A DNA stretch of 64,000 bases from an uncultured Phycicoccus sp. (lineage in GTDB: Bacteria > Actinomycetota > Actinomycetes > Actinomycetales > Dermatophilaceae). The notes beneath the pieces were generated by a model. The model had not been told where the DNA came from. It did no database searches and worked only from the letters and a program-made list of their open reading frames with translations. Of the stretch, positions 1 through 64,000 are shown one piece after another; position 1 is the stretch's first letter; every line of letters begins with the position of its first letter. Where the stretch lies: positions 62,001 through 126,000 of the forward strand of contig NZ_CANLZR010000007.1 of assembly GCF_947495705.1 (NCBI RefSeq), read 5' to 3'. The translations under genes and the position numbers were made by a program.

Positions 1-2326
1 GCCCGGGCACGTCCCCGCCGCCGAGCACCCGGTGCTGCAGCGTGATCCGGTGCAGCTTGCCCCAGTCCCAGCCCTTCGGGTCCTTGCCGAGCTCCCGGGT
101 CAGCTCGAGCCGTGCCTCGACGAGGGCCTGGCGCAGGATCTCGTCCTTGCCTTCGGTGACGTTCGGGGTGAGGGCGTTGTCCCACCAGGCGCTCTCGGGC
201 TCGGCGAGCAGGCCCTGCACGGCGGCGCGCCACCGGTGCCCGCCGTCGGCCTTGAGGCCGGTGGGGAGCTCGTCGTCGAAGAGCAGCTCGCACAGGTTGC
301 GCCACACCGCGTTGTAGTAGGCCGCCGCGGCCGATGCGTCCGAGTCGGCGGCCGGAGTCGTCCGGTCCCAGCCACGCAGCAGCGAGCGGGCCTCCTCGGT
401 GAAGTCGAGGAGGTCCTGCTGGGCGGGCTCGGAGTCGGTGGCCTCGAGCGGCACCCCGAGCAGCGCCGGGACGAGCACCTGGGCGAAGAGGTCGGCGTCG
501 TCCATCTGGATCGAGGCCATGTCGGCCGGCGAGACCTGGTCGAGCTCGTCGAGCCGCTGTGCGATGCGGGTGGAGCGCCAGCCGGCGTCCCACTCGGTCG
601 TGAGGAACGGCGAGCTGCTGTCGGCGACGGCCTGGTTGGCGGCGACGATGAGGCCGTCGGGCGGGTCGAGGGTCCACGGCAGGTCCGAGAACTCGACGAA
701 CCCCGTCCACGCGTACGTCGAGTCCCAGCCCGGCGCCGGCCAGTAGCCCGGCGGTGCCTTGGGAACGGCGGAGCGTCGGATCGGGATCTGCCCGGGCGCC
801 TGGTAGCCGATGTGCCCGGCCCGGTCGGCGTACACGAGGTTCTGCGAGGGGACGGCGAAGTCCCGCGCGGCGTCGCGGAACTCGTCGAAGTCACTGGCGG
901 TGTTGAGCGCGAGGATCGCGTCGGCGGTGCGTCCCGGCAGCAGGCCGGTCCAGGCCAGCGAGACGGCGTACGCCTCGCTGTCATCGCCCTCCTGCTGCGT
1001 GGGTGCTCGCGACCCGGCATCCCGCACGGCCTGGATCACGTCGGACATGATCGGGCCGTTCTCGGTGGAGCGGGTCACGATCGTCTGGTCCGCCCCGCCG
1101 GCGACCTTGATCGTCTCCTGGCGGACCCGCAGCGGCACCCAGTCGCCGTCGCGCTGGTAGGTGTCACCGACGACCCGCTCGAGGTAGAAGTCGGTGACGT
1201 CGGGGTCGAGGTTGGTGAAGCCCCAGGCGATGTCCGCGTTGTGGCCGATGATGACGCCGGGGACCCCGGCGAAGGAGAAGCCCGAGACGTCCAGGGGGCA
1301 CCCCGGGCCCACCGTGCGGCAGTGCAGGCTGTTCTGGATCCAGATGCCGGGCTGGCCGATGCCGAGGTGCGGGTCGTTGGCGAGCAGCGGCTGGCCCGTC
1401 GTGGTCCGTGAGCCCGCCACGACCCACGAGTTCGAGCCGACCCCCTCGCCCCGTCCCACCAGCTCCGGCACCGCGTCCAGCGCCTGCTGCACGGCCGTGT
1501 ACGCGGCCCGGGCGTCGGGGGTCGACAGCTCGCGGGCCACCTCGCCCGCAGCGGGGGCGGACGCTGCGCCCGCGAGCGAGGACGGCAGCGCGGACCCCGC
1601 CGGCGCCCGGCCTGGTCGCCACTCCTCGTCGGAGAGGATCGGCGGGCGCAGGTCGGGCTGGTACGCCGGGTAGATCTGGTCGATCTGGGCGGGGCTGAGG
1701 CGGCCGCTGAGCTGGGCGCGGGCGAGCTCGTTGGTGTAGTCGCCGCGCAGGTCCCACGCCATCGCCTTGAGCCAGGCGAGGCTGTCGACGGGCGACCACT
1801 CCTCGATGTCCCCGATCGGCATCGACAGGCCGAGCACGCTGTACTCGAGCGAGACCTCGCCCGGGCTGCGGCCGCGCAGGTACCGGTTGACCCCCTCGGC
1901 GTAGGCCTGCAGCGCCTGCCGGGTCTCGGGCTCCAGGGTCGGCAGCTCCTGTTCGGCCACCCGGCGCCAGCCCATCGTCCGCACGACCTTGTCGGTCTGC
2001 ACCCCGGGCTGGCCGACGAGCTCGGCGAGCCGCCCCGCCGTGATGTGCCGCCGCAGGTCCATCTCGAAGAAAAGCTCCTGGGCGTGGACGTAGCCCTGGG
2101 CCCGGGCGAGGTCGGTGACGCTGTCGCCGTAGATGTGCGGGACCCCACTGTCGTCCCGCATCACGGTGACGGCGGCCCCCAGCCCGGGCAGGGTGGCCTC
2201 GCCGGACCGGGTCGGCAGCGACTCGCGCACGGTCGAGACGACGATGACCCCGGCGACGAGGGCCACGACGACGACGGCGGCGAGCAGTCCCAGGAACAGG
2301 CGGCGGGCGACGACGAGGCGACTCAC
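1..2326 (-). CDS. Penicillin acylase (penicillin amidase) family protein, 3' end cut by window edge
   Basis: Ntn-hydrolase of the penicillin acylase family; members hydrolyse amide bonds of acylated substrates such as beta-lactams or N-acyl-homoserine lactones, so the substrate here is open. The frame is not in the ORF track because it runs off the left edge. From GTG 2326 it encodes a short N-terminal hydrophobic anchor or signal (about residues 9-30). The autoproteolysis site is GSNSWVVAG, which makes Ser298 the expected N-terminal nucleophile of the beta chain; NDPHLGIGQPG and the family block GHNADIAWGFTN follow. About 775 residues are visible, close to full family length. A TAGTCT hexamer lies 6 nt upstream of the GTG, so the mRNA may be leaderless. 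It is divergent from the antiporter gene. Family call is firm. Confidence 0.9.
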   Translation of the reverse strand, partial: MSRLVVARRLFLGLLAAVVVVALVAGVIVVSTVRESLPTRSGEATLPGLGAAVTVMRDDSGVPHIYGDSVTDLARAQGYVHAQELFFEMDLRRHITAGRLAELVGQPGVQTDKVVRTMGWRRVAEQELPTLEPETRQALQAYAEGVNRYLRGRSPGEVSLEYSVLGLSMPIGDIEEWSPVDSLAWLKAMAWDLRGDYTNELARAQLSGRLSPAQIDQIYPAYQPDLRPPILSDEEWRPGRAPAGSALPSSLAGAASAPAAGEVARELSTPDARAAYTAVQQALDAVPELVGRGEGVGSNSWVVAGSRTTTGQPLLANDPHLGIGQPGIWIQNSLHCRTVGPGCPLDVSGFSFAGVPGVIIGHNADIAWGFTNLDPDVTDFYLERVVGDTYQRDGDWVPLRVRQETIKVAGGADQTIVTRSTENGPIMSDVIQAVRDAGSRAPTQQEGDDSEAYAVSLAWTGLLPGRTADAILALNTASDFDEFRDAARDFAVPSQNLVYADRAGHIGYQAPGQIPIRRSAVPKAPPGYWPAPGWDSTYAWTGFVEFSDLPWTLDPPDGLIVAANQAVADSSSPFLTTEWDAGWRSTRIAQRLDELDQVSPADMASIQMDDADLFAQVLVPALLGVPLEATDSEPAQQDLLDFTEEARSLLRGWDRTTPAADSDASAAAAYYNAVWRNLCELLFDDELPTGLKADGGHRWRAAVQGLLAEPESAWWDNALTPNVTEGKDEILRQALVEARLELTRELGKDPKGWDWGKLHRITLQHRVLGGGDVPG

Positions 2327-2332
2327 CCTGCG

Positions 2333-2338
2333 AGACTA
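2333..2338 (-). promoter_or_regulatory. -10-like hexamer TAGTCT for a leaderless penicillin acylase mRNA
   Basis: On the minus strand TAGTCT is followed by 6 nt and then the GTG start, with no Shine-Dalgarno between. The spacing matches transcription starting at or next to the start codon. Inferred from spacing only. Confidence 0.45.
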
Positions 2339-2373
2339 GGTCACCACCACCGACGACACGAGGACGGTCCCTT

Positions 2374-3924
2374 TTGACACCCGCGGGAACGCTGCAGGCT
2401 GCGGCCGGCGGCGAGCCCTCGGGCTTCTCCCTCGACGACCTCACCCTGGCCCTGCTCGTCGGCAGCCTGGTGCTCGTCGTCGCGGTCGCCGCCGTGCGGC
2501 TGTCGTTGCGGTCGGGGCTGCCCTCGCTGCTCATCTACCTCGGCATCGGGCTCGCGCTCGGGGAGTCCGGGCTGGGCATCGCCTACGACTCCGAGCAGCT
2601 CACCCAGGTGCTCGGCTACGCGGCGCTCGTCCTCATCCTCGTCGAGGGCGGGATCACGACCCAGTGGTCGGGCATCCGCAGCTCGGTGGCCCCCGCCGGG
2701 GTGCTCGCGACGGTCGGGGTCGCGGTCAGCGTCCTCGTCGTCGGGTCCGTCGCCCACCTCGTGCTCGGCTGGTCCTGGGAGGTGTCGCTGCTCATCGGCG
2801 CCGTCGTCGCCTCCACGGACGCGGCCGCCGTGTTCTCGGTGCTGCGCCGGGTCCCGCTGCCCCGCCGGGTCTCGGGGATGCTGGAGGCCGAGTCCGGGTT
2901 CAACGACGCACCGGTCGTCCTGCTCGTCACTGCCCTGGCCGCCGGTCTCGCGCCGGGGGCGGAGACCGAGGCGTGGTGGCACATCCTGGTCCTCGCGGTC
3001 CTCGAGCTCGCCGGGGGGACCGCGATCGGCCTGGCGATCGGCTGGCTCGGGGCGCGCCTGCTCCGTCTCGTCGCGACGACGTCCTCCGCCCTCTTCGCCA
3101 TCGGGGTGCTGTCGGTGGCGGTCCTCGCCTACGCGGTGGCGGACGCGGCCCACACCTCCGGCTTCATCGCGTGCTACCTCGCCGCGCTCGTGCTGGGGAA
3201 CCTCCCCCTGCCGCACCGGCCGGCGGTCGTCGGCCTCTCGACGGCCGTCGGGTGGCTCGCCCAGATCGGGCTGTTCGTCCTCCTCGGCCTGCTCGCGTCC
3301 CCCAGCGGCTTCTCGGCCCAGGTCGTGCCCGCCCTCGTGGTGGGCGCCGCGCTGCTCCTGCTCGGGCGGCCGCTGTCGGTCCTCGTCTCCTGCACCCCGT
3401 TCCGGATGCCATGGCGCACCCAGGCCTTCCTGTCGTGGGCGGGCCTGCGCGGCGCCGTCCCCGTCGTCCTCGCCACCGTCCCGGTGACCGCGGGGACACC
3501 GGGGGTCGAGTGGATGTTCGACCTCGTCTTCGTCCTCGTCGTCGTGTTCACCCTCATCCAGGCACCGACGCTCCCGTGGGTCGCGCGCCGGCTCCGGCTG
3601 GCCGGCGGGCACCACCAGATCGACCTGGCCGTCGAGACCACCCCCCTCACCGACCTCGGGGCCGAGCTGCTCGAGATCGACGTGGGCCCGGACTCCCGCA
3701 TCGGTGGGGTGCGGGTCTTCGAGCTGCGCCTGCCCACCGGGGCGAACGTCGCCCTCGTCGTCCGCGGGGGCGGGTCCTTCGTCCCCCGCGACAGCGACGT
3801 CCTGCGGCACGGCGACCAGCTGCTCGTCGTCGCGCCGACGGCCGTCCGCGCCCGGACCGAGAAGCGGCTCTACCAGGTGAGCCGTGGGGGTCGCCTGGCC
3901 GAGTGGACCGACGGCGGACCCTGA
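2374..3924 (+). CDS. Potassium(sodium)/proton antiporter, CPA1/NhaP2 type with C-terminal RCK_C domain
   Basis: Integral membrane cation/proton exchanger. About 12 hydrophobic segments cover residues 25-405, with the conserved CPA1 stretches STDAAAVFSVL and AESGFNDAP; the Asp of the latter belongs to the ion-binding site of the family. Residues about 420-500 (LLEIDVGPDSRIGGVRVFEL...GDQLLVVAP) form a TrkA_C/RCK_C-like cytoplasmic domain as in NhaP2/CvrA K+/H+ antiporters, which suggests nucleotide or ion control. Start is TTG 2374 with AGGACGG about 8 nt upstream; 516 residues. A hairpin overlaps the stop codon. K+ versus Na+ specificity cannot be read from the sequence. Confidence 0.88.
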   Translation: MTPAGTLQAAAGGEPSGFSLDDLTLALLVGSLVLVVAVAAVRLSLRSGLPSLLIYLGIGLALGESGLGIAYDSEQLTQVLGYAALVLILVEGGITTQWSGIRSSVAPAGVLATVGVAVSVLVVGSVAHLVLGWSWEVSLLIGAVVASTDAAAVFSVLRRVPLPRRVSGMLEAESGFNDAPVVLLVTALAAGLAPGAETEAWWHILVLAVLELAGGTAIGLAIGWLGARLLRLVATTSSALFAIGVLSVAVLAYAVADAAHTSGFIACYLAALVLGNLPLPHRPAVVGLSTAVGWLAQIGLFVLLGLLASPSGFSAQVVPALVVGAALLLLGRPLSVLVSCTPFRMPWRTQAFLSWAGLRGAVPVVLATVPVTAGTPGVEWMFDLVFVLVVVFTLIQAPTLPWVARRLRLAGGHHQIDLAVETTPLTDLGAELLEIDVGPDSRIGGVRVFELRLPTGANVALVVRGGGSFVPRDSDVLRHGDQLLVVAPTAVRARTEKRLYQVSRGGRLAEWTDGGP

Positions 3925-3950
3925 GCGTCCCGCCCGGCGTTCAGGGTCCG
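3915..3950 (+). terminator. Hairpin terminator of the antiporter gene
   Basis: CGGACCCTGA and TCAGGGTCCG form a perfect 10-bp stem around a 16-nt loop; the left arm includes the stop codon. There is no T tract, as is usual in high-GC actinobacteria. Confidence 0.6.
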
Positions 3951-4004
3951 CTCAGGCCCGTCCCTCATGGCCGGGATGGCTGAGCCACCGGCAGTCTCGT
4001 GCCC

Positions 4005-4904
4005 ATGATCACCGTCGACCACGTCACCAAGAGATACGGCTCCTTCACCGCCCTGGACGACGTCTCGTTCGAGGCGCGCCCCGGCCGGGTCACCGGCTTC
4101 CTCGGCCCCAACGGCGCCGGCAAGACGACCGCGATGCGCGTCGTCGCCGGCCTCACCCCGGCCTCGGCCGGCACGGCGACGGTCCTCGGCCGTCCCTACG
4201 CGACGCTCCCCAACCCCGGCCGCCATGTCGGGCTCCTGCTGGACGCGTCCGCCCAGCATGCGGGTCGGACGGGCCGCGAGGTCCTCACCCTCGGCGCCAT
4301 CCTCACCGGGGTCGAGCGGCGTCGCGTCGACGTGCTCCTCGACCTCGTCGGGCTGACCCCGAAGGAGTCGAACCGGCGGATCCGCAACTACTCCCTGGGG
4401 ATGCGGCAACGGCTCGGCATCGCGCACGCCCTGCTCGGCGACCCCGAGGTGCTCGTCCTGGACGAGCCGGCGAACGGGCTGGACCCCGCGGGCATCCGCT
4501 GGATGCGGGGCCTGCTCCGGGACTTCGCGGCCCGCGGCGGCACCGTCCTGCTGTCCTCCCATCTGCTGAACGAGATCGAGCGGGTCGCGGACGACCTCGT
4601 CGTCATCGGCGGCGGGCGCATCGTCGCCTCGGGACCCACCGAGCAGCTGCTCGCGGGCTCGGGCACGGTCGTGCGCTCCAGCGACGACGCCCGGCTCGCC
4701 GCGACCCTCGCAGCGCAGTCCGTGACGGTGACCCCCGTCGCCGCGGGCGGTCTGCTCGTCGACGCGGACCCCGGAGCCGTGGGCCGGGCCGCGCTCGCGG
4801 CCGGCGTCGCCCTCGTCGAGCTGCGCGGCGGCGACGAGCGGGGGCTCGAGGAGATGTTCTTCGACCTCACCGCCTCCTCGTCCCGCGAGGGGGTGGCCGC
4901 ATGA
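4005..4904 (+). CDS. ABC transporter ATP-binding protein (ABC-2 type exporter)
   Basis: Nucleotide-binding subunit of an exporter. Visible motifs are Walker A GPNGAGKTT (about residues 34-42), the short signature YSLGMRQRLG (near 128), Walker B VLVLDEPANGLDP (about 149-161) and the switch His in LLSSHLL. The C-terminal 80 residues are variable, as in the DRA/CcmA drug-exporter group. I chose ATG 4005 over GTG 3999 because CAGTCT lies 7 nt before it, leaderless style, and no ribosome site is present; the difference is two residues. Its last codon overlaps the permease start as ATGA, so the two are translationally coupled. Substrate unknown. Confidence 0.9.
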   Translation: MITVDHVTKRYGSFTALDDVSFEARPGRVTGFLGPNGAGKTTAMRVVAGLTPASAGTATVLGRPYATLPNPGRHVGLLLDASAQHAGRTGREVLTLGAILTGVERRRVDVLLDLVGLTPKESNRRIRNYSLGMRQRLGIAHALLGDPEVLVLDEPANGLDPAGIRWMRGLLRDFAARGGTVLLSSHLLNEIERVADDLVVIGGGRIVASGPTEQLLAGSGTVVRSSDDARLAATLAAQSVTVTPVAAGGLLVDADPGAVGRAALAAGVALVELRGGDERGLEEMFFDLTASSSREGVAA

Positions 4905-5719
4905 GCGCCACGACGGTCACCGCCGCCGCCCCGGACCGGGCCGTGCCGGGGCTGCCCGAGCCGCTGCCGGGGCCCCGGCCGGCCTCCGGGGTTCCCTTCC
5001 TCCGGCTCGCCGGTGTCGAGCTGCGCAAGATGCTCGACACCCGCGCCGGCCGCTGGCTCGTCATCGGCATCGGCGCCGTCATCGCCGCTGCCCTGACGGT
5101 CCTGCTCGTGCAGGACGGCGGGGAGCACCCCTTCGCCGACTACCTCCAGGCCACGACGATGCCGATGGCGCTGCTCCTGCCGGTCGTCGGGATCCTCGCG
5201 GTGACGTCGGAGTGGTCGCAGCGCACGGCGCTCGTCACGTTCACCCTCGAGCCCCGACGCCCCCGCGTCGCCTGGGCGAAGACCCTTGCCGCGCTGGGCG
5301 TGGGGGTCGTCGCCGTCCTGACCGCGTTCGCCTTCGGTGCCGCCGCGCACGGGGCGGCGGTCGCGTTCCGCGGGGCCACCGGCGACTGGGAGCTCGCGGG
5401 GACCGCCGTGCTCGGGGCCGCGGGCTACGTGCTGCTCGGCCTGCTCCAGGCGGTCGGGTTCGCGATGCTCCTGCGGAACACCCCCGCCGCCGTCGTGGCC
5501 TACTTCGCCCTGCCGACGGCTTGGAGCCTGGTCGGGCAGCTCGTGCCGCAAGCCCGGACCGCCGCGGAGTGGCTCGACCTGAACCGGACGATGGAACCGC
5601 TGTTCACGGGGTCGCTCACCGGCGAGCAGTGGGCACAGCTCGGCACCTCGGTGGGGCTCTGGGTCGCACTGCCCCTGGCGCTGGGCATCTGGTGGATCAC
5701 CCGGGCCGAGGTGAAGTAG
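4901..5719 (+). CDS. ABC-2 type transporter permease
   Basis: Membrane partner of the preceding ATPase, with which it shares a 4-nt ATGA overlap. It has 272 residues: a Pro-rich cytoplasmic N-terminus (about 35 residues), then six hydrophobic segments (first near residues 49-66, then clusters near 87-105, 130-155, 165-190, 195-215 and the C-terminus LGTSVGLWVALPLALGIWW). The segment AVTSEWSQRTALVTFTLEPRR is the typical ABC2_membrane loop. No transported substrate can be assigned. The two-gene pair stands alone, with no regulator next to it. Confidence 0.85.
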   Translation: MSATTVTAAAPDRAVPGLPEPLPGPRPASGVPFLRLAGVELRKMLDTRAGRWLVIGIGAVIAAALTVLLVQDGGEHPFADYLQATTMPMALLLPVVGILAVTSEWSQRTALVTFTLEPRRPRVAWAKTLAALGVGVVAVLTAFAFGAAAHGAAVAFRGATGDWELAGTAVLGAAGYVLLGLLQAVGFAMLLRNTPAAVVAYFALPTAWSLVGQLVPQARTAAEWLDLNRTMEPLFTGSLTGEQWAQLGTSVGLWVALPLALGIWWITRAEVK

Positions 5720-5850
5720 CACGGCCGCGGACCGGCGCGTTCTCGGCGGCCCCGATGCTCCCTTATCCTGGGAGCCGACCGCGCTGCCGTGGGGCCCGCA
5801 CCGACCGTGCCGGGACCGGCGGCGCCCCGACGCCGTCCGAGGAGGACACC

Positions 5851-6207
5851 GTGCCGACGTACGCCTACGCGTGCACCGAGTGCGACCACCGTTTCGAGGT
5901 CGTCCAGTCGTTCAGCGACGACACCCTCACCACCTGCCCCGAGTGCGCCGGCCGGCTCCGCAAGCTCTTCAACGCCGTGGGCATCGTGTTCAAGGGCGGC
6001 GGCTTCTACCGCACCGACTCGCGGGCCGGCGCCGGCAGCGGGTCGTCGGGGTCGGGCGCGTCCAGCGCGTCCACGAGCGGCGGGTCCGGGTCCACCGGCG
6101 GCTCGTCCGCGGGCAGCAACGGGTCGTCCGGCTCGTCGTCGGGCACGGCGGCCGCGTCGTCCACAGGGTCCTCGTCGGGCGGGTCCTCGTCCACAGCCTC
6201 GTCCTGA
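5851..6207 (+). CDS. FmdB-family zinc ribbon protein with Ser/Gly-rich tail
   Basis: Small protein (118 residues). The first 45 residues form an FmdB-type zinc ribbon: PTYAYACTECDHRFE with a CxxC pair near residues 9-12 and CPECAG with the second pair near 31-34, followed by the conserved LRKLFNAVGIVFKGGGFYRTD. The last about 60 residues are nearly all Ser, Gly, Ala and Thr and look disordered. The GTG start has an excellent ribosome site, GAGGAGGA, ending 4 nt upstream, and TATCCT near 5764 is a likely -10. FmdB proteins were named as putative regulatory proteins; the molecular role is not settled. Confidence 0.88.
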   Translation: MPTYAYACTECDHRFEVVQSFSDDTLTTCPECAGRLRKLFNAVGIVFKGGGFYRTDSRAGAGSGSSGSGASSASTSGGSGSTGGSSAGSNGSSGSSSGTAAASSTGSSSGGSSSTASS

Positions 6208-6233
6208 CCGACTCGCCGGGCCGAGACGCCACC

Positions 6234-6239
6234 TAGCGT
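6234..6239 (+). promoter_or_regulatory. -10-like hexamer TAGCGT for a leaderless SAF-protein mRNA
   Basis: TAGCGT is followed by 7 nt and the ATG at 6247, with no ribosome site between. Inference from spacing. Confidence 0.4.
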
Positions 6240-6246
6240 CGGGCCC

Positions 6247-6915
6247 ATGGCGCCCCTCCCCCGTCCCTTCCCGGGCCTCACCGGCCCGGGGCGCCGGGCG
6301 CGGTGGCGCCGAGGCCTGTTGCGTCGGGCAGCGGCCGCCTGCTGCGTCGCCGGGGCTGCGTTCGTCGGGTTGCACACGGTTCGCCCGCCGCCCCCGCCCG
6401 GCGTCACGGTCCTCGTCGCAGCCCGGGCCGTGGCCCCCGGGGCGGTGCTCGAGCCGGGCGACGTCGCCGTCCGTTCGGTGCCCCTGCTCGCCCGGCAGCC
6501 CGGCGCGGTGACCACCACCGCGGGCGCCGTCGGGCGTCGCGTCGGCGGCCCGCTCCTGCCGGGCGAGGCGGTCACCTCGTCCCGGCTCGTCCCGCGCACG
6601 GTGGCCGAAGGTCTCGCGGCGAGCGAGGTGGCCCTCCACGTCCTGCTCGCCGACCCCGCCGGGGTCGACCTCCTCGTCCCGGGCCATCGCGTCACGGTCT
6701 ACCCCACGGGTGGGGGCGAAGCCCTCGCCACCGGCGCGCGGGTCCTTGCCGTCGACGCGCAGGTCGTCGATGCCACGACGGCCCTCGGCGGGGGCCCGCC
6801 GGCCGGGCGGGGGGCGGTCCTCGCGCTCCCCGGTGCCGCGGCCCGCGCGGTCCTCGGCGGGCACGGTGGCCTCGAGGGTCCACCCGTCGTCAACGTCGCG
6901 GTCATGGCGCCGTAA
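6247..6915 (+). CDS. SAF-domain protein, CpaB/RcpC-like
   Basis: Protein of 222 residues with a basic N-terminus, one transmembrane segment (about residues 27-45, AAAACCVAGAAFVGLH) and an extracytoplasmic SAF domain (about 52-115: GVTVLVAARAVAPGAVLEPGDV...GPLLPGEAVTSSRLV). The SAF-plus-tail layout resembles CpaB/RcpC, which assist Flp/Tad pilus assembly, but no other tad or flp gene is in the window. In actinobacteria such single SAF genes often sit next to FmdB and mscL, as here, so the pilus link is only by family. Start ATG follows a leaderless-type -10. Confidence 0.75.
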   Translation: MAPLPRPFPGLTGPGRRARWRRGLLRRAAAACCVAGAAFVGLHTVRPPPPPGVTVLVAARAVAPGAVLEPGDVAVRSVPLLARQPGAVTTTAGAVGRRVGGPLLPGEAVTSSRLVPRTVAEGLAASEVALHVLLADPAGVDLLVPGHRVTVYPTGGGEALATGARVLAVDAQVVDATTALGGGPPAGRGAVLALPGAAARAVLGGHGGLEGPPVVNVAVMAP

Positions 6916-7002
6916 CGGCCCTCCCGTGGCGGCGTTGCGCGCAGCGGCCCCGGCGGCGCCCCCCTACGCTCGACGCGACATCGCCTAACGGAAGGACCTG
7001 CC

Positions 7003-7374
7003 ATGCAGGGTTTCAAGAACTTCATCATGCGCGGCAACCTCGTCGAGCTCGCCGTCGCGTTCATCATGGGCGCGGCCTTCGCCACCGTCGTCACCGCGTT
7101 CACCGACGTCGTCATCGAGGCCCTGGCCAAGGCCGGCGGCGCGCCGAGCTTCGACGAGTGGCAGCCCGGCGGCTACCAGACCGTCGGCCCGTTCCTCAGC
7201 GCGCTCGTCGCCTTCCTGCTCATCGCGTTCGTCGTGTACTTCTTCATCGTCAAGCCGTACGAGAGCGCCAAGGAGCGGTTCTTCCCGCAGGAGCCTGCGG
7301 CCGACACCATCGACCCGAACACCGAGCTCCTCAAGGAGATCCGCGACGAGCTCCGCGCGGGCCGCGGCGTCTGA
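7003..7374 (+). CDS. mscL: Large-conductance mechanosensitive channel MscL
   Basis: Emergency osmotic release channel of the inner membrane. The 123-residue product has the usual layout: amphipathic N-terminus MQGFKNFIMRGNLVELAVAFIMGAAF (N-helix plus TM1), an extracellular loop, TM2 (FLSALVAFLLIAFVVYFFIV), and a C-terminal charged helix ending LLKEIRDELRAG. The block RGNLVELAVAFIMGAAF is diagnostic. GGAAGGA lies 8 nt before ATG 7003, and TACGCT near 6964 is a likely -10. A strong hairpin follows the gene. Confidence 0.97.
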   Translation: MQGFKNFIMRGNLVELAVAFIMGAAFATVVTAFTDVVIEALAKAGGAPSFDEWQPGGYQTVGPFLSALVAFLLIAFVVYFFIVKPYESAKERFFPQEPAADTIDPNTELLKEIRDELRAGRGV

Positions 7375-7390
7375 CCGGCCTCCCCCACCG

Positions 7391-7434
7391 CCGACGAAGG
7401 CGGCGACCCACAGCCGGGTCGCCGCCTTCGTCGG
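7391..7434. terminator. Bidirectional hairpin terminator between mscL and the helicase operon
   Basis: Perfect 19-bp stem (left arm CCGACGAAGGCGGCGACCC) with a 6-nt loop, lying between convergent genes that end at 7374 (+) and 7439 (-). It should stop transcription from both sides. Confidence 0.85.
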
Positions 7435-7438
7435 TGCG

Positions 7439-7663
7439 CTACTCCCAGTGCGGGGGGCGCTGCTCGCGCAGCCAGCGCTCGTGCGGGCCCTCGTCCTCGC
7501 GGCCCGGCTCGCGCGGCGGCGCGACGTCGGGGGCGTCGTCGGTGCGGGGGTTGGTCGCCGGGCGTACCGCGCGGCGGCGCCGACGGCGCCGGGGCGGCCG
7601 CTCGCCGGCGGGCGGCTCGTCGGGTGGGTCGCCGGCCGGCTCGCCCGCGGGGTGCTCACTCAC
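7439..7663 (-). CDS. Small Arg/Pro-rich protein translationally coupled to the helicase-like gene
   Basis: ORF of 74 residues, start GTG 7663. It overlaps the 3' end of the upstream helicase-like gene by 8 nt (GTGAGTGA), the usual sign of coupled translation. The N-terminal half is acidic and Pro-rich, the middle is a run of seven Arg ([13 protein letters not shown]), and the C-terminus PHERWLREQRPPHWE is the best-defined part and could be a short helix. No domain recognised. It may bind nucleic acid through the Arg run or be an accessory of the helicase; both are guesses. The ORF track shows it only as the tail of a false 560-residue frame. Confidence 0.6.
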   Translation of the reverse strand: MSEHPAGEPAGDPPDEPPAGERPPRRRRRRRAVRPATNPRTDDAPDVAPPREPGREDEGPHERWLREQRPPHWE

Positions 7664-10600
7664 CGGGGGCCTGGCGGACCCCGACCGCGTCGAGCACCCG
7701 GGCGACGTCGCGGGCGGGGTCGCGGAACACGTCGGTGGACCAGACCCGCAGGTGCTGCCAGCCCCGCAGCTCCAGCTGGGCGATGCGGAGCCGGTCACGG
7801 TCCCTCGACGACGCGACCCCGGCGTAGTCCGGCCCGTCGGACTCGACGGCGAGCAGCAGGTGCCCGGGCCGGGTGGGGTCCTCGACGGCCAGCTCGACCG
7901 GGGTCGAGGAGGTACCGACGGACTCGTGCACGACGAGGCCCCGGGTCCGCAGCCGGCGGGCGAGGTCGCCGAGCACGACCGACCCCCCCTCACCGTCGGG
8001 CGCGGCCCGGACCTCCTCGGTCGCCGAGGCGGCCTCCGCGTGCTCGAGGAGGTCCCGCAGCAGCCGGGCGCCGACGGTGCGCAACCGGTCCGGGTCGAGG
8101 TCGTCGGCCCGGATCGTGGACACGACGGTGAGGCCGCGACGGGCGCGGGTGAGGGCCACCGCGAGACGCCGATGGCCGGCGTCGGTGCCGAGGGGGCCGA
8201 ACCGGTGCAGCACGCGGCCGTGCGGGGTCTTGCCGAACCCGACGGTGACGATGACGTCGTCCCACGCCTCACCCTGCACGGCGTCGGGGTCGCGCACCCC
8301 GAACGGCTCGGGCCGCGACTCGTCGAAGAAGGCGAGGGCCCGGCCGTCGAGCCCGTCGACCGCGTCCCGGATCGCGGCCTCCAGCAGCCGCCGGTGCCCG
8401 GGCGACAGCGCGACGACGACGAGGGATCGGTCGGGGCGGGCCCGCGCGTGCTCGAGGACGAGCGCGACGACGCGCTCCACCTCGGCGGTGGTGGACTCCA
8501 CGGCCCCCTCCCCCTCCTCGACGACCCCGTGGCCGTCGACCACCTCGTGCCGGAGCACGGGCGCGGAGTCCGTGCCGGGGAAGGTGACGAGCGAGCGGTC
8601 GTACAGGGCGCCGTCGATGAACGTGACGAGCCGCTCGTCCAGGGCCCGGTAGTGCCAGGTGAGCGTCCGCATCGGGAGGGCGCCGTCGAGCGCGTCCAGC
8701 ACCGACTCGGTGCCGGTCTCCTCCGGGGCGTCGACCCCGGCCGACACGACGAACGGGGCCGGCGGCAGCTGCTGGGTGTCGCCGACGAGCACGACCCGGC
8801 GCGCGCGGGAGATGGCCGCGACCGCCTCGGCCGGCGCGACGAGCGAGGCCTCCTCGATGACGACGACGTCGAACAGCTCGCCCGGCGGGAGGACCGACGG
8901 CACGAGCAGCGGGCTCGTCGCCCAGCACGGGCGGACCGCCGTGAGCAGGTCGGGCGCGGCCGCCACGAGCGCCGGCAGCCCACCGGGGCCGTGCCGGGCA
9001 CCGGCCGTGTCGCGCAGCAGGGCCGGCTGGCGCGGGTGGGCGCCGCACACCCGCTCGACGTGCCGGGCGACCGCACCTCGCACCTGCGCGGGTCGGGCGG
9101 CGAGGGCCTCGAGGTCGGCACGCACCACGGTGTCGACGGCGTCGGTGAGAGCCGGCCCGGAGTGGGCGGAGACCCGGTCGTCGAGCTCCGCCACGTGGTC
9201 GGCCAGGGAGCACCACCAGACCCACCGGAGCTCGGTCTCGACGCGGTCGGTGGGCACCCGGCGGTCCCGCAGGTCCTCGACGAGCGGCAGCAGCCCGAGG
9301 GTGTCGAGCCGGTCCAGGGCCCGGCGCTCGTCCGGGGCGGGGTCTAGCCGGGCCTGGGCGGCGGCGGCCAGCCCGTCGACCCGCGCCGCGAGCGTCACGA
9401 GGTCGAGCTCGACGAGGCGCGGCGCGTCGTCGGTGCCGGGGAGCCGGGCGTCGAGCCAGGCCAGGTCGTCGACCAGCTCCTGGTGGGCGAGCTGGGCGCG
9501 GTCGAGCTCGACGGGGATCTCGGGGCGCCCCCCGGAGCCGGCCAGCTCACGCCACGCGTCCCGCTGCTCCTCGGCCTCCTGGAGCGCGGCGTGCAGGTCG
9601 GCCGGCGGGCGCCCGGGACGCAGGAGCGAGCGTGCCTGGCGCCGGATCCGCCACCGGTCCATGAGCCCGAGGTCGGTGCCGGTACGGCGCCGCTCCGCTG
9701 CGGACGCGGTCGCCGCCACGAGGTCGCCGAGGGGGATGTCGAAGACCTCGGGGCGGAAGCGCTCCAGGGTGTTGCGGACCTCGCCGACGGTGTCGAGGAC
9801 CCGCTGCCAGTCCAGGACGGTCGGTGCGGCCGGCAGGTGGATGCCCCGGAAGACGTCGGCGAGCGTCCGCCGGGTCTGCTCGACGAGACCACCGGCGAGC
9901 CGCTCGACCCGCAGGCGGGCCTCCGCCACGTCGTCGGCGTCGTCGAGGGTCGCGCCGAACCACGGGTCGTCGGCTCCGTCGCCGTCCCACGCGGCGAGCC
10001 GGGCCAGCCGCACGAGGGTGGCGGCGGCGTCGTCCAGGGTCTCGCGGTCGAGGCGGGTGAGAGCGGCGCCCGTCACGCGGACCCGGGACCGGGGCGGGGC
10101 GTCGAGCAGGCAGTACCGGCTGACCTCCTCCTGGATCTCGGCGAGCGTCGTCGCCCACGGGTCGCGCCGGCCGTGGAGGGCGGCGAGGTGCCCGTCGAGC
10201 AGCGCCGCCGCGGCCGACCGCTCCCGCTCCCGCTCCGAGACCCTGTCGCCTCGAGCGCCGCGGGGCGCAGCGCCTCCGAGGGACGTCTCCCCCAGCCGTC
10301 GCTCGAGGGCGGTAGCGAGGTCGCGCACGGCGCGGCCTCGGGCATGCCCGCCGTCGGCGAGGTCGAGGACGAGGTCGTCGAGGCCGACCGACGCGAGCCG
10401 CTCCAGGACGGCGTCGATCGAGGCCCGCTTCGGGGAGACGAGGAGGACCCGCTGCTCGTCGGCGGCGAGCGCGGCGACGAGGTTGGCGACGGTCTGGCTG
10501 GCCCCGGTGCCGGGCGGGGTGCGGAGGTAGAGGTGCGAGCCGGCGCGGACGGCCTCGACGGCCTCGCGCTGGGAGGTGTCGGCGTCCAGGGGCAGGACGT

Positions 10601-11405
10601 CGCGGGTCGGGTCGGCGGCCAGGGCCTCGATGTCGGCGCCCACGGACACGGCGGGGAGGGCGTCCTCGTCACCGGCGAGCGCGGCCACGACGTCGTGCCG
10701 CGCGAGGGTGTCGGCCTGGGCCGCGAGGTCCGCGACGAGGGAGACCTTGTGGTACGGGAAGGTCGTGAGGACGACGCGCGGGTCCACGGAGAAGTCCGGC
10801 ACGCCCGCGCAGGCCTGGGCGAGGGCCGCGTACGCCTGGTACGGGTCGACGACCCCGTCGGGGGTGGCGAGGGCCTCGAGCCGGCCGGTGTCGAGGTCGA
10901 TCCCGTGCTCGGACGCGAGGTAGTGCACGAGCGCCGGGTTGACCTCGAGCTCGCCGACCGGGTCGAGGCCCCAGTCGCGGCGTCGGGCGTCCGTGGGACG
11001 CATCCGGCACGAGCGGATGAACACGGGCGCGGCGGGCTCGCGCGGCGCCACCCGGCCGTTGGGCAGGACGACGGTCCAGGAGGCTGTGCCGACCCCGAGG
11101 AACGCGGTGCGGATGCCGTGCTCGGACTCCAGGTGGCGGGCGGTGTCGTGGACCCGGGCGACCCGGCGGGCCGCGTCGTCGAAGGCCTGCGGCTCGCGGA
11201 CGAGCTCGGACAGCAGGGCTGGGTCACCGGACAGCAGGGCGTTCCGGGTCGCGAGGTGCGCGGTCGTCAGGTCGACGGTGCCGACGGGGAGGTCGCGGTA
11301 CCAGAGCAGGGTGTTGGGTCCACCGAGCTCGACGAGGTGACGGGTCCAGTCGGACCGCGCCCTCGCGACGCGCTCGGTTCGGAGGTCGGCGGGATCGGGG
11401 GCCAC
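7656..11405 (-). CDS. Large SF1-helicase-like protein with altered Walker A and C-terminal nuclease-like (MTES_1575-type) domain
   Basis: 1,249-residue protein of the DUF4011/AAA superfamily-I helicase type. N-terminal domain (about 1-280), motif I region RTPPGTGASQT near residue 300, a long middle insert (about 330-780), motif II VVVIEEAS near 844, motif III GDTQQLPP near 870, motif VI VALTRARRG near 1080. The last 110 residues (VESDGPDYAGVASSRDRDRLR...WSTDVFRDP) match the very-short-patch/MTES_1575-like endonuclease fold. The Walker A Lys is replaced by Ala and the DEAD-box-like Asp by Glu, so ATP hydrolysis may be weak or absent. Start GTG 11405 is chosen over 11504 because GGGGAGGA sits 9 nt upstream and homology begins there. 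A role in DNA repair or defence is only inferred. Confidence 0.82.
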   Translation of the reverse strand: MAPDPADLRTERVARARSDWTRHLVELGGPNTLLWYRDLPVGTVDLTTAHLATRNALLSGDPALLSELVREPQAFDDAARRVARVHDTARHLESEHGIRTAFLGVGTASWTVVLPNGRVAPREPAAPVFIRSCRMRPTDARRRDWGLDPVGELEVNPALVHYLASEHGIDLDTGRLEALATPDGVVDPYQAYAALAQACAGVPDFSVDPRVVLTTFPYHKVSLVADLAAQADTLARHDVVAALAGDEDALPAVSVGADIEALAADPTRDVLPLDADTSQREAVEAVRAGSHLYLRTPPGTGASQTVANLVAALAADEQRVLLVSPKRASIDAVLERLASVGLDDLVLDLADGGHARGRAVRDLATALERRLGETSLGGAAPRGARGDRVSERERERSAAAALLDGHLAALHGRRDPWATTLAEIQEEVSRYCLLDAPPRSRVRVTGAALTRLDRETLDDAAATLVRLARLAAWDGDGADDPWFGATLDDADDVAEARLRVERLAGGLVEQTRRTLADVFRGIHLPAAPTVLDWQRVLDTVGEVRNTLERFRPEVFDIPLGDLVAATASAAERRRTGTDLGLMDRWRIRRQARSLLRPGRPPADLHAALQEAEEQRDAWRELAGSGGRPEIPVELDRAQLAHQELVDDLAWLDARLPGTDDAPRLVELDLVTLAARVDGLAAAAQARLDPAPDERRALDRLDTLGLLPLVEDLRDRRVPTDRVETELRWVWWCSLADHVAELDDRVSAHSGPALTDAVDTVVRADLEALAARPAQVRGAVARHVERVCGAHPRQPALLRDTAGARHGPGGLPALVAAAPDLLTAVRPCWATSPLLVPSVLPPGELFDVVVIEEASLVAPAEAVAAISRARRVVLVGDTQQLPPAPFVVSAGVDAPEETGTESVLDALDGALPMRTLTWHYRALDERLVTFIDGALYDRSLVTFPGTDSAPVLRHEVVDGHGVVEEGEGAVESTTAEVERVVALVLEHARARPDRSLVVVALSPGHRRLLEAAIRDAVDGLDGRALAFFDESRPEPFGVRDPDAVQGEAWDDVIVTVGFGKTPHGRVLHRFGPLGTDAGHRRLAVALTRARRGLTVVSTIRADDLDPDRLRTVGARLLRDLLEHAEAASATEEVRAAPDGEGGSVVLGDLARRLRTRGLVVHESVGTSSTPVELAVEDPTRPGHLLLAVESDGPDYAGVASSRDRDRLRIAQLELRGWQHLRVWSTDVFRDPARDVARVLDAVGVRQAPGE

Positions 11406-11512
11406 GCTCAGGTGTCCTCCCCGTCTCGGGTCGTCGGGAGCGCTCGCCCGGTCGGCAGCCCTCTGACGGGGGCGTGCCTCGCGCGCCCGGCCGCTCGCAG
11501 TCACTCCGGCAG

Positions 11513-11518
11513 GCTAAC
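11513..11518 (-). promoter_or_regulatory. -10-like hexamer TAGCCT for the helicase-like operon
   Basis: Minus-strand TAGCCT, the commonest -10 form in this window, lies about 108 nt before the GTG at 11405 and would give a leader of about 100 nt. No clear -35. Confidence 0.35.
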
Positions 11519-11601
11519 AACGGGGGCCCTCGAGCCCGGGGAGGCTCGGGGCGGGTCGGCCGGACGGCTCGGACCGCTCGGCGGCAGCGGGCGCGGTGGC
11601 G

Positions 11602-12888
11602 TCAGGCCACCGGTGCGGGCCGGCGCCCCACGACGCGGGTCGTCAGCGCGAGCACCGCGATGGCCACCGCGAAGCCCAGGGAGGTCAGGGCCAGGGCGTG
11701 GAAGCTCGCCCGGTCGACGATGACACCGGCGATGGCGCCACCCCCGCCGGCCGCGAGCCCCATGAGCACGTCGGCGGCGCCCTGGGCACCGGGACGCTCG
11801 GCCGCAGGCACCCCGTTGGTCAGCAGCGTGGACCCCGACACCAGGGTGCAGGACCAGCCGAGGCCCAGCAGGAAGAGGCCCACCACGAGGGTCCAGGACT
11901 CCCCCGTCGGCGAGGCGGCGGCGAGCAGCGTGGCCGTGGACAGGATGGCCGACCCGGCGATCGCCACGGCGCGGCCGCCGAAGCGGTCGACGGCCATGCC
12001 GGTGAGCGGCGAGAACGCGAACATCCCGAGGACGTGGATGCTGATGACGAAGCCGATGACGGTGAGGTCGGCCCGGCCGTGCGCCATGTGCAGGGGGGTC
12101 ATCACCATGACGCTGACCATGACGGCGTGCCCCAGTGCGAGGGTGCCGAGGCCGAGGCGGGCCACCGGGCGCGCGGCGACGACCCGCAGGCCGCGCACCA
12201 CCGAGCCGTGGGTGTGCTCGCCGTCGCCGTCTCCGTCGGCGATGCGGCGTCGGCGGGCCTCGACGAGCGGGTCCGGGCGCAGGCGCAGGAGGATGACCCC
12301 GACGGCGAGCACCAGCCCGACGAGCGAGAAGGCGAAGGGGCCGACGAGCCGGGGCAGGCCGAGGGCCTCGGCCACGGGCGCGCTCGGGCCGACGAGGTTC
12401 GGGCCGAGGACGCTGCCCACCGTCGTGGCCCACACGACGATGCTGAGGTCGCGGGCTCGCCGGTCGGGCAGGGCGAGGTCGGCGGCCGCGTAGCGGCTCT
12501 GGCTGTTGGACGCCGTCGCGCCGCCGAAGAGCAGGCTCGAGACGAGCAGGAGCGGGAAGCTGCGGATGACACCGGCGGTGATGAGGCCGACGGCGCCCAC
12601 CGCGGCGAGCCCGTAGCCGAGGGCGAGCCCGGGGCGTCGGCCGCGGGCGGCCATGAGCCGGGCCATCGGGATGGCGATGAGCGCGGCCCCGAGCACCTGG
12701 AAGGTGCCGCCGAGGCCGGCGTACTTCGCGGAGCCGGACACCTCCTCGGCCAGCAGGGCGCCGACCGCGACCCCGGCCGAGAGGCCGACCCCACCGAGCA
12801 TCTGCGACGCGACGAGGCTGCGGACGACGTGCCGCTGGGTGGCCGCCCGCTCGGCGAGCATCGTCGACGGGAGCGGCTCGGACGTCAC
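11602..12888 (-). CDS. MFS transporter
   Basis: Major facilitator superfamily permease, 428 residues, 12 predicted hydrophobic helices in two halves split by a cytoplasmic loop (about residues 205-225, RRRRIADGDGDGEHTHGS). The family loops RLMAARGRRPGLALGYG (motif A-like, after TM2) and DRFGGRAVAIAGS (second half) are present. The GTG start has no ribosome site, but CATACT lies 6 nt upstream, compatible with a leaderless mRNA. No neighbouring regulator and no hint of substrate; drug or metabolite export is the usual default for this subgroup. Confidence 0.85.
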   Translation of the reverse strand: MTSEPLPSTMLAERAATQRHVVRSLVASQMLGGVGLSAGVAVGALLAEEVSGSAKYAGLGGTFQVLGAALIAIPMARLMAARGRRPGLALGYGLAAVGAVGLITAGVIRSFPLLLVSSLLFGGATASNSQSRYAAADLALPDRRARDLSIVVWATTVGSVLGPNLVGPSAPVAEALGLPRLVGPFAFSLVGLVLAVGVILLRLRPDPLVEARRRRIADGDGDGEHTHGSVVRGLRVVAARPVARLGLGTLALGHAVMVSVMVMTPLHMAHGRADLTVIGFVISIHVLGMFAFSPLTGMAVDRFGGRAVAIAGSAILSTATLLAAASPTGESWTLVVGLFLLGLGWSCTLVSGSTLLTNGVPAAERPGAQGAADVLMGLAAGGGGAIAGVIVDRASFHALALTSLGFAVAIAVLALTTRVVGRRPAPVA

Positions 12889-13060
12889 CGGGGCAGTATG
12901 CCCGCGCCCGGCCGTCTCACCTCACCGCACCCCGACCTCACCGCACCTCGACCTCCTCGCCGCCATGGCGGCCACATGTGGGAAGCGGGCGGGCGGGCGG
13001 CCCGAGCCGGGGCGGACGGCGTGCTGCCGGCGGTCCCGTAGGCTTGTCTGCGGTCTTCCC

Positions 13061-13132
13061 GCCCTCGTAGCTCAGGGGAAGAGCACTTCTCTCCTAAAGA
13101 AGGTGTCGCAGGTTCGAATCCTGCCGGGGGCA
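13061..13132 (+). tRNA. tRNA-Arg (anticodon CCT)
   Basis: Folds as a full cloverleaf. Acceptor GCCCTCG pairs with CGGGGGC (one T-G pair), D stem GCTC/GAGC, anticodon stem CTTCT/AGAAG with loop CTCCTAA (anticodon CCT), 5-nt variable loop GTGTC, and T arm GCAGG-TTCGAAT-CCTGC. The discriminator is A and CCA is not encoded. It reads AGG codons. The following 7 kb has atypical codon use, so the 3' end is a candidate integration site. Confidence 0.95.
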
Positions 13133-13310
13133 CCTCGTGAAACCCGCGCTCTGACCAGACCTGCCGGCGGACTGGACCGGGACGCCTGACCGCGGGTCAC
13201 TCCTCCCACCCCCAGCTGCCGCCTCGACAGCGTCAACCTTCGGCACGGTTGGCGTCTGTTCCCAGATGACGGCAGATCCGCGACGGCGCGGGCCGGGAAG
13301 GAGTTCCCCG

Positions 13311-13976
13311 ATGAAGCTCACCTCCGCGCGGACGGCCCTCGTCGTGCTCGTCGCTGCTATGGGTCAGCTGGTGTCATCCCCGGCGTCGGCCGGTCCACCC
13401 CCCGGCCCGGTGGACGAGTCGTTGCTCGTTCCGGCCCTCAACCCGGCCTTGGCGCCATGGTCGTGCAAGGCCAAACAGACCGGGCCGGTGTGCACTGGCG
13501 CGCTGGACGCCGTGAACGAGTGGCAGCCGTTCGACTTCTCCTGCGACGCCCCGGTGTACGCCCGGAGCACCTTCCACCGCAGGGCAACGCGGTACTACGA
13601 CTGGGACTACAGGAACTACGACAGGTACGTGCACCAGAACGACCTCGATGAGCTCAGCACGTCCCCGACCGGTCCTGCAACGGCGTTGATCAGTGTGCGG
13701 ACCCGGTTCCATGAGCCGTTCGAAGTCCCCGGCGACCTGTCGACGATGACCGTCGTCACCGAAGGCGTCCCGCTGGACATCCGGCCCGTGCGGGGAGCCC
13801 CGGTGTTGCGGGTGGTCGGGACGCTCGTCGAACCACCCGGAGAGGTCGGCACCTTCAGCGGTCACGTGACCGACCACGGTGTGACCACACGCTACGAAGA
13901 CGCGCCTCTGGACACGGTGGTCTCGGAGGAGACCTTCGTCGAGGCTGTGTGCACGGCCGTCCAGGAACTGCCGTGA
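13311..13976 (+). CDS. Secreted protein of unknown function, paralog of the 15708-16451 product
   Basis: 221 residues with a clear Sec signal peptide (MKLTSARTALVVLVAAMGQLVSSPASA). The mature part has four Cys and the frame PALNP...WSC...C.G...FSCD...VYA in its first third, and ends ETFVEAVCTAVQELP. The same frame occurs in the protein at 15708-16451, so the two are diverged paralogs. I recognise no enzyme motif. ATG 13311 has AAGGAG 8 nt upstream; the longer ORF-track start is a shadow. Codons such as AAA, CCA, GTT and GCT are more frequent than in flanking genes. It may be a target or sensor of the sigma factor next door; that is inference. Confidence 0.75.
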   Translation: MKLTSARTALVVLVAAMGQLVSSPASAGPPPGPVDESLLVPALNPALAPWSCKAKQTGPVCTGALDAVNEWQPFDFSCDAPVYARSTFHRRATRYYDWDYRNYDRYVHQNDLDELSTSPTGPATALISVRTRFHEPFEVPGDLSTMTVVTEGVPLDIRPVRGAPVLRVVGTLVEPPGEVGTFSGHVTDHGVTTRYEDAPLDTVVSEETFVEAVCTAVQELP

Positions 13977-14005
13977 AGTGGGTTCCGGACCGCTCAGGCC
14001 CGCAC

Positions 14006-14011
14006 TAGCGT
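14006..14011 (+). promoter_or_regulatory. -10-like hexamer TAGCGT for the ECF sigma operon
   Basis: Lies 19 nt before ATG 14031, giving a leader of about 13 nt that includes the GGGAG ribosome site. It rules against the upstream GTG as start. Confidence 0.4.
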
Positions 14012-14030
14012 GGTTCGACTGGGAGTGGCG

Positions 14031-14528
14031 ATGCGCGCAGAGGACCGGCCGGACTACGAGTGGGTGTTCAGCGCCTCGTTCAGCTCGATCACTCGCACCG
14101 TCTTCCTCATCGTGCACGATCGGGAGGCCGCCGAGGAGATCACCCAGGAAGCCTTCGTCAAACTGCTTCAATACTGGGACGCCGTGGCTGGATACGACCA
14201 CCCCCAGGCATGGGTGAGGAAGGTCGCCACCCGGATGGCCGTCCGTCATGCGGCACGCGAACGCCGACGCCCCACACTGGAGGCGCGGGCTCACAGGCCG
14301 ACGGCGGTGGTCCCCTCCGACCCGGCACTCGACGTGATCGAGGCCGTCCGCGATCTGGCGCCAATGCAGCGCGCTGCCGTTGTCCTCCACTACTTCGAGG
14401 ACCGCCCAGTGGGTGAGATCGCCGGCGCCCTTCAGGTATCGGAGTCCACCGTCAAACAGCATCTGTATCGGGCCCGTGCCCACCTGGCCCGCACGCTCGG
14501 CGAGGCGGTGACCGATGATGTCCGTTGA
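14031..14528 (+). CDS. RNA polymerase sigma factor, ECF (sigma-70 family)
   Basis: 165-residue extracytoplasmic-function sigma factor of the SigE-like group. Region 2 lies about residues 12-80 (FSSITRTVFLIVHDREAAEEITQEAFVKLLQYWD...PQAWVRKVATRMAVRHARERRR). Region 4 lies about 103-155 (LAPMQRAAVVLHYFEDRPVGEIAGALQVSESTVKQHLYRARAHL). ATG 14031 is preferred over GTG 14010: GGGAG sits 5 nt upstream and GTG 14010 falls inside a TAGCGT -10 hexamer (14006-14011). The 3' end overlaps the next gene by 14 nt, so it is coupled to its membrane partner, the usual arrangement of ECF sigma and anti-sigma. Confidence 0.9.
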   Translation: MRAEDRPDYEWVFSASFSSITRTVFLIVHDREAAEEITQEAFVKLLQYWDAVAGYDHPQAWVRKVATRMAVRHAARERRRPTLEARAHRPTAVVPSDPALDVIEAVRDLAPMQRAAVVLHYFEDRPVGEIAGALQVSESTVKQHLYRARAHLARTLGEAVTDDVR

Positions 14529-15477
14529 CGATCGGCTTCGCGCCGCCCTCACTGCGTACGCAGCGTGTCTGCCGGAACCAGAGGTCGAGCTGCGGTTCCA
14601 TCGAGTTCTGGCTCTCCACCGGCGCAGGCGTGCCCTCCGACTGGTCAGCGCCGCTGCGGGGCTTGTTGCAGCCTGCGCCGTCGTGAGCATCTCCTTGGGC
14701 TGGCCCGCGCGGCCGGCGGCACTGTGGCCGTCGGGCGACATCACCCCCACGTCCCGCGTAGAGGGGGCCTACGCCGGGTTGGCCAGAGCACTGCCGGACA
14801 TTCCTCGGTCCGCCGGGCGGTGGGGCCTGGACTTCGGCGAGGACGGCCGGATGACGGCGTCCGCGCCGACCGGTTCGGGTCGTAGCCCCGAGCCCGCGGG
14901 GTGGCTGCGCGGGGACGCGGTCACCACCGAGCTCTTCGCCGAGGACGCGTGTCGCGACACCGCGCCGGGCACCTACACGGTGGCGCGACTCGCCGACCGC
15001 GTGGTCCTCGAGGTCGCCGAGGACCGCTGCGCAGCGCGGATGAGCCTCTTGACGGCCACGACCTGGGTCTCGACGCTCGCCACGTCGTGGAACGGCCCCA
15101 GAATCCCCGACAGTCGCTGGGTCCGTGACATCGACGTCGCGGAGCTGCGCAAGCAGGGTTACACCTTGACGCCAGACGCCCTCCGTGCCAACTTCCTCGA
15201 CGACGGTCACGGCCGGTTCCACCTCGAGTTCACGGGAACAAAGTTCTACGTCTTCGTCGAGGACGAGGATGGCTCGTTGGTCCTCGGCGACCAAGGAGAT
15301 GTCTCCTACGACGCACTCGGCAGGTGGGTCCAGAACCTCAGCCTTGCGGTGGAATGGCGACTCGATGGCGATGCGCTCGTCACCGAGAACGTGGATCCGG
15401 TGCACGGAGTCAGGCTGAACCCAGCGACCGCGGAGGAACGGTTCGCCCTTGAAGGCACGTGGCACCGAGCCGGCTGA
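14515..15477 (+). CDS. Single-pass membrane protein, likely anti-sigma factor partner of the ECF sigma
   Basis: 320 residues. N-terminal cytoplasmic part of about 43 residues (MMSVDDRLRAALTAYAACLPEPEVE...RRRRALR), one transmembrane segment (about 44-63, LVSAAAGLVAACAVVSISLG), then a large outer part. The outer part seems to hold two related segments, each with a Gly-rich strand start (GRWGLDFGEDGRMTASAP; GRFHLEFTGTKFYVFVEDEDG) and ending in acidic strands, suggesting two lipocalin-like barrels. No zinc anti-sigma HxxxCxxC motif is seen. The position, overlapping the sigma gene by 14 nt, and the topology argue for an anti-sigma role. ATG 14515 is favoured over 14518 by GAGG at good distance. 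Confidence 0.65.
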   Translation: MMSVDDRLRAALTAYAACLPEPEVELRFHRVLALHRRRRALRLVSAAAGLVAACAVVSISLGWPARPAALWPSGDITPTSRVEGAYAGLARALPDIPRSAGRWGLDFGEDGRMTASAPTGSGRSPEPAGWLRGDAVTTELFAEDACRDTAPGTYTVARLADRVVLEVAEDRCAARMSLLTATTWVSTLATSWNGPRIPDSRWVRDIDVAELRKQGYTLTPDALRANFLDDGHGRFHLEFTGTKFYVFVEDEDGSLVLGDQGDVSYDALGRWVQNLSLAVEWRLDGDALVTENVDPVHGVRLNPATAEERFALEGTWHRAG

Positions 15478-15622
15478 TGACCCAGTGCCTCGGGAAGCCG
15501 AGCCGGAACTCCGTCCCCGCCGCCCCAGTGGCGCCTGGGGGGTCATCGGATCGTCGGCATTCCCGGACGGCGGCTGCCGTTCCATCCGGAGCAGCGGACC
15601 GGCCGTGACGCAGCGCCATGTG

Positions 15623-15656
15623 CGTTGAGCGGACGTTGAGCGATCGCCACCACGCT
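15623..15656 (+). promoter_or_regulatory. Candidate SARP box: CGTTGAGCG repeated at 11-bp spacing, 8 bp before a -10-like CACGCT
   Basis: CGTTGAGCG occurs at 15623-15631 and again at 15634-15642, exactly one helical turn apart. CACGCT, one base from the TACGCT used elsewhere here, begins 8 bp after the second copy. This is the geometry known for SARP-controlled promoters. It stands in front of the secreted-protein gene at 15708, whose neighbour is a SARP gene. Confidence 0.45.
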
Positions 15657-15707
15657 GCGTGCACAGACCGGCTCACACAGGGAGCCGAATGCGCTCAGGA
15701 GGCTGAC

Positions 15708-16451
15708 ATGCCCGCACCAACCCTCGCAGTCCTTGCACAGCGCGCCCACCTCTCGAACCCCCGCGTCGCGGCGCTCGTCGCAGGGAGCGCGTCCCTCGCG
15801 CTCCTTCTCACCGCGGCACCCACCTCCGCCGCCGGGAGTGCGGCCGCCGCGCCCCCAGCCGGATCGGCCGGTCAGCCGCTGCGCTCGCTCTCCGCGGGCG
15901 CCGGCAACGAGCGCGAGGTCGACCCGCTCAGCCTGACGCCTGCCCTGAACCCCACCTTCACATGGTCGTGCGCCCGCACCGGAGCGGGGATCACCTGCCA
16001 CGGCGAACGCCGGACCAGCTACGGGCCGGAGCCGGTGGGGTTCGACTGCGACGGGCTGGAGGTCTACGTCACCGGTCGCGGGGAGGACACATCCACTCGT
16101 TGGCACACCGCCGAGGGGCTCGCAACGCGCACCATCACGCAGCGGTCGTTCCCGGAGGACCGGATGACCTTGGCCCCCGACACCTCAGGTCCGGCCGTCG
16201 TCTCGCGGCAGCACTGGACGCAGCACTACCGCTACGGCACGCCCGGTGATGTCACGACGCGGGTCCTCGTGGAGACCGGCCAGGTGCTCATGGTGCACGG
16301 GACGGGCGCCGAGGGGAAGGTGTTCCAGTTGACGGGGCGCACCGAGTTCGCGCCCGGGATGGACTTCGAGTCAGTCGTGCAGTCGAGCGGACGGGACGAC
16401 TTCGCGGCCGGCCGCGACTTCGTCGCCGAGGTCTGCCGCGCGCTGACGTGA
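15708..16451 (+). CDS. Secreted protein of unknown function, paralog of the 13311-13976 product
   Basis: 247 residues; a long N-region then a signal peptide core (ALVAGSASLALLLTAAPTSAAGS, about 23-45) and an Ala/Gly/Pro-rich spacer. The mature part has PALNPTFTWSC...ITCHGE...GFDCDGLEVYV, mirrored in the 13311 gene product, and ends FVAEVCRALT. Four conserved Cys suggest two disulfides. ATG 15708 has CAGGAGG 5 nt upstream. The gene is preceded by tandem direct repeats with SARP-box spacing, and its stop codon touches an alternative GTG of the SARP fusion gene. Function unknown; I infer it belongs to the same response as the regulator downstream. Confidence 0.75.
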   Translation: MPAPTLAVLAQRAHLSNPRVAALVAGSASLALLLTAAPTSAAGSAAAAPPAGSAGQPLRSLSAGAGNEREVDPLSLTPALNPTFTWSCARTGAGITCHGERRTSYGPEPVGFDCDGLEVYVTGRGEDTSTRWHTAEGLATRTITQRSFPEDRMTLAPDTSGPAVVSRQHWTQHYRYGTPGDVTTRVLVETGQVLMVHGTGAEGKVFQLTGRTEFAPGMDFESVVQSSGRDDFAAGRDFVAEVCRALT

Positions 16452-16554
16452 CCAGCGGGGGACCCGGGTCGCTGATGCCCATGGGTCGCGCACCGTCCAC
16501 CTTCGAACGTGGCACCGCGGCTGCGGCACGAGTGCGCGAAGGATGCAGTCGGGC

Positions 16555-16560
16555 GTACAT
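16555..16560 (+). promoter_or_regulatory. -10-like hexamer TACATT for the SARP fusion gene
   Basis: TACATT is followed by 6 nt and GTG 16568, the leaderless spacing repeated in this window. It supports 16568 as the start rather than GTG 16448. Confidence 0.45.
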
Positions 16561-16567
16561 TCCGAGC

Positions 16568-19500
16568 GTGCGACGGATCTTCGCACGCCTGTACGGCGCG
16601 GTGTCGATAGAGGTGGACGGCAGGGCACTCGACCTCGGTCCACCGCGACAGCGCGCGCTCCTCGCGCTCCTGATTGCGCAGGCCGGTCGCGTGGTGCCCA
16701 GTGAGCACCTGCTCGCGGCACTGTGGGGCGAGGTCCCCCCGCGGACGGCTGCGCACGCCGTCCAGGTCTACGTGTCCGATCTCAGACGCCGGCTCTGCGA
16801 GGCGTGCGGCCAGCCGCTCGTGCTGACCCAACGGCCGGGATACCTGCTCGACCTGTCACGCGACGAGGTCGACCTCCTGGTCGTGGAGGACTCCCTCCGC
16901 CACGCGCTGTCCTTGGAGGCGGACGACTCTCCCGGCGCCGGCCTCGCCCGGCTTCGTCCACTGCTGGCGCTCATGGACGCGGACCCGCTCGCCGACGTCA
17001 GGGAGGAAGCGGTCCGTCGCGAGTTGGCGCCTCGGCTCGCCCGGGTGCGGACCGAGGCGTGGATGCTCGCCGCCCGCTGCGCCCTTCGCTCCGGCGACCT
17101 CGACACGGCGTGCTCGGTGGCCGAACGGTGCCTGGCCGAGAACCCGTACGACGAGGAAGCCCATGCCGTGTTCGTGGAGGCCACCTACCGGCAAGGTCGC
17201 CCCGCCGAGGCTTTGCGGTCCCTTGCCGGCGTTCGCCGGCTGCTCGCCGACGAGCTCGGCGTCGATCCCTCGCCGCGGCTCGTGGGACTCCACGAGCGCA
17301 TCCTGGTCCACGACCCGTCCCTCCGAGTCCCGGCCGACCGCCAGGCCCTGCGGAACCCGTACAAGGGCCTTCGCCCCTTCGCTGAGTCCGACGCGCACGA
17401 CTTCTTCGGCCGGCGTGATCTTGCACGGCAGCTCGTGGACCGACTCGCCCAGGGCGCCCGCCTGGTCATCGTCGTCGGCCCGTCGGGAGGGGGCAAGTCG
17501 AGCCTGCTGGCGGCCGGGGTCATCCCCCTGCTGAGGCGAACCCGCCTCAACGGCCTTGACCGGAGCGCTGTCGTGATCCCCCCGCGGACGATGACCACTG
17601 AGGCCGCACTGCGAGCGGCAGTCGTCAGGGAGCGAAAGAAAACCCGACCGGTCGTCCTCGTTCTGGACCAGCTGGAGGACATCCTCGAGGGGGGTGACTG
17701 CGACGGCGTGCTCTCCTGGCTCGCACAGGAAGTGCGAGACGGCGGGCCGCTCCGCGTGGTGGCCGCGCTCCGCGCCGATCGGTACGACCGACCACTGCAG
17801 CACCGCGCGTTCGCCGAGGTGTTCATCGACGGCGTCGTCAACCTCGTCCCCATGACTCCAGCCGAGCTCGAGGAGGCAGTGCGTTCACCGGCCACCGGGG
17901 TGGGCCGCGACGTGGAGCCGGCACTGCTCGCGGAGCTCATCGGCGACACGGTGGCGCAGCCCGCAGTGCTCCCGCTCCTCCAGTTCGCCCTGACCGACCT
18001 CTTCGATCGGGAGACCGGCTCAACGCTGACTCTCGCCACCCACCGCCAGCTCGGTGGCGTCCGCGCCGCCCTGGCCCGACGAGCCGATGGTCTGCGCGAC
18101 GAGCTGGGTCCGGAGCGTGAGCAGGTTCTCGAACGGGTCCTCCTGCGTCTGACCGACGTCGACGACACCGGACGAGCACACCGCAGGGTCGTCCGCATCG
18201 AAGAGGTGGCGGCTGCCTTCCCGGACGCCTCCGAGGTTGCGGCGGTGCTCGGGCGCCTCAACGACCTGCGCCTCATCACCTACGACCGGGACGCCGCGGG
18301 CGGAGGCGTCATCGAGCTGTCCCACGACGCCCTCCTGCACGCGTGGCCCTGGTTCCGCGAGCTCATCGACCGGCATCGCACGGACATCCGGCGGCATCGG
18401 GCGTTCACCACCGCCCTGGAGGCATGGGAGTCAACCGGGCGTGATCCCGACTACCTCCTCACTGAGGCACGCCTCGGCGAGGTGGAGTCCTGGGAAGCGA
18501 CAGGCGCGATCGCGCTGACGCCCCGAGAACGGGCCTTCCTCGAGGCGGGGCAGGAGGCCGCCGCACGGCGAGCGTCGTACGAGCGGGAGCAGGAACGACG
18601 TCGCCTCACACTGGAACGTCGGTCCCGTAGCCGTCTGGTCCTTCTCGGCACCACCGGCATCGCCCTGGTCGTGGCGCTCACGGCAGCGGCGCTCCTCGCA
18701 GGCAGGGAGCCACCCCATGTCGCCCTCGTCCTCCACGACGCCGGCAGCATCGAGCTGGCCATCGAACGAGGCGTCGACGAGGTCGCTCGCACGACGACCC
18801 TGACGCGCGAGAAACTCGTCGTCGACCGTGGCGCCACGCGAGAGCTCCTCCGGCTCACCGCCGATGGATCGGTCGACCTCGTTCTCAGCGCGGCCCTCGA
18901 TGTCGACTACGAGGGCCTCGCCCGTCAGCGGGCCGGAACCCATTTCATGCTCGTCGAACGAGAGGCGACTGGTCCGAACGTGACGGTGCTCGCCTTCGCG
19001 GATCAGGAGCCGGCATTCCTCGCCGGGGCGGCGGCTGCCCTGACCACTCGTACCGGGCGTGTCGCGTTCATCGGCGGAGTCGACTTCGCGGTGCTCCATC
19101 GCTTCGAGGCGGGGTTCGTGGCTGGGGTCGCTGCCGTCGACCCCCTCGTGAGCGTCGACGTCCGGTACCTCACCGCACCGCCTGACTATGCGGGATTCGT
19201 TGACCCGGTCCACTCGAGCACCGCGACACGTCGAGCGCTCGCCGACGGAGCCGACGTCGTGTACCTGGCCGCCGGTGCAGCCCAGAGTGGCGGCCTCCAG
19301 GCACTGGTCGACCTCGCGGAGAGGTCCGACCGTCCGCTGTGGGCGATCGGCGCCGATGAGGACGCGTACTACGACACGCGCTGGCAGACGACGCCGGGAG
19401 CCCGCGACCACGTCCTCGCCTCCACCGTCAAGCGCTTCGACCAGGCCACGCGCAGTGCTCTCGAGGCCTACCTGGGGCCGGGGCTGGGTTCGGGGCAGCG

Positions 19501-19696
19501 GGTGTCGGACCTGGCGAACGGAGAACTGGCGTTCGCGACGACCGGCGGCCACCTGGACCACGTGGCGTCGAGGATCGACGAGCTGCGGCGTGCCGTCGTC
19601 AGTGGCCGACTGGTCGTACCGTGCGTTCCTTCCCGCCTGACCGGCGCCGCGGTCGCGGCCGCAGCCGCCGGTCCGAAGTGCCCGGAGGCTCGATGA
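16568..19696 (+). CDS. SARP/BTAD transcriptional regulator fused to nSTAND1 ATPase, a transmembrane helix and a BMP-type ligand-binding domain
   Basis: 1,042-residue fusion. Residues about 1-95: OmpR-type winged helix of SARP regulators (LDLGPPRQRALLALLIAQAGRVV...AVQVYVSDLRRRL). About 100-245: BTAD helical repeats. About 263-680: nSTAND1 NTPase (NPYKGLRPFAESDAHDFFGR, Walker A GPSGGGKSS near 304, Walker B VVLVLDQLEDIL). About 690-712: one transmembrane helix after an Arg-rich stretch, so the N-terminus should be inside. About 716-1042: BMP/PnrA-like substrate-binding fold (FADQEPAFLAGAAAALTTRTGRVAFIGGVDFAVLHRFEAGFVAG). No lipobox and no transporter genes nearby. Predicted to sense an outside ligand and act on DNA directly. 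GTG 16448 (4-nt overlap with the previous stop) is an alternative start, but homology starts after 16568. Confidence 0.85.
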   Translation: MRRIFARLYGAVSIEVDGRALDLGPPRQRALLALLIAQAGRVVPSEHLLAALWGEVPPRTAAHAVQVYVSDLRRRLCEACGQPLVLTQRPGYLLDLSRDEVDLLVVEDSLRHALSLEADDSPGAGLARLRPLLALMDADPLADVREEAVRRELAPRLARVRTEAWMLAARCALRSGDLDTACSVAERCLAENPYDEEAHAVFVEATYRQGRPAEALRSLAGVRRLLADELGVDPSPRLVGLHERILVHDPSLRVPADRQALRNPYKGLRPFAESDAHDFFGRRDLARQLVDRLAQGARLVIVVGPSGGGKSSLLAAGVIPLLRRTRLNGLDRSAVVIPPRTMTTEAALRAAVVRERKKTRPVVLVLDQLEDILEGGDCDGVLSWLAQEVRDGGPLRVVAALRADRYDRPLQHRAFAEVFIDGVVNLVPMTPAELEEAVRSPATGVGRDVEPALLAELIGDTVAQPAVLPLLQFALTDLFDRETGSTLTLATHRQLGGVRAALARRADGLRDELGPEREQVLERVLLRLTDVDDTGRAHRRVVRIEEVAAAFPDASEVAAVLGRLNDLRLITYDRDAAGGGVIELSHDALLHAWPWFRELIDRHRTDIRRHRAFTTALEAWESTGRDPDYLLTEARLGEVESWEATGAIALTPRERAFLEAGQEAAARRASYEREQERRRLTLERRSRSRLVLLGTTGIALVVALTAAALLAGREPPHVALVLHDAGSIELAIERGVDEVARTTTLTREKLVVDRGATRELLRLTADGSVDLVLSAALDVDYEGLARQRAGTHFMLVEREATGPNVTVLAFADQEPAFLAGAAAALTTRTGRVAFIGGVDFAVLHRFEAGFVAGVAAVDPLVSVDVRYLTAPPDYAGFVDPVHSSTATRRALADGADVVYLAAGAAQSGGLQALVDLAERSDRPLWAIGADEDAYYDTRWQTTPGARDHVLASTVKRFDQATRSALEAYLGPGLGSGQRVSDLANGELAFATTGGHLDHVASRIDELRRAVVSGRLVVPCVPSRLTGAAVAAAAAGPKCPEAR

Positions 19697-19814
19697 GGCC
19701 GGGGTGGATGGTGGCGACGGCGTCGAGGGCACGACGCGCGTCGTCTGCATCGAGGCGCTCCTCGGACGACGTCATGGCCGCGCCGTACGCCCAGGCGGAT
19801 CGACGAGTCCGGCC

Positions 19815-20282
19815 GTGACGGTCACCTTGCGCGAGATCACCGCGGCCAATCTCGGCCCGGTCCTCGAGCTGCGCACCACCCCTGAGCAGGAACGCTTCGT
19901 CAGCACCGTGGCCGATTCGATTGCCGAGGCCGCCGCGAACCCGCATGGGAACCCCTGGAACCGCGCCGTGTACGCCGACGAGGAGCCGGTGGGCTTCGTC
20001 ATGCTGAGCTGGGATGTGGAGCCGCAGCCACCACACATCAACGGGCCCTGGTTCCTGTGGAAGCTCCTCATCGACGTCCGCTACCAGCGCCAAGGCTACG
20101 GGCGAGAGGTGCTGCGCCTCGTCGTGGCGCTGGTGCGCGAGCACGGGGCGACCGAGCTCCTCACCAGCTACGTGCCTGGAAGAGGTGGTCCGGCCGGCTT
20201 CTACGCCCGGCACGGCTTCGTCCCCCGTGGCGACCGCGATCCCGATGGTGAGATCATCCTGCGCCTGGACCTGAGGGCATGA
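19815..20282 (+). CDS. GNAT family N-acetyltransferase
   Basis: 155-residue acetyl-CoA-dependent acyltransferase. Motif A, LLIDVRYQRQGYGREVLRLVV (Q/RxxGxG/A loop), lies about residues 82-102; the C-terminal GGPAGFYARHGFVPRGDRD is the usual GNAT beta-bulge and last strand. The middle WNRAVYADEEPVGFVMLSWD is typical of spermidine/aminoglycoside-type members, but the acceptor is unknown. GTG 19815 starts the conserved TLREITAAN strand; the longer ORF-track start adds a meaningless leader. It follows the SARP gene by 118 bp on the same strand and still shows the looser codon use. Confidence 0.85.
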   Translation: MTVTLREITAANLGPVLELRTTPEQERFVSTVADSIAEAAANPHGNPWNRAVYADEEPVGFVMLSWDVEPQPPHINGPWFLWKLLIDVRYQRQGYGREVLRLVVALVREHGATELLTSYVPGRGGPAGFYARHGFVPRGDRDPDGEIILRLDLRA

Positions 20283-20405
20283 TGGGCGCCGGAGCGCGAT
20301 GCTGCCGGAGTGCCTCCATCGACGGCAGACGGTTTCGATCCGGACCCCGCTGGGCAGTATGAGTGCAGGTCCGGCCCGCGTGGCGACGAGGAAGGTGGCC
20401 CACCG

Positions 20406-21101
20406 ATGGCGCAGCCTGCTCCCTGCGGGGCCCATGTCGTCCTCGTTCCCGGTCTGGGTCTCGACGCCCGCGCGTGGGCCCCCGTTTTTGAACGCCTGCC
20501 GGACGCCACCGTCCTCCCCCTGCCGTCCATGGGAGGCCGCGCCTCACCCGGGACCGACCTGGCCGTCGACGCCCAGAGCCGGCGGCTCGGCGCGTGCCTG
20601 CCCACAGGTGCGCCCCTCGTCCTCGTGGGCCATTCCGCGAGCTGCCCGGTCGTGGTCGACACGGCCTGCCGCGTCCCCGAGGTCGCGGGGCTCGTCCTCG
20701 TCGCCCCCGTGACCGACACCAGGGCACGCACCTGGCCCCGGATGGTCACCCAATGGCTGCGGACGGCCCCGCACGAGCGGCTCTGGGAGGTCCCGGTCCT
20801 CACCCCGCAGTACCGGGCGACCGGCCTCTCGTCGATGTCCCGCGGGATGAACCAGGTGCGGCGGTACCGCACCGATGTCGGCCTCTCGGCCGTGACCGCT
20901 CCCACCCACGTGATCCGGGGGAGCCGGGACCGCATCGCCTCCGAGGACTGGTGTGCCCTGCTGGCCCGACGCCCGCCGGTCGACCTGGTGACGGTCCCGG
21001 ATGCCGCGCACATGGTGCCGCTCACCCACCCCCTGGTCGTCGTCGAGTCGGTCGAGCGGCTCCGCGACGGCGCCGCGGACGACCGCCATCCTGGCCCGTG
21101 A
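20406..21101 (+). CDS. Alpha/beta hydrolase
   Basis: 231-residue single-domain hydrolase. The oxyanion strand is VVLVPGLGLDARAW, the nucleophile elbow GHSAS puts Ser near residue 76, the acid is probably Asp in RGSRDRI, and the base is His in DAAHMVPLTHP. The cap is very short, as in esterase/haloperoxidase-like members. ATG 20406 follows GAGGAAGG at 13 nt; the preceding 120 bp contain nothing recognisable. Substrate unknown. Confidence 0.85.
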   Translation: MAQPAPCGAHVVLVPGLGLDARAWAPVFERLPDATVLPLPSMGGRASPGTDLAVDAQSRRLGACLPTGAPLVLVGHSASCPVVVDTACRVPEVAGLVLVAPVTDTRARTWPRMVTQWLRTAPHERLWEVPVLTPQYRATGLSSMSRGMNQVRRYRTDVGLSAVTAPTHVIRGSRDRIASEDWCALLARRPPVDLVTVPDAAHMVPLTHPLVVVESVERLRDGAADDRHPGP

Positions 21102-21288
21102 CGTCGAGCAGACCACTCGTGCGTCATCGCCGGCGCACCCCGCGGGGCCCGGCCGGCCGGACCGGGGGCTCCGGGCGCTGAAGCGCCTGGTCGTCGGACC
21201 CCTCGAGAAGGCACGCCGGGTTCGGCTCGCCGACATCCGATCTGTCCGAAACGGCTCGATCGGGTCCACGGGACGGTATACCGGACGA

Positions 21289-22275
21289 GTGGACTGGTAC
21301 CTCGACCGCGTCGAGCACGTCAGCGAGCTGCGGCATGAGGTCGTGCGGCACCTCGCTCGGCATGCGGTGCCCGGCAGCGACGAGGCCGTGGCCGACGCCG
21401 AGCTCGTGGTCTCGGAAGCCGTAGGAAACTCCTTCCGGCACACCGGAGGTCCGACCTGGGTATCGTTGTCCTGGACCTCAGAGGTGCCCGTGCTCAGGGT
21501 CTACGACATCGGTCCGGGATTCGAGGTCCCGCAGGGCGAGCTCGCGCTCGCGCTCGCCCCGGACCCCGACCAGGAGTCCGGCCGGGGGCTGCTCATCATG
21601 CGGATGCTCGCTCCCGAGGTCAGCGCCTCCCTGCGCAAGCACGCAGGGGCGGTGTTGTCGGTCCAGCTGCCCGTGCGGCGCCGCCCGGCCGTGAGCATCG
21701 ACCCGCCCAGACGCCGTACCGGCGCCCTCCCCCGCCTCGACGAGGCCCGGGCCGAGGGCGCCTTCGGGAAGGAGTCGTTCCTGCGCGCCCTCGTGGTCCA
21801 GCTGTCGCAGGCGGTCGAGGACCAGCACGGTCCGGATGCCGCCGAGGTGGCGGTCGCCCAGGTCGGCACGGACGTGGGCAGCCAGATGGAGATGGAGTTC
21901 CGCCAGGCCGAGCAGGTCGTGGGCCGGATGTCCCCCGAGCAGCTCGGGCGCTGCTACGTCCGCCTGAAGCATGCCATCGACGGCGGCTTCCGGGTCGTCG
22001 AGGCCACCCCCGAGCGCATCGTCCTCGAGAACACGCGCTGCCCCTTCGGCGACACCGTCCGACGCGCCCCCGCACTGTGCCGGATGACGTCGAGCGTGTT
22101 CGGCGGCATCGCGGCCCGCAACAGCGACAGCGGTGCGTCCGTACTGCTGGAAGAGCGCATCGCCGTCGGCGACCCGGGCTGCCGCGTCGTCGTCTACCTC
22201 GGGGACGTCCCCGCCGAGGTCGAGCCGTTCGCGCACCGCTACGCGCCGGCGGTCGACACCGACCCCGGGCTCTGA
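21289..22275 (+). CDS. ATP-binding (RsbW/HATPase-type) protein with C-terminal methanogen-output-like domain
   Basis: 328 residues. N-terminal half is an anti-sigma-kinase-like ATPase: N box ELVVSEAVGNSFRHTGG (about 47-63), G1 VYDIGPGF, G2 ESGRGLLIMRML. Residues about 150-320 resemble the methanogen output domain: VEDQHGPDAAEVAVAQVGTDVGSQMEMEFRQ...LENTRCPFGDTVRRAPALCRMTSSVFGGIAA, with Cys residues that could bind metal. Such proteins usually feed a partner-switch or two-component output, but no STAS antagonist or kinase is next to it. TATACC lies 6 nt before GTG 21289, so it may be leaderless; the 187 bp upstream hold nothing else. Confidence 0.75.
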   Translation: MDWYLDRVEHVSELRHEVVRHLARHAVPGSDEAVADAELVVSEAVGNSFRHTGGPTWVSLSWTSEVPVLRVYDIGPGFEVPQGELALALAPDPDQESGRGLLIMRMLAPEVSASLRKHAGAVLSVQLPVRRRPAVSIDPPRRRTGALPRLDEARAEGAFGKESFLRALVVQLSQAVEDQHGPDAAEVAVAQVGTDVGSQMEMEFRQAEQVVGRMSPEQLGRCYVRLKHAIDGGFRVVEATPERIVLENTRCPFGDTVRRAPALCRMTSSVFGGIAARNSDSGASVLLEERIAVGDPGCRVVVYLGDVPAEVEPFAHRYAPAVDTDPGL

Positions 22276-22314
22276 CGGGGTCGGGCCTCGTCGGGCCGGC
22301 CCGTCGCGGGTTGG

Positions 22315-22788
22315 TCAGTCCCCCAGCTGCACGGTCTCGTCGGCCGGGGCCACCGTGTCGACATCGGCAGGGCACGCGGCATCCTCGATCTCGGTCTCCC
22401 CCGTGCCGCCGGCGATGCGGTACCGCAGGCAGAGCCGGGCCGAGAAGCCCTCGTACGACAGGCCGCCCCCCGCCTCCGCGCCGGCGGTGACCGCGCCCTG
22501 GACCACGACCCCGTCACCGCCGGTCGTCGCGGTGAGCGGCAGGTCCGGCAGGGCCTCGCGGACGGCCTCCAGCTGTGCGTCCCCGGTGCTGCCACGGGCG
22601 GCGGCCTGCAGGTCCGTCCGCAGCGCCTCGGCCTTGGCCCGCACGGCCGTCACGGCGTCCTCCCGCGCCGCCGACCCGGGGCCGGAGCACCCGCCCAGCC
22701 CGAGCCCCACGAGGATGGCTGCGGCGGCCCCGAGCCGGGTGACCGTGCCCGGTGGGCGGTCACGGCCCCGCCGGGGCGTCCGCCGCAC
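22315..22788 (-). CDS. Small lipoprotein of unknown function
   Basis: 157 residues beginning with a basic region (MRRTPRRGRDRPPGTVTR) and a lipoprotein signal LGAAAAILVGLGLGGCS; Cys at about residue 36 is the lipidation site. The mature part is short, acidic and contains YEGFSARLCLRYRIAGG...EDAACPAD, with two Cys that could form a disulfide. No domain recognised. GTG 22788 shares one base with the stop codon of the upstream SGNH gene, so it is probably translated from the same message. Confidence 0.7.
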   Translation of the reverse strand: MRRTPRRGRDRPPGTVTRLGAAAAILVGLGLGGCSGPGSAAREDAVTAVRAKAEALRTDLQAAARGSTGDAQLEAVREALPDLPLTATTGGDGVVVQGAVTAGAEAGGGLSYEGFSARLCLRYRIAGGTGETEIEDAACPADVDTVAPADETVQLGD

Positions 22789-25700
22789 TAGAGCCCCATC
22801 TGGCGCAGCGTCGTGTTCATCGACGTCGCATAGTGGGCGTACCCGTCGACCTTCGGGTGGAACGACTGCTGCGACGGCTGCGCACCCTCGCCCGAGGAGG
22901 GCAGCGTGGCCTCGCCGGCCGTCCGGTTCCACGAGGCGACGATGCCGTGGATCGTCTCGGGGTTCCCGCACACGGCCTCACCCGCGAACGGCGCCGACGG
23001 GTTCGAGAACCACACGTAGGTCGTCCCCGCCGCCGCGTTGGCCCGGTCGACGGCCTCCTGCATGTGGACCAGGAGCAGCTCGCCCATCTCGTTGAGCCAC
23101 GGCGCCTCGCCGGTACCGACCCCCGGCACGCACTGACCCTCCCCCTCGAAGAGCGGCGGGTAGCCCATGAGGAGGACCTTGGCGTTCGGCGCCTTCTTGC
23201 GGACCTCGGCGAGCACCGTCACGATCGAGTCCTCCACCTTGCCGCGGATCAGCTCGGGGATCTCCTCGCCCGCGGGCACCGAGCTGCCCGGCAGCTGGGC
23301 GTCCTGACACTTCTTGAGTCCGGCGAAGATGATGCACTCGGCGATGACGTCACCGAACCGCGAGTCGTTGCCGCCGATGGAGAACGTCACGAGCGTCGTG
23401 TCGACGTCGAGGAACCCCTTGTCCAGCTGGGAGAGCTCACCGTACTGCCCGCGGCCGGTCTGGCCCCAGGAGTTGGCCGGCTTCGTCGCCCCGACGGTGT
23501 GGAACGGCAGCAGCTGCTCGGTCTGGGCGCCGGAGCAGGCGATGAGGTGGTGCTCCACCTGCGAGCTGCGGGCGTCGCTGAGCGAGCCGATGGTGCCCGT
23601 GGTCCCGGCGATGGTCGCGCGGCGCGACCAGGTCTGCGTCGAGCGGTGACACGCGTTGCGCGCCTCCGGGTCGTTGCCGTTGTTGTCGCTCTCGTTGTAG
23701 TAGTTCACCCCTCCGTCGGCCGACCCGCCCTCCCCGGAGGAGTACGAGTCACCCATCGACACCACGATGTTGGACGGCTTCGCCGACAGCGGCTGGAAGG
23801 CCACCGCGTCCCACGCGATGTCCTCGTTCTCGATCGGTGAGCTGCCGTCGTCGCCGTCGTAGGTGTTGCTCACCAGGCGCACCTTCGGGGTGCCGTTGAA
23901 CGGGAACGACCCGAGCGAGACCCACTTGTTGTTCATGACCCGCTGGAGCACGACCCGGGTCCGGGTGCCGTTGCCGAGGTCCACCTCGTACCGGGCCTGC
24001 TGGGTGTGGGCGCCGTGGTCGGGCATGTGGACGAAGACCCGGGCCCACTGCGTGAGCGAGCGGTTGAGGGTCCAGGTGCCGGTGATGTCCATCGAGCCGC
24101 CGCGCAGGTCGGCGGTGCGGGTGTGGGTGTACCAGAAGTGCCCGCTGAACCCGGCGCCCAGTTGGTGCAGGTCGGTCTTGGACGGGTACTCGCCGTTGCC
24201 GTCCGCCGCGAAGGTGAGCGAGAACGTGCCCTGGTTGGTGTGCGGGCGCGAGCACCCTGGTCTCACGATCGGCGCCGAGTCGGCCTGGTCGTCGATGACC
24301 AGCGCCCCGGCCGGGAGCCCACCGAGGGCGCAGTTCGGCGGGTACGCCGTGCCGTCCTCCTGGTAGGCGTAGCCCTCGCTGAAGCGCAGCAGCGCGTTGC
24401 CGCAGCTGTAGCTGCAGTCCGACTTCCACGTGCTCGGGATGTGTGACCAGCACCTGAGGTCGTACTGGCCCGCGGCGTTCTTGTGCGCGCAGGGGCCGGC
24501 CGGCTCACCGACGACGGCGGGGTCGTTCGGGGTGTACTTGGCCCCGGGCTCGCAGTCGTTGGCGCTCGTGCAGAACTGGGTGACCGGCGGCTTGACGGCG
24601 GCCCGGTTGGCGGGGCCCGTCGTCGCGTCGCCGTTCCACCAGGCGGCCCGGTAGCCGGCCACCAGCGTCCCGGGGGACTCGAGGATCTCGACCGGGTGAC
24701 CGGCCCAGCCCATGACCTTCTCGGGGTAGGGCCACTGCTGGGGGTTGCGGGCGTCCTCGTAGGTGTACTCGAGGAAGGGTGCGCGGTTGGCGGGGTACTT
24801 CGGGTTGACCGGGTTGTTCAGCCAGCCGACCCCCCAGGCGCCGTTGTAGCTCGAGGCCGAGGACTGCGGGTAGAAGCCCGAGTTGTACGCCCACACCGCG
24901 TAGAACCAGTTCTCGATCTTGTTGACGTCCCCGTTGTTGATCGTCAGGCCCGCGTTGCGGGTCTGGTTCCACTTGTCCTGGAGGATCCGCAGGCCACCGG
25001 CGACGTTGGCGGCGAAGTCCAGCGCGGCCGCGCGCTGGCTGTCGTACGGCAGCGCCGTCTCACCGGGCTTGGTGCGCCCGGCGAGGCGCATGCCGTCGGT
25101 GATCTGGGTGACCCCGTAGCCGCAGTCGGCCTGCGTGAAGTCGATGTCCCAGTCGTTGGCCGAGGACGCGTCGTAGATCTCGAGGCCGTAGTAGTTGCCG
25201 ATCAGGGGGTTGCCCGTCACGCCGGGGACGACGCTGCCGGGCGCCATCCACATGTTCGACTCCTGGGCGATGACGCCGAGGAAGACCTGCGAGGGCACGT
25301 AACCGCCCCCGGACAGCGCCCGCGAGGGAAAGAGCCCCTGCGGGGTGTACGCCGGCATGCCGAGGTTCTTCCAGTTCGACGGGCGGGAGGTGGTCAGCAC
25401 GCCGCGCACCGCCTGGTTGACGGCCCACTCGACCTGGCGCGGCTTGGGCTGCATCGTCTGGTTGCGGACGTCGTTGCGCGCCACCGAGCAGTACCGCTCG
25501 TCCTCGACCGGGTTCGTCGGGGAGCCGGCCGCCGCCACCCGGGCGTCATCGCCGGCCGCAGGCCGCGCGCGCAGGCTCGGGTGCACGTCGGCCGCCGCCT
25601 CCGTCGTCCCCGACGACGGGGTGACGACGAAGGCCGGGTGCGCGCCGGTCGCCCGGACCGTGGTGCGGATCTCCACCGGTCGCTGCAGCTGCGTCGGGTC

Positions 25701-26822
25701 GTCCCCCGTCCCGCTGGGGCTCAGCCCGGAGGCTCGGACCGACTCGATGGCCAGCGCGCCCCGCGTCGAGACGGTGGTGCGTGAGGTGCTGCCCTCGAGG
25801 GCGGTGACCGTGGGCGGCAGCGCCCGCTGCACGGCCACCGGTCCGGTGAGGAACACCTCGCCTCCCGGGGTCCGGGTGATCCCCACCTTGTCGAGCGGGC
25901 CGCTGGCCAGCGTCTCCGCGGTCACCCGGCGGCCGGCGAGGGCAGCGGCCGGCACCCGGTGGTACGTCGCGGTGGCATCGGCGCGGTCGAGGAAGACGAC
26001 GCCGCCGTCCGCGTCGGGCGTGAGCCGGAACGGCGCGTTCTCGCCGATGGCCACGAGGCGGCGGGTCCCGGTGGTGTCAAGGGTGACCAGGGCGTTGGCG
26101 TCGGCGGCGACGATCCGCTCCCCCACCGGGACGGCCGAGGTCAGCTCGCCCGGCACCGTGATGGGCTTGCGGACGGTGCCCTTCGTCGCGTCGATCCGCA
26201 CCACGCGGGTCTGGCCGCCGTCGTCGCCCTCGCGGAACTGGGTGACCACGGCATCGTCGCCGGTGCCGCAGGCAGGCGAGAAGTAGGCGAGGGTGCTCGT
26301 CAGCGGGAGCTTGGTCACCGCTCCGTCGCGGACCCGGACGACCGCCACGAACCCGCCCCGGTCGAACAGCTCGGCCTTGTTCGTCGCGACCCGCGGGGCG
26401 TAGGCGACGACGACCGAGCGGCCGTCCCCGGTCATGCACGCGTTGCCGATCCACGCGTCCGCCTCGACCCCGGGCTCCGCCAGCGTCGCCAGGGTGCGCC
26501 AGGCGTACCCGTCCTCGGCGCGAGCCGCCAGGACGTGCAGCCCCTTGCCGTCGCCGGACGTCGTCCACGCCGTGTCCTCGGAGCGGCGGTGACCCTTGCC
26601 CAGCACCGTGTCGCGCTGGTCCGCGGGCACCTCGACCCGGCCTTCCGTGGGCACCGGACGAGGACGCTCGGCCACCACCGCCCCCCGAGGAGCTGTGCGT
26701 TCTCGCGGGTCGGCCGCGGCAGGGGTGGCCGATGCGGCTCCCTGACCGGCCACCACGCTCGAGAGCAGGAGAGATGCCGCAGCGGCGGCGAGCACGAGAC
26801 GGGGATGCGGGGCGGCGCGCAT
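22788..26822 (-). CDS. Secreted multi-module protein: lytic-transglycosylase-like, golvesin-like and SGNH/GDSL hydrolase
   Basis: 1,344 residues. Signal peptide MRAAPHPRLVLAAAAASLLLSSVVA; a strand-rich, propeller-like region (about 60-430); a lysozyme/transglycosylase-like region (VFLGVIAQESNMWMAPG near 511, CGYGVTQITDGM near 568, NWFYAVWAYNSG near 640). A golvesin-C-terminal-like beta domain follows (about 860-1015, FWYTHTRTADLRGGSMDITGTWTLN). Last comes an SGNH hydrolase with block I MGDSYSSGEGG near 1022, GGND near 1149 and the Asp-His end block SFHPKVDGYAHYA near 1320. Catalytic Ser, Asp and His all appear present. Probably acts on cell wall or extracellular polymer. Start ATG 26822 is the signal-peptide Met. 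Confidence 0.8.
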   Translation of the reverse strand: MRAAPHPRLVLAAAAASLLLSSVVAGQGAASATPAAADPRERTAPRGAVVAERPRPVPTEGRVEVPADQRDTVLGKGHRRSEDTAWTTSGDGKGLHVLAARAEDGYAWRTLATLAEPGVEADAWIGNACMTGDGRSVVVAYAPRVATNKAELFDRGGFVAVVRVRDGAVTKLPLTSTLAYFSPACGTGDDAVVTQFREGDDGGQTRVVRIDATKGTVRKPITVPGELTSAVPVGERIVAADANALVTLDTTGTRRLVAIGENAPFRLTPDADGGVVFLDRADATATYHRVPAAALAGRRVTAETLASGPLDKVGITRTPGGEVFLTGPVAVQRALPPTVTALEGSTSRTTVSTRGALAIESVRASGLSPSGTGDDPTQLQRPVEIRTTVRATGAHPAFVVTPSSGTTEAAADVHPSLRARPAAGDDARVAAAGSPTNPVEDERYCSVARNDVRNQTMQPKPRQVEWAVNQAVRGVLTTSRPSNWKNLGMPAYTPQGLFPSRALSGGGYVPSQVFLGVIAQESNMWMAPGSVVPGVTGNPLIGNYYGLEIYDASSANDWDIDFTQADCGYGVTQITDGMRLAGRTKPGETALPYDSQRAAALDFAANVAGGLRILQDKWNQTRNAGLTINNGDVNKIENWFYAVWAYNSGFYPQSSASSYNGAWGVGWLNNPVNPKYPANRAPFLEYTYEDARNPQQWPYPEKVMGWAGHPVEILESPGTLVAGYRAAWWNGDATTGPANRAAVKPPVTQFCTSANDCEPGAKYTPNDPAVVGEPAGPCAHKNAAGQYDLRCWSHIPSTWKSDCSYSCGNALLRFSEGYAYQEDGTAYPPNCALGGLPAGALVIDDQADSAPIVRPGCSRPHTNQGTFSLTFAADGNGEYPSKTDLHQLGAGFSGHFWYTHTRTADLRGGSMDITGTWTLNRSLTQWARVFVHMPDHGAHTQQARYEVDLGNGTRTRVVLQRVMNNKWVSLGSFPFNGTPKVRLVSNTYDGDDGSSPIENEDIAWDAVAFQPLSAKPSNIVVSMGDSYSSGEGGSADGGVNYYNESDNNGNDPEARNACHRSTQTWSRRATIAGTTGTIGSLSDARSSQVEHHLIACSGAQTEQLLPFHTVGATKPANSWGQTGRGQYGELSQLDKGFLDVDTTLVTFSIGGNDSRFGDVIAECIIFAGLKKCQDAQLPGSSVPAGEEIPELIRGKVEDSIVTVLAEVRKKAPNAKVLLMGYPPLFEGEGQCVPGVGTGEAPWLNEMGELLLVHMQEAVDRANAAAGTTYVWFSNPSAPFAGEAVCGNPETIHGIVASWNRTAGEATLPSSGEGAQPSQQSFHPKVDGYAHYATSMNTTLRQMGL

Positions 26823-26993
26823 GGCTGACTCTTTCGGTCGGGGCTCGGCGGGTACCGAGGCGGCCAGCGTCGCGAGGTGGGTCCGCCCGGTGGAAGGCTC
26901 GCTGCCGCACCGGCATAAGCCCGGCGGCTCCGGCATAGCCCGCGCCGGCCTGCGGCTCGGCGGGGCTGTCTCCCCTCCCCCTCTCCGTTCAGG

Positions 26994-27386
26994 TCAGGGC
27001 TCGCCGATGTCCGCAGCGATCTCCCAGACATTGCCTGCCGGGTCGGCGAGCGCGGCCGTGCGGCGCCCCCAGGGGCGGTCGACGGGCCCGTTGAGGAACG
27101 ACGCCCCTCGCCCGGACAGTTCCTCGTACGCGGTGTCGACGTCGTCGACCTTGATCGTGAACAGCGCCCGTGCCCCCGTCGCGCCGCCCACCGTTGCCGG
27201 CTCCACCAGGGTCGGGGCGTGGTCGACCTGCAGGAGGTTGACCATGAGGTTCGAGAACTGCACGACGGCGGATGCGTCGTCGGCGAAGACGACCTCGGTA
27301 CCGAGGACGTCGACGTAGAAGACCCTCGCCGCGTCGACATCCTCGACGAACAGGGTCACGACCTCGAGCACGGCGAAGTCGCTCAT
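26994..27386 (-). CDS. VOC (glyoxalase/bleomycin-resistance) family protein
   Basis: 130-residue vicinal-oxygen-chelate protein: two beta-alpha-beta-beta-beta modules, first LEVVTLFVEDVDAARVFYVDVLGTEVVF, second ALFTIKVDDVDTAYEELSGRGASFLNGP...AALADPAGNVWEIA. Glu of NVWEIA is the usual last metal ligand. The first-module His ligand is not obvious, so enzymatic activity is uncertain. ATG 27386 has GGAGG 6 nt upstream. Neighbours give no pathway. Confidence 0.85.
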   Translation of the reverse strand: MSDFAVLEVVTLFVEDVDAARVFYVDVLGTEVVFADDASAVVQFSNLMVNLLQVDHAPTLVEPATVGGATGARALFTIKVDDVDTAYEELSGRGASFLNGPVDRPWGRRTAALADPAGNVWEIAADIGEP

Positions 27387-27456
27387 GAAGCCTCCGGTCT
27401 TCTGCCACAGGGCATCGTGGTGGGACGAGGGCCCCGGCGGTTGAACCTCACGCCCC

Positions 27457-28152
27457 TCACCGTGGCCCGCGCCCGAGGTAGACGGTGTTCGTCGACTCGC
27501 CGCCGGTCAGGGGGTTCGGAAAGGTCACGACGTGCGCGTCGGCGTGCTCGAACGCCACGCCGAGCCGGTCCAGGAACTCGGGCTCGGGCGGCTCGTCGGA
27601 CCACAGGGCCAGCACCCCGCCCCCGACGAGCATCGCGCCGGCCGCCCGGAGGCCCGGCACCGTGTAGAAGTCGCCGTGGTCCGAGCGCAGCAACCAGTCA
27701 GGGGCGTGGTCGATGTCGACGAGCAGCGCGTCGTACGGTCGCCCACCCCGCCCGGACCTGACCAGGTCGAAGAAGTCGTCCCGCTCGAGCCGGACCCGGG
27801 GGTCGGCCGCCAGCCCCCGGGTGTCGTCGAACAGCTCCCGCCGATGCCAGCCGATGACCGGCTCGAGCGCCTCGATGACGACGAGCTCGGCGACCCGCGG
27901 ATCGGCGGCAGCCGTCCACGCCGTGTATCCGAGGCCGAGCCCGCCGACGAGCACCCTGAGCCGGTCCCCCGTGACCGCCTCGAGCCCGAGCCGCGCGAGC
28001 TCGCGCTCGCCCTCGGTGAACTGGCTCGACATGAGGAAGTCCTCGTCGAGCTTCACCTCGTGGACCTCCCTGGACGTCACAGGGTCGACCCGCCGGCGCA
28101 GGCTGATCGTCCCCCACTCCGTGTCGCTCCAGTCGAGCTCCTCGATCCGCAT
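27457..28152 (-). CDS. Spermidine synthase-like SAM-dependent aminopropyl/methyltransferase-fold protein
   Basis: 231 residues with a Rossmann nucleotide site LVGGLGLGYTAW (about 68-79), acidic strand-end VVIEALEPVIGWHRREL, LERDDFFDLV and DALLVDIDHAPDWLL, as in the spermidine synthase superfamily. The N-terminal strand EWGTISLRRRVDPVTSREVHEVKLDEDFLMSS is typical of actinobacterial spermidine-synthase-like proteins, which often lack polyamine activity. No speD or other polyamine gene is near. TACGCT 6 nt before ATG 28152 suggests a leaderless mRNA. Confidence 0.8.
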   Translation of the reverse strand: MRIEELDWSDTEWGTISLRRRVDPVTSREVHEVKLDEDFLMSSQFTEGERELARLGLEAVTGDRLRVLVGGLGLGYTAWTAAADPRVAELVVIEALEPVIGWHRRELFDDTRGLAADPRVRLERDDFFDLVRSGRGGRPYDALLVDIDHAPDWLLRSDHGDFYTVPGLRAAGAMLVGGGVLALWSDEPPEPEFLDRLGVAFEHADAHVVTFPNPLTGGESTNTVYLGRGPR

Positions 28153-28158
28153 CCTCGC

Positions 28159-28164
28159 AGCGTA
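28159..28164 (-). promoter_or_regulatory. -10-like hexamer TACGCT, leaderless start of the spermidine-synthase-like gene
   Basis: TACGCT, 6 nt, then ATG at 28152; no ribosome site. Confidence 0.45.
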
Positions 28165-28177
28165 GAGGCCGGGAGCG

Positions 28178-28204
28178 GGGTGGCGGCCCCTCGCGCCGCC
28201 ACCC
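28178..28204 (-). terminator. Hairpin terminator of the c-di-GMP/glycosyltransferase operon
   Basis: Perfect 10-bp stem GGGTGGCGGC/GCCGCCACCC with a 7-nt loop, 9 nt after the stop of the last operon gene (28213). Confidence 0.65.
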
Positions 28205-28212
28205 GGCCCGGG

Positions 28213-28428
28213 TCAGCGCGTCGAGTCGGGGTGGATGCTGCGGGTCTGGGAGCGGGCGTAGCTGCGCGGGAGCCAGTCCTGCGGGTAGACCTTCGGCAGG
28301 ACCTTGGCGACCGCCAGCGCGAGGTACATGACGGTGTTGATGGCGACGAAGACGCCGAGCACCCCGAACCATCCCGATGCGAGCACCGTCTCGGGCAGCA
28401 GGATCCCGGCGGGCAGAGCGGCGCTCAT
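28213..28428 (-). CDS. Small membrane protein coupled to the glycosyltransferase gene
   Basis: 71 residues with one or two hydrophobic stretches (ILLPETVLASGWFGVLGVFVAINTVMYLALAVAKVLP) and a basic C-terminus (DWLPRSYARSQTR). Its ATG overlaps the glycosyltransferase stop (ATGA), so translation is coupled. By position and topology it could be a small partner of the synthase, comparable in place to PgaD or IcaD, but I see no clear sequence match. Confidence 0.65.
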   Translation of the reverse strand: MSAALPAGILLPETVLASGWFGVLGVFVAINTVMYLALAVAKVLPKVYPQDWLPRSYARSQTRSIHPDSTR

Positions 28429-29873
28429 CGACGCTCACCTCCCTCGACGAGGGCGCGGCTGTCGGGCGTCTTGACCACGTGCTGCCACTCCGGGCGCCGC
28501 CCGGCGAGGATGTCGGCGACCCCGCGCAGGTACACGAGGTTGAGGACGGTGGCGTAGACGAGCTCGGGGAAGAGCAACAGACCCAGGAAGCGTGCCCGCC
28601 ACCCCCCGGCCCAGACGCTGACGACCCGCTCGACGACGAACACGGCGCCGACCCCGAGCCAGAACGGGAAGATCACCGCGTCGTCGAGGGCGACGGCCAT
28701 GACGACGATGAGCGCGAAGTACGAGCTGAGGGCCACGACCCCGTACCCGATCCCCAGCTGCTGCGCCCAGTACCTCAGGGTCTGGGGGGTCAGGCCGTAC
28801 GCACCGAGGTTCTCGAGGGCACCCCGCTGCCAGCGCAGCCGCTGGTTCCAGAGGGCCTGCCACGTCGGCATCACCTCGGTGACGACCGAGCACTGCTGCG
28901 GCGAGATCATGAGCGCGCCGAGCGACTTCAGCGCCAGGGTCAGCTCGTTGTCCTCGGTGAGCGCCGCCGTGTCGTAGACGTCACCGTGGCGGCCGGGCAG
29001 GGCACGGCCCCGCTGGGCCGCGACCTCGCGCAGCGCACCGGAGCGGAACACGGACGCGGTCCCGGTGAGCACGAACACCCGCCCGCGCCGACGCCGGATC
29101 TCACGGCTGTACCGGGTGTACTCGTTGCGCTGCAGCTGCCCGAGCAGGCCGGCACCCTCCTCACCGTAGAAGAGGCCCCCGACGGCCATGAGCGCACGGT
29201 CCTCGGCCATCCGGCTCCGCACGGCGGTGAGGTAGCCCTGGTCCAGGACCGTGTCGGCGTCCATGACCATGACGCAGTCGTTCTCCCCGAGGTCCGGGAG
29301 CAGCCGGGCCAGCGCCTGGTTGAGCGCCCCGGCCTTCTTGTGGCTGTTCCGGACGCTGCGGAACACCTCGGCGCCCAGGAGCCGCGCGATGTCCTCGGTG
29401 TCGTCGGTGCAGTTGTCCGCGACGACGACGATCCGGTCCGGCGGGTCCGCCTGCTCGAACAGCGAGGTGAGGGTGGCGCCGATGCGGTCCTCCTCGTTGT
29501 GGGCCGGGATGAGCACGGTGACCGTGACGGGGCCCAGGTACACCCCGGCCGTCCGCGCCATGACGGGCTTCGGCGCGAGGGGGGTCGTCCCGATGTCCTC
29601 GGACCGGCGGTAGCGCGTGGCGATGCGCCGCTCGATGGCCGCGACCCCCGCGGCGAGCAGCAGCGCGATGGCGATGGCGATGGCGATCATCGAGGTCGAG
29701 GGGGCCCGGGTGTCGTAGAGGACCCGCCAGACCCCGAAGAGGAGCCCCTCGCGGGTCTCCACCTGGCCGGTGTCCGAGAGCATGAGCCCGAACACCAACA
29801 TGAGCCCGGCGAAGATGGCCATTCCGAGGACGACCACACCCACCCCTCGCTCCAAACGACGTGAGCCCTTCAT
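28425..29873 (-). CDS. Processive glycosyltransferase, family 2 (cellulose/poly-GlcNAc synthase-like)
   Basis: 482 residues. Two N-terminal transmembrane helices (about 10-32 and 58-78), a cytosolic GT2 domain (VTVLIPAHNEEDRI near 118; DAD motif MVMDADTVLDQGY near 200; TEDNELT near 307; QRLRWQRG near 345), then four more membrane helices. D, DxD, TED and QxxRW are the full set of a processive beta-glycan synthase such as BcsA or PgaC. No PilZ domain is fused. The start overlaps the stop of the c-di-GMP enzyme (ATGA), and the next small membrane gene overlaps its own stop, so three genes form one unit. Likely product is an exopolysaccharide; sugar not determinable. Confidence 0.88.
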   Translation of the reverse strand: MKGSRRLERGVGVVVLGMAIFAGLMLVFGLMLSDTGQVETREGLLFGVWRVLYDTRAPSTSMIAIAIAIALLLAAGVAAIERRIATRYRRSEDIGTTPLAPKPVMARTAGVYLGPVTVTVLIPAHNEEDRIGATLTSLFEQADPPDRIVVVADNCTDDTEDIARLLGAEVFRSVRNSHKKAGALNQALARLLPDLGENDCVMVMDADTVLDQGYLTAVRSRMAEDRALMAVGGLFYGEEGAGLLGQLQRNEYTRYSREIRRRRGRVFVLTGTASVFRSGALREVAAQRGRALPGRHGDVYDTAALTEDNELTLALKSLGALMISPQQCSVVTEVMPTWQALWNQRLRWQRGALENLGAYGLTPQTLRYWAQQLGIGYGVVALSSYFALIVVMAVALDDAVIFPFWLGVGAVFVVERVVSVWAGGWRARFLGLLLFPELVYATVLNLVYLRGVADILAGRRPEWQHVVKTPDSRALVEGGERR

Positions 29874-32800
29874 CAGACGTCTCCTCCGACCATCAGTGCG
29901 TGCTGTGTGCCTGACCGGCTGGGCCCTGCGGTGGTCCACTGCGACGAGCCGCCGGCCAGGTGACGCTCGACGAACACGTCGAACGGCACCGGCTCGCCGA
30001 TGAGATACCCCTGCGCGTAGTCGACCCCGAGCTCGCGGACGACCTCGAGGACCGCCTCCTCCGCGACGAACTCGGCCACGGTCTCCTTGCCGAGGTTGCG
30101 GGCGACGCCGACGATCGACCGGAGGATGGCCCGGTCGACGGCGGAGGTGTGGGCGCCCACGACGAACTCCCCGTCGATCTTCACGATGTCGAAGGGGAGG
30201 TGCTTGAGGTAGTAGAAGGACCCGAAGCCGGCACCGAAGTCGTCGATGGCGACCCGGGTGCCCATCGCGCCCAGACGCTGGCTGAACGCCCGCGCGGCGG
30301 CCACGTCGGCCACCGCGGCGGTCTCGGTGGCCTCGACGACGACCTTGTGGGGGGCGACGCCGTGCCGACGCAGCGCTTCGACGAACTCGTGCTCCACCGA
30401 CGCGTCGCCGATCGAGTGGCCCGACAGGTTGATCTCGAGGGTGAGCTCCGGAGCGAGGCCGTGCAGCCGGGAGAGCATGGCGACGGCGTTGCGCACGACC
30501 CAGCGGTCGAGGTCCGGGGCCAGCCCGGCGCGCTCCGCGATGTGGACGAAGCGCCCGGGCGCCACCGGGTGGCCGCGGTCGACGAGCCGCAGCAGCGCCT
30601 CGGCGGCGACGATTCGGTTGGACCGCACGTCGAGGATCGGCTGCAGGTACAGCTCGAACTTGTCGTGCTCGATGGCCGACTCGATCCGCGACATCCACTC
30701 CAGGCGCGCCCCGGAGCGCGGCTGCTGGGTGCCGGAGGCGTCGAGGACGGCGTACCGGTTGCGCCCCGCGTCCTTGGCGTCGTAGAGCAGCATGTCGGCG
30801 AGCGCGAGCGGGTCCACCGACTGCTGGGCGGCCGCGGCGAAGGTGACGACGCCGACGCTCGCTGTGACCCGCCGCTTGACCCCTTCGAGCCTGGAGCAGT
30901 GCGCCCGCACCCGCTGCACGAGCGCCTCGGCGACCGCCTCGGCTCCGGCGAGGTCGGCGTCCGGCAGCAGGACCGCGAACTCGTCGCCGCCGAGCCGGGC
31001 GACGAGGTCGCTCACCCGCAGGTTGTCGCGCAGGAGCGAGGCCGTCGACACGATGAGCTGGTCACCGGCGTCGTGCCCCATCGTGTCGTTGACCTCCTTG
31101 AAGTGGTCGAGGTCGACGAGGAGCAGGGCCCCGGTGGCTCCACGCCGCTGGCACTGGCGCAGGTGCTCGTCGAGCACCTGGTCGAAGCGGCGGCGGTTCG
31201 GCAGCCCGGTGAGCGCGTCGTGGTCGGCGAGGTAGGTGAGCCGCTCCTCGTACCGGCGCCGGTCCGAGAAGTCGACGACGTTGACGAGGATGACCTCGTC
31301 GGCCTCGTCGGAGGCCGTGAGCACCCGGCTCGTCAGCGAGACGTGGGCGTCCTCCGTCACGGCGCTCTCGATCGTCCAGTCGCCCACGAGCAGCTCGCCC
31401 GGCACGGCAAGCGTCCGCTCGAGGTACACCCGCATCTTCTGCCGGTGGGTCGGCGACAGGTCCTCGAACCGCATCCCGACGATCTGCTCGACGGTGCGCC
31501 CGGCGAGGCTCGCGAGCGAGTCGTTCACCTGCAGCACACGCCCGTCGACGTCGAGCACCGCGACGCCGTGCGGGGCGTCCGAGATGAGTCGCTCGGTGCG
31601 CTCACGTTCGGCCTCGAGCGCGCGGATCCGCGCGTGGTCGTCCGAGACGTCGCGGAAGACGAGGAGCACCCGGTCGGGCAGGCCGTAGACCCCGGTGTCG
31701 AGCATCGGCACTGCGTCGACGGCGACGATCCGGGGCTCCTCGAGGTCGGGGTCGTCGGTGACGACGAGGGCGCCGCGCACCGTCTCGCCCGCGAGGGCTC
31801 GCACGAACGGCCGCTCCTCGGTCGGGATCTCCGACCCGTCGAGATAGCGCTCCACGAGGGTCTGCGAGAGGGGGCGGCTCACGCCGTCGACGAGGACGGA
31901 GTCGCCGCTGTCCCCGCTTGCGACCCAGCGCGCCGCGGCCTCGTTGTGCATGAGGATGTCCCCGCGGCGGTTGATGACGAGGATCCCGTCCGGGATGGTC
32001 TCGGTGATCACGCGCAGGTCCTGGGCGTGCAGGCTCGCGTAGCTCGCCGCGTCGGCCACCTCATGGAGCAGCTGGTCGCGTTCCCGCTGCACCGTGGCCA
32101 CCATGATGGCGAGCCCGACCGCCATGAGCATGTAGGTCTGGATGCTCGCGGCCGCTGCGAAGTCGCTGCCGATCCGATCGAACGGCCCGGTCCGGACGCC
32201 GTGGGCGAGGCCGAGGACGAGGACGAGGCTGCCCGTCGCGACGAGGAGGCCCTGGACGGCGGCGAGGGGGAGCGGCAGCCGGATCCCGGACCAGAAGACG
32301 AGGGCGAACGGGAGGAACCCGAGCGGGAGGTTCTGACCCGGCCCGAAGACGAACCACAGCACCCCGGCCGTCGCGAGGACCATCGTCAGGCCCTCGACCA
32401 CCAGACGTCGGGTGACGAGCCCGACCCCGGCGCGCATCGTCAGCCCGGGCGCCGCGATGACGATGACGGCGGCGGCGTTGCGGATCAGCCAGCCGACGAA
32501 GCTGCCCCCGGTCACGGGAACCCCGGCGACGAGGAGACCGAGCATCCCGAACGCGGCGCTCGCGGTGACCGCGACCGTCGTCGCGGCGAGGAAGCGGTAG
32601 AAGTCGGCGAGGCTGACCAGCGTGTTGCGGCGTGGCGTTGCACCCTCGCCGCGGCGCCGGTCCCACGACATGACCCCCCGGACGCCCACCCCGATGACGG
32701 CGTTCGCGACTCCGAGGAAGACCGCAGCAGCCGGCGGGAACCCGGTGACGGCGTTGCCCAGCGTCGCGAGGACCGCGACGAGGGCGCCGACGAGGAGCAC

Positions 32801-32953
32801 CTCGCGACGCGTCGCCGCGTACAGACCCCAGAGGGCCGCGATCCCCGCCGGCGGCCAGAACAGCGCGAGCCCGGTGTCGGGCAGCACGGTGAGACGCGCG
32901 GCGGCGATGGAGAGCGCGAACGCGATGGCGAACAGCGCAGTCCGGATTGGCAT
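29873..32953 (-). CDS. Membrane c-di-GMP turnover protein: MASE1-PAS-PAS-GGDEF-EAL
   Basis: 1,026 residues. About eight N-terminal membrane helices of the MASE1 type (residues 1-300), two PAS domains (about 325-440 and 455-570), a GGDEF domain (about 580-735) and an EAL domain (about 755-1010). RLGGDEFAVLLPD is an intact active loop and RVSD five residues before it is a complete inhibitory I-site. The EAL domain has AAEALLRL, LEINLSG, and IDDFGAGFGSFYYLKHLPFDIVKIDG, so both synthesis and breakdown look possible. ATG 32953 is preferred because AGGA sits 8 nt before it and MASE1 begins at once. First gene of an operon with the glycan synthase. Confidence 0.93.
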   Translation of the reverse strand: MPIRTALFAIAFALSIAAARLTVLPDTGLALFWPPAGIAALWGLYAATRREVLLVGALVAVLATLGNAVTGFPPAAAVFLGVANAVIGVGVRGVMSWDRRRGEGATPRRNTLVSLADFYRFLAATTVAVTASAAFGMLGLLVAGVPVTGGSFVGWLIRNAAAVIVIAAPGLTMRAGVGLVTRRLVVEGLTMVLATAGVLWFVFGPGQNLPLGFLPFALVFWSGIRLPLPLAAVQGLLVATGSLVLVLGLAHGVRTGPFDRIGSDFAAAASIQTYMLMAVGLAIMVATVQRERDQLLHEVADAASYASLHAQDLRVITETIPDGILVINRRGDILMHNEAAARWVASGDSGDSVLVDGVSRPLSQTLVERYLDGSEIPTEERPFVRALAGETVRGALVVTDDPDLEEPRIVAVDAVPMLDTGVYGLPDRVLLVFRDVSDDHARIRALEAERERTERLISDAPHGVAVLDVDGRVLQVNDSLASLAGRTVEQIVGMRFEDLSPTHRQKMRVYLERTLAVPGELLVGDWTIESAVTEDAHVSLTSRVLTASDEADEVILVNVVDFSDRRRYEERLTYLADHDALTGLPNRRRFDQVLDEHLRQCQRRGATGALLLVDLDHFKEVNDTMGHDAGDQLIVSTASLLRDNLRVSDLVARLGGDEFAVLLPDADLAGAEAVAEALVQRVRAHCSRLEGVKRRVTASVGVVTFAAAAQQSVDPLALADMLLYDAKDAGRNRYAVLDASGTQQPRSGARLEWMSRIESAIEHDKFELYLQPILDVRSNRIVAAEALLRLVDRGHPVAPGRFVHIAERAGLAPDLDRWVVRNAVAMLSRLHGLAPELTLEINLSGHSIGDASVEHEFVEALRRHGVAPHKVVVEATETAAVADVAAARAFSQRLGAMGTRVAIDDFGAGFGSFYYLKHLPFDIVKIDGEFVVGAHTSAVDRAILRSIVGVARNLGKETVAEFVAEEAVLEVVRELGVDYAQGYLIGEPVPFDVFVERHLAGGSSQWTTAGPSRSGTQHALMVGGDV

Positions 32954-33117
32954 GTGATGGTCCTGGATCCGTGAGCGGGATCCCCTGCAGACAGCCCCCA
33001 TTCTGTCCGCCCCCGCGCGCGCGGGCCAGCGGTGGGGTCAGAACCGACCGACCGGCGGGACAAAGTGTGACCGAATGGCCATCGCGCGCTGGGGCGACAG
33101 CACCCTCATGGCACGCG

Positions 33118-33152
33118 GAGACGCCCCGGACCGCAGGGGTCCGGGGCGTCTC
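33118..33152 (-). terminator. Hairpin terminator of the NlpC/P60 gene
   Basis: Perfect 15-bp stem GAGACGCCCCGGACC with its complement and a 5-nt loop, 10 nt after the stop codon at 33162. Confidence 0.85.
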
Positions 33153-33161
33153 GCGGCGTGA

Positions 33162-33917
33162 TCAGAAGCGGCCGTAGCCGCTGACTCCGGAGAAGAGCGG
33201 GGACTCCTCGGTGACCTCACCCGGCTTGCCGGAGTGGACCATCATCCCGTTGCCGGTGTAGATGCCGACGTGCCACGCGGGCGATCCGAAGAAGACCAGG
33301 TCGCCGGGCTGCGGGTTGCTGACGGGGGTGGCCGCGGCCTGCTGCTGGGCCGCCGTGCGCGGCAGTGAGGTGCCCGCCTGGGCGAAGACGTAGGAGGTGA
33401 AGCCCGAGCAGTCGAAGCCGCTGCTGGGGCTGGTTCCGCCGTAGACGTACGGGATGCCGAGCAGGCTGCGGGCGATGCCGACGACTCCGGTGGCGGCCGG
33501 CGGGACGGTGACCGTGGGCGTGCGGGTAGCGGACCGGCTGGCCCCGGCGTCGGCGCGCTGCTCGACGGCGCGCTCGACCGGCTTGGGCTTGGGCTTCGCG
33601 ACCGCCGTCACACCGTCGACGCCCACGGTCTCGGCCCGGACCGGTGCCGCGGCGGTGGGGGCGACGAGCGCCGGGGCGGCGACGAGGGCGCGTGGGGACC
33701 CGGCCGCCTGCGCCGGGGCCGGCGCGGCCTGCGTCTCGGTGCCGAGCCGCGCTGCCTGGGCCGGCAGCGCGACGGCGGCCACGAGCCCGCCGGAGGCGGC
33801 GAGGACGGCCGAGGCCCTCACGCCGTTCTCGCCCGCGGTGCGGACGATGAACGAGAGCTCGGCCAGGGGGCTGTAGCGGGCAGCAGGACGGTGCCGCCCG
33901 ACGGGGTGCTCGGACAC
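33162..33917 (-). CDS. Secreted NlpC/P60 (C40) cell-wall endopeptidase
   Basis: 251 residues. N-terminal signal region with core ASAVLAASGGLVAAVALPAQAA, an Ala/Pro linker containing VGVDGVTAVAKPKPKP, and a C-terminal NlpC/P60 domain (about 142-251). The catalytic Cys is in GFDCSGFTSYVF (near residue 169), His in AWHVGIYTG and the third polar residue is His in MMVHSGK. It should cleave peptidoglycan stem peptides. Start: GTG 33917 has GGAGAGG 6 nt upstream, whereas ATG 33932 would place that ribosome site inside the coding region. A ydaO leader lies directly upstream, so c-di-AMP should control it. Confidence 0.92.
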   Translation of the reverse strand: MSEHPVGRHRPAARYSPLAELSFIVRTAGENGVRASAVLAASGGLVAAVALPAQAARLGTETQAAPAPAQAAGSPRALVAAPALVAPTAAAPVRAETVGVDGVTAVAKPKPKPVERAVEQRADAGASRSATRTPTVTVPPAATGVVGIARSLLGIPYVYGGTSPSSGFDCSGFTSYVFAQAGTSLPRTAAQQQAAATPVSNPQPGDLVFFGSPAWHVGIYTGNGMMVHSGKPGEVTEESPLFSGVSGYGRF

Positions 33918-33932
33918 AGTGGACCTCTCCAT

Positions 33933-34102
33933 GCCTACGGGGTGAGCTGTCGGGTTCGGGCGGAGGTCGCCCGGCCGCGAGCCTGGTGGCTACGCGGCTT
34001 CACCCCGAGGAGCCGACGAGAGACGGCTCCGAGAGTGGTTCCCCCGCTCCTGCCAGCGGTTGTCGTACTTGAGGACCCGTGCAGCGGAGGCAGGACTCGG
34101 CG
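33933..34102 (-). ncRNA. ydaO/yuaA leader: c-di-AMP riboswitch
   Basis: Read on the minus strand the leader contains, in order, CGCCGAGTCCTGCC, GGCAGGAGCGGGGGAACC, GGGGTGAAGCCGCG, GGGCGACCTCCG, CGAACCCGACAGCT and CCCCGTAGGC. These are the conserved blocks of the ydaO motif, well known upstream of actinobacterial cell-wall hydrolase genes and shown to bind c-di-AMP. It ends about 15 nt before the NlpC/P60 GTG. The gap between the two secreted-protein genes (33918-34266) holds only this element and its promoter. The 5' boundary is approximate because P1 was assigned by eye. Confidence 0.9.
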
Positions 34103-34146
34103 TCCCGCTGCTGGGGCCCGACGTCCGGGGTCGGTCGGGCCCGCCC

Positions 34147-34177
34147 AACCTAACAAGAGAGAGCCGAAAGGTCACAA
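34147..34177 (-). promoter_or_regulatory. Putative promoter of the riboswitch transcript (TTGTGA ... TAGGTT)
   Basis: Minus-strand TTGTGA and TAGGTT, 19 nt apart, lie about 45 nt before the conserved leader core. The spacing is a little long; the alternative -10 TTAGGT gives 18. Confidence 0.45.
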
Positions 34178-34266
34178 ATCGGTTACAGGAACTTCTCAGG
34201 AACCCGGGGAACGCTCAGCCCCGGCCGGACGATCCCGGGCGGGGCCTGTGGCGATCGACGCGTCGG

Positions 34267-35046
34267 TCAGTAGTTGGTCGTGACGTGGACGTGGTCGTAG
34301 TGGTTCGCGGTGGCCGAGCCACGGTCCTCCATCATGCTCCAGCCCTCGCCCGGCGCCCAGTAGCGCTGCTGCCAGATGAGGTACTTGACGTTGAACTCAC
34401 CGACGTGCTGCTGGATGTAGGCGGCGATCGCGTCGCCCTGGGAGGCGCTGGCGGTCATGAAGTCGACGGCCTGACCGGTACCGTGCTCGTCGGCGCTGGC
34501 GCGCTTCCCGCCGATGGACGGGGGCCCGTACAGGGAGTCGACGGCGGAGCAGAGCCGCTGCGCGTTCGGGATGAGGCCGATGTTGCTGCACCGGGCGGTC
34601 ACCGACCCGGACCAGGACCCGGACGACGCGGCGGGGGCGGCCGCCTCGGCGGTCGCTGCGGGGGTGGGCTCGGGCTTCGGCTCGGGCTTCGGCTTGGCGA
34701 CGGCCTTGACCCCTTCGACCCCGATGGCGTCGGGCTGGGTCGGGGCCGCTCCGGCGGGTGCCGCGACGGCGGGCTCGTCGCGGGCCGTCGACCGGGACGC
34801 CGCATCGGGCGCGCCACGCTGGGCGAGGGCGAAGGACGACGTCGTCATGGAGAGCTGGGTGGTCCCGTCGGCCTCGGCGTCGGCGGACTCAGCCGGGATG
34901 GTGAGGGCGACGGCGGCGCCCCCGACGACGCTGAGGCTCGCGAGGGACTTGACAGCCCACGAGGCCCCCGCGCGGGGGAACCCGTCGGGCAGACGTCGGA
35001 CACGGCCGGGCGCACGACGGCGACCGGGCTGGCGATGAGAGGACAC
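34267..35046 (-). CDS. Secreted cell-wall-type protein with ARB_07466-like (M15-like) C-terminal domain
   Basis: 259 residues: signal region (WAVKSLASLSVVGGAAVALTIPAESADA), a linker with IGVEGVKAVAKPKPEPKPEPTP, and a C-terminal domain (about 148-259). That domain carries SADEHGTGQAVDFM and a terminal HYDHVHVTTNY. The His/Asp pattern resembles metallopeptidases of the M15 fold (D-Ala-D-Ala carboxypeptidase-like), though one ligand is uncertain. The linker is nearly the same as in the NlpC/P60 protein downstream, so the two probably share a wall-anchoring or spacing role. GTG 35046 has GGAAG about 10 nt upstream. No ydaO leader precedes it. Confidence 0.75.
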   Translation of the reverse strand: MSSHRQPGRRRAPGRVRRLPDGFPRAGASWAVKSLASLSVVGGAAVALTIPAESADAEADGTTQLSMTTSSFALAQRGAPDAASRSTARDEPAVAAPAGAAPTQPDAIGVEGVKAVAKPKPEPKPEPTPAATAEAAAPAASSGSWSGSVTARCSNIGLIPNAQRLCSAVDSLYGPPSIGGKRASADEHGTGQAVDFMTASASQGDAIAAYIQQHVGEFNVKYLIWQQRYWAPGEGWSMMEDRGSATANHYDHVHVTTNY

Positions 35047-35176
35047 AGAGAAATCACTTCCGGGGCGGGTACAACTCGCTCGGTACGCTACGTGACTCGG
35101 GCCGCGAAGTCACGTTTCGGTAACGCGCGTCGCACAGGCAGCCCTCAGATCCGCAGGTCAGGCCCCTGATGGGGGG

Positions 35177-35875
35177 TCACGCCGGGGCGACGAAGACGTG
35201 CTCGGCGATGTCGGCGGGGAGCGAGACCCCCGTCGTCTCCGCCGCACCCTCGCGGCTCACGACGATGCGGGTGCCGTCGCGCCGGACCCGGGCCGGCTGG
35301 CCCGGCATCAGTCCGGCGGAGGTGAGGAGGGAGAGCGCCTCCGAGTCGACCTGGACCGGCTCCCCGATGCGCCGCACGATGACGCTGACTCCGGCCTCGT
35401 CGGCGATGCTCTGGAGGGTGCTGAGGCCCAGCCGGAAGTCGACGACGTCGCCGACCTCGCCGAGCTCCTCGAGCCCGGGGATCGGGTTGCCGTAGGGCGA
35501 CTCCGCATGGTCGGACAGGATCGCCAGGATCTTGCGTTCGACCCGGTCGGACATGACGTGCTCCCAGCGGCACGCCTCCTCGTGGACGTACTCCCATTCG
35601 AGACCGATGACGTCGACGAGGAGCCGCTCGGCGATGCGGTGCTTGCGCATGACGCGGGTGGCGAGCCGGCGACCCTCCTCGCTCAGCTCGAGGTGCCGGT
35701 CACCCGCCACGTGCAGCAGCCCGTCGCGCTCCATGCGAGCCACCGTCTGCGACACCGTGGGCCCGGAGTGCGCCAGCCGCTCGGCGATCCGCGCGCGGAG
35801 AGGCGTGATGCCCTCCTCCTCGAGCTCGAAGATCGTGCGGAGGTACATCTCCGTGGTGTCGATGAGGTCGGTCAC
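35177..35875 (-). CDS. DtxR/IdeR-family metal-dependent transcriptional regulator
   Basis: 232 residues: winged helix (about 1-70, TEMYLRTIFELEEEGITPLRARIAERLAHSGPTVSQTVARMERDGLL), metal-binding dimerisation domain (about 71-140, with RHRIAERLLVDVIGLEW...EEACRWEHVMSD, giving the Cys, Glu and His ligands of DtxR) and a C-terminal FeoA/SH3-like domain (about 155-232). Full family length. It should repress in the presence of Fe2+ or Mn2+. GTG 35875 begins the first helix. The MFS gene ends 10 nt upstream, so they are probably co-transcribed. TTAGGCTGACCTT in that gap resembles half of a DtxR operator. Confidence 0.93.
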   Translation of the reverse strand: MTDLIDTTEMYLRTIFELEEEGITPLRARIAERLAHSGPTVSQTVARMERDGLLHVAGDRHLELSEEGRRLATRVMRKHRIAERLLVDVIGLEWEYVHEEACRWEHVMSDRVERKILAILSDHAESPYGNPIPGLEELGEVGDVVDFRLGLSTLQSIADEAGVSVIVRRIGEPVQVDSEALSLLTSAGLMPGQPARVRRDGTRIVVSREGAAETTGVSLPADIAEHVFVAPA

Positions 35876-35885
35876 GAAGGTCAGC

Positions 35886-37097
35886 CTAATCGGAGGTGAC
35901 GACGGCCGGCCCGCGTCGCCGGGGGTCGTAGTGCGGGAGCCACCGCAGCAGCCAGGCGCCACCGGCCAGGGTGAGCACGCCCACTCCGACGCTGGCCACC
36001 CCGATGGAGGCCACCGCTGCGAGCGCGGCGACGACGACCGCGGCCCCGTTGTGCCCGACGAGCGACAGCAGGCGCCACACCCCGAGGAAGGGAGCGCGCC
36101 CGGCGGCCGGGGCGGCGTCGGCGCCGAGGGTCATGACGATCCCCGACCCGAGCCCGTTGCCGACCGCCATGACGACCGCCACCGCGCCGACCGCCACGAG
36201 CGTGCTCGTCAGGGGGAGGACGAGGAGCCCTGCCCCGAGGAGGACCGTGACCGGCAGAGCGACCCAGATCCGCCCCCGCCGGTCCATGAGGGAGCCGGCC
36301 GGGTAGAAGAGGAGGACCTCGACGAACCCCGCCGCCCCGAAGACGAGCGCCGTCTCAGCGGCGGTGAGGCCGACGCTCTCGGCCCACAGCGGCACGACGA
36401 CGACCCGCGAGGACCGGGCCAGCCCGATGGCGAGCACGCCCAGGCCCACCCTGAGCAGGACCGCCCGGTGCCGCCGGACGACGTCGAGCACCCCGACCCG
36501 GGCGGCGGTGGCTCCGGGACCCCCCGGCGGAGCGTGCGCGGCCAGCTCGGGCGAGGCCCACGCGACCGCCGCCGCGAGCAGCCCGCCGGCCACCTGGACT
36601 ACGAACGCGGACTGCGGCCCCCAGACGTGGACCACGGGGGCGGCCACGAGCGGGCCGACGAAGAGCCCGATCCGGCCGACACCGCCGAGCGTCGACATCG
36701 CCCGCGCCCGCATCGACTCGGGCGCGGCGGCCGTCAGGTAGGACTGCCGGGCGAGCAGGAAGACGGCCCCGGTGGGACCGGTGAGCGCGATGGCCAGGGC
36801 GAGGATCGCGAGCGAGGGCGCGGCCAGGGCCAGTGCCGCCGCGGCGGCGTCGGCGACGCCCGCGAGGGCCAGGGCACGCCGCTCCCCGAGCCGGTCGACC
36901 AGCACTCCGGCCGGCACGGCCGACACGAGCTCGGAGACGGTGGCGATCCCCACGAACAGGGCGGCGACGGACACCGACGCGCCGAGGTCCCGGGCGCTCA
37001 GGGCGATGACGGGCAGCGTGGCACCCAGCCCGACCGACCACAGCGCGGTCGGGCCGAACGCCGGGATGGCCACCCGGCGGAGCGAGAAACTCTCCAT
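35886..37097 (-). CDS. MFS transporter, operon partner of the DtxR regulator
   Basis: 403-residue major facilitator with 12 hydrophobic helices. Motif A appears as GVLVDRLGERRALALAG after TM2 and again as GSLMDRRGRIWVALP in the second half. ATG 37097 follows an AAGAGAAG ribosome site; the longer ORF-track frame is shadow. It may export a siderophore or metal chelate given the DtxR gene 10 nt downstream, but this is inference. A pair of CTTGATRTCGA repeats lies just upstream, between it and the divergent gene at 37201. Confidence 0.85.
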   Translation of the reverse strand: MESFSLRRVAIPAFGPTALWSVGLGATLPVIALSARDLGASVSVAALFVGIATVSELVSAVPAGVLVDRLGERRALALAGVADAAAAALALAAPSLAILALAIALTGPTGAVFLLARQSYLTAAAPESMRARAMSTLGGVGRIGLFVGPLVAAPVVHVWGPQSAFVVQVAGGLLAAAVAWASPELAAHAPPGGPGATAARVGVLDVVRRHRAVLLRVGLGVLAIGLARSSRVVVVPLWAESVGLTAAETALVFGAAGFVEVLLFYPAGSLMDRRGRIWVALPVTVLLGAGLLVLPLTSTLVAVGAVAVVMAVGNGLGSGIVMTLGADAAPAAGRAPFLGVWRLLSLVGHNGAAVVVAALAAVASIGVASVGVGVLTLAGGAWLLRWLPHYDPRRRGPAVVTSD

Positions 37098-37108
37098 CGG
37101 CCACTTCT

Positions 37109-37134
37109 CTTGATGTCGAACTACTTGATATCGA
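37109..37134. promoter_or_regulatory. Tandem operator-like repeats CTTGATGTCGA / CTTGATATCGA
   Basis: Two near-identical, near-palindromic 11-mers start 15 bp apart in the divergent intergenic region. CTTGATATCGAG resembles MarR-family operators. Likely controls the MFS gene; no cognate regulator is encoded next to it. Confidence 0.45.
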
Positions 37135-37188
37135 GAGATAAGCACAGACGCGTGACGCACGCAACAACCGCGGCCCGGGTCGCGTCGG

Positions 37189-37194
37189 TAGGTT
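37189..37194 (+). promoter_or_regulatory. -10-like hexamer TAGGTT for a leaderless hotdog-like gene
   Basis: TAGGTT, 6 nt, then GTG 37201; no ribosome site. Confidence 0.45.
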
Positions 37195-37200
37195 GGCCGC

Positions 37201-37941
37201 GTGGAGTTGACCGTCCCCCACCGCTTCTGCGGGCCCCCCGAGTCCGGTAACGGCGGCTGGGTGAGCGGCGCCCTCGCCAGTCTCGCCCGCACCTCCGTCG
37301 ACCTGCCTGCCGTCAGCGTACGTCTCACATCTCCCCCGCCCCTGGGCAGGCCGCTGGACGTCGTCGTCGACCACCCCGACCCGCTGACGGGGACCGCGGT
37401 CCTGCAGCTCCTGGCCGACGACTCCCTCGTCGCCGCCGCCAGCGCCGTCCCGGCCCTCGACGGGACCACCCGGACGCCGGCCACGGTCGACGAGGCCCGG
37501 GCCGCGGAGGACCGGTACGAGGGCGACACCGACCACCCGTTCCCCACGTGCTTCTCGTGCGGTCCGCAGCGGGAGCCGGGCGATGCGCTGTGCCTGCGGC
37601 CGGGCCCGCTCGACGACGGCTCCCGTCGCTACGCGACGACGTGGACCGTCCCCGACGACGTCACCGTGCCGGTCGTGTGGGCCGCCCTCGACTGCCCGGG
37701 CGGCTGGTCCGCCGGGATCGCCGGGCGCCCGATGGTCCTCGGGACCATGGCCGCCCAGGTGTGGCGCCGGCCCGAGCCGGGCGAGACCACCGTCGTCACG
37801 GCCTGGCCGCGCGCGGCGCAGGGGCGGCGGTACTGGTCCGCGAGCACCCTGCACGACGCCGACGGTGAGCTGCTCGCTCGCGCCGAGGCCACCTGGATCG
37901 CGGTCGACCCCTCGTCCATCCGCCCCCGGAAGAGCTCGTGA
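37201..37941 (+). CDS. Hypothetical protein, hotdog/thioesterase-like
   Basis: 246 residues. N-terminal half resembles an acyl-CoA thioesterase-like hotdog strand/helix set (FCGPPESGNGGWVSGALASL...VSVRLTSPPPLGRPLDVVV). The second half has HPFPTCFSCGPQRE, a Cys pair common to this actinobacterial family, and a second hotdog-like stretch (VWAALDCPGGWSAG...ATWIAVDPS). A double-hotdog fold is plausible; catalytic residues are not certain. GTG 37201 has a leaderless-type -10. Its stop overlaps the SDR start (GTGA), so the two may act on the same acyl or alcohol substrate. Confidence 0.65.
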   Translation: MELTVPHRFCGPPESGNGGWVSGALASLARTSVDLPAVSVRLTSPPPLGRPLDVVVDHPDPLTGTAVLQLLADDSLVAAASAVPALDGTTRTPATVDEARAAEDRYEGDTDHPFPTCFSCGPQREPGDALCLRPGPLDDGSRRYATTWTVPDDVTVPVVWAALDCPGGWSAGIAGRPMVLGTMAAQVWRRPEPGETTVVTAWPRAAQGRRYWSASTLHDADGELLARAEATWIAVDPSSIRPRKSS

Positions 37942-38699
37942 CCACCGGCCCCGACGCGCGCCGCACCGCCGTCGTCACCGGCGCGAGCAGCGGCATCGGG
38001 GCCGCCACCGCACGGCTGCTGGCCGCCCAGGGCTTCCGCGTCGTGTGCGCCGCACGCCGCGCCGACCGCGTCGCGGCACTCGCCGCCGACATCGACGGGG
38101 TGGCCGTCCCGTGCGACGTCACCGACGACGGCCAGGTCGCTGCCCTGGCCGAGGCCGCGGGCCCCGTGGTGAGCGTCCTGGTCAACAACGCCGGCGGGGC
38201 CCTCGGGCTCGAGCCCGTGGCCGAGGCGGACGTCGACCTGTGGCAGCGGATGTTCGACACCAACGTCCTCGGCACCCTCAAGGTGACCAAGGCGCTGCTG
38301 CCCGCGCTCGTGGCGGCCGGCGGGCCCGGCATCATCGTCAACGTCGGGTCCATCGCCGGGCTGCTCGCGTACGAGGGCGGCGGCGGCTACACCGTCGCCA
38401 AGCACGGCGTCCACGTCATGACAGAGACCCTGCGCCTCGAGCTCTTCGACCAGCCGGTCCGGGTCACCGAGATCGCGCCGGGCATGGTGCACACCGACGA
38501 GTTCGCGCTCACCCGGTTCGGCGGCGACCGGCAGAAGGCCGACACGGTCTACGCAGGCGTCCCGGGGCCGCTGGTCGCCGACGACGTCGCGGAGGCCATC
38601 GTGTGGATGGCGACCCGCCCGGCGCACGTCAACGTCGACCTCCTCGTCCTCAAGCCGCGCGCGCAGGCGGCCCCGCACAAGGTCCACCGCACCTCCTGA
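37938..38699 (+). CDS. Short-chain dehydrogenase/reductase (SDR)
   Basis: 253-residue classical SDR. Cofactor loop VTGASSGIGAATARLL (about 12-27), CDVTDDGQVAALA, NNAGGALGLEP, catalytic Ser in NVGSIAGLLAYEG, and YTVAKHG giving the Tyr/Lys pair. The residues after the second strand (CAARRADRV) favour NADPH. It is closest in layout to the YdfG-type serine/3-hydroxy acid dehydrogenases. GTG start overlaps the upstream stop by 4 nt. A long hairpin follows. Confidence 0.9.
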   Translation: MTTGPDARRTAVVTGASSGIGAATARLLAAQGFRVVCAARRADRVAALAADIDGVAVPCDVTDDGQVAALAEAAGPVVSVLVNNAGGALGLEPVAEADVDLWQRMFDTNVLGTLKVTKALLPALVAAGGPGIIVNVGSIAGLLAYEGGGGYTVAKHGVHVMTETLRLELFDQPVRVTEIAPGMVHTDEFALTRFGGDRQKADTVYAGVPGPLVADDVAEAIVWMATRPAHVNVDLLVLKPRAQAAPHKVHRTS

Positions 38700-38724
38700 C
38701 GCCCCGGCCGCCTCCTCGTCGAAC

Positions 38725-38772
38725 GACGAGAACATGCCGTGACCCCTGCACCCCGCGCGGCATGTTCTCGTC
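38725..38772 (+). terminator. Hairpin terminator after the SDR gene
   Basis: 15-bp perfect stem GACGAGAACATGCCG/CGGCATGTTCTCGTC with an 18-nt loop, 25 nt after the SDR stop. Confidence 0.75.
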
Positions 38773-38787
38773 TGTCGACCGTGGACC

Positions 38788-38793
38788 TATCGT
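38788..38793 (+). promoter_or_regulatory. -10-like hexamer TATCGT for a leaderless HEAT-protein mRNA
   Basis: TATCGT, 6 nt, then GTG 38800; no ribosome site. Confidence 0.45.
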
Positions 38794-38799
38794 CGGGGC

Positions 38800-39330
38800 G
38801 TGGAGCCGTACCGGGAGGCACTCACCGCCGGCGGGCATACGAACTCGCTGGGCCGGGCCGGCGAGGTGCTCGCGGACGTGCAGGGCGACCGCGCGCGGCT
38901 CCCCGAGCTCTTCGCCTGCATCTCGGACCCGGACGCCTGGGTGCGGATGCGGGCGGTCGACACCTTCGAGAAGCTCGTCCGGTCCGACCCTGCCTGCGCC
39001 GGTCCCTACGTCGAGGACATCGTCACCGTCCTCACCCGCAGCGACCAGCCGTCCGTCCAGTGGCACGTCGCCCAGCTGTTCGACGTCATCGAGCTCACCG
39101 CGGCCCAGCGGGAGACGGCCGTGGCGTGGCTGACCGCCCGGGTGGCGACGACCGACGTCGACTGGATCGTCGCGACGCAGGCGATGACGACCCTCCTGGG
39201 CTTCGCCCGGCGAGGGGTCGTCGCGTCGGAGAACCTGCGGCCCCTGCTCGAGGTGCAGGCCGGGCACCGCTCGGCGGCGGTGCGGCGCAAGGCCGCCGCG
39301 TTCCTCGCCGCGCTGCCCGACGGCGGCTGA
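38800..39330 (+). CDS. HEAT-repeat-like protein
   Basis: 176 residues, all helical. At least three helix pairs with the spacing of HEAT repeats: LPELFACISDPDAWVRMRAVDTFEKLV, YVEDIVTVLTRSDQPSVQWHVAQLFDVI, and LRPLLEVQAGHRSAAVRRKAAAFLAALP. Such proteins are scaffolds and no catalytic residue is visible. Stands between the SDR terminator and convergent pdxH. Confidence 0.7.
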   Translation: MEPYREALTAGGHTNSLGRAGEVLADVQGDRARLPELFACISDPDAWVRMRAVDTFEKLVRSDPACAGPYVEDIVTVLTRSDQPSVQWHVAQLFDVIELTAAQRETAVAWLTARVATTDVDWIVATQAMTTLLGFARRGVVASENLRPLLEVQAGHRSAAVRRKAAAFLAALPDGG

Positions 39331-39368
39331 CCCGGCGCCCGCGCCCGGGCCTCGGCCGGCCGGGAGCA

Positions 39369-40046
39369 TCAGGGCTGGCGGCGGCTCAGCCCCCAGGACG
39401 TGGCGTCGTCGAGGTCGCCCTCGCCGGTCCGGGTGTAGACGAGCCGGTCGTGCAGCCGGTTCCGCCGACCGGCCCAGAGCTCGATCTCGTCGCAGACGAT
39501 GCGGAACCCACCCCAGAAGTCCGGCACCGGGACGTCCTCGACGGAGCCGTGGTCCGGGAACTCCTCCGCCCGCTGCCGGTACGCGGCCTCGAGGTCGGCG
39601 CGCGACCCGATCGGCCGCGACTGGTCCGAGGCCCACGCCGAGATCCGGGAGGCCCACGGCCGCGACCGCCAGTACTCCTCGACCTCCGCCCGGTCGAGCG
39701 CGACGGCCCGGCCGCGGAAACGCACGGCGCGGTACATGGCCGGCCAGGTGAGCCCCGCGGCGATGTGCGGGTTGACCGCCAGCTCCTGCCCCTTGGCCGA
39801 GGTGACCGCGGTGACGAACCCGGGCCCACGCTCGTCGAGGAAGCGCATGAGCACGGTGCGCACGTTGGGGCGGCCGTCGGCGTCGACCGTCGCCACCGCG
39901 GCGGCGAGCGGCTCGAAGACGTCGGACTCGGACTCGGACCGGCGGACGGCGTCGTCGACCCAGGCCCGGACCTGCGCGTACGGGGTGTCGAGGAGCTGGT
40001 CCTCGGCGAGGCCGTCACCGGTGTAGTCGACGCGTCTGGGGTCCAT
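39369..40046 (-). CDS. pdxH: Pyridoxamine 5'-phosphate oxidase
   Basis: FMN-dependent oxidation of pyridoxine or pyridoxamine 5'-phosphate to pyridoxal 5'-phosphate. 225 residues. Conserved blocks are PNVRTVLMRFLDERGPGFVT (FMN binding), RGRAVALDRAEVEEYWRSRPWASRISAWASDQSRPI, and the C-terminal substrate loop RRNRLHDRLVYTR. The end WGLSRRQP replaces the usual RLxP. TACGCT lies 6 nt before ATG 40046, suggesting a leaderless mRNA. PLP made here would serve SerC encoded 2.5 kb away. Confidence 0.95.
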   Translation of the reverse strand: MDPRRVDYTGDGLAEDQLLDTPYAQVRAWVDDAVRRSESESDVFEPLAAAVATVDADGRPNVRTVLMRFLDERGPGFVTAVTSAKGQELAVNPHIAAGLTWPAMYRAVRFRGRAVALDRAEVEEYWRSRPWASRISAWASDQSRPIGSRADLEAAYRQRAEEFPDHGSVEDVPVPDFWGGFRIVCDEIELWAGRRNRLHDRLVYTRTGEGDLDDATSWGLSRRQP

Positions 40047-40052
40047 GCCGCC

Positions 40053-40058
40053 AGCGTA
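40053..40058 (-). promoter_or_regulatory. -10-like hexamer TACGCT for leaderless pdxH
   Basis: TACGCT, 6 nt, then ATG 40046; no ribosome site. Confidence 0.45.
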
Positions 40059-40070
40059 GGCCGCCCCCCT

Positions 40071-40153
40071 CTTCCCGACCTTTCATGCTGCGGTCCGCGC
40101 GAACCGCCGTCCAGGGGCTGGTGAGGCGGACGCAGGCCTGATAAGTCGGGAAG
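40071..40153. repeat. Long imperfect inverted repeat in the pdxH/NYN divergent promoter region
   Basis: Outer arms CTTCCCGAC and GTCGGGAAG (9 bp) enclose inner arms CTGCGGTCCGC and GCGGACGCAG (one-base gap). It lies between divergent genes, so it is not a terminator for either; it covers the likely -35 region of pdxH. Confidence 0.5.
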
Positions 40154-40165
40154 CCGTCGGGGGGC

Positions 40166-40171
40166 TAGCCT
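40166..40171 (+). promoter_or_regulatory. -10-like hexamer TAGCCT for the leaderless NYN gene
   Basis: TAGCCT, 6 nt, then ATG 40178; no ribosome site. Confidence 0.45.
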
Positions 40172-40177
40172 CGCGCC

Positions 40178-41122
40178 ATGACCGATTCCGCGCGCATCGC
40201 GCTGCTCATCGACGCCGACAACGCGCGAGCCCGACGGATCGACGTCATCCTCGGCGAGCTGTCGGCCTTCGGCGAGACGAGTATCCGTCGCGCGTACGGG
40301 AACTGGACCAAGGCGGGCCTCAAGGGGTGGCAGGAGGTCCTGCACGAGAACGCCATCCGCCCGATGCAGCAGTTCGACCAGACCAAGGGCAAGAACGCGA
40401 GCGACATCGCGCTGGCCGTCGACGCCGTTGAGATCCTGCACACCCAGCGCCCGGACGCCTTCGCGATCGTCTCGTCCGACGCCGACTTCACCCCGCTCGT
40501 CATGCACCTGCGCGAGCACGGCGTCGCCGTCTACGGCTTCGGGGACGCCAAGACCCCCGGCCCGTTCCAGAGCGCGTGCACGAAGTTCCTCGTCCTCGAC
40601 CGGCTGTCGGCCGCGAGCGGCCAGACCGAGCCGGCGGCCGCCGTCGAGGACGACGCGACGAACGGCTCCGACACCGGGACCGCGCCGACGTCCGGACGCA
40701 CCCCGGCGAAGAAGGCCGGCGCGACGGGGCGGACGGCGCGCAGCGCCACCGCGCCCGCGACGACGGCCACGCCCGACGACTCCGCGACGGCGAGGAAGAC
40801 CACCGCCGCGAAGGCCACCAAAGCCGCCAAGGCGACGGCGCAGGCCGCGACCTCCCCGGCCGCCGGGCGCGCGACCCGCGCACAGCTCCGCCAGGACACC
40901 CGGCTCGTCGCGCTGCTCCGCCGCGCCGTCGACAGCGCGGCCGACGACTCGGGCTGGGCCAAGATCGGCACCGTCGGGCAGCGCATCTCGAACCAGTCGT
41001 CCTTCGACTCGCGCAACTACGGCTACGCCAAGCTGAGCCGGCTCATCGAGGCCACCGAGCTGTTCGAGATCCGCGACCCCGGCACCCCCGACATGGCGGT
41101 GCGCGACCCCCGCGCCGGCTGA
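40178..41122 (+). CDS. NYN-domain (LabA/DUF88-like) putative RNase with OST-HTH/LOTUS domain
   Basis: 314 residues. N-terminal NYN/PIN-like domain (about 1-145) with the acidic active-site set LLIDADNAR, KNASDIALAVDAVEIL and IVSSDADFTPL. A Lys/Thr/Ala-rich linker (about 160-235, like histone tails) leads to a C-terminal OST-HTH (LOTUS) domain (about 240-305, LVALLRRAVDSAADDSGWAKIGTVGQRI...YAKLSRLIEATELFEI). NYN-LOTUS proteins are believed to bind and cut RNA. Start supported by a leaderless -10. Confidence 0.88.
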   Translation: MTDSARIALLIDADNARARRIDVILGELSAFGETSIRRAYGNWTKAGLKGWQEVLHENAIRPMQQFDQTKGKNASDIALAVDAVEILHTQRPDAFAIVSSDADFTPLVMHLREHGVAVYGFGDAKTPGPFQSACTKFLVLDRLSAASGQTEPAAAVEDDATNGSDTGTAPTSGRTPAKKAGATGRTARSATAPATTATPDDSATARKTTAAKATKAAKATAQAATSPAAGRATRAQLRQDTRLVALLRRAVDSAADDSGWAKIGTVGQRISNQSSFDSRNYGYAKLSRLIEATELFEIRDPGTPDMAVRDPRAG

Positions 41123-41224
41123 GCGGGGCCGTGTCCATCCCCGCGGTCCAGGGGTGGGAGCACGGGGGCGACGACGTGCACAATGGGCCGCGCGACAACG
41201 GCGACGAGCGATAGGACACCCCGT

Positions 41225-43652
<2,428 letters not shown>

Positions 43653-43704
43653 GCAGAACGTCCGAGCGGACGGCGCGCCCACACCGGGGCGGCGCCGAGC
43701 AGGG

Positions 43705-43791
43705 TCAGCGGGCCACGGCGTAGACGACCGCGACGACGAGGAGCACGGCGAGCACCCCGAGCGTCATCCGGCGCCGGAACAGCGGGGTCAT
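43705..43791 (-). CDS. 28-residue membrane peptide coupled to the MFS gene
   Basis: MTPLFRRRMTLGVLAVLLVVAVVYAVAR: basic N-terminus and one full transmembrane helix. Its ATG overlaps the MFS stop codon (ATGA), and it ends cleanly before serC. Too short for the ORF track in its true form. It could be a small partner of the transporter; no homolog can be named. Confidence 0.5.
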   Translation of the reverse strand: MTPLFRRRMTLGVLAVLLVVAVVYAVAR

Positions 43792-45095
43792 CGCGCGGGC
43801 TCCGGCATGGGCACGTGGGCGTCGTCCCGCTCGCGCGTGACCGGGGAGGTCGACACGGTGACGCGCGGGCGGCGCTGCGACTCGTAGCTCACCCGGACAT
43901 TCTCGGCCCGCGCCAGCCACACCGACACCGCGACGAGGGTGAGGCCGACGGCGACGGCCCCCACCCCGATGGTCCAGCGCGGCCCGAACTGCTCGCTGAT
44001 CCAGCCGATCATCGGCGCCCCCGCGGGGGTCCCGCCCATGAAGATCGCCATGTACAGGGCCATGACGCGGCCCCGCATCTCGGGGGCGACCCTGGTCTGC
44101 ACCATGGCGTTGGCGGTCGTCAGGGCGGTGAGCGCGGTGAGACCCACCGGCACCAGGGCGGCGGCGAAGGTCCAGAACGTCGGCGCGCTCGCGGCGGCCG
44201 CGGCGGCCACGGCGAACCCGAGCAGCGCCAGGAGGAGCACCCGGAGCCGGGGCTCCTTCCGCCGGGCCGACAGCAGCGCCGCCGTGAGCGAGCCGATCGC
44301 GAGGATCGACCCGAGCAGCCCGAACTCGCTCGCGCCCTTGTCGAACACCTTGGTCGCCATGAGCGCCATCGTGATCTGGAAGTTCATGCCGAAGGTGCCG
44401 AGCACGAAGACGAGCAGCATGACGAGCTGCAGGTCGCGCCGCTGCCGCACGTAGGCGAAGCCCTCACGGATCCCCCCGCGGCCCTTGGCGCGCGCCGGCG
44501 AGCGGAGGTCGGCCACGGAGAGCATCCCGAGGGCCGCGAGCACGAAGACGAAGGTCAGGGTGTTGAGCAGCAGCGCCTCTCCGGTCCCCCACCAGGCGAT
44601 GACGAGACCCGCGACGCCGGGACCGATGAGCCGGCCGCCGTTGAAGGACGCCGAGTTGAGCGCCACCGCGTTCGCGAGCTTGTCGGGCGGCACCATCTCG
44701 GAGACGAAGACCTGGCGCGCCGGGTTGTCGATGGCCGTCGTCACCCCCTGGAGAAGGGCGATGACGTAGACGTGCCACAGCTGGGCCAGCCCGGTGACGG
44801 CCAGCACGCCGAGCACCAGGCTCGAGAGCGCGAGCATGCTCTGGGTCGCGAGGAGGATCCGCCGCCGGGAGAAGCGGTCGGCGATGAGGCCGCTCCACGG
44901 CGCGAGGAGCAGGAACGGCAGGAACTGGAGCCCGGTGACGACGCCGAGCGCGGTGGCCGACCCGGCGGTGAGCACCGTGAGGACGAGCCAGTCCTGGCCC
45001 ACGCGGCCGACCCACGTGCCGATGTTCGAGACGAAGCCACCGAGGAACCAGAGGCGGTAGTTGCGGACCTCGAGCGAGGTGAAGGTGGGGCTCAC
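43788..45095 (-). CDS. MFS transporter (MFS_3/EntS-like), operon with MarR regulator
   Basis: 435 residues, 12 hydrophobic helices, opening with SLEVRNYRLWFLGGFVSNIGTWVGRVGQDWLVL, the standard start of the MFS_3 exporter group. Motif A SGLIADRFSRRRILLATQ and NPARQVFVSEMVPPDKLANAVALNSASFNGGRLIGP are conserved. The C-terminal 40 residues are charged and cytoplasmic. GTG start overlaps the MarR stop (GTGA). As in many MarR-MFS pairs, an exported toxic compound may be the inducer. Confidence 0.88.
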   Translation of the reverse strand: MSPTFTSLEVRNYRLWFLGGFVSNIGTWVGRVGQDWLVLTVLTAGSATALGVVTGLQFLPFLLLAPWSGLIADRFSRRRILLATQSMLALSSLVLGVLAVTGLAQLWHVYVIALLQGVTTAIDNPARQVFVSEMVPPDKLANAVALNSASFNGGRLIGPGVAGLVIAWWGTGEALLLNTLTFVFVLAALGMLSVADLRSPARAKGRGGIREGFAYVRQRRDLQLVMLLVFVLGTFGMNFQITMALMATKVFDKGASEFGLLGSILAIGSLTAALLSARRKEPRLRVLLLALLGFAVAAAAAASAPTFWTFAAALVPVGLTALTALTTANAMVQTRVAPEMRGRVMALYMAIFMGGTPAGAPMIGWISEQFGPRWTIGVGAVAVGLTLVAVSVWLARAENVRVSYESQRRPRVTVSTSPVTRERDDAHVPMPEPAR

Positions 45096-45574
45096 TCGGC
45101 CGCCACCCGTTCCAGGAGCGCGGTCGCGTCGACGAGCAGGGCCCGCTCGGCGTCGGTGAGGTGCTCGAGCCGGGTCGCGAGCCACAGGTCCCGGCGCCGC
45201 CGGGTCTCCTTGATCGTCTGCTTGCCCTGCGCGGTGAGCGAGAGGATGACCTGGCGCCCGTCGGTGGGGTCGTCGGAGCGGGCGACGAGTCCCCGCTCGA
45301 CGAGGGTGTTGACCGTCCGGGTCACGCTCGGCGCCGACACCTGCTCGATCTCGGCGAGCTCCTTGGGCGTCCGGGGTCCGCCCTCGAGCCTGACGAGGAC
45401 CGAGAACTGGTGCGGCGCAACGTCCGTCCTGCTCTCGAAGCGCACCCGGCGCGAGATCCGCATGCAGGCCATCCGCAGGTCGCTGGTCAGGCGGTCCTTC
45501 TGCGTCCGGGACATCGTCGGGGTGGGTGCGGGCACGGGGTTCTCCAGCAGGGGGTCGTCGTCAGTAGTTAGCAC
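45092..45574 (-). CDS. MarR-family transcriptional regulator
   Basis: 160 residues. Winged helix about 60-120 (GPRTPKELAEIEQVSAPSVTRTVNTLVERGLVARSDDPTDGRQVILSLTAQGKQ) with the DxRxxxxxLT wing motif (DGRQVILSLT), flanked by dimerisation helices. The GTG start lies inside a perfect inverted repeat, which should allow tight autorepression. ATG 45514 is an alternative start but has no ribosome site. The MFS gene overlaps the stop codon, so both are one operon. Confidence 0.92.
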   Translation of the reverse strand: MLTTDDDPLLENPVPAPTPTMSRTQKDRLTSDLRMACMRISRRVRFESRTDVAPHQFSVLVRLEGGPRTPKELAEIEQVSAPSVTRTVNTLVERGLVARSDDPTDGRQVILSLTAQGKQTIKETRRRRDLWLATRLEHLTDAERALLVDATALLERVAAE

Positions 45575-45596
45575 AACTCATTACCTGTGCTAACTA
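45565..45596. promoter_or_regulatory. Perfect 11-bp inverted repeat: MarR operator covering the marR start codon
   Basis: TAGTTAGCACA and TGTGCTAACTA with a 10-bp spacer. The GTG start of the MarR gene is within one arm, so repressor binding would block both initiation of transcription and the start region. Confidence 0.75.
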
Positions 45597-45678
45597 TTCC
45601 ACGAGACGCCGCCCCAGGGGGCGCCCGGGTCCACGCACGACATCGTCAGCGCTGCACGACCTCGGAGGTCGCGTCACG

Positions 45679-45709
45679 CTGACGTTCCGGGGTGACCCCG
45701 GAACGTCAG
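45679..45709 (-). terminator. 31-bp perfect palindrome, terminator of the NCS2 permease gene
   Basis: CTGACGTTCCGGGGT, G, then the complement: 15-bp arms around one base. It begins 16 nt after the permease stop codon (minus strand). Its centre GGGTGACCC recurs in the 47.6 kb palindromes. Confidence 0.8.
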
Positions 45710-45724
45710 GCGGCGCCCGGCCGG

Positions 45725-47224
45725 TCAGCCGGTGACCAGACCGGTGATCGGCTCGATGAAGAAGTAGACGACGAAGAGCGCCGCCGTGCCCCACATCATG
45801 GGGTGGATGTCGGCGACCTTGCCGCGCACCACCTTGATGAGCACGAACGCGACGAAGCCGGCCCCGATGCCCACCGTGATCGAGTACGTGAAGGGCATGA
45901 GGATGATCGTGAGGAAGGCCGGGATCGCGATGTCCAGGTCGTCCCAGCTGATCTCGGTGACCTGCTGCATCATGAGGAAGCCGACGAGCACCAGCGCCGG
46001 GACGGCGGCCTCGTTCGGGATGACCTGCACCAGCGGCGCGAACACGACCGCCACGAGGAACAGCAGCCCGGAGACCACGGACGCCAGCCCGGTCCGGGCG
46101 CCCTCGCCCACACCGGACGCCGACTCGATGTACGAGGTGTTCGACGAGACTCCCGCCGCACCGCCGGCGGCCGCCGCGACCGAGTCGACGACGAGGATCC
46201 GCTGGGTGTTCGGCGGGTTCCCCTGCTCGTCGAGCAGCCCGGCCTCGGCGCCGATCGCCGTCATCGTGCCCATCGTGTCGAAGAAGTCGGCGAGCATGAG
46301 CGTGAAGACGAGCAGGACCGCCGCGACGACGCCGACCCGCGAGAACGACCCGAGCAGGCTGAACTCCCCGAGGGTCCCGAAGTTGACCGCCGCGATCTCG
46401 TCGGGCCAGCGGGGGACGTTGAGGTTCCAGCCCGTCGGGTTGACGATGTTGTTGCCCTCGGAGTCGACGCCGGTGACCGTGGGGCCGACCTTCGCGAGGG
46501 CCTCGACGACGAACGCGACGACGGTCATCGTGACGATCGAGATGATGATCGCGCCCTTCACCTTGCGCACCCACAGGGCGATGATGAGGACGAGCCCGAG
46601 CGCGAACACGAGCGACGGCCACCCGGCGAGCTGGCCACCGACCCCGAGCTCGACGGGCACCGGGCCCGCGCCGGTGCGGCGCACGAACCCGGCGTCGACC
46701 AGCCCGATGAGCGCGATGAACAGACCGATGCCCACCGAGATGGCGACCTTGAGCTGCGCCGGGACGGCCCGGAACACCGCCTGCCGGAACCCGGTGAGCA
46801 CGAGGACGAGGATGATGACGCCCTCGAGGACGACGAGACCCATGGCGTCCGCCCAGGTCATCTGGCTCGCGACGGCGTATGCGACGAAGGCGTTGAGCCC
46901 GAGGCCGGTCGCCAGGGCGAGCGGGTAGTTGGCGACGACCCCCATGAGGATCGTCAGCACGCCGGCGACGAGCGCGGTGCCCGCGGCGATGGCCGCGAGG
47001 TTGGGGGCGTCGCCGCCGCCGAGGTACTTGCCGTCCGCGTCCTGCACGTACCCGAGGATCAGCGGGTTGAGCACGACGATGTAGGCCATCGTGAAGAAGG
47101 TGGCGACGCCACCGCGCACCTCCCGGCCGACCGTCGAGCCGCGCTCGTGGATGCGGAAGTAGCGGTCCAGTCGGCTGCCCGGAGCCGTGCCCGCGGGCGT
47201 GGTGGTGGTGGAGGTCGAGGCCAT
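45725..47224 (-). CDS. NCS2-family (AzgA-type) purine permease
   Basis: 499 residues, about 12-14 membrane helices. Opening DRYFRIHERGSTVGREVRGGVATFFTMAYIVVLNPLIL and LADFFDTMGTMTAIGAEAGLLDEQG are diagnostic of the AzgA subgroup, which imports hypoxanthine, adenine or guanine with protons. SSNTSYIESASGVGEGARTGLASVV is the second conserved block. TAGCCT 7 nt before ATG 47224 suggests a leaderless mRNA. Confidence 0.9.
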   Translation of the reverse strand: MASTSTTTTPAGTAPGSRLDRYFRIHERGSTVGREVRGGVATFFTMAYIVVLNPLILGYVQDADGKYLGGGDAPNLAAIAAGTALVAGVLTILMGVVANYPLALATGLGLNAFVAYAVASQMTWADAMGLVVLEGVIILVLVLTGFRQAVFRAVPAQLKVAISVGIGLFIALIGLVDAGFVRRTGAGPVPVELGVGGQLAGWPSLVFALGLVLIIALWVRKVKGAIIISIVTMTVVAFVVEALAKVGPTVTGVDSEGNNIVNPTGWNLNVPRWPDEIAAVNFGTLGEFSLLGSFSRVGVVAAVLLVFTLMLADFFDTMGTMTAIGAEAGLLDEQGNPPNTQRILVVDSVAAAAGGAAGVSSNTSYIESASGVGEGARTGLASVVSGLLFLVAVVFAPLVQVIPNEAAVPALVLVGFLMMQQVTEISWDDLDIAIPAFLTIILMPFTYSITVGIGAGFVAFVLIKVVRGKVADIHPMMWGTAALFVVYFFIEPITGLVTG

Positions 47225-47231
47225 GGCGAGC

Positions 47232-47237
47232 AGGCTA
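47232..47237 (-). promoter_or_regulatory. -10-like hexamer TAGCCT for the leaderless NCS2 permease gene
   Basis: TAGCCT, 7 nt, then ATG 47224; no ribosome site. Confidence 0.45.
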
Positions 47238-47338
47238 ATGGCGGGCCGGGGTTCGCGCGTGGCGGGGGTGTCCCGGCGAGACGGGGCGCGGCGGCCGGCT
47301 CGTACGACGCCGCCCGGACCCGCGCCTGCCGCCCTGGC

Positions 47339-47344
47339 TACGCT
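47339..47344 (+). promoter_or_regulatory. -10-like hexamer TACGCT for the leaderless DUF2530 gene
   Basis: TACGCT, 6 nt, then GTG 47351; no ribosome site. Confidence 0.45.
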
Positions 47345-47350
47345 GGGCCG

Positions 47351-47617
47351 GTGACCGACGAGACCCGCGAGCCCGACCGCGACGGCGGAGTCCTCGGCGA
47401 CGCGGCCCCGGTCGACCCGCCGCACGTCCCGACCATGACGATCGCGCTGGTCGGCACCGGCCTCTGGGCACTCGCGCTGGTCATCACCCTCGTCGTCCCG
47501 GCACTGCACACGGGCGAGCGGTCCTGGTGGCCCTGGGCGTGCGTCACCGGCATCGCGCTCGGAGTCTTCGCGTGGTGGTACGTCCGCCGCGGCCGGGGGA
47601 ACGCCGCCGACGCCTGA
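47351..47617 (+). CDS. DUF2530 small membrane protein
   Basis: 88 residues: acidic N-terminus, then two transmembrane helices (about 34-55 ALVGTGLWALALVITLVV and 60-80 WPWACVTGIALGVFAWWYV) separated by PALHTGERSWW, the DUF2530 signature. Function unknown. In mycobacteria the homolog also lies near serC and the cold-shock gene. Confidence 0.85.
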   Translation: MTDETREPDRDGGVLGDAAPVDPPHVPTMTIALVGTGLWALALVITLVVPALHTGERSWWPWACVTGIALGVFAWWYVRRGRGNAADA

Positions 47618-47627
47618 CCCCGCGACG

Positions 47628-47707
47628 CTTTCTCGGGTGACCCGAGAAAGCCCCGCTTCCCCCGAGAAGCCTTCCAGGGGGAAGCGCGGCGATATCGGGT
47701 GACCCGA
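47628..47707. terminator. Composite bidirectional terminator: two GGGTGACCC palindromes around a hairpin
   Basis: Palindrome 1: CTTTCTCGGGT-G-complement (47628-47650, 11-bp arms). Hairpin: CGCTTCCCCC/GGGGGAAGCG (47654-47663 and 47677-47686). Palindrome 2: TCGGGTGACCCGA (47695-47707). It fills the gap between convergent DUF2530 and DUF3027 genes. The word CCCGAGAA occurs three times. Confidence 0.75.
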
Positions 47708-47728
47708 GAAACCCGACGGGCCGGGGGG

Positions 47729-48475
47729 TCAGACCGGGTCGAGCTCGAAGTCGTCGAGGATCGGGGTGGACACCCGCTCGGCGGCCGGTGCCGGGGCGTC
47801 GGCCTCGGAGTGCGCGCCGCAGCCGTGGTCGAGGCTCACGACCTTGCCGTCGGAGGGCGACCACTCGTTGGCGCAGACGCCGAAGAGCGCCCGCAGCGCG
47901 CCCGGCATCGGCACGAAGAACCCACACGAGGAGCACGCCATCGGGGCCTTCTCGGCGACCGGCGTGGTGGGGCCGTGCTCGCCGTCGTACCAGCGCTGCG
48001 CGGCCGCGTCACGGCCCTCCGCCGAGAGCACCCGAGGGCGCCCGAGCCCGAGCTCCCACAGGGCCACGGCGTCGACGTCCTCGTCACCCGTCGCCTCGAA
48101 CCCCGGCTCCAGGAGCGGGTCGGCCTCGACGTAGGGCGTGACGTCGCCGGGGCCGAGGTCGCCGGGGGCCAGGCGGGCGGCGTAGGGCAGCCAGGCCGGC
48201 GAGAGCAGCGCACCGTCGCCCGGCACGAGGTCGACCTCGCACACCGTGACGACCTTCGAGCGCGGCACCCGGGCGACGGACACGGCCCAGCGCCAGCCAC
48301 GGTAGGCCGACGAGGTGGACGCGAAGTAGTGCGTGGCGAGGCGGTCCTCGACCATCTCCATGCCCTGGTGGTCGCCGACCACGTCACCGCCGGCGACGGC
48401 GAGCGCGGCCGCACGAGCGGTGTCGGCGGCCCCCCGCAGGGTGGCGTCGGGGCGGACTGCGGTGGCGGCCGCCAT
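47729..48475 (-). CDS. DUF3027 family protein
   Basis: 248 residues with the whole DUF3027 layout. N-terminal ATAVRPDATLRGAADTARAAALAVAGGDVVGDHQGM...VTHYFAST-like block (here ATHYFASTSSAYRGWRWAVSVAR), WLPYAARLAPGDLGPGD, and a Cys-rich segment CSSCGFFVPMPGALRALFGVCANEWSPSDGKVVSLDHGCGAHSE that looks like a zinc site. Function unknown. ATG 48475 overlaps the cold-shock gene stop (TGATG), so they form an operon. Confidence 0.88.
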   Translation of the reverse strand: MAAATAVRPDATLRGAADTARAAALAVAGGDVVGDHQGMEMVEDRLATHYFASTSSAYRGWRWAVSVARVPRSKVVTVCEVDLVPGDGALLSPAWLPYAARLAPGDLGPGDVTPYVEADPLLEPGFEATGDEDVDAVALWELGLGRPRVLSAEGRDAAAQRWYDGEHGPTTPVAEKAPMACSSCGFFVPMPGALRALFGVCANEWSPSDGKVVSLDHGCGAHSEADAPAPAAERVSTPILDDFELDPV

Positions 48476-48873
48476 CACAGCTCGAGATCGGCGGCGACGG
48501 CGCGCAGGACCTGCGCGACCTTGTCGCCGTGCGACTTGTCGGGGTAGTGCCCCCGGCGCAGCGACTCCGACACCGAGTCGAGGAGCTTGATGACGTCCTC
48601 GACGATGACGACCATCTCGTCGGCGGGCTTGCGGTCGCGGACCCGCCGGTTCGTCGCGACGGAGGGGGCCGGGTCGAGCAGCCGGACCGACAGCGCCTGG
48701 GAGCCGCGACGGCCCTCGGCGATGTCGAACTCGATGCGCTGCCCGCCCTTGAGGGCCTCGACCCCCGACGGCAGCGCGGACGCGGGGACGAAGACGTCAC
48801 CCTCGCCGGACTCGCCGGACACGAAGCCGAAGCCCTTTTCGGCGTCGAAGAACTTCACCTTGCCAGTCGGCAC
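48475..48873 (-). CDS. Cold-shock-domain protein, Rv0871 (CspB)-like, with C-terminal extension
   Basis: 132 residues. CSD about 1-68: PTGKVKFFDAEKGFGFVSGESGEGDVFVPASAL with RNP1 (KGFGFVS) intact; RNP2 reads DVFVPAS, lacking the usual His. The stretch SGVEALKGGQRIEFDIAEGRRGSQALSVRLL is typical of the mycobacterial CspB branch. An about 60-residue helical tail (VIVEDVIKLLDSVSESLRRGHYPDKSHG) follows. GTG 48873 is chosen because GAGGTGG is the ribosome site and MPTGKVKF is the normal start; the longer ORF is shadow. Confidence 0.92.
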   Translation of the reverse strand: MPTGKVKFFDAEKGFGFVSGESGEGDVFVPASALPSGVEALKGGQRIEFDIAEGRRGSQALSVRLLDPAPSVATNRRVRDRKPADEMVVIVEDVIKLLDSVSESLRRGHYPDKSHGDKVAQVLRAVAADLEL

Positions 48874-49040
48874 GGTCCACCTCATCCATCGGTCATCGGA
48901 GCAGCACCCACGGCGGGCACCACACCCAAGGCTAACCGCTGCGGGCCCCGGCGCGCTGCCGGGTTCCGGCACCCCCCGCACCGTGCCGCCGAGCGGAAAA
49001 GCCGTCGTCCGATGTCGGCGCGCCGTGGGAAGGTCTGAGG

Positions 49041-50357
49041 GTGTCCGAGACCGTCGACCGGCCGCCCGATGCGACCGTCGTCAGCGCCCCCGCCGAGACC
49101 GACCACCACCTCACGATGCGGGGGTTCTGGGACGCCCTCCCCACCCCGGGGCGGTGGCTCCTCTCGACCACGGCCATCTCCACGCTCGGCCGGGGCATGA
49201 CCCTGCCCTTCACCATCATCTACATCCACGAGGTCCGGGGTGTCGACCTCGACGTCGCGGGGCTGCTCATCGGGCTCATCGCCGTCGTCGCGGTCGTCGT
49301 CACCGCGCCGGTCGGGGTCCTCACGGACCGGCTCGGGGCGCGGCCGGTCGTCATCGCCGGGCTCGCCGCCCAGGTCCTGGGCGCCGTCGTCATGGCCTTC
49401 GCCACGACGGTGCCGACCCTCGTCGCCGCCGTCGTCCTCCTGGGCATCAGCTTCGGGGTCGGCTGGCCGGCGTTCAACGCGATGATCGCGAGCATCGTCC
49501 GGGGCCGGCTGCGCACCCAGTACTTCGGCATCAACTTCGCGCTCGTCAACCTCGGCATCGGGGTCGGCGGCGTCGTCAGCGGGTTCCTCACCGACGTCGA
49601 CCGGCCCGGCACGTTCACCGCGATCTTCCTCGCCGACGCCGTGTGCGTCCTCGTCCCGATCGCGCTGCTGCTCGGCCCGCTCCGCACCGTCGCCGGCCGG
49701 CCGCTGCCCGTCGCCGAGGGCGAGGACGGCGGCATCGGCTACCTCGCGATGCTCCGGCGCCCGGCGGTCCTGTGGATCACCGCGCTCACCTTCCTGTCGA
49801 GCTTCGTCGGCTACGGCCAGATGGAGGCCGGGTTCCCCGCGTTCGCCCGCCAGGTCAGCGAGGTCTCCACGCGCACCATCGGCTTCGCGTTCGCCGCCAA
49901 CACCGCCGTCATCGTGCTCGCCCAGTTCTACGTGCTGCGCCGCATCGACGGGCGGCGGCGCACCCGGGTGTTCCTCGGCCTCGTCGTGCTGTGGGCGGTG
50001 GCGTGGGCGCTGCTCGGGTCCACCGGGATGGTCGCGGGCACGCTCGCCGCCGCGGCCGGGGTCATCGTGTTCCACGTGTTCTTCGGCCTCGGCGAGACGA
50101 TGCTCCAGCCCACCGTCCCGGCGATCGTCAACGACCTCGCGAGCGACCGGGACCGCGGCCGGTACAACGCCCTGTCCGCGATGGCCTTCCAGGTCGGGGC
50201 CATCACGGCACCGGCCGTCGCCGGGGTCATGCTCGACCGCCGGCTCGGCGGCTGGTTCATCGTCGTCCTGCTCGTCTGCCTCGGGGTGGTCGCCCTGCTC
50301 GCCCTCGCCCTCGAGCGGGTCATCAGCCCCGCCGTCAACGGCGTCCGGCCCCGCTGA
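49041..50357 (+). CDS. MFS transporter
   Basis: 438 residues, 12 hydrophobic helices; motif A GVLTDRLGARPVVIAGL. ISFGVGWPAFNAMIASIV and FFGLGETMLQPTVPAIVNDLASDRDRGRYNALSAM are the conserved half-domain signatures of the MFS_1 exporter group. GTG 49041 has GGAAGG 7 nt upstream. It sits next to the cold-shock/DUF3027 pair, matching the position of a mycobacterial MFS gene of that neighbourhood. Substrate unknown. Confidence 0.87.
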   Translation: MSETVDRPPDATVVSAPAETDHHLTMRGFWDALPTPGRWLLSTTAISTLGRGMTLPFTIIYIHEVRGVDLDVAGLLIGLIAVVAVVVTAPVGVLTDRLGARPVVIAGLAAQVLGAVVMAFATTVPTLVAAVVLLGISFGVGWPAFNAMIASIVRGRLRTQYFGINFALVNLGIGVGGVVSGFLTDVDRPGTFTAIFLADAVCVLVPIALLLGPLRTVAGRPLPVAEGEDGGIGYLAMLRRPAVLWITALTFLSSFVGYGQMEAGFPAFARQVSEVSTRTIGFAFAANTAVIVLAQFYVLRRIDGRRRTRVFLGLVVLWAVAWALLGSTGMVAGTLAAAAGVIVFHVFFGLGETMLQPTVPAIVNDLASDRDRGRYNALSAMAFQVGAITAPAVAGVMLDRRLGGWFIVVLLVCLGVVALLALALERVISPAVNGVRPR

Positions 50358-50381
50358 GCCCACGCCGACCCGGCCTGCCGC

Positions 50382-51320
50382 TCAGCCGCCGGCGAGCGCC
50401 TTGACGACCCGCGACGGCGACGGTCGCCCGAGGTGCTCGGCCATCCACATCGAGGTCGCGACGAGGGCGTCGAGGTCGATGCCGGTCTCGACCCCGGCCC
50501 CGTCGAGGGTCCACACGAGGTCCTCGGTGGCGAGGTTCCCGGTGGCCGACCGCGCGTACGGGCAGCCGCCGAGGCCGCCGGTGGACGCGTCGACGACGGT
50601 CACGCCGTCCCGCAGGGCCGCGAGGGTGTTGGCCAGAGCCTGGCCGTAGGTGTCGTGGAAGTGGACCCCGACGGCCTCCGGGCCGATGCCGGCAGCGCCC
50701 AGTGCCTCGAGCAACCGGTGGACGTGCCCGACGGTGCCGACCCCGATGGTGTCGCCGATCGACAGCTGGTCGCAGCCGAGGTCCATGAGCCGGCGGCACA
50801 CGTCGACGACCTGGGCGACCGGCACGGGCCCCTCCCACGGGTCGCCGAAGCACATCGACACGTAGGCGCGCACCCACAGCCCGTCGGCGCGGGCCCGCTC
50901 GACGACCGGCGCGAACATCGCGACGGACTCGGCGACGGTGCGGTTGAGGTTCTTGCGGGCGAACGTCTCGGTGGCGCTGCCGAAGATCGCGACGGCCCCG
51001 ACGCCCGAGGCGAGGGCTCGGTCGAGCCCCCGCTCGTTCGGGACGAGCACGGGACGCTGCGGGCCGCGGCCGTCCGCCCCGAGCAGCCCGAGGAGCTCCT
51101 CGGCGTCTGCGAGCTGCGGCACCCAGCGGGGGTCCACGAACGAGGTCGTCTCCACGGTCGCCAGCCCGGCCGCCCCGAGCCGCCGGACGAACTCCGCCTT
51201 GACCGCCGCGGGGACGGTCGTGGCCTCGTTCTGGAGACCGTCCCGGGGGCCGACCTCGTACACGGTGACCCGCGGCGGCAGGGACGGGTCGGGCTCGACC
51301 TGGGGCAGCACTCGGCTCAT
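50382..51320 (-). CDS. Hydroxymethylglutaryl-CoA lyase-like enzyme
   Basis: TIM-barrel lyase expected to split HMG-CoA to acetoacetate and acetyl-CoA (leucine breakdown). 312 residues. VYEVGPRDGLQNE carries the metal and Arg, AIFGSATETFARKNLN, HFHDTYGQALAN (metal His pair) and the catalytic Cys loop GGLGGCPYARSATGNLATEDLV are all present. ATG 51320 has AGGA 7 nt upstream. No other leucine-degradation gene is adjacent. Confidence 0.92.
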   Translation of the reverse strand: MSRVLPQVEPDPSLPPRVTVYEVGPRDGLQNEATTVPAAVKAEFVRRLGAAGLATVETTSFVDPRWVPQLADAEELLGLLGADGRGPQRPVLVPNERGLDRALASGVGAVAIFGSATETFARKNLNRTVAESVAMFAPVVERARADGLWVRAYVSMCFGDPWEGPVPVAQVVDVCRRLMDLGCDQLSIGDTIGVGTVGHVHRLLEALGAAGIGPEAVGVHFHDTYGQALANTLAALRDGVTVVDASTGGLGGCPYARSATGNLATEDLVWTLDGAGVETGIDLDALVATSMWMAEHLGRPSPSRVVKALAGG

Positions 51321-51446
51321 CGCCCGATCCTGACACGTCGGGGCGCGCCGAACCCACCGCGCCGGCGCCCGGTGGCCCGCTAGCCTGCTCCGCGACGACC
51401 CGTCCATGCGGGACGCAGCCCGCCACGACCGCCGAGGGGTCCCGAC

Positions 51447-52169
51447 GTGAGCACCGACGACGAGCACCGCCGCGAGGACGCCGACGAGTTCCGCGACCCC
51501 ACCGCCCCGCCGCCGCTGCCGGACCCCCCGGACGGCCCCGCCGAGACCCAGCCGCTCGGCGTGGAGACCCCGCCGCCGTTCCCGCCGCCCGGCGCGGCGC
51601 AGCCACCCCGGTACGAGCAGCCCACCTACACCCAGCCGAGCTACGGGCTGCCCTCCTACGACCAGCCGCCGCCCACCCCGTACGGAGCGCCGCCGGCCGG
51701 GACCCCGTACGGCACCCCACCGGCCGAGCCGGTGCCCCCGCCGGGCGGGAGCGCACCGACTCCCGCGGCACCGCCCGCCGGCAACCCGTACGGCGGCCCC
51801 GCCGGACCACCGCCGCCCGCCCCGTACGGCGCACCCGCACCGGTCGCTCCGGGCCAGTACCCGTACACCGCCCCGCCGGTGGGCTACGGCCCGCCCCGGT
51901 CGAACACGAGCGCCATCATCCTCACCGTCGCCTCGGGCATCGCCCTCGTGGCCTGCTGCGGCATCTTCCAGCTCCCGGCGCTCGTGCTGGGCATCGTCGC
52001 GCTCACCCGCCAGACCACCGACCCGGCAGGGTCGGCCCGGATGGCCCGCCGCGGGTGGATCGCCTTCGGCATCGGCATCGGGGTCATGGCCCTGCTCGCC
52101 ATCGGGTACATCGCCCTCGGGGTGGGCGGCGCGTTCAGCGGCACCGACTCGCCCTACGGCGGGTTCTGA
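51447..52169 (+). CDS. DUF4190-type membrane protein with Pro/Tyr-rich N-terminus
   Basis: 240 residues. The first about 150 are a low-complexity, cytoplasmic Pro/Tyr/Gly tail (repeats of PYG and PPAG). Then come two transmembrane helices (about 155-180 and 205-228) flanking LTRQTTDPAGSARMARRGWIAFGIGIG, the DUF4190 signature. Function unknown; such tails often mediate protein contacts at the division or secretion site. TAGCCT at 51381-51386 is the likely -10. Confidence 0.8.
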   Translation: MSTDDEHRREDADEFRDPTAPPPLPDPPDGPAETQPLGVETPPPFPPPGAAQPPRYEQPTYTQPSYGLPSYDQPPPTPYGAPPAGTPYGTPPAEPVPPPGGSAPTPAAPPAGNPYGGPAGPPPPAPYGAPAPVAPGQYPYTAPPVGYGPPRSNTSAIILTVASGIALVACCGIFQLPALVLGIVALTRQTTDPAGSARMARRGWIAFGIGIGVMALLAIGYIALGVGGAFSGTDSPYGGF

Positions 52170-52210
52170 CCGGCCGGCGCCTCCCGATCGTCACAGCCGA
52201 TATCCAGCGA

Positions 52211-52239
52211 ACTCCCAGACTCGTGCCGGAGACTGGGAG
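52211..52239. promoter_or_regulatory. Inverted repeat CTCCCAG ... CTGGGAG before the two-component operon
   Basis: 7-bp arms with a 14-bp spacer, ending just before the GTG of the response regulator (which also has GGGAG as ribosome site). ACTCCCAG occurs again at 54470-54477, upstream of the protease gene. Candidate response-regulator site. Confidence 0.35.
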
Positions 52240-52241
52240 CC

Positions 52242-52955
52242 GTGACCACCACCCAGCCGCCCGAGGCACGACTCCTCGTCGTCGAGGACGAGCCGAACAT
52301 CCGCGAGCTTCTCGCGACGTCCCTGCGCTACGCCGGCTTCGACGTCGCCACGGCCGCGAGCGGGTCCGAGGCCATCAAGGTCGCCGGGGACCACGACCCC
52401 GACCTGTGCGTCCTGGACGTCATGCTCCCCGACATGGACGGGTTCACCGTCACCCGCAAGCTGCGTGACCAGGGCCGTCAGCTGCCCATCGTCTTCGTCA
52501 CGGCCCGGGACTCCGTCGACGACAAGATCAAGGGCCTCACCGTCGGCGGCGACGACTACGTGACCAAGCCGTTCAGCCTCGAGGAGGTCGTCGCCCGCAT
52601 CCGCGCCGTCCTCCGGCGCACCCGCGGCGACGCCGACGAGGACCGTCAGGTCCTGACCTTCGAGGACCTCGAGCTCGACGAGGACTCCCACGAGGTGCGT
52701 CGCGCCGGGCGCGTCATCGAGACGAGCCCCACCGAGTTCAAGCTGCTGCGCTACCTCATGCTCAACCCGAACCGGGTGCTGTCCAAGGCGCAGATCCTCG
52801 ACCACGTCTGGGACTACGACTTCCGCGGCGAGTCCGGCATCGTCGAGTCCTACATCTCCTACCTCCGTCGCAAGATCGACGCCGACGGGGCGGCACCGCT
52901 CATCCACACCAAGCGCGGCGTCGGCTACGTCCTGCGGCTGCCCCCGCAGGTCTGA
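52242..52955 (+). CDS. OmpR-family response regulator (MprA-like)
   Basis: 237 residues. Receiver about 8-122 with acidic pocket VVEDEPN, phospho-acceptor Asp in CVLDVMLPDMDG, Thr in VFVTAR and Lys in YVTKPFS. OmpR winged helix about 138-232 (LELDEDSHEVRRAGRVIETSPTEFKLLRYLM...VVESYISYLRRKID-type recognition and wing, GVGYVLR). GTG 52242 has GGGAG close upstream. TGATG overlap with the kinase. Order regulator-kinase-HtrA protease mirrors mycobacterial mprA-mprB-pepD, an envelope-stress system. Confidence 0.95.
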   Translation: MTTTQPPEARLLVVEDEPNIRELLATSLRYAGFDVATAASGSEAIKVAGDHDPDLCVLDVMLPDMDGFTVTRKLRDQGRQLPIVFVTARDSVDDKIKGLTVGGDDYVTKPFSLEEVVARIRAVLRRTRGDADEDRQVLTFEDLELDEDSHEVRRAGRVIETSPTEFKLLRYLMLNPNRVLSKAQILDHVWDYDFRGESGIVESYISYLRRKIDADGAAPLIHTKRGVGYVLRLPPQV

Positions 52956-54484
52956 TGCCTGCCGAGACCCAGCCGCACCCGGTCCCGCCGGTCGAGGCCG
53001 ACGACACCGTCGTCGCCCGCGCCACCACCCCCCGACCCTGGGGTCCCGGCGTCCGCCGGCGCCTCGACCTGGTGGTCCGTCGGCTCGAGGCGGTGCCGCT
53101 GCGGACCCGGCTGCTCCTCATCGTCGGGCTGCTCGTCGGGGCGGCCCTGCTGTCGACGAGCCTCATCACGGCCTACCTCCTCAAGAGCGACCTCGACACC
53201 CGCGTCGACGCCGAGCTGCGCAGCGTCCTGTCGCCGGTCGCCACCCAGGCCCTGGCCGACCTGCGGACCCAGGACGACGACCCGCTGCCGTCGTCCTACG
53301 CGTTCGTCCTCCAGACGCCGTCGGGCCAGATCACCCGTCTCCCCACCGGCCAGGAGACGAGCCCGCAGTGGCCGACGCTGACCCAGGACGACCCGCGCGT
53401 CCAGCAGCAGACCGCCTTCACCGTCGGCTCGGACGGCAGCCGGATGCGCTGGCGGTTCGTGGCGGCCCCGGTGGCCGGCAGCGACGCGACGGTCGCCGTG
53501 GGGGTGCCGCTCGAGACGGTCTCGCACACCGTGACCCGCCTGCTCGTCTCGACCGCGCTGCTCGGCACGCTCGCGCTCGTGCTCTCCCTGGTCCTCGGCC
53601 ACTTCGCGGTGCGACGGGCGTTCCGGCCGCTGCGGCGCATCGAGGACACCGCCGCCACGATCGCCGCCGGTGACCTCAGCCAGCGCGTGCCGGTGCGCCA
53701 GGCCGACGACGAGGTCACCTCCCTCTCCCGGAGCCTCAACGCCATGCTCGCCCGCATCGAGTCCTCGTTCGCCGTCCGGGAGGCGAGCGAGGAGCGGATG
53801 CGCCAGTTCGTCGCGGATGCGTCCCACGAGCTGCGGACGCCGCTCGCGACGGTCCGCGGCTACGCGGAGCTGTACCGCCAGGGTGCGGTGCGCGACCCCG
53901 ACGGGGTCGGCAACGCCATGGAGCGCATCGAGGCCGAGTCCGGGCGGATGAGCACCCTCGTCGAGGACCTCCTCGTGCTCGCCCGCCTCGACGAGGAGCC
54001 CGAGCAGCGCCTGACCGACGTCGACCTCACCGTCCTGGCGGCGGACGCCGTCGCCGACGCCCGGGTCCGGGCCCCGGAACGCCGGATCTCGCTGCTCGGG
54101 CTGCACGGCACCCTGGAGCCGACGGTCGTGCGGGGCTCGGAGCCCAAGCTCCGCCAGGTCATGACCAACCTCGTCGCCAACGCCCTCCGGCACACCCCGG
54201 AGGGCACCCCCGTCGAGGTCGCCGTCGGCACCGAGGACGGGGTGGCCGCCGTCGAGGTGCGCGACCACGGCGCCGGGGTCCCCCCGGAGATCGCGACCAA
54301 GGTGTTCGAGCGCTTCTTCCGGGCCGACCCGTCCCGGGGTCGCGGCAGCGGCGGCAGCGGGCTGGGCCTCGCGATCGTCGCCGCCATCGTCTCGGCCCAC
54401 CGTGGCCGGGTCGGGGTCGCCCGGACCCCCGGCGGCGGGGCGACCTTCGTCGTGCGCTTCGCACAGCGGACTCCCAGCGGCTGA
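52955..54484 (+). CDS. Sensor histidine kinase with HAMP domain (MprB-like)
   Basis: 509 residues. TM1 about 48-74, an outer sensor domain of about 120 residues, TM2 about 193-216, HAMP 217-270, HisKA with the phospho-His in ADASHELRTPLATVRGYAEL (near residue 291), then HATPase with N box QVMTNLVANALRHTPEG, G1 VRDHGAGVP and G2 GSGLGLAIV. All catalytic motifs intact. Start ATG 52955 shares a base with the regulator stop (TGATG). Its outside signal is probably misfolded envelope protein, by analogy with MprB. Confidence 0.95.
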   Translation: MPAETQPHPVPPVEADDTVVARATTPRPWGPGVRRRLDLVVRRLEAVPLRTRLLLIVGLLVGAALLSTSLITAYLLKSDLDTRVDAELRSVLSPVATQALADLRTQDDDPLPSSYAFVLQTPSGQITRLPTGQETSPQWPTLTQDDPRVQQQTAFTVGSDGSRMRWRFVAAPVAGSDATVAVGVPLETVSHTVTRLLVSTALLGTLALVLSLVLGHFAVRRAFRPLRRIEDTAATIAAGDLSQRVPVRQADDEVTSLSRSLNAMLARIESSFAVREASEERMRQFVADASHELRTPLATVRGYAELYRQGAVRDPDGVGNAMERIEAESGRMSTLVEDLLVLARLDEEPEQRLTDVDLTVLAADAVADARVRAPERRISLLGLHGTLEPTVVRGSEPKLRQVMTNLVANALRHTPEGTPVEVAVGTEDGVAAVEVRDHGAGVPPEIATKVFERFFRADPSRGRGSGGSGLGLAIVAAIVSAHRGRVGVARTPGGGATFVVRFAQRTPSG

Positions 54485-54554
54485 CCAGCCGGCACCCACC
54501 TCGGGGACGTTGACTGGAGCGGACGTCGACCCCCCGAAGGAGCACCGAGACACG

Positions 54555-55946
54555 ATGCACGAGCAGCAGCCCACGCCCACCGGCGAGAACTCCCCGGGGA
54601 CCACGCCCCAGTGGTACACCCCGCACGGTGGCACGGCCACCACGGAGCGCCCGACGGCCCCGGGGTCGCCGGCCGCTCCCCCGCACGACCATCCGTCCAC
54701 CCCAGGCGCCCCGACGCCGCCCACGGCCCCTCCCCCTGTCTCGGGGCCGTTCGGGCCGTCGGGGCCGTCCGGACCGCAGGGGTCGCCCCCGAGCGGGTCC
54801 GGGCGGCGCCGCACGGCGGAGATCACCGCCGTCGCGGTGCTCGCCGCCGTCCTGTCCTCCGGCGGCACCCTCGCCGCGACCCGGCTGTGGGACGACGCGC
54901 AGACCCCCTCCGCTGCGCAGAGCTCGTCCACCCAGCTGGGCCGCGGCACGGACCAGGCGCCGGTGCAGCAGGCCGATGCGGCGAACCCCGACTGGGCGGC
55001 CACGGCCGCTGCGGTCTCGCCGAGCGTCGTCGCGATCAGCGCGGAGTCCCCTCAGGGCGCCGGGCAGGGCTCCGGCGTCATCATCGACGACCAGGGCCAC
55101 GTCGTGACGAACAACCACGTCGTCGCCGGCGCCCAGAAGCTCACCGTCACCCTGAACGACGGCCGCGCCTACCCGGCCGAGATCCGCGGCACCGACCCGT
55201 CGACGGACCTGGCCGTCATCACGATCACCGACGGCCCGAGCGACCTCACCCCGGTCGCCTTCGGTGACTCCGACGCCCTCGAGGTCGGCGACCCGGTCAT
55301 GGCCGTCGGCAACCCGCTGGGGCTGGCCGGGACGGTGACGACGGGCATCGTCAGCGCCCTCAACCGTCCCGTGACGACGGAGGCGGAGCAGCCGGGTCCG
55401 CGCAACTCCAGCACCCAGCAGGCCGAGCCGGTCGTGACGAACGCGATCCAGACCTCGGCCGCGATCAACCCGGGCAACAGCGGCGGGGCGCTCGTCAACG
55501 CGTCCGGCCAGCTGGTGGGAATCAACTCGTCCATCGCCTCGCTCGGGACCGCGAGCGGCGGGCAGGCCGGAAGCATCGGCATCGGTTTCGCCATCCCGGT
55601 CACGGAGGTGCGGTCCATCGCGACCCAGCTCATCGAGACGGGGACCGCCGTCCACGCCTACCTCGGGGTCGTGCCACAGACGGGGACCGCGTCCGACGGG
55701 TCCGCCACGCGCGCCGGCGCCGAGATCCGGTCCGTGGAGCAGGACACGCCCGCCGCGGCCGCGGGGCTCGAGCCGGGCGATGTCGTCATCGCGGTCAACG
55801 GCGAGCCGGTCGACTCCGCGGAGTCGCTCGTCGGGGTCGTCCGGGAGCAGACCGTGGGCTCCACCGTCACGCTCACGGTGCTCCGCGACGGGACGCGCCT
55901 GGAGCTCAGCGCGACGCTGACCGAGCGGAGCAGCACCACCGGCTGA
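54555..55946 (+). CDS. Membrane-anchored S1C (HtrA/DegP-like) serine protease with PDZ domain
   Basis: 463 residues. Pro-rich cytoplasmic N-terminus (about 1-85), one transmembrane helix (about 88-110, AEITAVAVLAAVLSSGGTLAA), trypsin-like domain about 140-345, PDZ about 355-450. Triad: His in VTNNHVVAGA (about 188), Asp in STDLAVITI (about 217), Ser in INPGNSGGALVN (about 308). Quality-control protease of the cell envelope, matching PepD. ATG 54555 is taken as the Met after the ribosome region AAGGAG; the ORF-track start is shadow. A 12-13-bp hairpin follows. Confidence 0.95.
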   Translation: MHEQQPTPTGENSPGTTPQWYTPHGGTATTERPTAPGSPAAPPHDHPSTPGAPTPPTAPPPVSGPFGPSGPSGPQGSPPSGSGRRRTAEITAVAVLAAVLSSGGTLAATRLWDDAQTPSAAQSSSTQLGRGTDQAPVQQADAANPDWAATAAAVSPSVVAISAESPQGAGQGSGVIIDDQGHVVTNNHVVAGAQKLTVTLNDGRAYPAEIRGTDPSTDLAVITITDGPSDLTPVAFGDSDALEVGDPVMAVGNPLGLAGTVTTGIVSALNRPVTTEAEQPGPRNSSTQQAEPVVTNAIQTSAAINPGNSGGALVNASGQLVGINSSIASLGTASGGQAGSIGIGFAIPVTEVRSIATQLIETGTAVHAYLGVVPQTGTASDGSATRAGAEIRSVEQDTPAAAAGLEPGDVVIAVNGEPVDSAESLVGVVREQTVGSTVTLTVLRDGTRLELSATLTERSSTTG

Positions 55947-55961
55947 GCCCACCCACGGGCC

Positions 55962-56013
55962 CGCACGGGGCACCCGACACGCGGTGAGTACGCGTGCTCA
56001 GGTGCCCCGTGCG
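55962..56013 (+). terminator. Hairpin terminator after the protease gene
   Basis: CGCACGGGGCACC and GGTGCCCCGTGCG form a perfect 13-bp stem around a 26-nt loop, 15 nt after the stop. Confidence 0.7.
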
Positions 56014-56034
56014 TCGTCCTGGGACCCTGGGGCC

Positions 56035-57897
56035 ATGACCCACCGGGATGACGTGCTGCGGCTCGAGCAGGAGTTCGCCGACGCGATGCAGCGGATGTAC
56101 ACGGTCGGCAACGGCCTCGCCCGCCTGCGCGCTGACCTCGAGCAGCAGGATGCGCGTCGGCAGGCGGCGCCCGCTGCACCGCTCCCCCCGATGACAGCCA
56201 CCCCGCCCCCGGTGTCCCAGGCCGGCGCGGCTGCACCCGCCGGCGCGCCCGCCGCGGCCGGGCCCTCCGTCCCACCCGGTCCCGGCGTCCCGCCGCCACT
56301 GCCCCCGACGGCCGTGCTCCCGGCCCCCGAGCCCTGGTACCGGCGCGAGGGAGCCGTGACGCGGGTCCTGGCCATCGCCGGCGCCGTCGTCACGCTGGTC
56401 GGCGTCGCGTTGCTCCTCGTCCTGGCCGCCCGGCAGGGCTGGTTCGGGCCGGAAGCCCGGGTCGCAGCCGGTGCCGCCCTCGCCGTCGTCCTGGCTGGGC
56501 TCGGGGTGCGTGGGGGGACCCGCGACCGGGCCGACGGCCGGCCCGGCGGTACCTCCTCGGTCGCCCTCGTCGCGACCGGCGCCGCCGCCGCCTACCTCGA
56601 CGTCGTCGCTGTCACGGCCCTCTACGGATGGGTGCCGTCCGGGGTCGGCCTGGCCCTCTGCGTCGCGGTCGCGGTCGCCGGCCTCGGGCTGGCGCGCCGG
56701 TGGTCCAGCGAGCTGCTCGCCGTCCTCATGGTGGCCGGAGCGGCCGTCCTCTCGCCGGTCGTCGCCGACGGACCCGGATGGCTCGTCTCGGCCGTCCTCG
56801 CCGTGCTCGCCGTCGTCGGCTGGTGGGCGGCCGGTGACCGCCCCGCGCCCCGGCTCACGATCGTGCGGACGACCCCGGTGGCGCTGTCGCTGCTCGTGGG
56901 CGCCTTCGTCGTCGACGGTCGCAACGGACTGCTGGCCCTGCTCGCCGTCGGTGGCGTCACCCTCCTGGCTGTCCTCGTCACGTCCACGCTCACCGTGCGC
57001 CGGCACCGACGGGACGTCACGTCGTCGGTCGCGGTGCTCGTCGTCGCGGTCGGCCTCCTCGCCGTGAACGCCGCGCAGGCCGACCCCGTCCGGACCTCGG
57101 CCCACGCCGCCGTCGCGGCGGCGCTGCTGCTCGCGGCATCGGCCGGCGGCCGGGCGCCGCTGGGCCCGCTGCCGGTGCACCTCGTCTCGACGGTCGCGTC
57201 GGTCGGGGCGTTCTCGGCGGTCCTGGCCGTCCTGGCCGGGGCGCCCAGCGGCTTCGTCGGCACCGGGCTGCTCCTCCTCGCCCTCGGCCACGTCGCCGTG
57301 GCCGGCGCCACGCGCTCGCGCATCTCGCTCGCCATCGGCAGCGCGGTCGCGGCGGTCGCACTGCTCGGCTGGCTCGACCACCCGGCGGCCATGCTGTCCG
57401 CCGATCTCGCCACGGCCCACGACCTGCCCGTCGCCTTCGTCGACAGTGGCCTCGCGGCGGCCCTCCTGGCGGTCCTGACCTGGGCGGTGGCCAACGTGCG
57501 CCGGGTGCCTGCCGCGCTCCGCCGGGCGACCCGCGTCGGCGCGGTGGCGCTGGGGCTGGTGGCCGGGGCGACGATGCTCGTCAGTGTCGGCACCCTGACC
57601 GGCGACCGCCTCGGCGACGTGGCCGTCGGCTTCACGGCCGGGCACGCCCTGGCCACCGTCGCCTGGATGGTCACCGCAGCCGTCCTGCTCCTGCACTCGC
57701 TCGAGCACCGGTCCGACCTGGCCCTGCGCGGCGGGCTGCTCCTCGTCGCCGTCGCGGTCGCCAAGCTGTTCCTCTTCGACCTCTCCGCCCTGGACGGCAT
57801 CGTCCGGTCGATCGCGTTCATCGCGACCGGGCTGCTGTTGCTCGCGACGGGGAGCCGGTACGCCAAGGCCTGGGAGCGGACCCGCCGGAACCCCTGA
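56035..57897 (+). CDS. DUF2339 multi-pass membrane protein
   Basis: 620 residues. N-terminal coiled-coil-like helix (THRDDVLRLEQEFADAMQRMYTVGNGLARLRADLEQQ), a Pro/Ala linker (about 45-105), then about 16 hydrophobic helices to the C-terminus. The block RYQREGAVTRVLAIAGAVVTLVG-type start (here YRREGAVTRVLAIAGA) and KLFLFDLSALDGIVRSIAFIATGLLLL at the end are DUF2339 signatures. Function unknown. ATG 56035 opens the coiled coil. Confidence 0.87.
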   Translation: MTHRDDVLRLEQEFADAMQRMYTVGNGLARLRADLEQQDARRQAAPAAPLPPMTATPPPVSQAGAAAPAGAPAAAGPSVPPGPGVPPPLPPTAVLPAPEPWYRREGAVTRVLAIAGAVVTLVGVALLLVLAARQGWFGPEARVAAGAALAVVLAGLGVRGGTRDRADGRPGGTSSVALVATGAAAAYLDVVAVTALYGWVPSGVGLALCVAVAVAGLGLARRWSSELLAVLMVAGAAVLSPVVADGPGWLVSAVLAVLAVVGWWAAGDRPAPRLTIVRTTPVALSLLVGAFVVDGRNGLLALLAVGGVTLLAVLVTSTLTVRRHRRDVTSSVAVLVVAVGLLAVNAAQADPVRTSAHAAVAAALLLAASAGGRAPLGPLPVHLVSTVASVGAFSAVLAVLAGAPSGFVGTGLLLLALGHVAVAGATRSRISLAIGSAVAAVALLGWLDHPAAMLSADLATAHDLPVAFVDSGLAAALLAVLTWAVANVRRVPAALRRATRVGAVALGLVAGATMLVSVGTLTGDRLGDVAVGFTAGHALATVAWMVTAAVLLLHSLEHRSDLALRGGLLLVAVAVAKLFLFDLSALDGIVRSIAFIATGLLLLATGSRYAKAWERTRRNP

Positions 57898-57928
57898 CGC
57901 GAGGGTCGGACTCTGCCAGAGTGTCCGG

Positions 57929-58588
57929 GTGCAGGCGCTGCAGGGACGTTGGGTGACGGACGCCCGGAAGGCCGTCCCCGGCGCTGACGGGCAGCTGCTG
58001 GCCGATGTGGGCCGTGACCTGCTGGCCCGCTGGGGCGAGCCGCACCGCGGCTACCACGGCACCTCGCACCTCGCCGAGGTCCTCGCGGCCGTCGACACCC
58101 TGTGCCGCGCCGGCAAGGTCGGGCGGCGGGACCGGTCCGTCGCCGTGCTCGGGGCCTGGTTCCACGACGCCGTCTACGACATCGGCGACGTCGAGGGCGG
58201 CGGCAACGAGCGGCGCAGCGCCGCCCTCGCCTCGCGGACCCTGGCCGAGCTGGGGGCGGACCCCGACCTCGTGGACGACGTCGTGACCGCGGTGCTCGAC
58301 ACCGCCGACCACGACCTCGGCGGAGGGGGCAGCCCGAGCCGGGAGGTCCTGCACGACGCCGACCTGTGGGTGCTGGCGGCACCCACGCCGCGCTTCGACG
58401 AGTACTGCCGGGAGGTGCGTCGCGAGTACGCGGCCGTGCCGGCCGCTGCCTACTCGGCTGCCCGGGCCGCCGTCCTGCGCCCCTTCCTGCTCCGGGACCA
58501 CGTCTACCGGACCGAGCACGCCCGGCGCGCCTGGGAACCGACGGCACGCGAGAACCTCGCCCGCGAGCTCACCAGGCTCGCGGCCTGA
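57929..58588 (+). CDS. HD-superfamily metal-dependent phosphohydrolase-like protein
   Basis: 219 residues, all helical. Metal ligands: YHGTSHLAEV, the HD pair in GAWFHDAVYD, DTADHDL and VLHDADLWVL. Family of predicted HD hydrolases often acting on nucleotides; substrate unknown. GTG 57929 preceded by CAGAGT and 6 nt, weakly leaderless-like. Its end overlaps the convergent NUDIX gene by 20 nt. Confidence 0.88.
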   Translation: MQALQGRWVTDARKAVPGADGQLLADVGRDLLARWGEPHRGYHGTSHLAEVLAAVDTLCRAGKVGRRDRSVAVLGAWFHDAVYDIGDVEGGGNERRSAALASRTLAELGADPDLVDDVVTAVLDTADHDLGGGGSPSREVLHDADLWVLAAPTPRFDEYCREVRREYAAVPAAAYSAARAAVLRPFLLRDHVYRTEHARRAWEPTARENLARELTRLAA

Positions 58589-59345
58589 GCACCGCCTCGA
58601 GGATGGGCCAGTAGAAGTCGCGGGAGCACAGCCCCTCGAGCTCGGGCCAGGTGACCCAGCGGCAGACGTCGACGTCGTCGAGGGTCCGGCGCAGCCGCGG
58701 ACGGACCGCGGGCAGGTCGGCCCGGTAGAGCTGCATGAGGTCCTGACCCTCCCGCCACAGGCCCCCGGCGGACCGGCGGTGGAAGCGCTCGTATCCCACA
58801 GGGGCCAGCGCGGAGTCGTGCAGGACGAGCCCGCTCTCCTCGTGGAGCTCGCGGAGGGCGTTCTGGCGCACCGACTCCCCCGGCTCCCGCCAGCCCCCTG
58901 GCGGGCCCCACTGGTCGCGCCGGACGGAGTGGACGACGAGGTGGTCACCGGCGGCGTCGCGGACGAACACCATCGCCGCGAAGACCCGGGCCGGGGCTGC
59001 CTCCCGCGCCGACCGGATGAGGTCGACGTCGGCCGTGGTCCCGTCCGGGAACCGGACCTCGCGCACCCGGGCGACCCCCGTGTCGCCCCGGCGCTTCTGC
59101 ATCCGCAGCCCGCTGGCGACGAGCGCCCGGAGCAGGTCGCGCGGAGGTGTGGGCCGGGCACCCGCTGCGACGACGGCCGCGTACCGCTCCTCGGGGATGT
59201 CGTAGTGGTCCCCCTCGAAGCCGCGGGCCGGGATGCCGCACCCGCGGGCGAAGGCGTGCAGCTCTTCGAGGCTCGTGTCGCTGACGAGGTGCGACCACCG
59301 TCGTCCGTGGGCCTCGAACCTCGGGGGGTCGATGAGGATGGCCAC
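58569..59345 (-). CDS. DUF4031-NUDIX hydrolase fusion
   Basis: 258 residues. First about 85 residues match DUF4031 (VAILIDPPRFEAHGRRWSHLVSDTSLEELHAFARGCGIPARGFEGDHYDIPEERY). A linker leads to a NUDIX domain with the full box GGWREPGESVRQNALRELHEESGL (near residues 155-178), so pyrophosphohydrolase activity is expected. DUF4031 is usually separate; the fusion may aim the NUDIX domain at a particular substrate. GTG 59345 is chosen as the first codon of DUF4031. Convergent overlap of 20 nt with the HD gene. Confidence 0.85.
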   Translation of the reverse strand: MAILIDPPRFEAHGRRWSHLVSDTSLEELHAFARGCGIPARGFEGDHYDIPEERYAAVVAAGARPTPPRDLLRALVASGLRMQKRRGDTGVARVREVRFPDGTTADVDLIRSAREAAPARVFAAMVFVRDAAGDHLVVHSVRRDQWGPPGGWREPGESVRQNALRELHEESGLVLHDSALAPVGYERFHRRSAGGLWREGQDLMQLYRADLPAVRPRLRRTLDDVDVCRWVTWPELEGLCSRDFYWPILEAVLRPRAW

Positions 59346-59468
59346 GGCCCGATCGTAGGCGGGCGGGCCGCACCCTGTGGAAAACCCCGCGGCCGGTGGA
59401 CCGCCCTTTCCTAGGGTCGGGGGACCGGGGTCGGCCACCAGGGCCGGCCGCCACCGAAGGGGGAACCC

Positions 59469-59759
59469 ATGGCCGCCCAGTTCCAGGTCGACACCGACCG
59501 CATCGCCGCCGCGAGCGCCGACGTCGCGCGCATCTCCGCCGAGATCGAGGGCCAGGTGGCCGTCATGCTCGCCCGGCTCACCGGACTCCAGGACGCCTGG
59601 ACCGGCACGGCGTCGGCGCAGTTCCAGGGCGTGGTGACGCAGTGGCGCGGCACCCAGCACCAGGTGCGCGAGTCGCTCGACGCCATCGGCCGGGTGCTCG
59701 GCGCCGCCGGCGCCCAGTACGCCGAGACCGAGGCGCAGGCGGTGCGCATGTTCACGTGA
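59469..59759 (+). CDS. WXG100 family (ESAT-6-like) protein
   Basis: 96 residues, two helices around the turn DAWTGTASAQF (WxG), framed by IAAASADVARISAEIEGQVAVMLARL and ESLDAIGRVLGAAGAQYAETEAQAVRMFT. Typical type VII secretion substrate or dimer partner. GAAGGGGGAACCC precedes the ATG, a strong ribosome site. No esx, ecc or second WXG100 gene lies in the window, so it is isolated here. Confidence 0.93.
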   Translation: MAAQFQVDTDRIAAASADVARISAEIEGQVAVMLARLTGLQDAWTGTASAQFQGVVTQWRGTQHQVRESLDAIGRVLGAAGAQYAETEAQAVRMFT

Positions 59760-59777
59760 CGAGGACGGCCGCTGCCG

Positions 59778-62327
59778 CTACTCGGTGGCGATCGCGCGGA
59801 GGACGTCGAGGCGCGCCGCCCGGCGGCCCGGCCACACCGCTGCCAGCACACCGACGACGGCCGCCACGGCCACGAACCCGGCGAGCTGCACCCACGGGAT
59901 GGCCAGGACGTCGATGCCGTCGTCGGCCAGCGACCGTTGCAGCGCCACCGCGAAGACGAGCCCCAGGACGATCCCCAGCACCGCGCCGAGCACCGCGATC
60001 GCCACCGACTCCAGGCGCAGCATCGTGCGCAGCTGACGGCGGCTGAGCCCGACCGCACGGAGCAGGCCGATCTCGCGGACCCGCTCGACGACCGAGAGCG
60101 CGAGGGTGTTCACGATGCCGAGCACTGCGATGACGACGGCGAGACCGAGTAGGGCGTAGACGATGAAGAGCAGGCGGTCGATGGGTTCGCGCTGCTCGGC
60201 CGCGTACTCCGCCTGGTCGGCCACGCTCACCGTCGGCAGGTCGGCGACCGCGGCGTCGAGTCCCTGCCGCAGCGCGACGCGGTCGGCGCCCGGGGCTGCG
60301 ACGACGTACGTCGCGCGGTCGGTCGGGGGGACGCCGAGCTCGTCGAAGGCGTCGATCGACATCGTGACGTCGGACTGGAGCACCGCGTCCTGCTCGTACG
60401 TCGCGACGACCCGGGCCGCGGACTCCTCCCCGGCGAAGTCGATGGTCACCGCGGAGCCCACCTGCAGCCCCTGGTCCGCGGCGTACGTCGACGCGACGGC
60501 CACCGCGGCCACCCCGAGGTCGGTGAGCGCCCCGGTGAGGATGGTGGGCCGCGCCACCCGCACGACTCCCGCAGGGTCGATGCCTGTCGCGAACTCCCGG
60601 TCGCCGTCGACCTCGAGCAGTGCGTTCCGCACGCGGACGACCTCCTCGACGCCCTCCACCCGGCTGACATCGTCGGTGATGCTCGCCGAGAAGCCCTGCC
60701 CCACCACACTCGAGACGACGTAGTCGGCGACGACGTCCTCGGCGAGGGACTTGTCGATGCTCGCCTTCGCCGAGGCTCCGAGGACGGCCATCAGGGTCAC
60801 GAGCGAGACCCCGATCATCAGCGCCGACGCGGTGGCGCCGGTGCGGCGCGGGTTGCGGCGTGCGTTCTGCTCGGCTATTCGTCCGACGGCACCGAAGGAG
60901 CGGCGGTACGTCCAGCCGAGGGCCGCGAGCACCGGGCGGCCGAACATCGGGCTGAGCAGGGCCGTCCCCACGAGCACCCCGAAGGTCCCGGCGCCGAGCA
61001 CGTAGGTCGGCTCGCTCCCCCAGCCGGCCAGGCCGCCGCCCATCGCGACCGCCCCGGCGACGAGCAGCACCGACCCCACCGCGAGCCGCCACCGCATCCC
61101 GCCCTCGGCGAGGTGGGCGTCGTCGCGCATGGCCGCCACCGGGGGCACCGAGCCGGCCCGTCGGGCCGGCAGGTAGGCCGCGGCGAGGGTGACGACGACC
61201 CCGACGACGAGGGCCACGACGATGGTGCGCGGACGGAGCACGAGCTCGCTGACCCCGAGGTCGAGCCCGACGCGCCCGAACACCCAGCGGATGCCGATGG
61301 CCAGCAGGATGCCGAGGCCGATACCCACCGCGGACCCGACGACGCCGACCAGGCCGGCCTCGGCCAGCACCGACCGCGCCACCTGCCGCCGGCTCGCCCC
61401 GATCGCCCGCAGCAGCGCGAGTTCGCGGCTGCGCTGGGCGACGAGGATCGTGAACGTGTTGACGATGAGGAACGCCCCCACCGTGAGGGCCACCCCGGCG
61501 AACACGAGGAGGAAGGTCGTGACGAACGAGAGCGCCTCGTCGATCCGCGTGGAGGCGCGCGCGGCGGTCGCGTCACCCGTCGCCGCCTCGAACCCGTCCG
61601 GGAGCACGGCCTCGACCGCGGCGAGCAGGTCATCCTGGCTCGTGCCGTCGGCGGCGGTGACCCACACCTGCGACCAGGCGTCCGCGCCCTCGAGGTAGAG
61701 CTCCTGGGCCTGGCCTGCGTCGAGCATGACGACGCTCGCGCCGACGAGCGAGGTCCCGGCGAAGTCGGCCGTGCCGACGAGGGTGGCCTCGACCCGAGGC
61801 TGGGTCCCCGACGTGACGAGCGGGACGGCGTCGCCCTCGACGTAGGCCGCACGGGCCGCGGTGTTCGCGTCGAGGACGACCTCCCCGGCGGCCCCCGGCC
61901 AGCGTCCCGTCTCGAGAGTGGCGGTCGGCACGCCGTTGGCGGCCGGGCCCGAGTTGTACGACACCGCGATGCCGGGAGGACCGTTGCCGCCGATCAGCTT
62001 GCCGGAGCCGTCGACGACGTAGGTCCCGAAGGTCGTGATCCGGCCGTCGGCGCGGGCCGCGCCCGGCACCGCGGCCAGCTCGGCGACGAGGGAGTCCGGG
62101 ACGGTGCGGGTCCCGCCCGCACCGGCACCGGGGCCGCCGCTGCCCCCGCCGGCGCGGACGATGACGTCGCCGACCGCGCCGCTCGTCAAGCCGGTGAAGG
62201 CGCGGTCGAGGGTGTCGGTGAAGACGTAGGACCCGGCGACGAACGCGACGCCGAGGATGACGGCGACAGCGCTGAGGACGAGGCGCAGCTTGTGCGCGAT
62301 GATGCCCCGCCAGGTGGCGCGCAGCAC
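59778..62327 (-). CDS. ABC transporter permease, FtsX/MacB type, two FtsX domains
   Basis: 849 residues. N-terminal TM (LRLVLSAVAVILGVAFVAGSYVFTDTL), large outer domain (about 50-260), three-helix FtsX domain (about 275-410), a central pair of helices (about 430-470), second MacB-like outer region (about 500-720), and a last three-helix FtsX domain ending RRAARLDVLRAIATE. Two copies of the sequence ARRxAR(S/L)xxxxAxRDD/AT mark the FtsX ends. GTG 62327 lies 2 nt after the ATPase stop. Probably extracts lipids or lipoproteins, or resists peptides, as for MacB. Confidence 0.93.
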   Translation of the reverse strand: MLRATWRGIIAHKLRLVLSAVAVILGVAFVAGSYVFTDTLDRAFTGLTSGAVGDVIVRAGGGSGGPGAGAGGTRTVPDSLVAELAAVPGAARADGRITTFGTYVVDGSGKLIGGNGPPGIAVSYNSGPAANGVPTATLETGRWPGAAGEVVLDANTAARAAYVEGDAVPLVTSGTQPRVEATLVGTADFAGTSLVGASVVMLDAGQAQELYLEGADAWSQVWVTAADGTSQDDLLAAVEAVLPDGFEAATGDATAARASTRIDEALSFVTTFLLVFAGVALTVGAFLIVNTFTILVAQRSRELALLRAIGASRRQVARSVLAEAGLVGVVGSAVGIGLGILLAIGIRWVFGRVGLDLGVSELVLRPRTIVVALVVGVVVTLAAAYLPARRAGSVPPVAAMRDDAHLAEGGMRWRLAVGSVLLVAGAVAMGGGLAGWGSEPTYVLGAGTFGVLVGTALLSPMFGRPVLAALGWTYRRSFGAVGRIAEQNARRNPRRTGATASALMIGVSLVTLMAVLGASAKASIDKSLAEDVVADYVVSSVVGQGFSASITDDVSRVEGVEEVVRVRNALLEVDGDREFATGIDPAGVVRVARPTILTGALTDLGVAAVAVASTYAADQGLQVGSAVTIDFAGEESAARVVATYEQDAVLQSDVTMSIDAFDELGVPPTDRATYVVAAPGADRVALRQGLDAAVADLPTVSVADQAEYAAEQREPIDRLLFIVYALLGLAVVIAVLGIVNTLALSVVERVREIGLLRAVGLSRRQLRTMLRLESVAIAVLGAVLGIVLGLVFAVALQRSLADDGIDVLAIPWVQLAGFVAVAAVVGVLAAVWPGRRAARLDVLRAIATE

Positions 62328-62329
62328 GC

Positions 62330-63106
62330 TCAGGCCTCGAGCTCGGCGAGGCGGGCCATCCACTCCAGGACCGCCTCCGTCGTGGGCTCCCGCAGCTCGC
62401 CGACGACCCGGCCGTCGGCGAGGAAGACGACCCGGTCGGTCCAGCTCGCCGCCCCCGGGTCGTGGGTGACCATGACCACCGTCTGGTCGTGGTCGTCGAC
62501 GGCCCGGCGGAGGAAGCCGAGCACCTCGGCGCCCGACGTGGAGTCGAGGTTGCCCGTGGGCTCGTCGGCGAAGACGACATCCGGCTGGCCCATCAGCGCA
62601 CGAGCGCAGGCCACCCGCTGTTGCTGGCCGCCGGACAGCTCGCCCGGCCGGTGGCCCAGCCGGTCCCGCAGCTTGACGGTGTCGATGACCTCGTCGAACC
62701 AGGCGGGGTCCGGAGTCCGCCCCGCGATGGCCAGCGGGAGGGTGATGTTCTCCTCGGCCGTCAGGGTGGGGACGAGGTTGAAGGCCTGGAAGACGAAGCC
62801 GATCCGGTCCCGCCGCAGCTCGGTCAGCGCCCGCTCCTTGAGCGTGGTGAGGTCGACCTCCCCGAGCAGCACCCGGCCCGAGGTCACCTCGTCGAGCCCG
62901 GCCGCGCAGTGCATGAGGGTCGACTTGCCCGACCCGGACCGGCCCATGATGGCGGTGAACTCACCGGCGTGCAGGTCCAGGGTCACCCCGTCGAGGGCGA
63001 CGACGCGGGTCTCGCCGGTGCCGTAGACCTTGGTGAGGTCCTCGACCCGGGCGGCGGCACGTCGGGCCGGAGCGGACGGGGCGGGGGTGGGGTCTGTGAC
63101 CGTCAT
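62330..63106 (-). CDS. ABC transporter ATP-binding protein, LolD/MacB/FtsE type
   Basis: 258 residues, Walker A MGRSGSGKSTLMH (near 62), signature ELSGGQQQRVACARAL, Walker B VVFADEPTGNLDS and His-switch MVTHD are complete. ATG 63106 has GAGGA 6 nt upstream; the ORF-track start is longer by 16 junk codons. The permease follows 2 nt after the stop, forming one operon whose promoter overlaps a palindrome. Confidence 0.95.
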   Translation of the reverse strand: MTVTDPTPAPSAPARRAAARVEDLTKVYGTGETRVVALDGVTLDLHAGEFTAIMGRSGSGKSTLMHCAAGLDEVTSGRVLLGEVDLTTLKERALTELRRDRIGFVFQAFNLVPTLTAEENITLPLAIAGRTPDPAWFDEVIDTVKLRDRLGHRPGELSGGQQQRVACARALMGQPDVVFADEPTGNLDSTSGAEVLGFLRRAVDDHDQTVVMVTHDPGAASWTDRVVFLADGRVVGELREPTTEAVLEWMARLAELEA

Positions 63107-63157
63107 GCGTCGTCCTCGGAGCGCCGGATTGGGCGAGCGGCCGGAAGCGACCACCCT

Positions 63158-63173
63158 GCGTTGGACCCAACGC
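63158..63173. promoter_or_regulatory. Operator-like palindrome GCGTTGGACCCAACGC before the ABC operon
   Basis: 7-bp arms GCGTTGG/CCAACGC with 2-bp spacer. The minus-strand TAGCGT, the likely -10 of the ABC operon, overlaps one arm. Possible TetR-type repressor site; no regulator is encoded beside it. Confidence 0.4.
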
Positions 63174-64000
63174 TAGGCGACGGTGTGATGGTTCCGTGTG
63201 CGTGGGCTGTCCCGAACGGCTCTGGGGAGCTCGGATGCCGGCACGGCGTCCCCCTCCGGGCCACCCACGGTGGCGGCCGAGAGCTCGGGGACCTCGACCG
63301 ACCAGACCTCGCGCAGCGTCGGATGGTCGTGGTCGCCGTGGTCGACGCCGGTGACCCAGGTGAGCTCGACGCGGTCGGGCAGGACCCGGCAGAGCGCGAC
63401 GTTGTTGTCGAACCACGGCCCCTCCGTGACGGTCCACGGGTACGCCGGGTCCGGCACGCGTCGCGACCGTGAGGCGAGGAACCGCATCGGGCGCACGAGC
63501 GACCGGGTGAGCATCGAGACCGCCACCCGCACGCCCCGGGGCATCGGGTTGCGGATCGGTGAGCACACCGCCTGCACGATGCGGGACCGCGCGCCGTGAC
63601 GGGTCGGCTCGGTGACCTCGGCGAAGTACGAGTTGTGCACGTCGCCGGACAGGAACATCACCGTCTGCGGGGCCGGGCCCCGGTGGCCGCGGGCGAGGTC
63701 CATCACGAGGTCGAACACCTCGTCGAAGCCCGAGGTGAAGGCCGCCCAGTGCTCGAGGTCGATGCTGCGGCGCATGCGCTCGGCCAGGTCCGCGGGGAGC
63801 CGGCCGTAGGCACCCTGGGCGACGGCCTCGTCGATGGCCTCGAAGTCGTGCAGGCCAGGCGGCAGGAGGAACGGCAGGGAGGTGCCGATGAAGACATGCC
63901 GGTGGCCGCCCCGCAGGGTGTCGTCGAGCCACTCCATCTCGACCGGGTCGAGCATCGACCGGCCGTCGGGCCGCAGGTCGCGGGCCGCCCGGGAGTCGAG
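63173..64000 (-). CDS. PhoD-type alkaline phosphatase/metallophosphatase, 5' end outside window
   Basis: C-terminal 275 residues of a PhoD-like phosphatase; the frame runs off the right edge. Seen: DPVEMEWLDDTL, RHVFIGTSLPFLLPPGLHDFEAIDEA and the metal block VMFLSGDVHNSYFAEV (GDVHxxY). PYPWTVTEGPWFDNNVALCRV follows in the C-terminal strand region. Family members are about 500-550 residues, so roughly half is visible. Extracellular or wall-linked phosphate scavenging is usual; no signal can be judged here. Confidence 0.88.
   Translation of the reverse strand, partial: LDSRAARDLRPDGRSMLDPVEMEWLDDTLRGGHRHVFIGTSLPFLLPPGLHDFEAIDEAVAQGAYGRLPADLAERMRRSIDLEHWAAFTSGFDEVFDLVMDLARGHRGPAPQTVMFLSGDVHNSYFAEVTEPTRHGARSRIVQAVCSPIRNPMPRGVRVAVSMLTRSLVRPMRFLASRSRRVPDPAYPWTVTEGPWFDNNVALCRVLPDRVELTWVTGVDHGDHDHPTLREVWSVEVPELSAATVGGPEGDAVPASELPRAVRDSPRTRNHHTVA

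Follow-up and report, generated by a model that had tools for sequence, protein, structure and literature searches.

A predicted membrane-tethered SARP-nSTAND1 regulator with a BMP-like domain in the sensor position

Introduction

To our knowledge, bacterial STAND regulators with a known inducer (e.g., MalT) sense that inducer inside the cell. In AfsR, the NOD and TPR portions inhibit the SARP unit and ATP relieves this inhibition, and SARP dimers contact RNA polymerase as well as direct repeats of the -35 region (PMC10936776). Transmembrane transcription regulators, broadly defined as single proteins that combine a DNA-binding domain with at least one transmembrane region, are common and have been widely surveyed (PMC10269533). 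A regulatory role is also on record for a member of the BMP family: Med of Bacillus subtilis acts through ComK to promote competence (as cited in PMC12892991).

The protein considered here joins elements of these systems in one chain. It is encoded in the window, i.e., the whole stretch of 64,000 nucleotides that we analysed (contig NZ_CANLZR010000007.1 of an uncultured Phycicoccus sp., positions 62,001 to 126,000 of the forward strand). It carries a DNA-binding domain and a transmembrane region, and so belongs among the transmembrane transcription regulators in the broad sense. Every part of it is known singly; a search of the open literature, with subscription journals and preprints outside its scope, returned no description of a STAND or SARP protein with a transporter-type binding domain outside the cell.

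Results

We searched the protein against Pfam profiles, counting only matches above the gathering cut-off, and recovered all four families that the first-pass annotation of this DNA had expected (PF00486, PF03704, PF20703 and PF02608). Together with the hydropathy profile, these matches bear out its description of a four-part chain composed of a SARP unit, an nSTAND1 NTPase, a transmembrane helix and a BMP domain (Table 1). Because an OmpR-type DNA-binding domain is followed by a BTAD, both above the cut-off, the N-terminal part has the domain make-up of a SARP; residues 10-296 of the protein match AfsR (PDB 8jke, 8k60), and the SARP part aligns with solved chains of EmbR as well. The nSTAND1 match scores 285 bits against a cut-off of 27.1, and the NTPase is intact at both Walker motifs: G304, S306, G307, G309, K310, S311 and S312 of Walker A, and D367, Q368 and E370 of Walker B, are invariant in an alignment of the seven fusion proteins described below. 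The Bmp match covers residues 782-982 (E 1.4e-24; 87 bits against a cut-off of 24.1); a single-sequence AlphaFold2 model of residues 669-1042 alone had a pLDDT of 35.

Table 1. Features of the locus, in window coordinates
Feature	Position	Strand	Details
tRNA-Arg(CCT)	13061..13134	+	left border of the apparently foreign block; conserved in congeners
Low-GC3 block carrying the gene	13160..21100		GC3 0.79-0.87 vs. about 0.95; mostly absent from 11 congeneric genomes
Alternative in-frame upstream GTG	16448	+	N-terminal extension of 40 aa if used
TACATT, putative -10-like box	16556..16561	+	6 nt 5' of GTG 16568; read from sequence
Whole gene, SARP-nSTAND1-TM-BMP	16568..19696	+	1042 aa plus stop; from translation and full-length relatives
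Trans_reg_C (PF00486), OmpR-type winged-helix DNA-binding domain	16643..16846	+	residues 26-93, E 2.5e-11
BTAD (PF03704)	16868..17305	+	residues 101-246, E 8.2e-21; aligns with AfsR and EmbR chains
nSTAND1 NTPase (PF20703)	17357..18451	+	residues 264-628, E 1.5e-84
Walker A, GPSGGGKSS	17477..17503	+	residues 304-312
Walker B, VLVLDQLE	17654..17677	+	residues 363-370
Arg-rich juxtamembrane stretch	18593..18637	+	residues 676-690, 7 K/R of 15
Predicted single transmembrane helix	18638..18694	+	residues 691-709, mean hydropathy 2.22
BMP/PnrA-like domain, predicted outside	18713..19633	+	residues about 716-1022; N-lobe ligand loop shortened

The reading frame runs uninterrupted to its stop codon, and because the same order of domains recurs in full-length proteins of other genomes, both chance and a sequencing frameshift, the artefact about which the first-pass annotation had cautioned, are ruled out as the source of this architecture. 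Of the two candidate start codons, the downstream GTG fits the point at which homology to the relatives roughly begins, and the -10-like box just before it would suit a leaderless start.

The family of fusions is small and rare in the searched genomes. Full-length relatives were absent from the 187 other genomes of the window's family and from the matches at E <= 1e-70 in a 395-genome sample of its class (two candidates scored per genome); family and class genomes hold instead SARP-nSTAND1 proteins with other tails, and BMP proteins as separate genes. In a sample of the phylum, five genomes from other families had full-length relatives, one of these genomes with two copies, and wider searches in the classes of those five genomes yielded no further ones. 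The six complete relatives (P0002-P0007) are 35-40% identical to the window protein, and each of them has all four Pfam domains above the cut-off. When the window protein was used to scan other collections, genome contigs gave just one unrelated partial match, viral sequences gave none, and the plasmid matches were all partial, with less than 80% of the protein covered in every case. BMP matches in long frames of four additional genomes (G924, G909, G609 and G776) were rejected as further fusions since no regulator part, whether SARP, STAND or another, accompanies them; the domain in G924 stands behind an apparent secreted multidomain chain, and the other three resemble ordinary lipoproteins whose long frames arise from read-through.

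When the seven fused BMP domains were placed in a tree together with 24 others, almost all of which are standalone, the fusions formed one clade (support 100/98). They do so again (support 98) in a tree of the SARP-nSTAND1 half that includes 43 homologues, and the inner branching is nearly equal in both trees, with P0004 beside P0006 and P0003 beside P0007. Because each half places the seven proteins in one clade, the halves have been inherited together since one fusion, a single ancient event after which sensor and effector were kept together. The window copy has the longest branch of the fusion clade (1.3 vs. 0.3-0.9) and, given this length, could be under relaxed constraint.

Judging from the homologues, the membrane-anchored SARP-nSTAND1 chassis is common in actinobacteria, and the BMP sensor is the rare variant of it. 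The nearest other proteins built on this chassis carry SBP_bac_1 (L051/L090), WD40, or a cyclase-type N-terminus together with WD40 (L053/L091), and the SARP-nSTAND1-TM-WD40 proteins are 37% identical to the window protein over residues 10-722. Since WD40 fills the sensor place in two paralogues of the window genome itself (L002 and L003) and SBP_bac_1 fills it in L090, this place is exchangeable. The L090 protein (genome G677, 320-4249, minus strand) has its SBP_bac_1 solute-binding domain behind SARP, nSTAND1 and helix, a second transporter-type sensor. The effector is exchanged in L091 (genome G686, 2039-6304, minus strand), where a guanylate-cyclase-type domain replaces the SARP ahead of nSTAND1-TM-WD40.

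The window copy looks horizontally acquired, because the rest of the family has none, its GC3 is low, and the block behind the tRNA-Arg gene is missing in congeners. Congeneric genomes are conserved up to about 13160 and thereafter match only in short scraps to about 20.4 kb; the genes from 13266 to 21101 share the low GC3 of the block (most neighbours outside are at about 0.95). No integrase was seen in the block, and nowhere in the window is the end of the tRNA repeated in att-like fashion. The neighbouring genes encode an ECF sigma factor, a protein with an N-terminal hydrophobic stretch, two small secreted-looking proteins, a GNAT acetyltransferase and a hydrolase. Genes for an ABC transporter (permease or ATPase) are absent among those at 11-27 kb, in agreement with the earlier view that the BMP domain has no partner transporter at this locus. 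Inspection of gene tables by eye revealed no neighbours shared with the relatives' loci, in keeping with a receptor that is self-contained, although two of these contigs comprise hardly anything except the gene. Direct repeats of the SARP type (11 or 22 bp) upstream of the gene or its neighbours did not exceed chance.

Several other genes of the window have features of their own. The small secreted-looking proteins at 13266-13976 and 15618-16451, both without a Pfam match, are alike by eye (each has 'PALNP...WSC' after the signal region) and flank the ECF sigma factor and the protein with the N-terminal hydrophobic stretch; for that at 15618-16451, weak relatives are confined to 3 further genomes of the family. 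At 21001-22275 (plus strand), a HATPase_c_2 domain of the anti-sigma kinase type is fused to a MetOD1 output domain, and at 22788-26936 (minus strand) lies a gene for a 1382-aa secreted-looking protein with Golvesin_C and GDSL-lipase matches.

The predicted helix has no acidic residue within it, and it and the Ala-rich C-terminus (1.48) are the only hydropathy peaks above 1.4. Lysines and arginines number seven in the 15 residues before it and one in the 15 after. A helix preceded by 5-7 K/R in 15 residues occurs in six of the seven family members, and the positive flank faces the SARP/NTPase half in every member that has the helix; the same Arg-flanked helix was seen in nearly all of some 46 chassis homologues, the window genome's own two WD40 paralogues among them. 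The hydropathy and the charge counts thus agree with the proposal of the first-pass annotation that one helix follows an Arg-rich stretch with its positive side toward the DNA-binding half, a pattern that recurs in the helix-bearing relatives. We infer from this pattern that the SARP and nSTAND1 parts are cytoplasmic and that the BMP-like domain lies outside.

The member without the helix is P0007 (L064, genome G795), from which coil and helix are cleanly missing and in which the BMP domain is kept from its first strand onward. It is a second copy in the genome of P0003, a single contig, and is 63% identical to P0003 in both halves. Either its BMP domain acts inside the cell or the copy is in decay, and it does not overturn the topology predicted for the other six proteins. 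Because of P0007, sensing outside the cell would be a property of most members and not obligatory for the family.

To compare binding pockets, we aligned the seven fused BMP domains with ten canonical BMP lipoproteins; equivalent positions were assigned with the help of published residue lists (PMC13325309, PMC12892991) and by counting from motif to motif, and not by superposition. The Bmp match of the window protein begins at profile position 76 of 301, the N-lobe being strongly divergent. The canonical GGxxDxSFN loop (GGRGDxSFN), which in the Borrelia Bmp proteins carries Asp19, Asp24, Phe27 and Asn28 (PMC13325309, PMC12892991), has been lost or strongly shortened in every one of the seven fusions, of which only P0005 retains a DxxF remnant, and none of the fused domains has a complete nucleoside pocket with the DxSFN loop. 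On the C-lobe side, the window protein keeps F846 (BmpA Phe151), F877 (Phe176), D930 (Asp225) and K955 (Lys242); across the fusions, the Phe176 place is always aromatic (7/7), and F/Y at Phe151, D/E at Asp225 and K/R at Lys242 occur in 6/7. The Asp98 position is lost in the window protein. Because the loop with Phe27 is lost, and because alanine at Phe27 or Phe176 abolishes binding in BmpA (PMC13325309), it is doubtful that the fused domains bind nucleosides in the classical way, although they retain a cleft whose wall is aromatic and charged. The fused domain is not an ABC-transporter lipoprotein, as it follows a transmembrane helix within a longer chain and has no signal peptide with lipobox. 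A canonical BMP lipoprotein is encoded elsewhere in the same genome (L074, contig C4, 7089-8180), and by eye the genes that follow it resemble a transporter and nucleoside-salvage group.

Discussion

Our best reading, towards which we lean slightly beyond even confidence, is that the protein is a single-chain, membrane-tethered STAND/SARP activator with an exchangeable extracytoplasmic sensor. Its ligand, ATP switching and DNA targets we infer, and the signal steps are modelled on AfsR. Outside the cell, a small molecule or a ligand-carrying protein would bind the BMP-like domain, a Venus-flytrap whose lobes would close upon capture and so shift the helix and coil. Autoinhibition of the nSTAND1 would then be released and ADP exchanged for ATP; the ATP-bound NTPase would assemble chains at the membrane, presenting SARP dimers to nearby promoters, where they would bind direct repeats at -35 and recruit RNA polymerase as AfsR does. 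Counting against this reading are the helix-less P0007, the loss of the N-lobe loop and the long branch of the window copy, and the lack of an operator repeat near its gene.

If the entire protein instead acted inside the cell, its hydrophobic helix would be buried or serve as a mere anchor, and the identical domain set of P0007, without coil and helix, would be readily accommodated. But the helix of the window protein is strongly hydrophobic, lacks acidic residues and shows a positive-inside bias, and it recurs in six members of the seven and in almost every chassis homologue, which together render cytosolic sensing quite improbable. We give still less credence, and indeed very little, to the possibility that the protein detects invaders as a STAND sensor of biological conflict and is not a metabolic regulator: although nSTAND1 is named in work on conflict systems (PMC8195603) and the gene sits in a variable block behind a tRNA gene, its effector is a transcription activator and not a toxin, the protein has no PADLOC match, and the neighbouring genes are ordinary.

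For the membrane-tethered activator, what the BMP domain might detect can be argued in several ways. The first-pass annotation envisaged a nucleoside-like ligand, and a true nucleoside sensor would allow external purine or pyrimidine nucleosides to govern a regulon for nucleoside salvage or for the response to lysed neighbours. Most of the C-lobe half of the pocket persists in the family, and the best PDB match of the BMP part is the lipoprotein 6ya3, named as the nucleoside-binding PnrA of pneumococcus (PMC12892991); however, the base-clamping loop of the N-lobe is gone or much reduced in all seven proteins, the window protein has lost the Asp98 position as well, and no salvage gene adjoins its gene, such that we consider a nucleoside sensor unlikely. 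Somewhat easier to entertain, if still short of probable, is a domain that binds no small ligand, serving as a scaffold that meets another protein or that holds the STAND switch closed, a task of the sensor repeats in other STANDs. The degenerate N-lobe would be explained, as would the retention of the BMP domain in the helix-less paralogue and the occupation of the sensor place elsewhere by WD40 propellers, which usually bind proteins; yet the C-lobe pocket residues are conserved across 30-40% identity, which would be unexpected for a cleft without a role. A further elaboration of the membrane-tethered activator, which we offer tentatively, is that these proteins form a family of one-piece receptors in which BMP, through loss of its nucleoside clamp, was refitted for a different external signal, so that it now drives direct gene activation through a STAND assembly bound to the membrane, one paralogue having lost its helix and with it placed the sensor inside the cell.

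If the membrane-tethered reading is true, the union of a STAND switch with a transporter-type binding domain through one helix would let an outside molecule act on transcription with no kinase, and a chassis that accepts different sensors (WD40, SBP_bac_1 or BMP) and different outputs (SARP or cyclase) would be a platform on which nature assembles receptors from modules. Three points are both rare and testable, namely the refitting of the BMP sensor, the exchange of domains in the sensor place and the existence of a natural twin that has no helix; P0003 and P0007, with and without the helix in one genome, provide a natural experiment in which the need for the membrane can be tested directly.

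Among known systems, Med of Bacillus subtilis is a separate protein without DNA-binding or STAND parts. What it has in common with the window protein is a regulatory role for a PnrA-like protein (as cited in PMC12892991). PnrA, BmpA and BmpD share the BMP fold family and the C-lobe half of the pocket, but they are lipid-anchored transporter parts with the DxSFN loop, whereas the domain in the window protein is fused to a regulator and has lost that loop (PMC13325309, PMC7093131). The ToxR/CadC-like plan put forward in the first-pass annotation proves too simple: a winged helix inside, one transmembrane helix and an outside sensor in a single chain are indeed the predicted arrangement, but ToxR and CadC have other sensors and neither a BTAD nor an NTPase switch (PMC10269533), both of which here separate the winged helix from the membrane and exclude the protein from that family. 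Closer parallels are found in AfsR and in the SARP-nSTAND1-TM-WD40 proteins. AfsR, a large SARP of Streptomyces, likewise continues from an OmpR-type domain and a BTAD into a STAND NTPase and then an arm, but its last part consists of TPRs and it has no described membrane helix (PMC10936776), whereas the window protein has a STAND of another class (nSTAND1), a transmembrane helix and a BMP domain predicted to lie outside. The SARP-nSTAND1-TM-WD40 proteins have the same chassis, including the Arg-rich stretch and the helix, and differ in that a WD40 propeller occupies the sensor place that is taken by BMP in the window protein.
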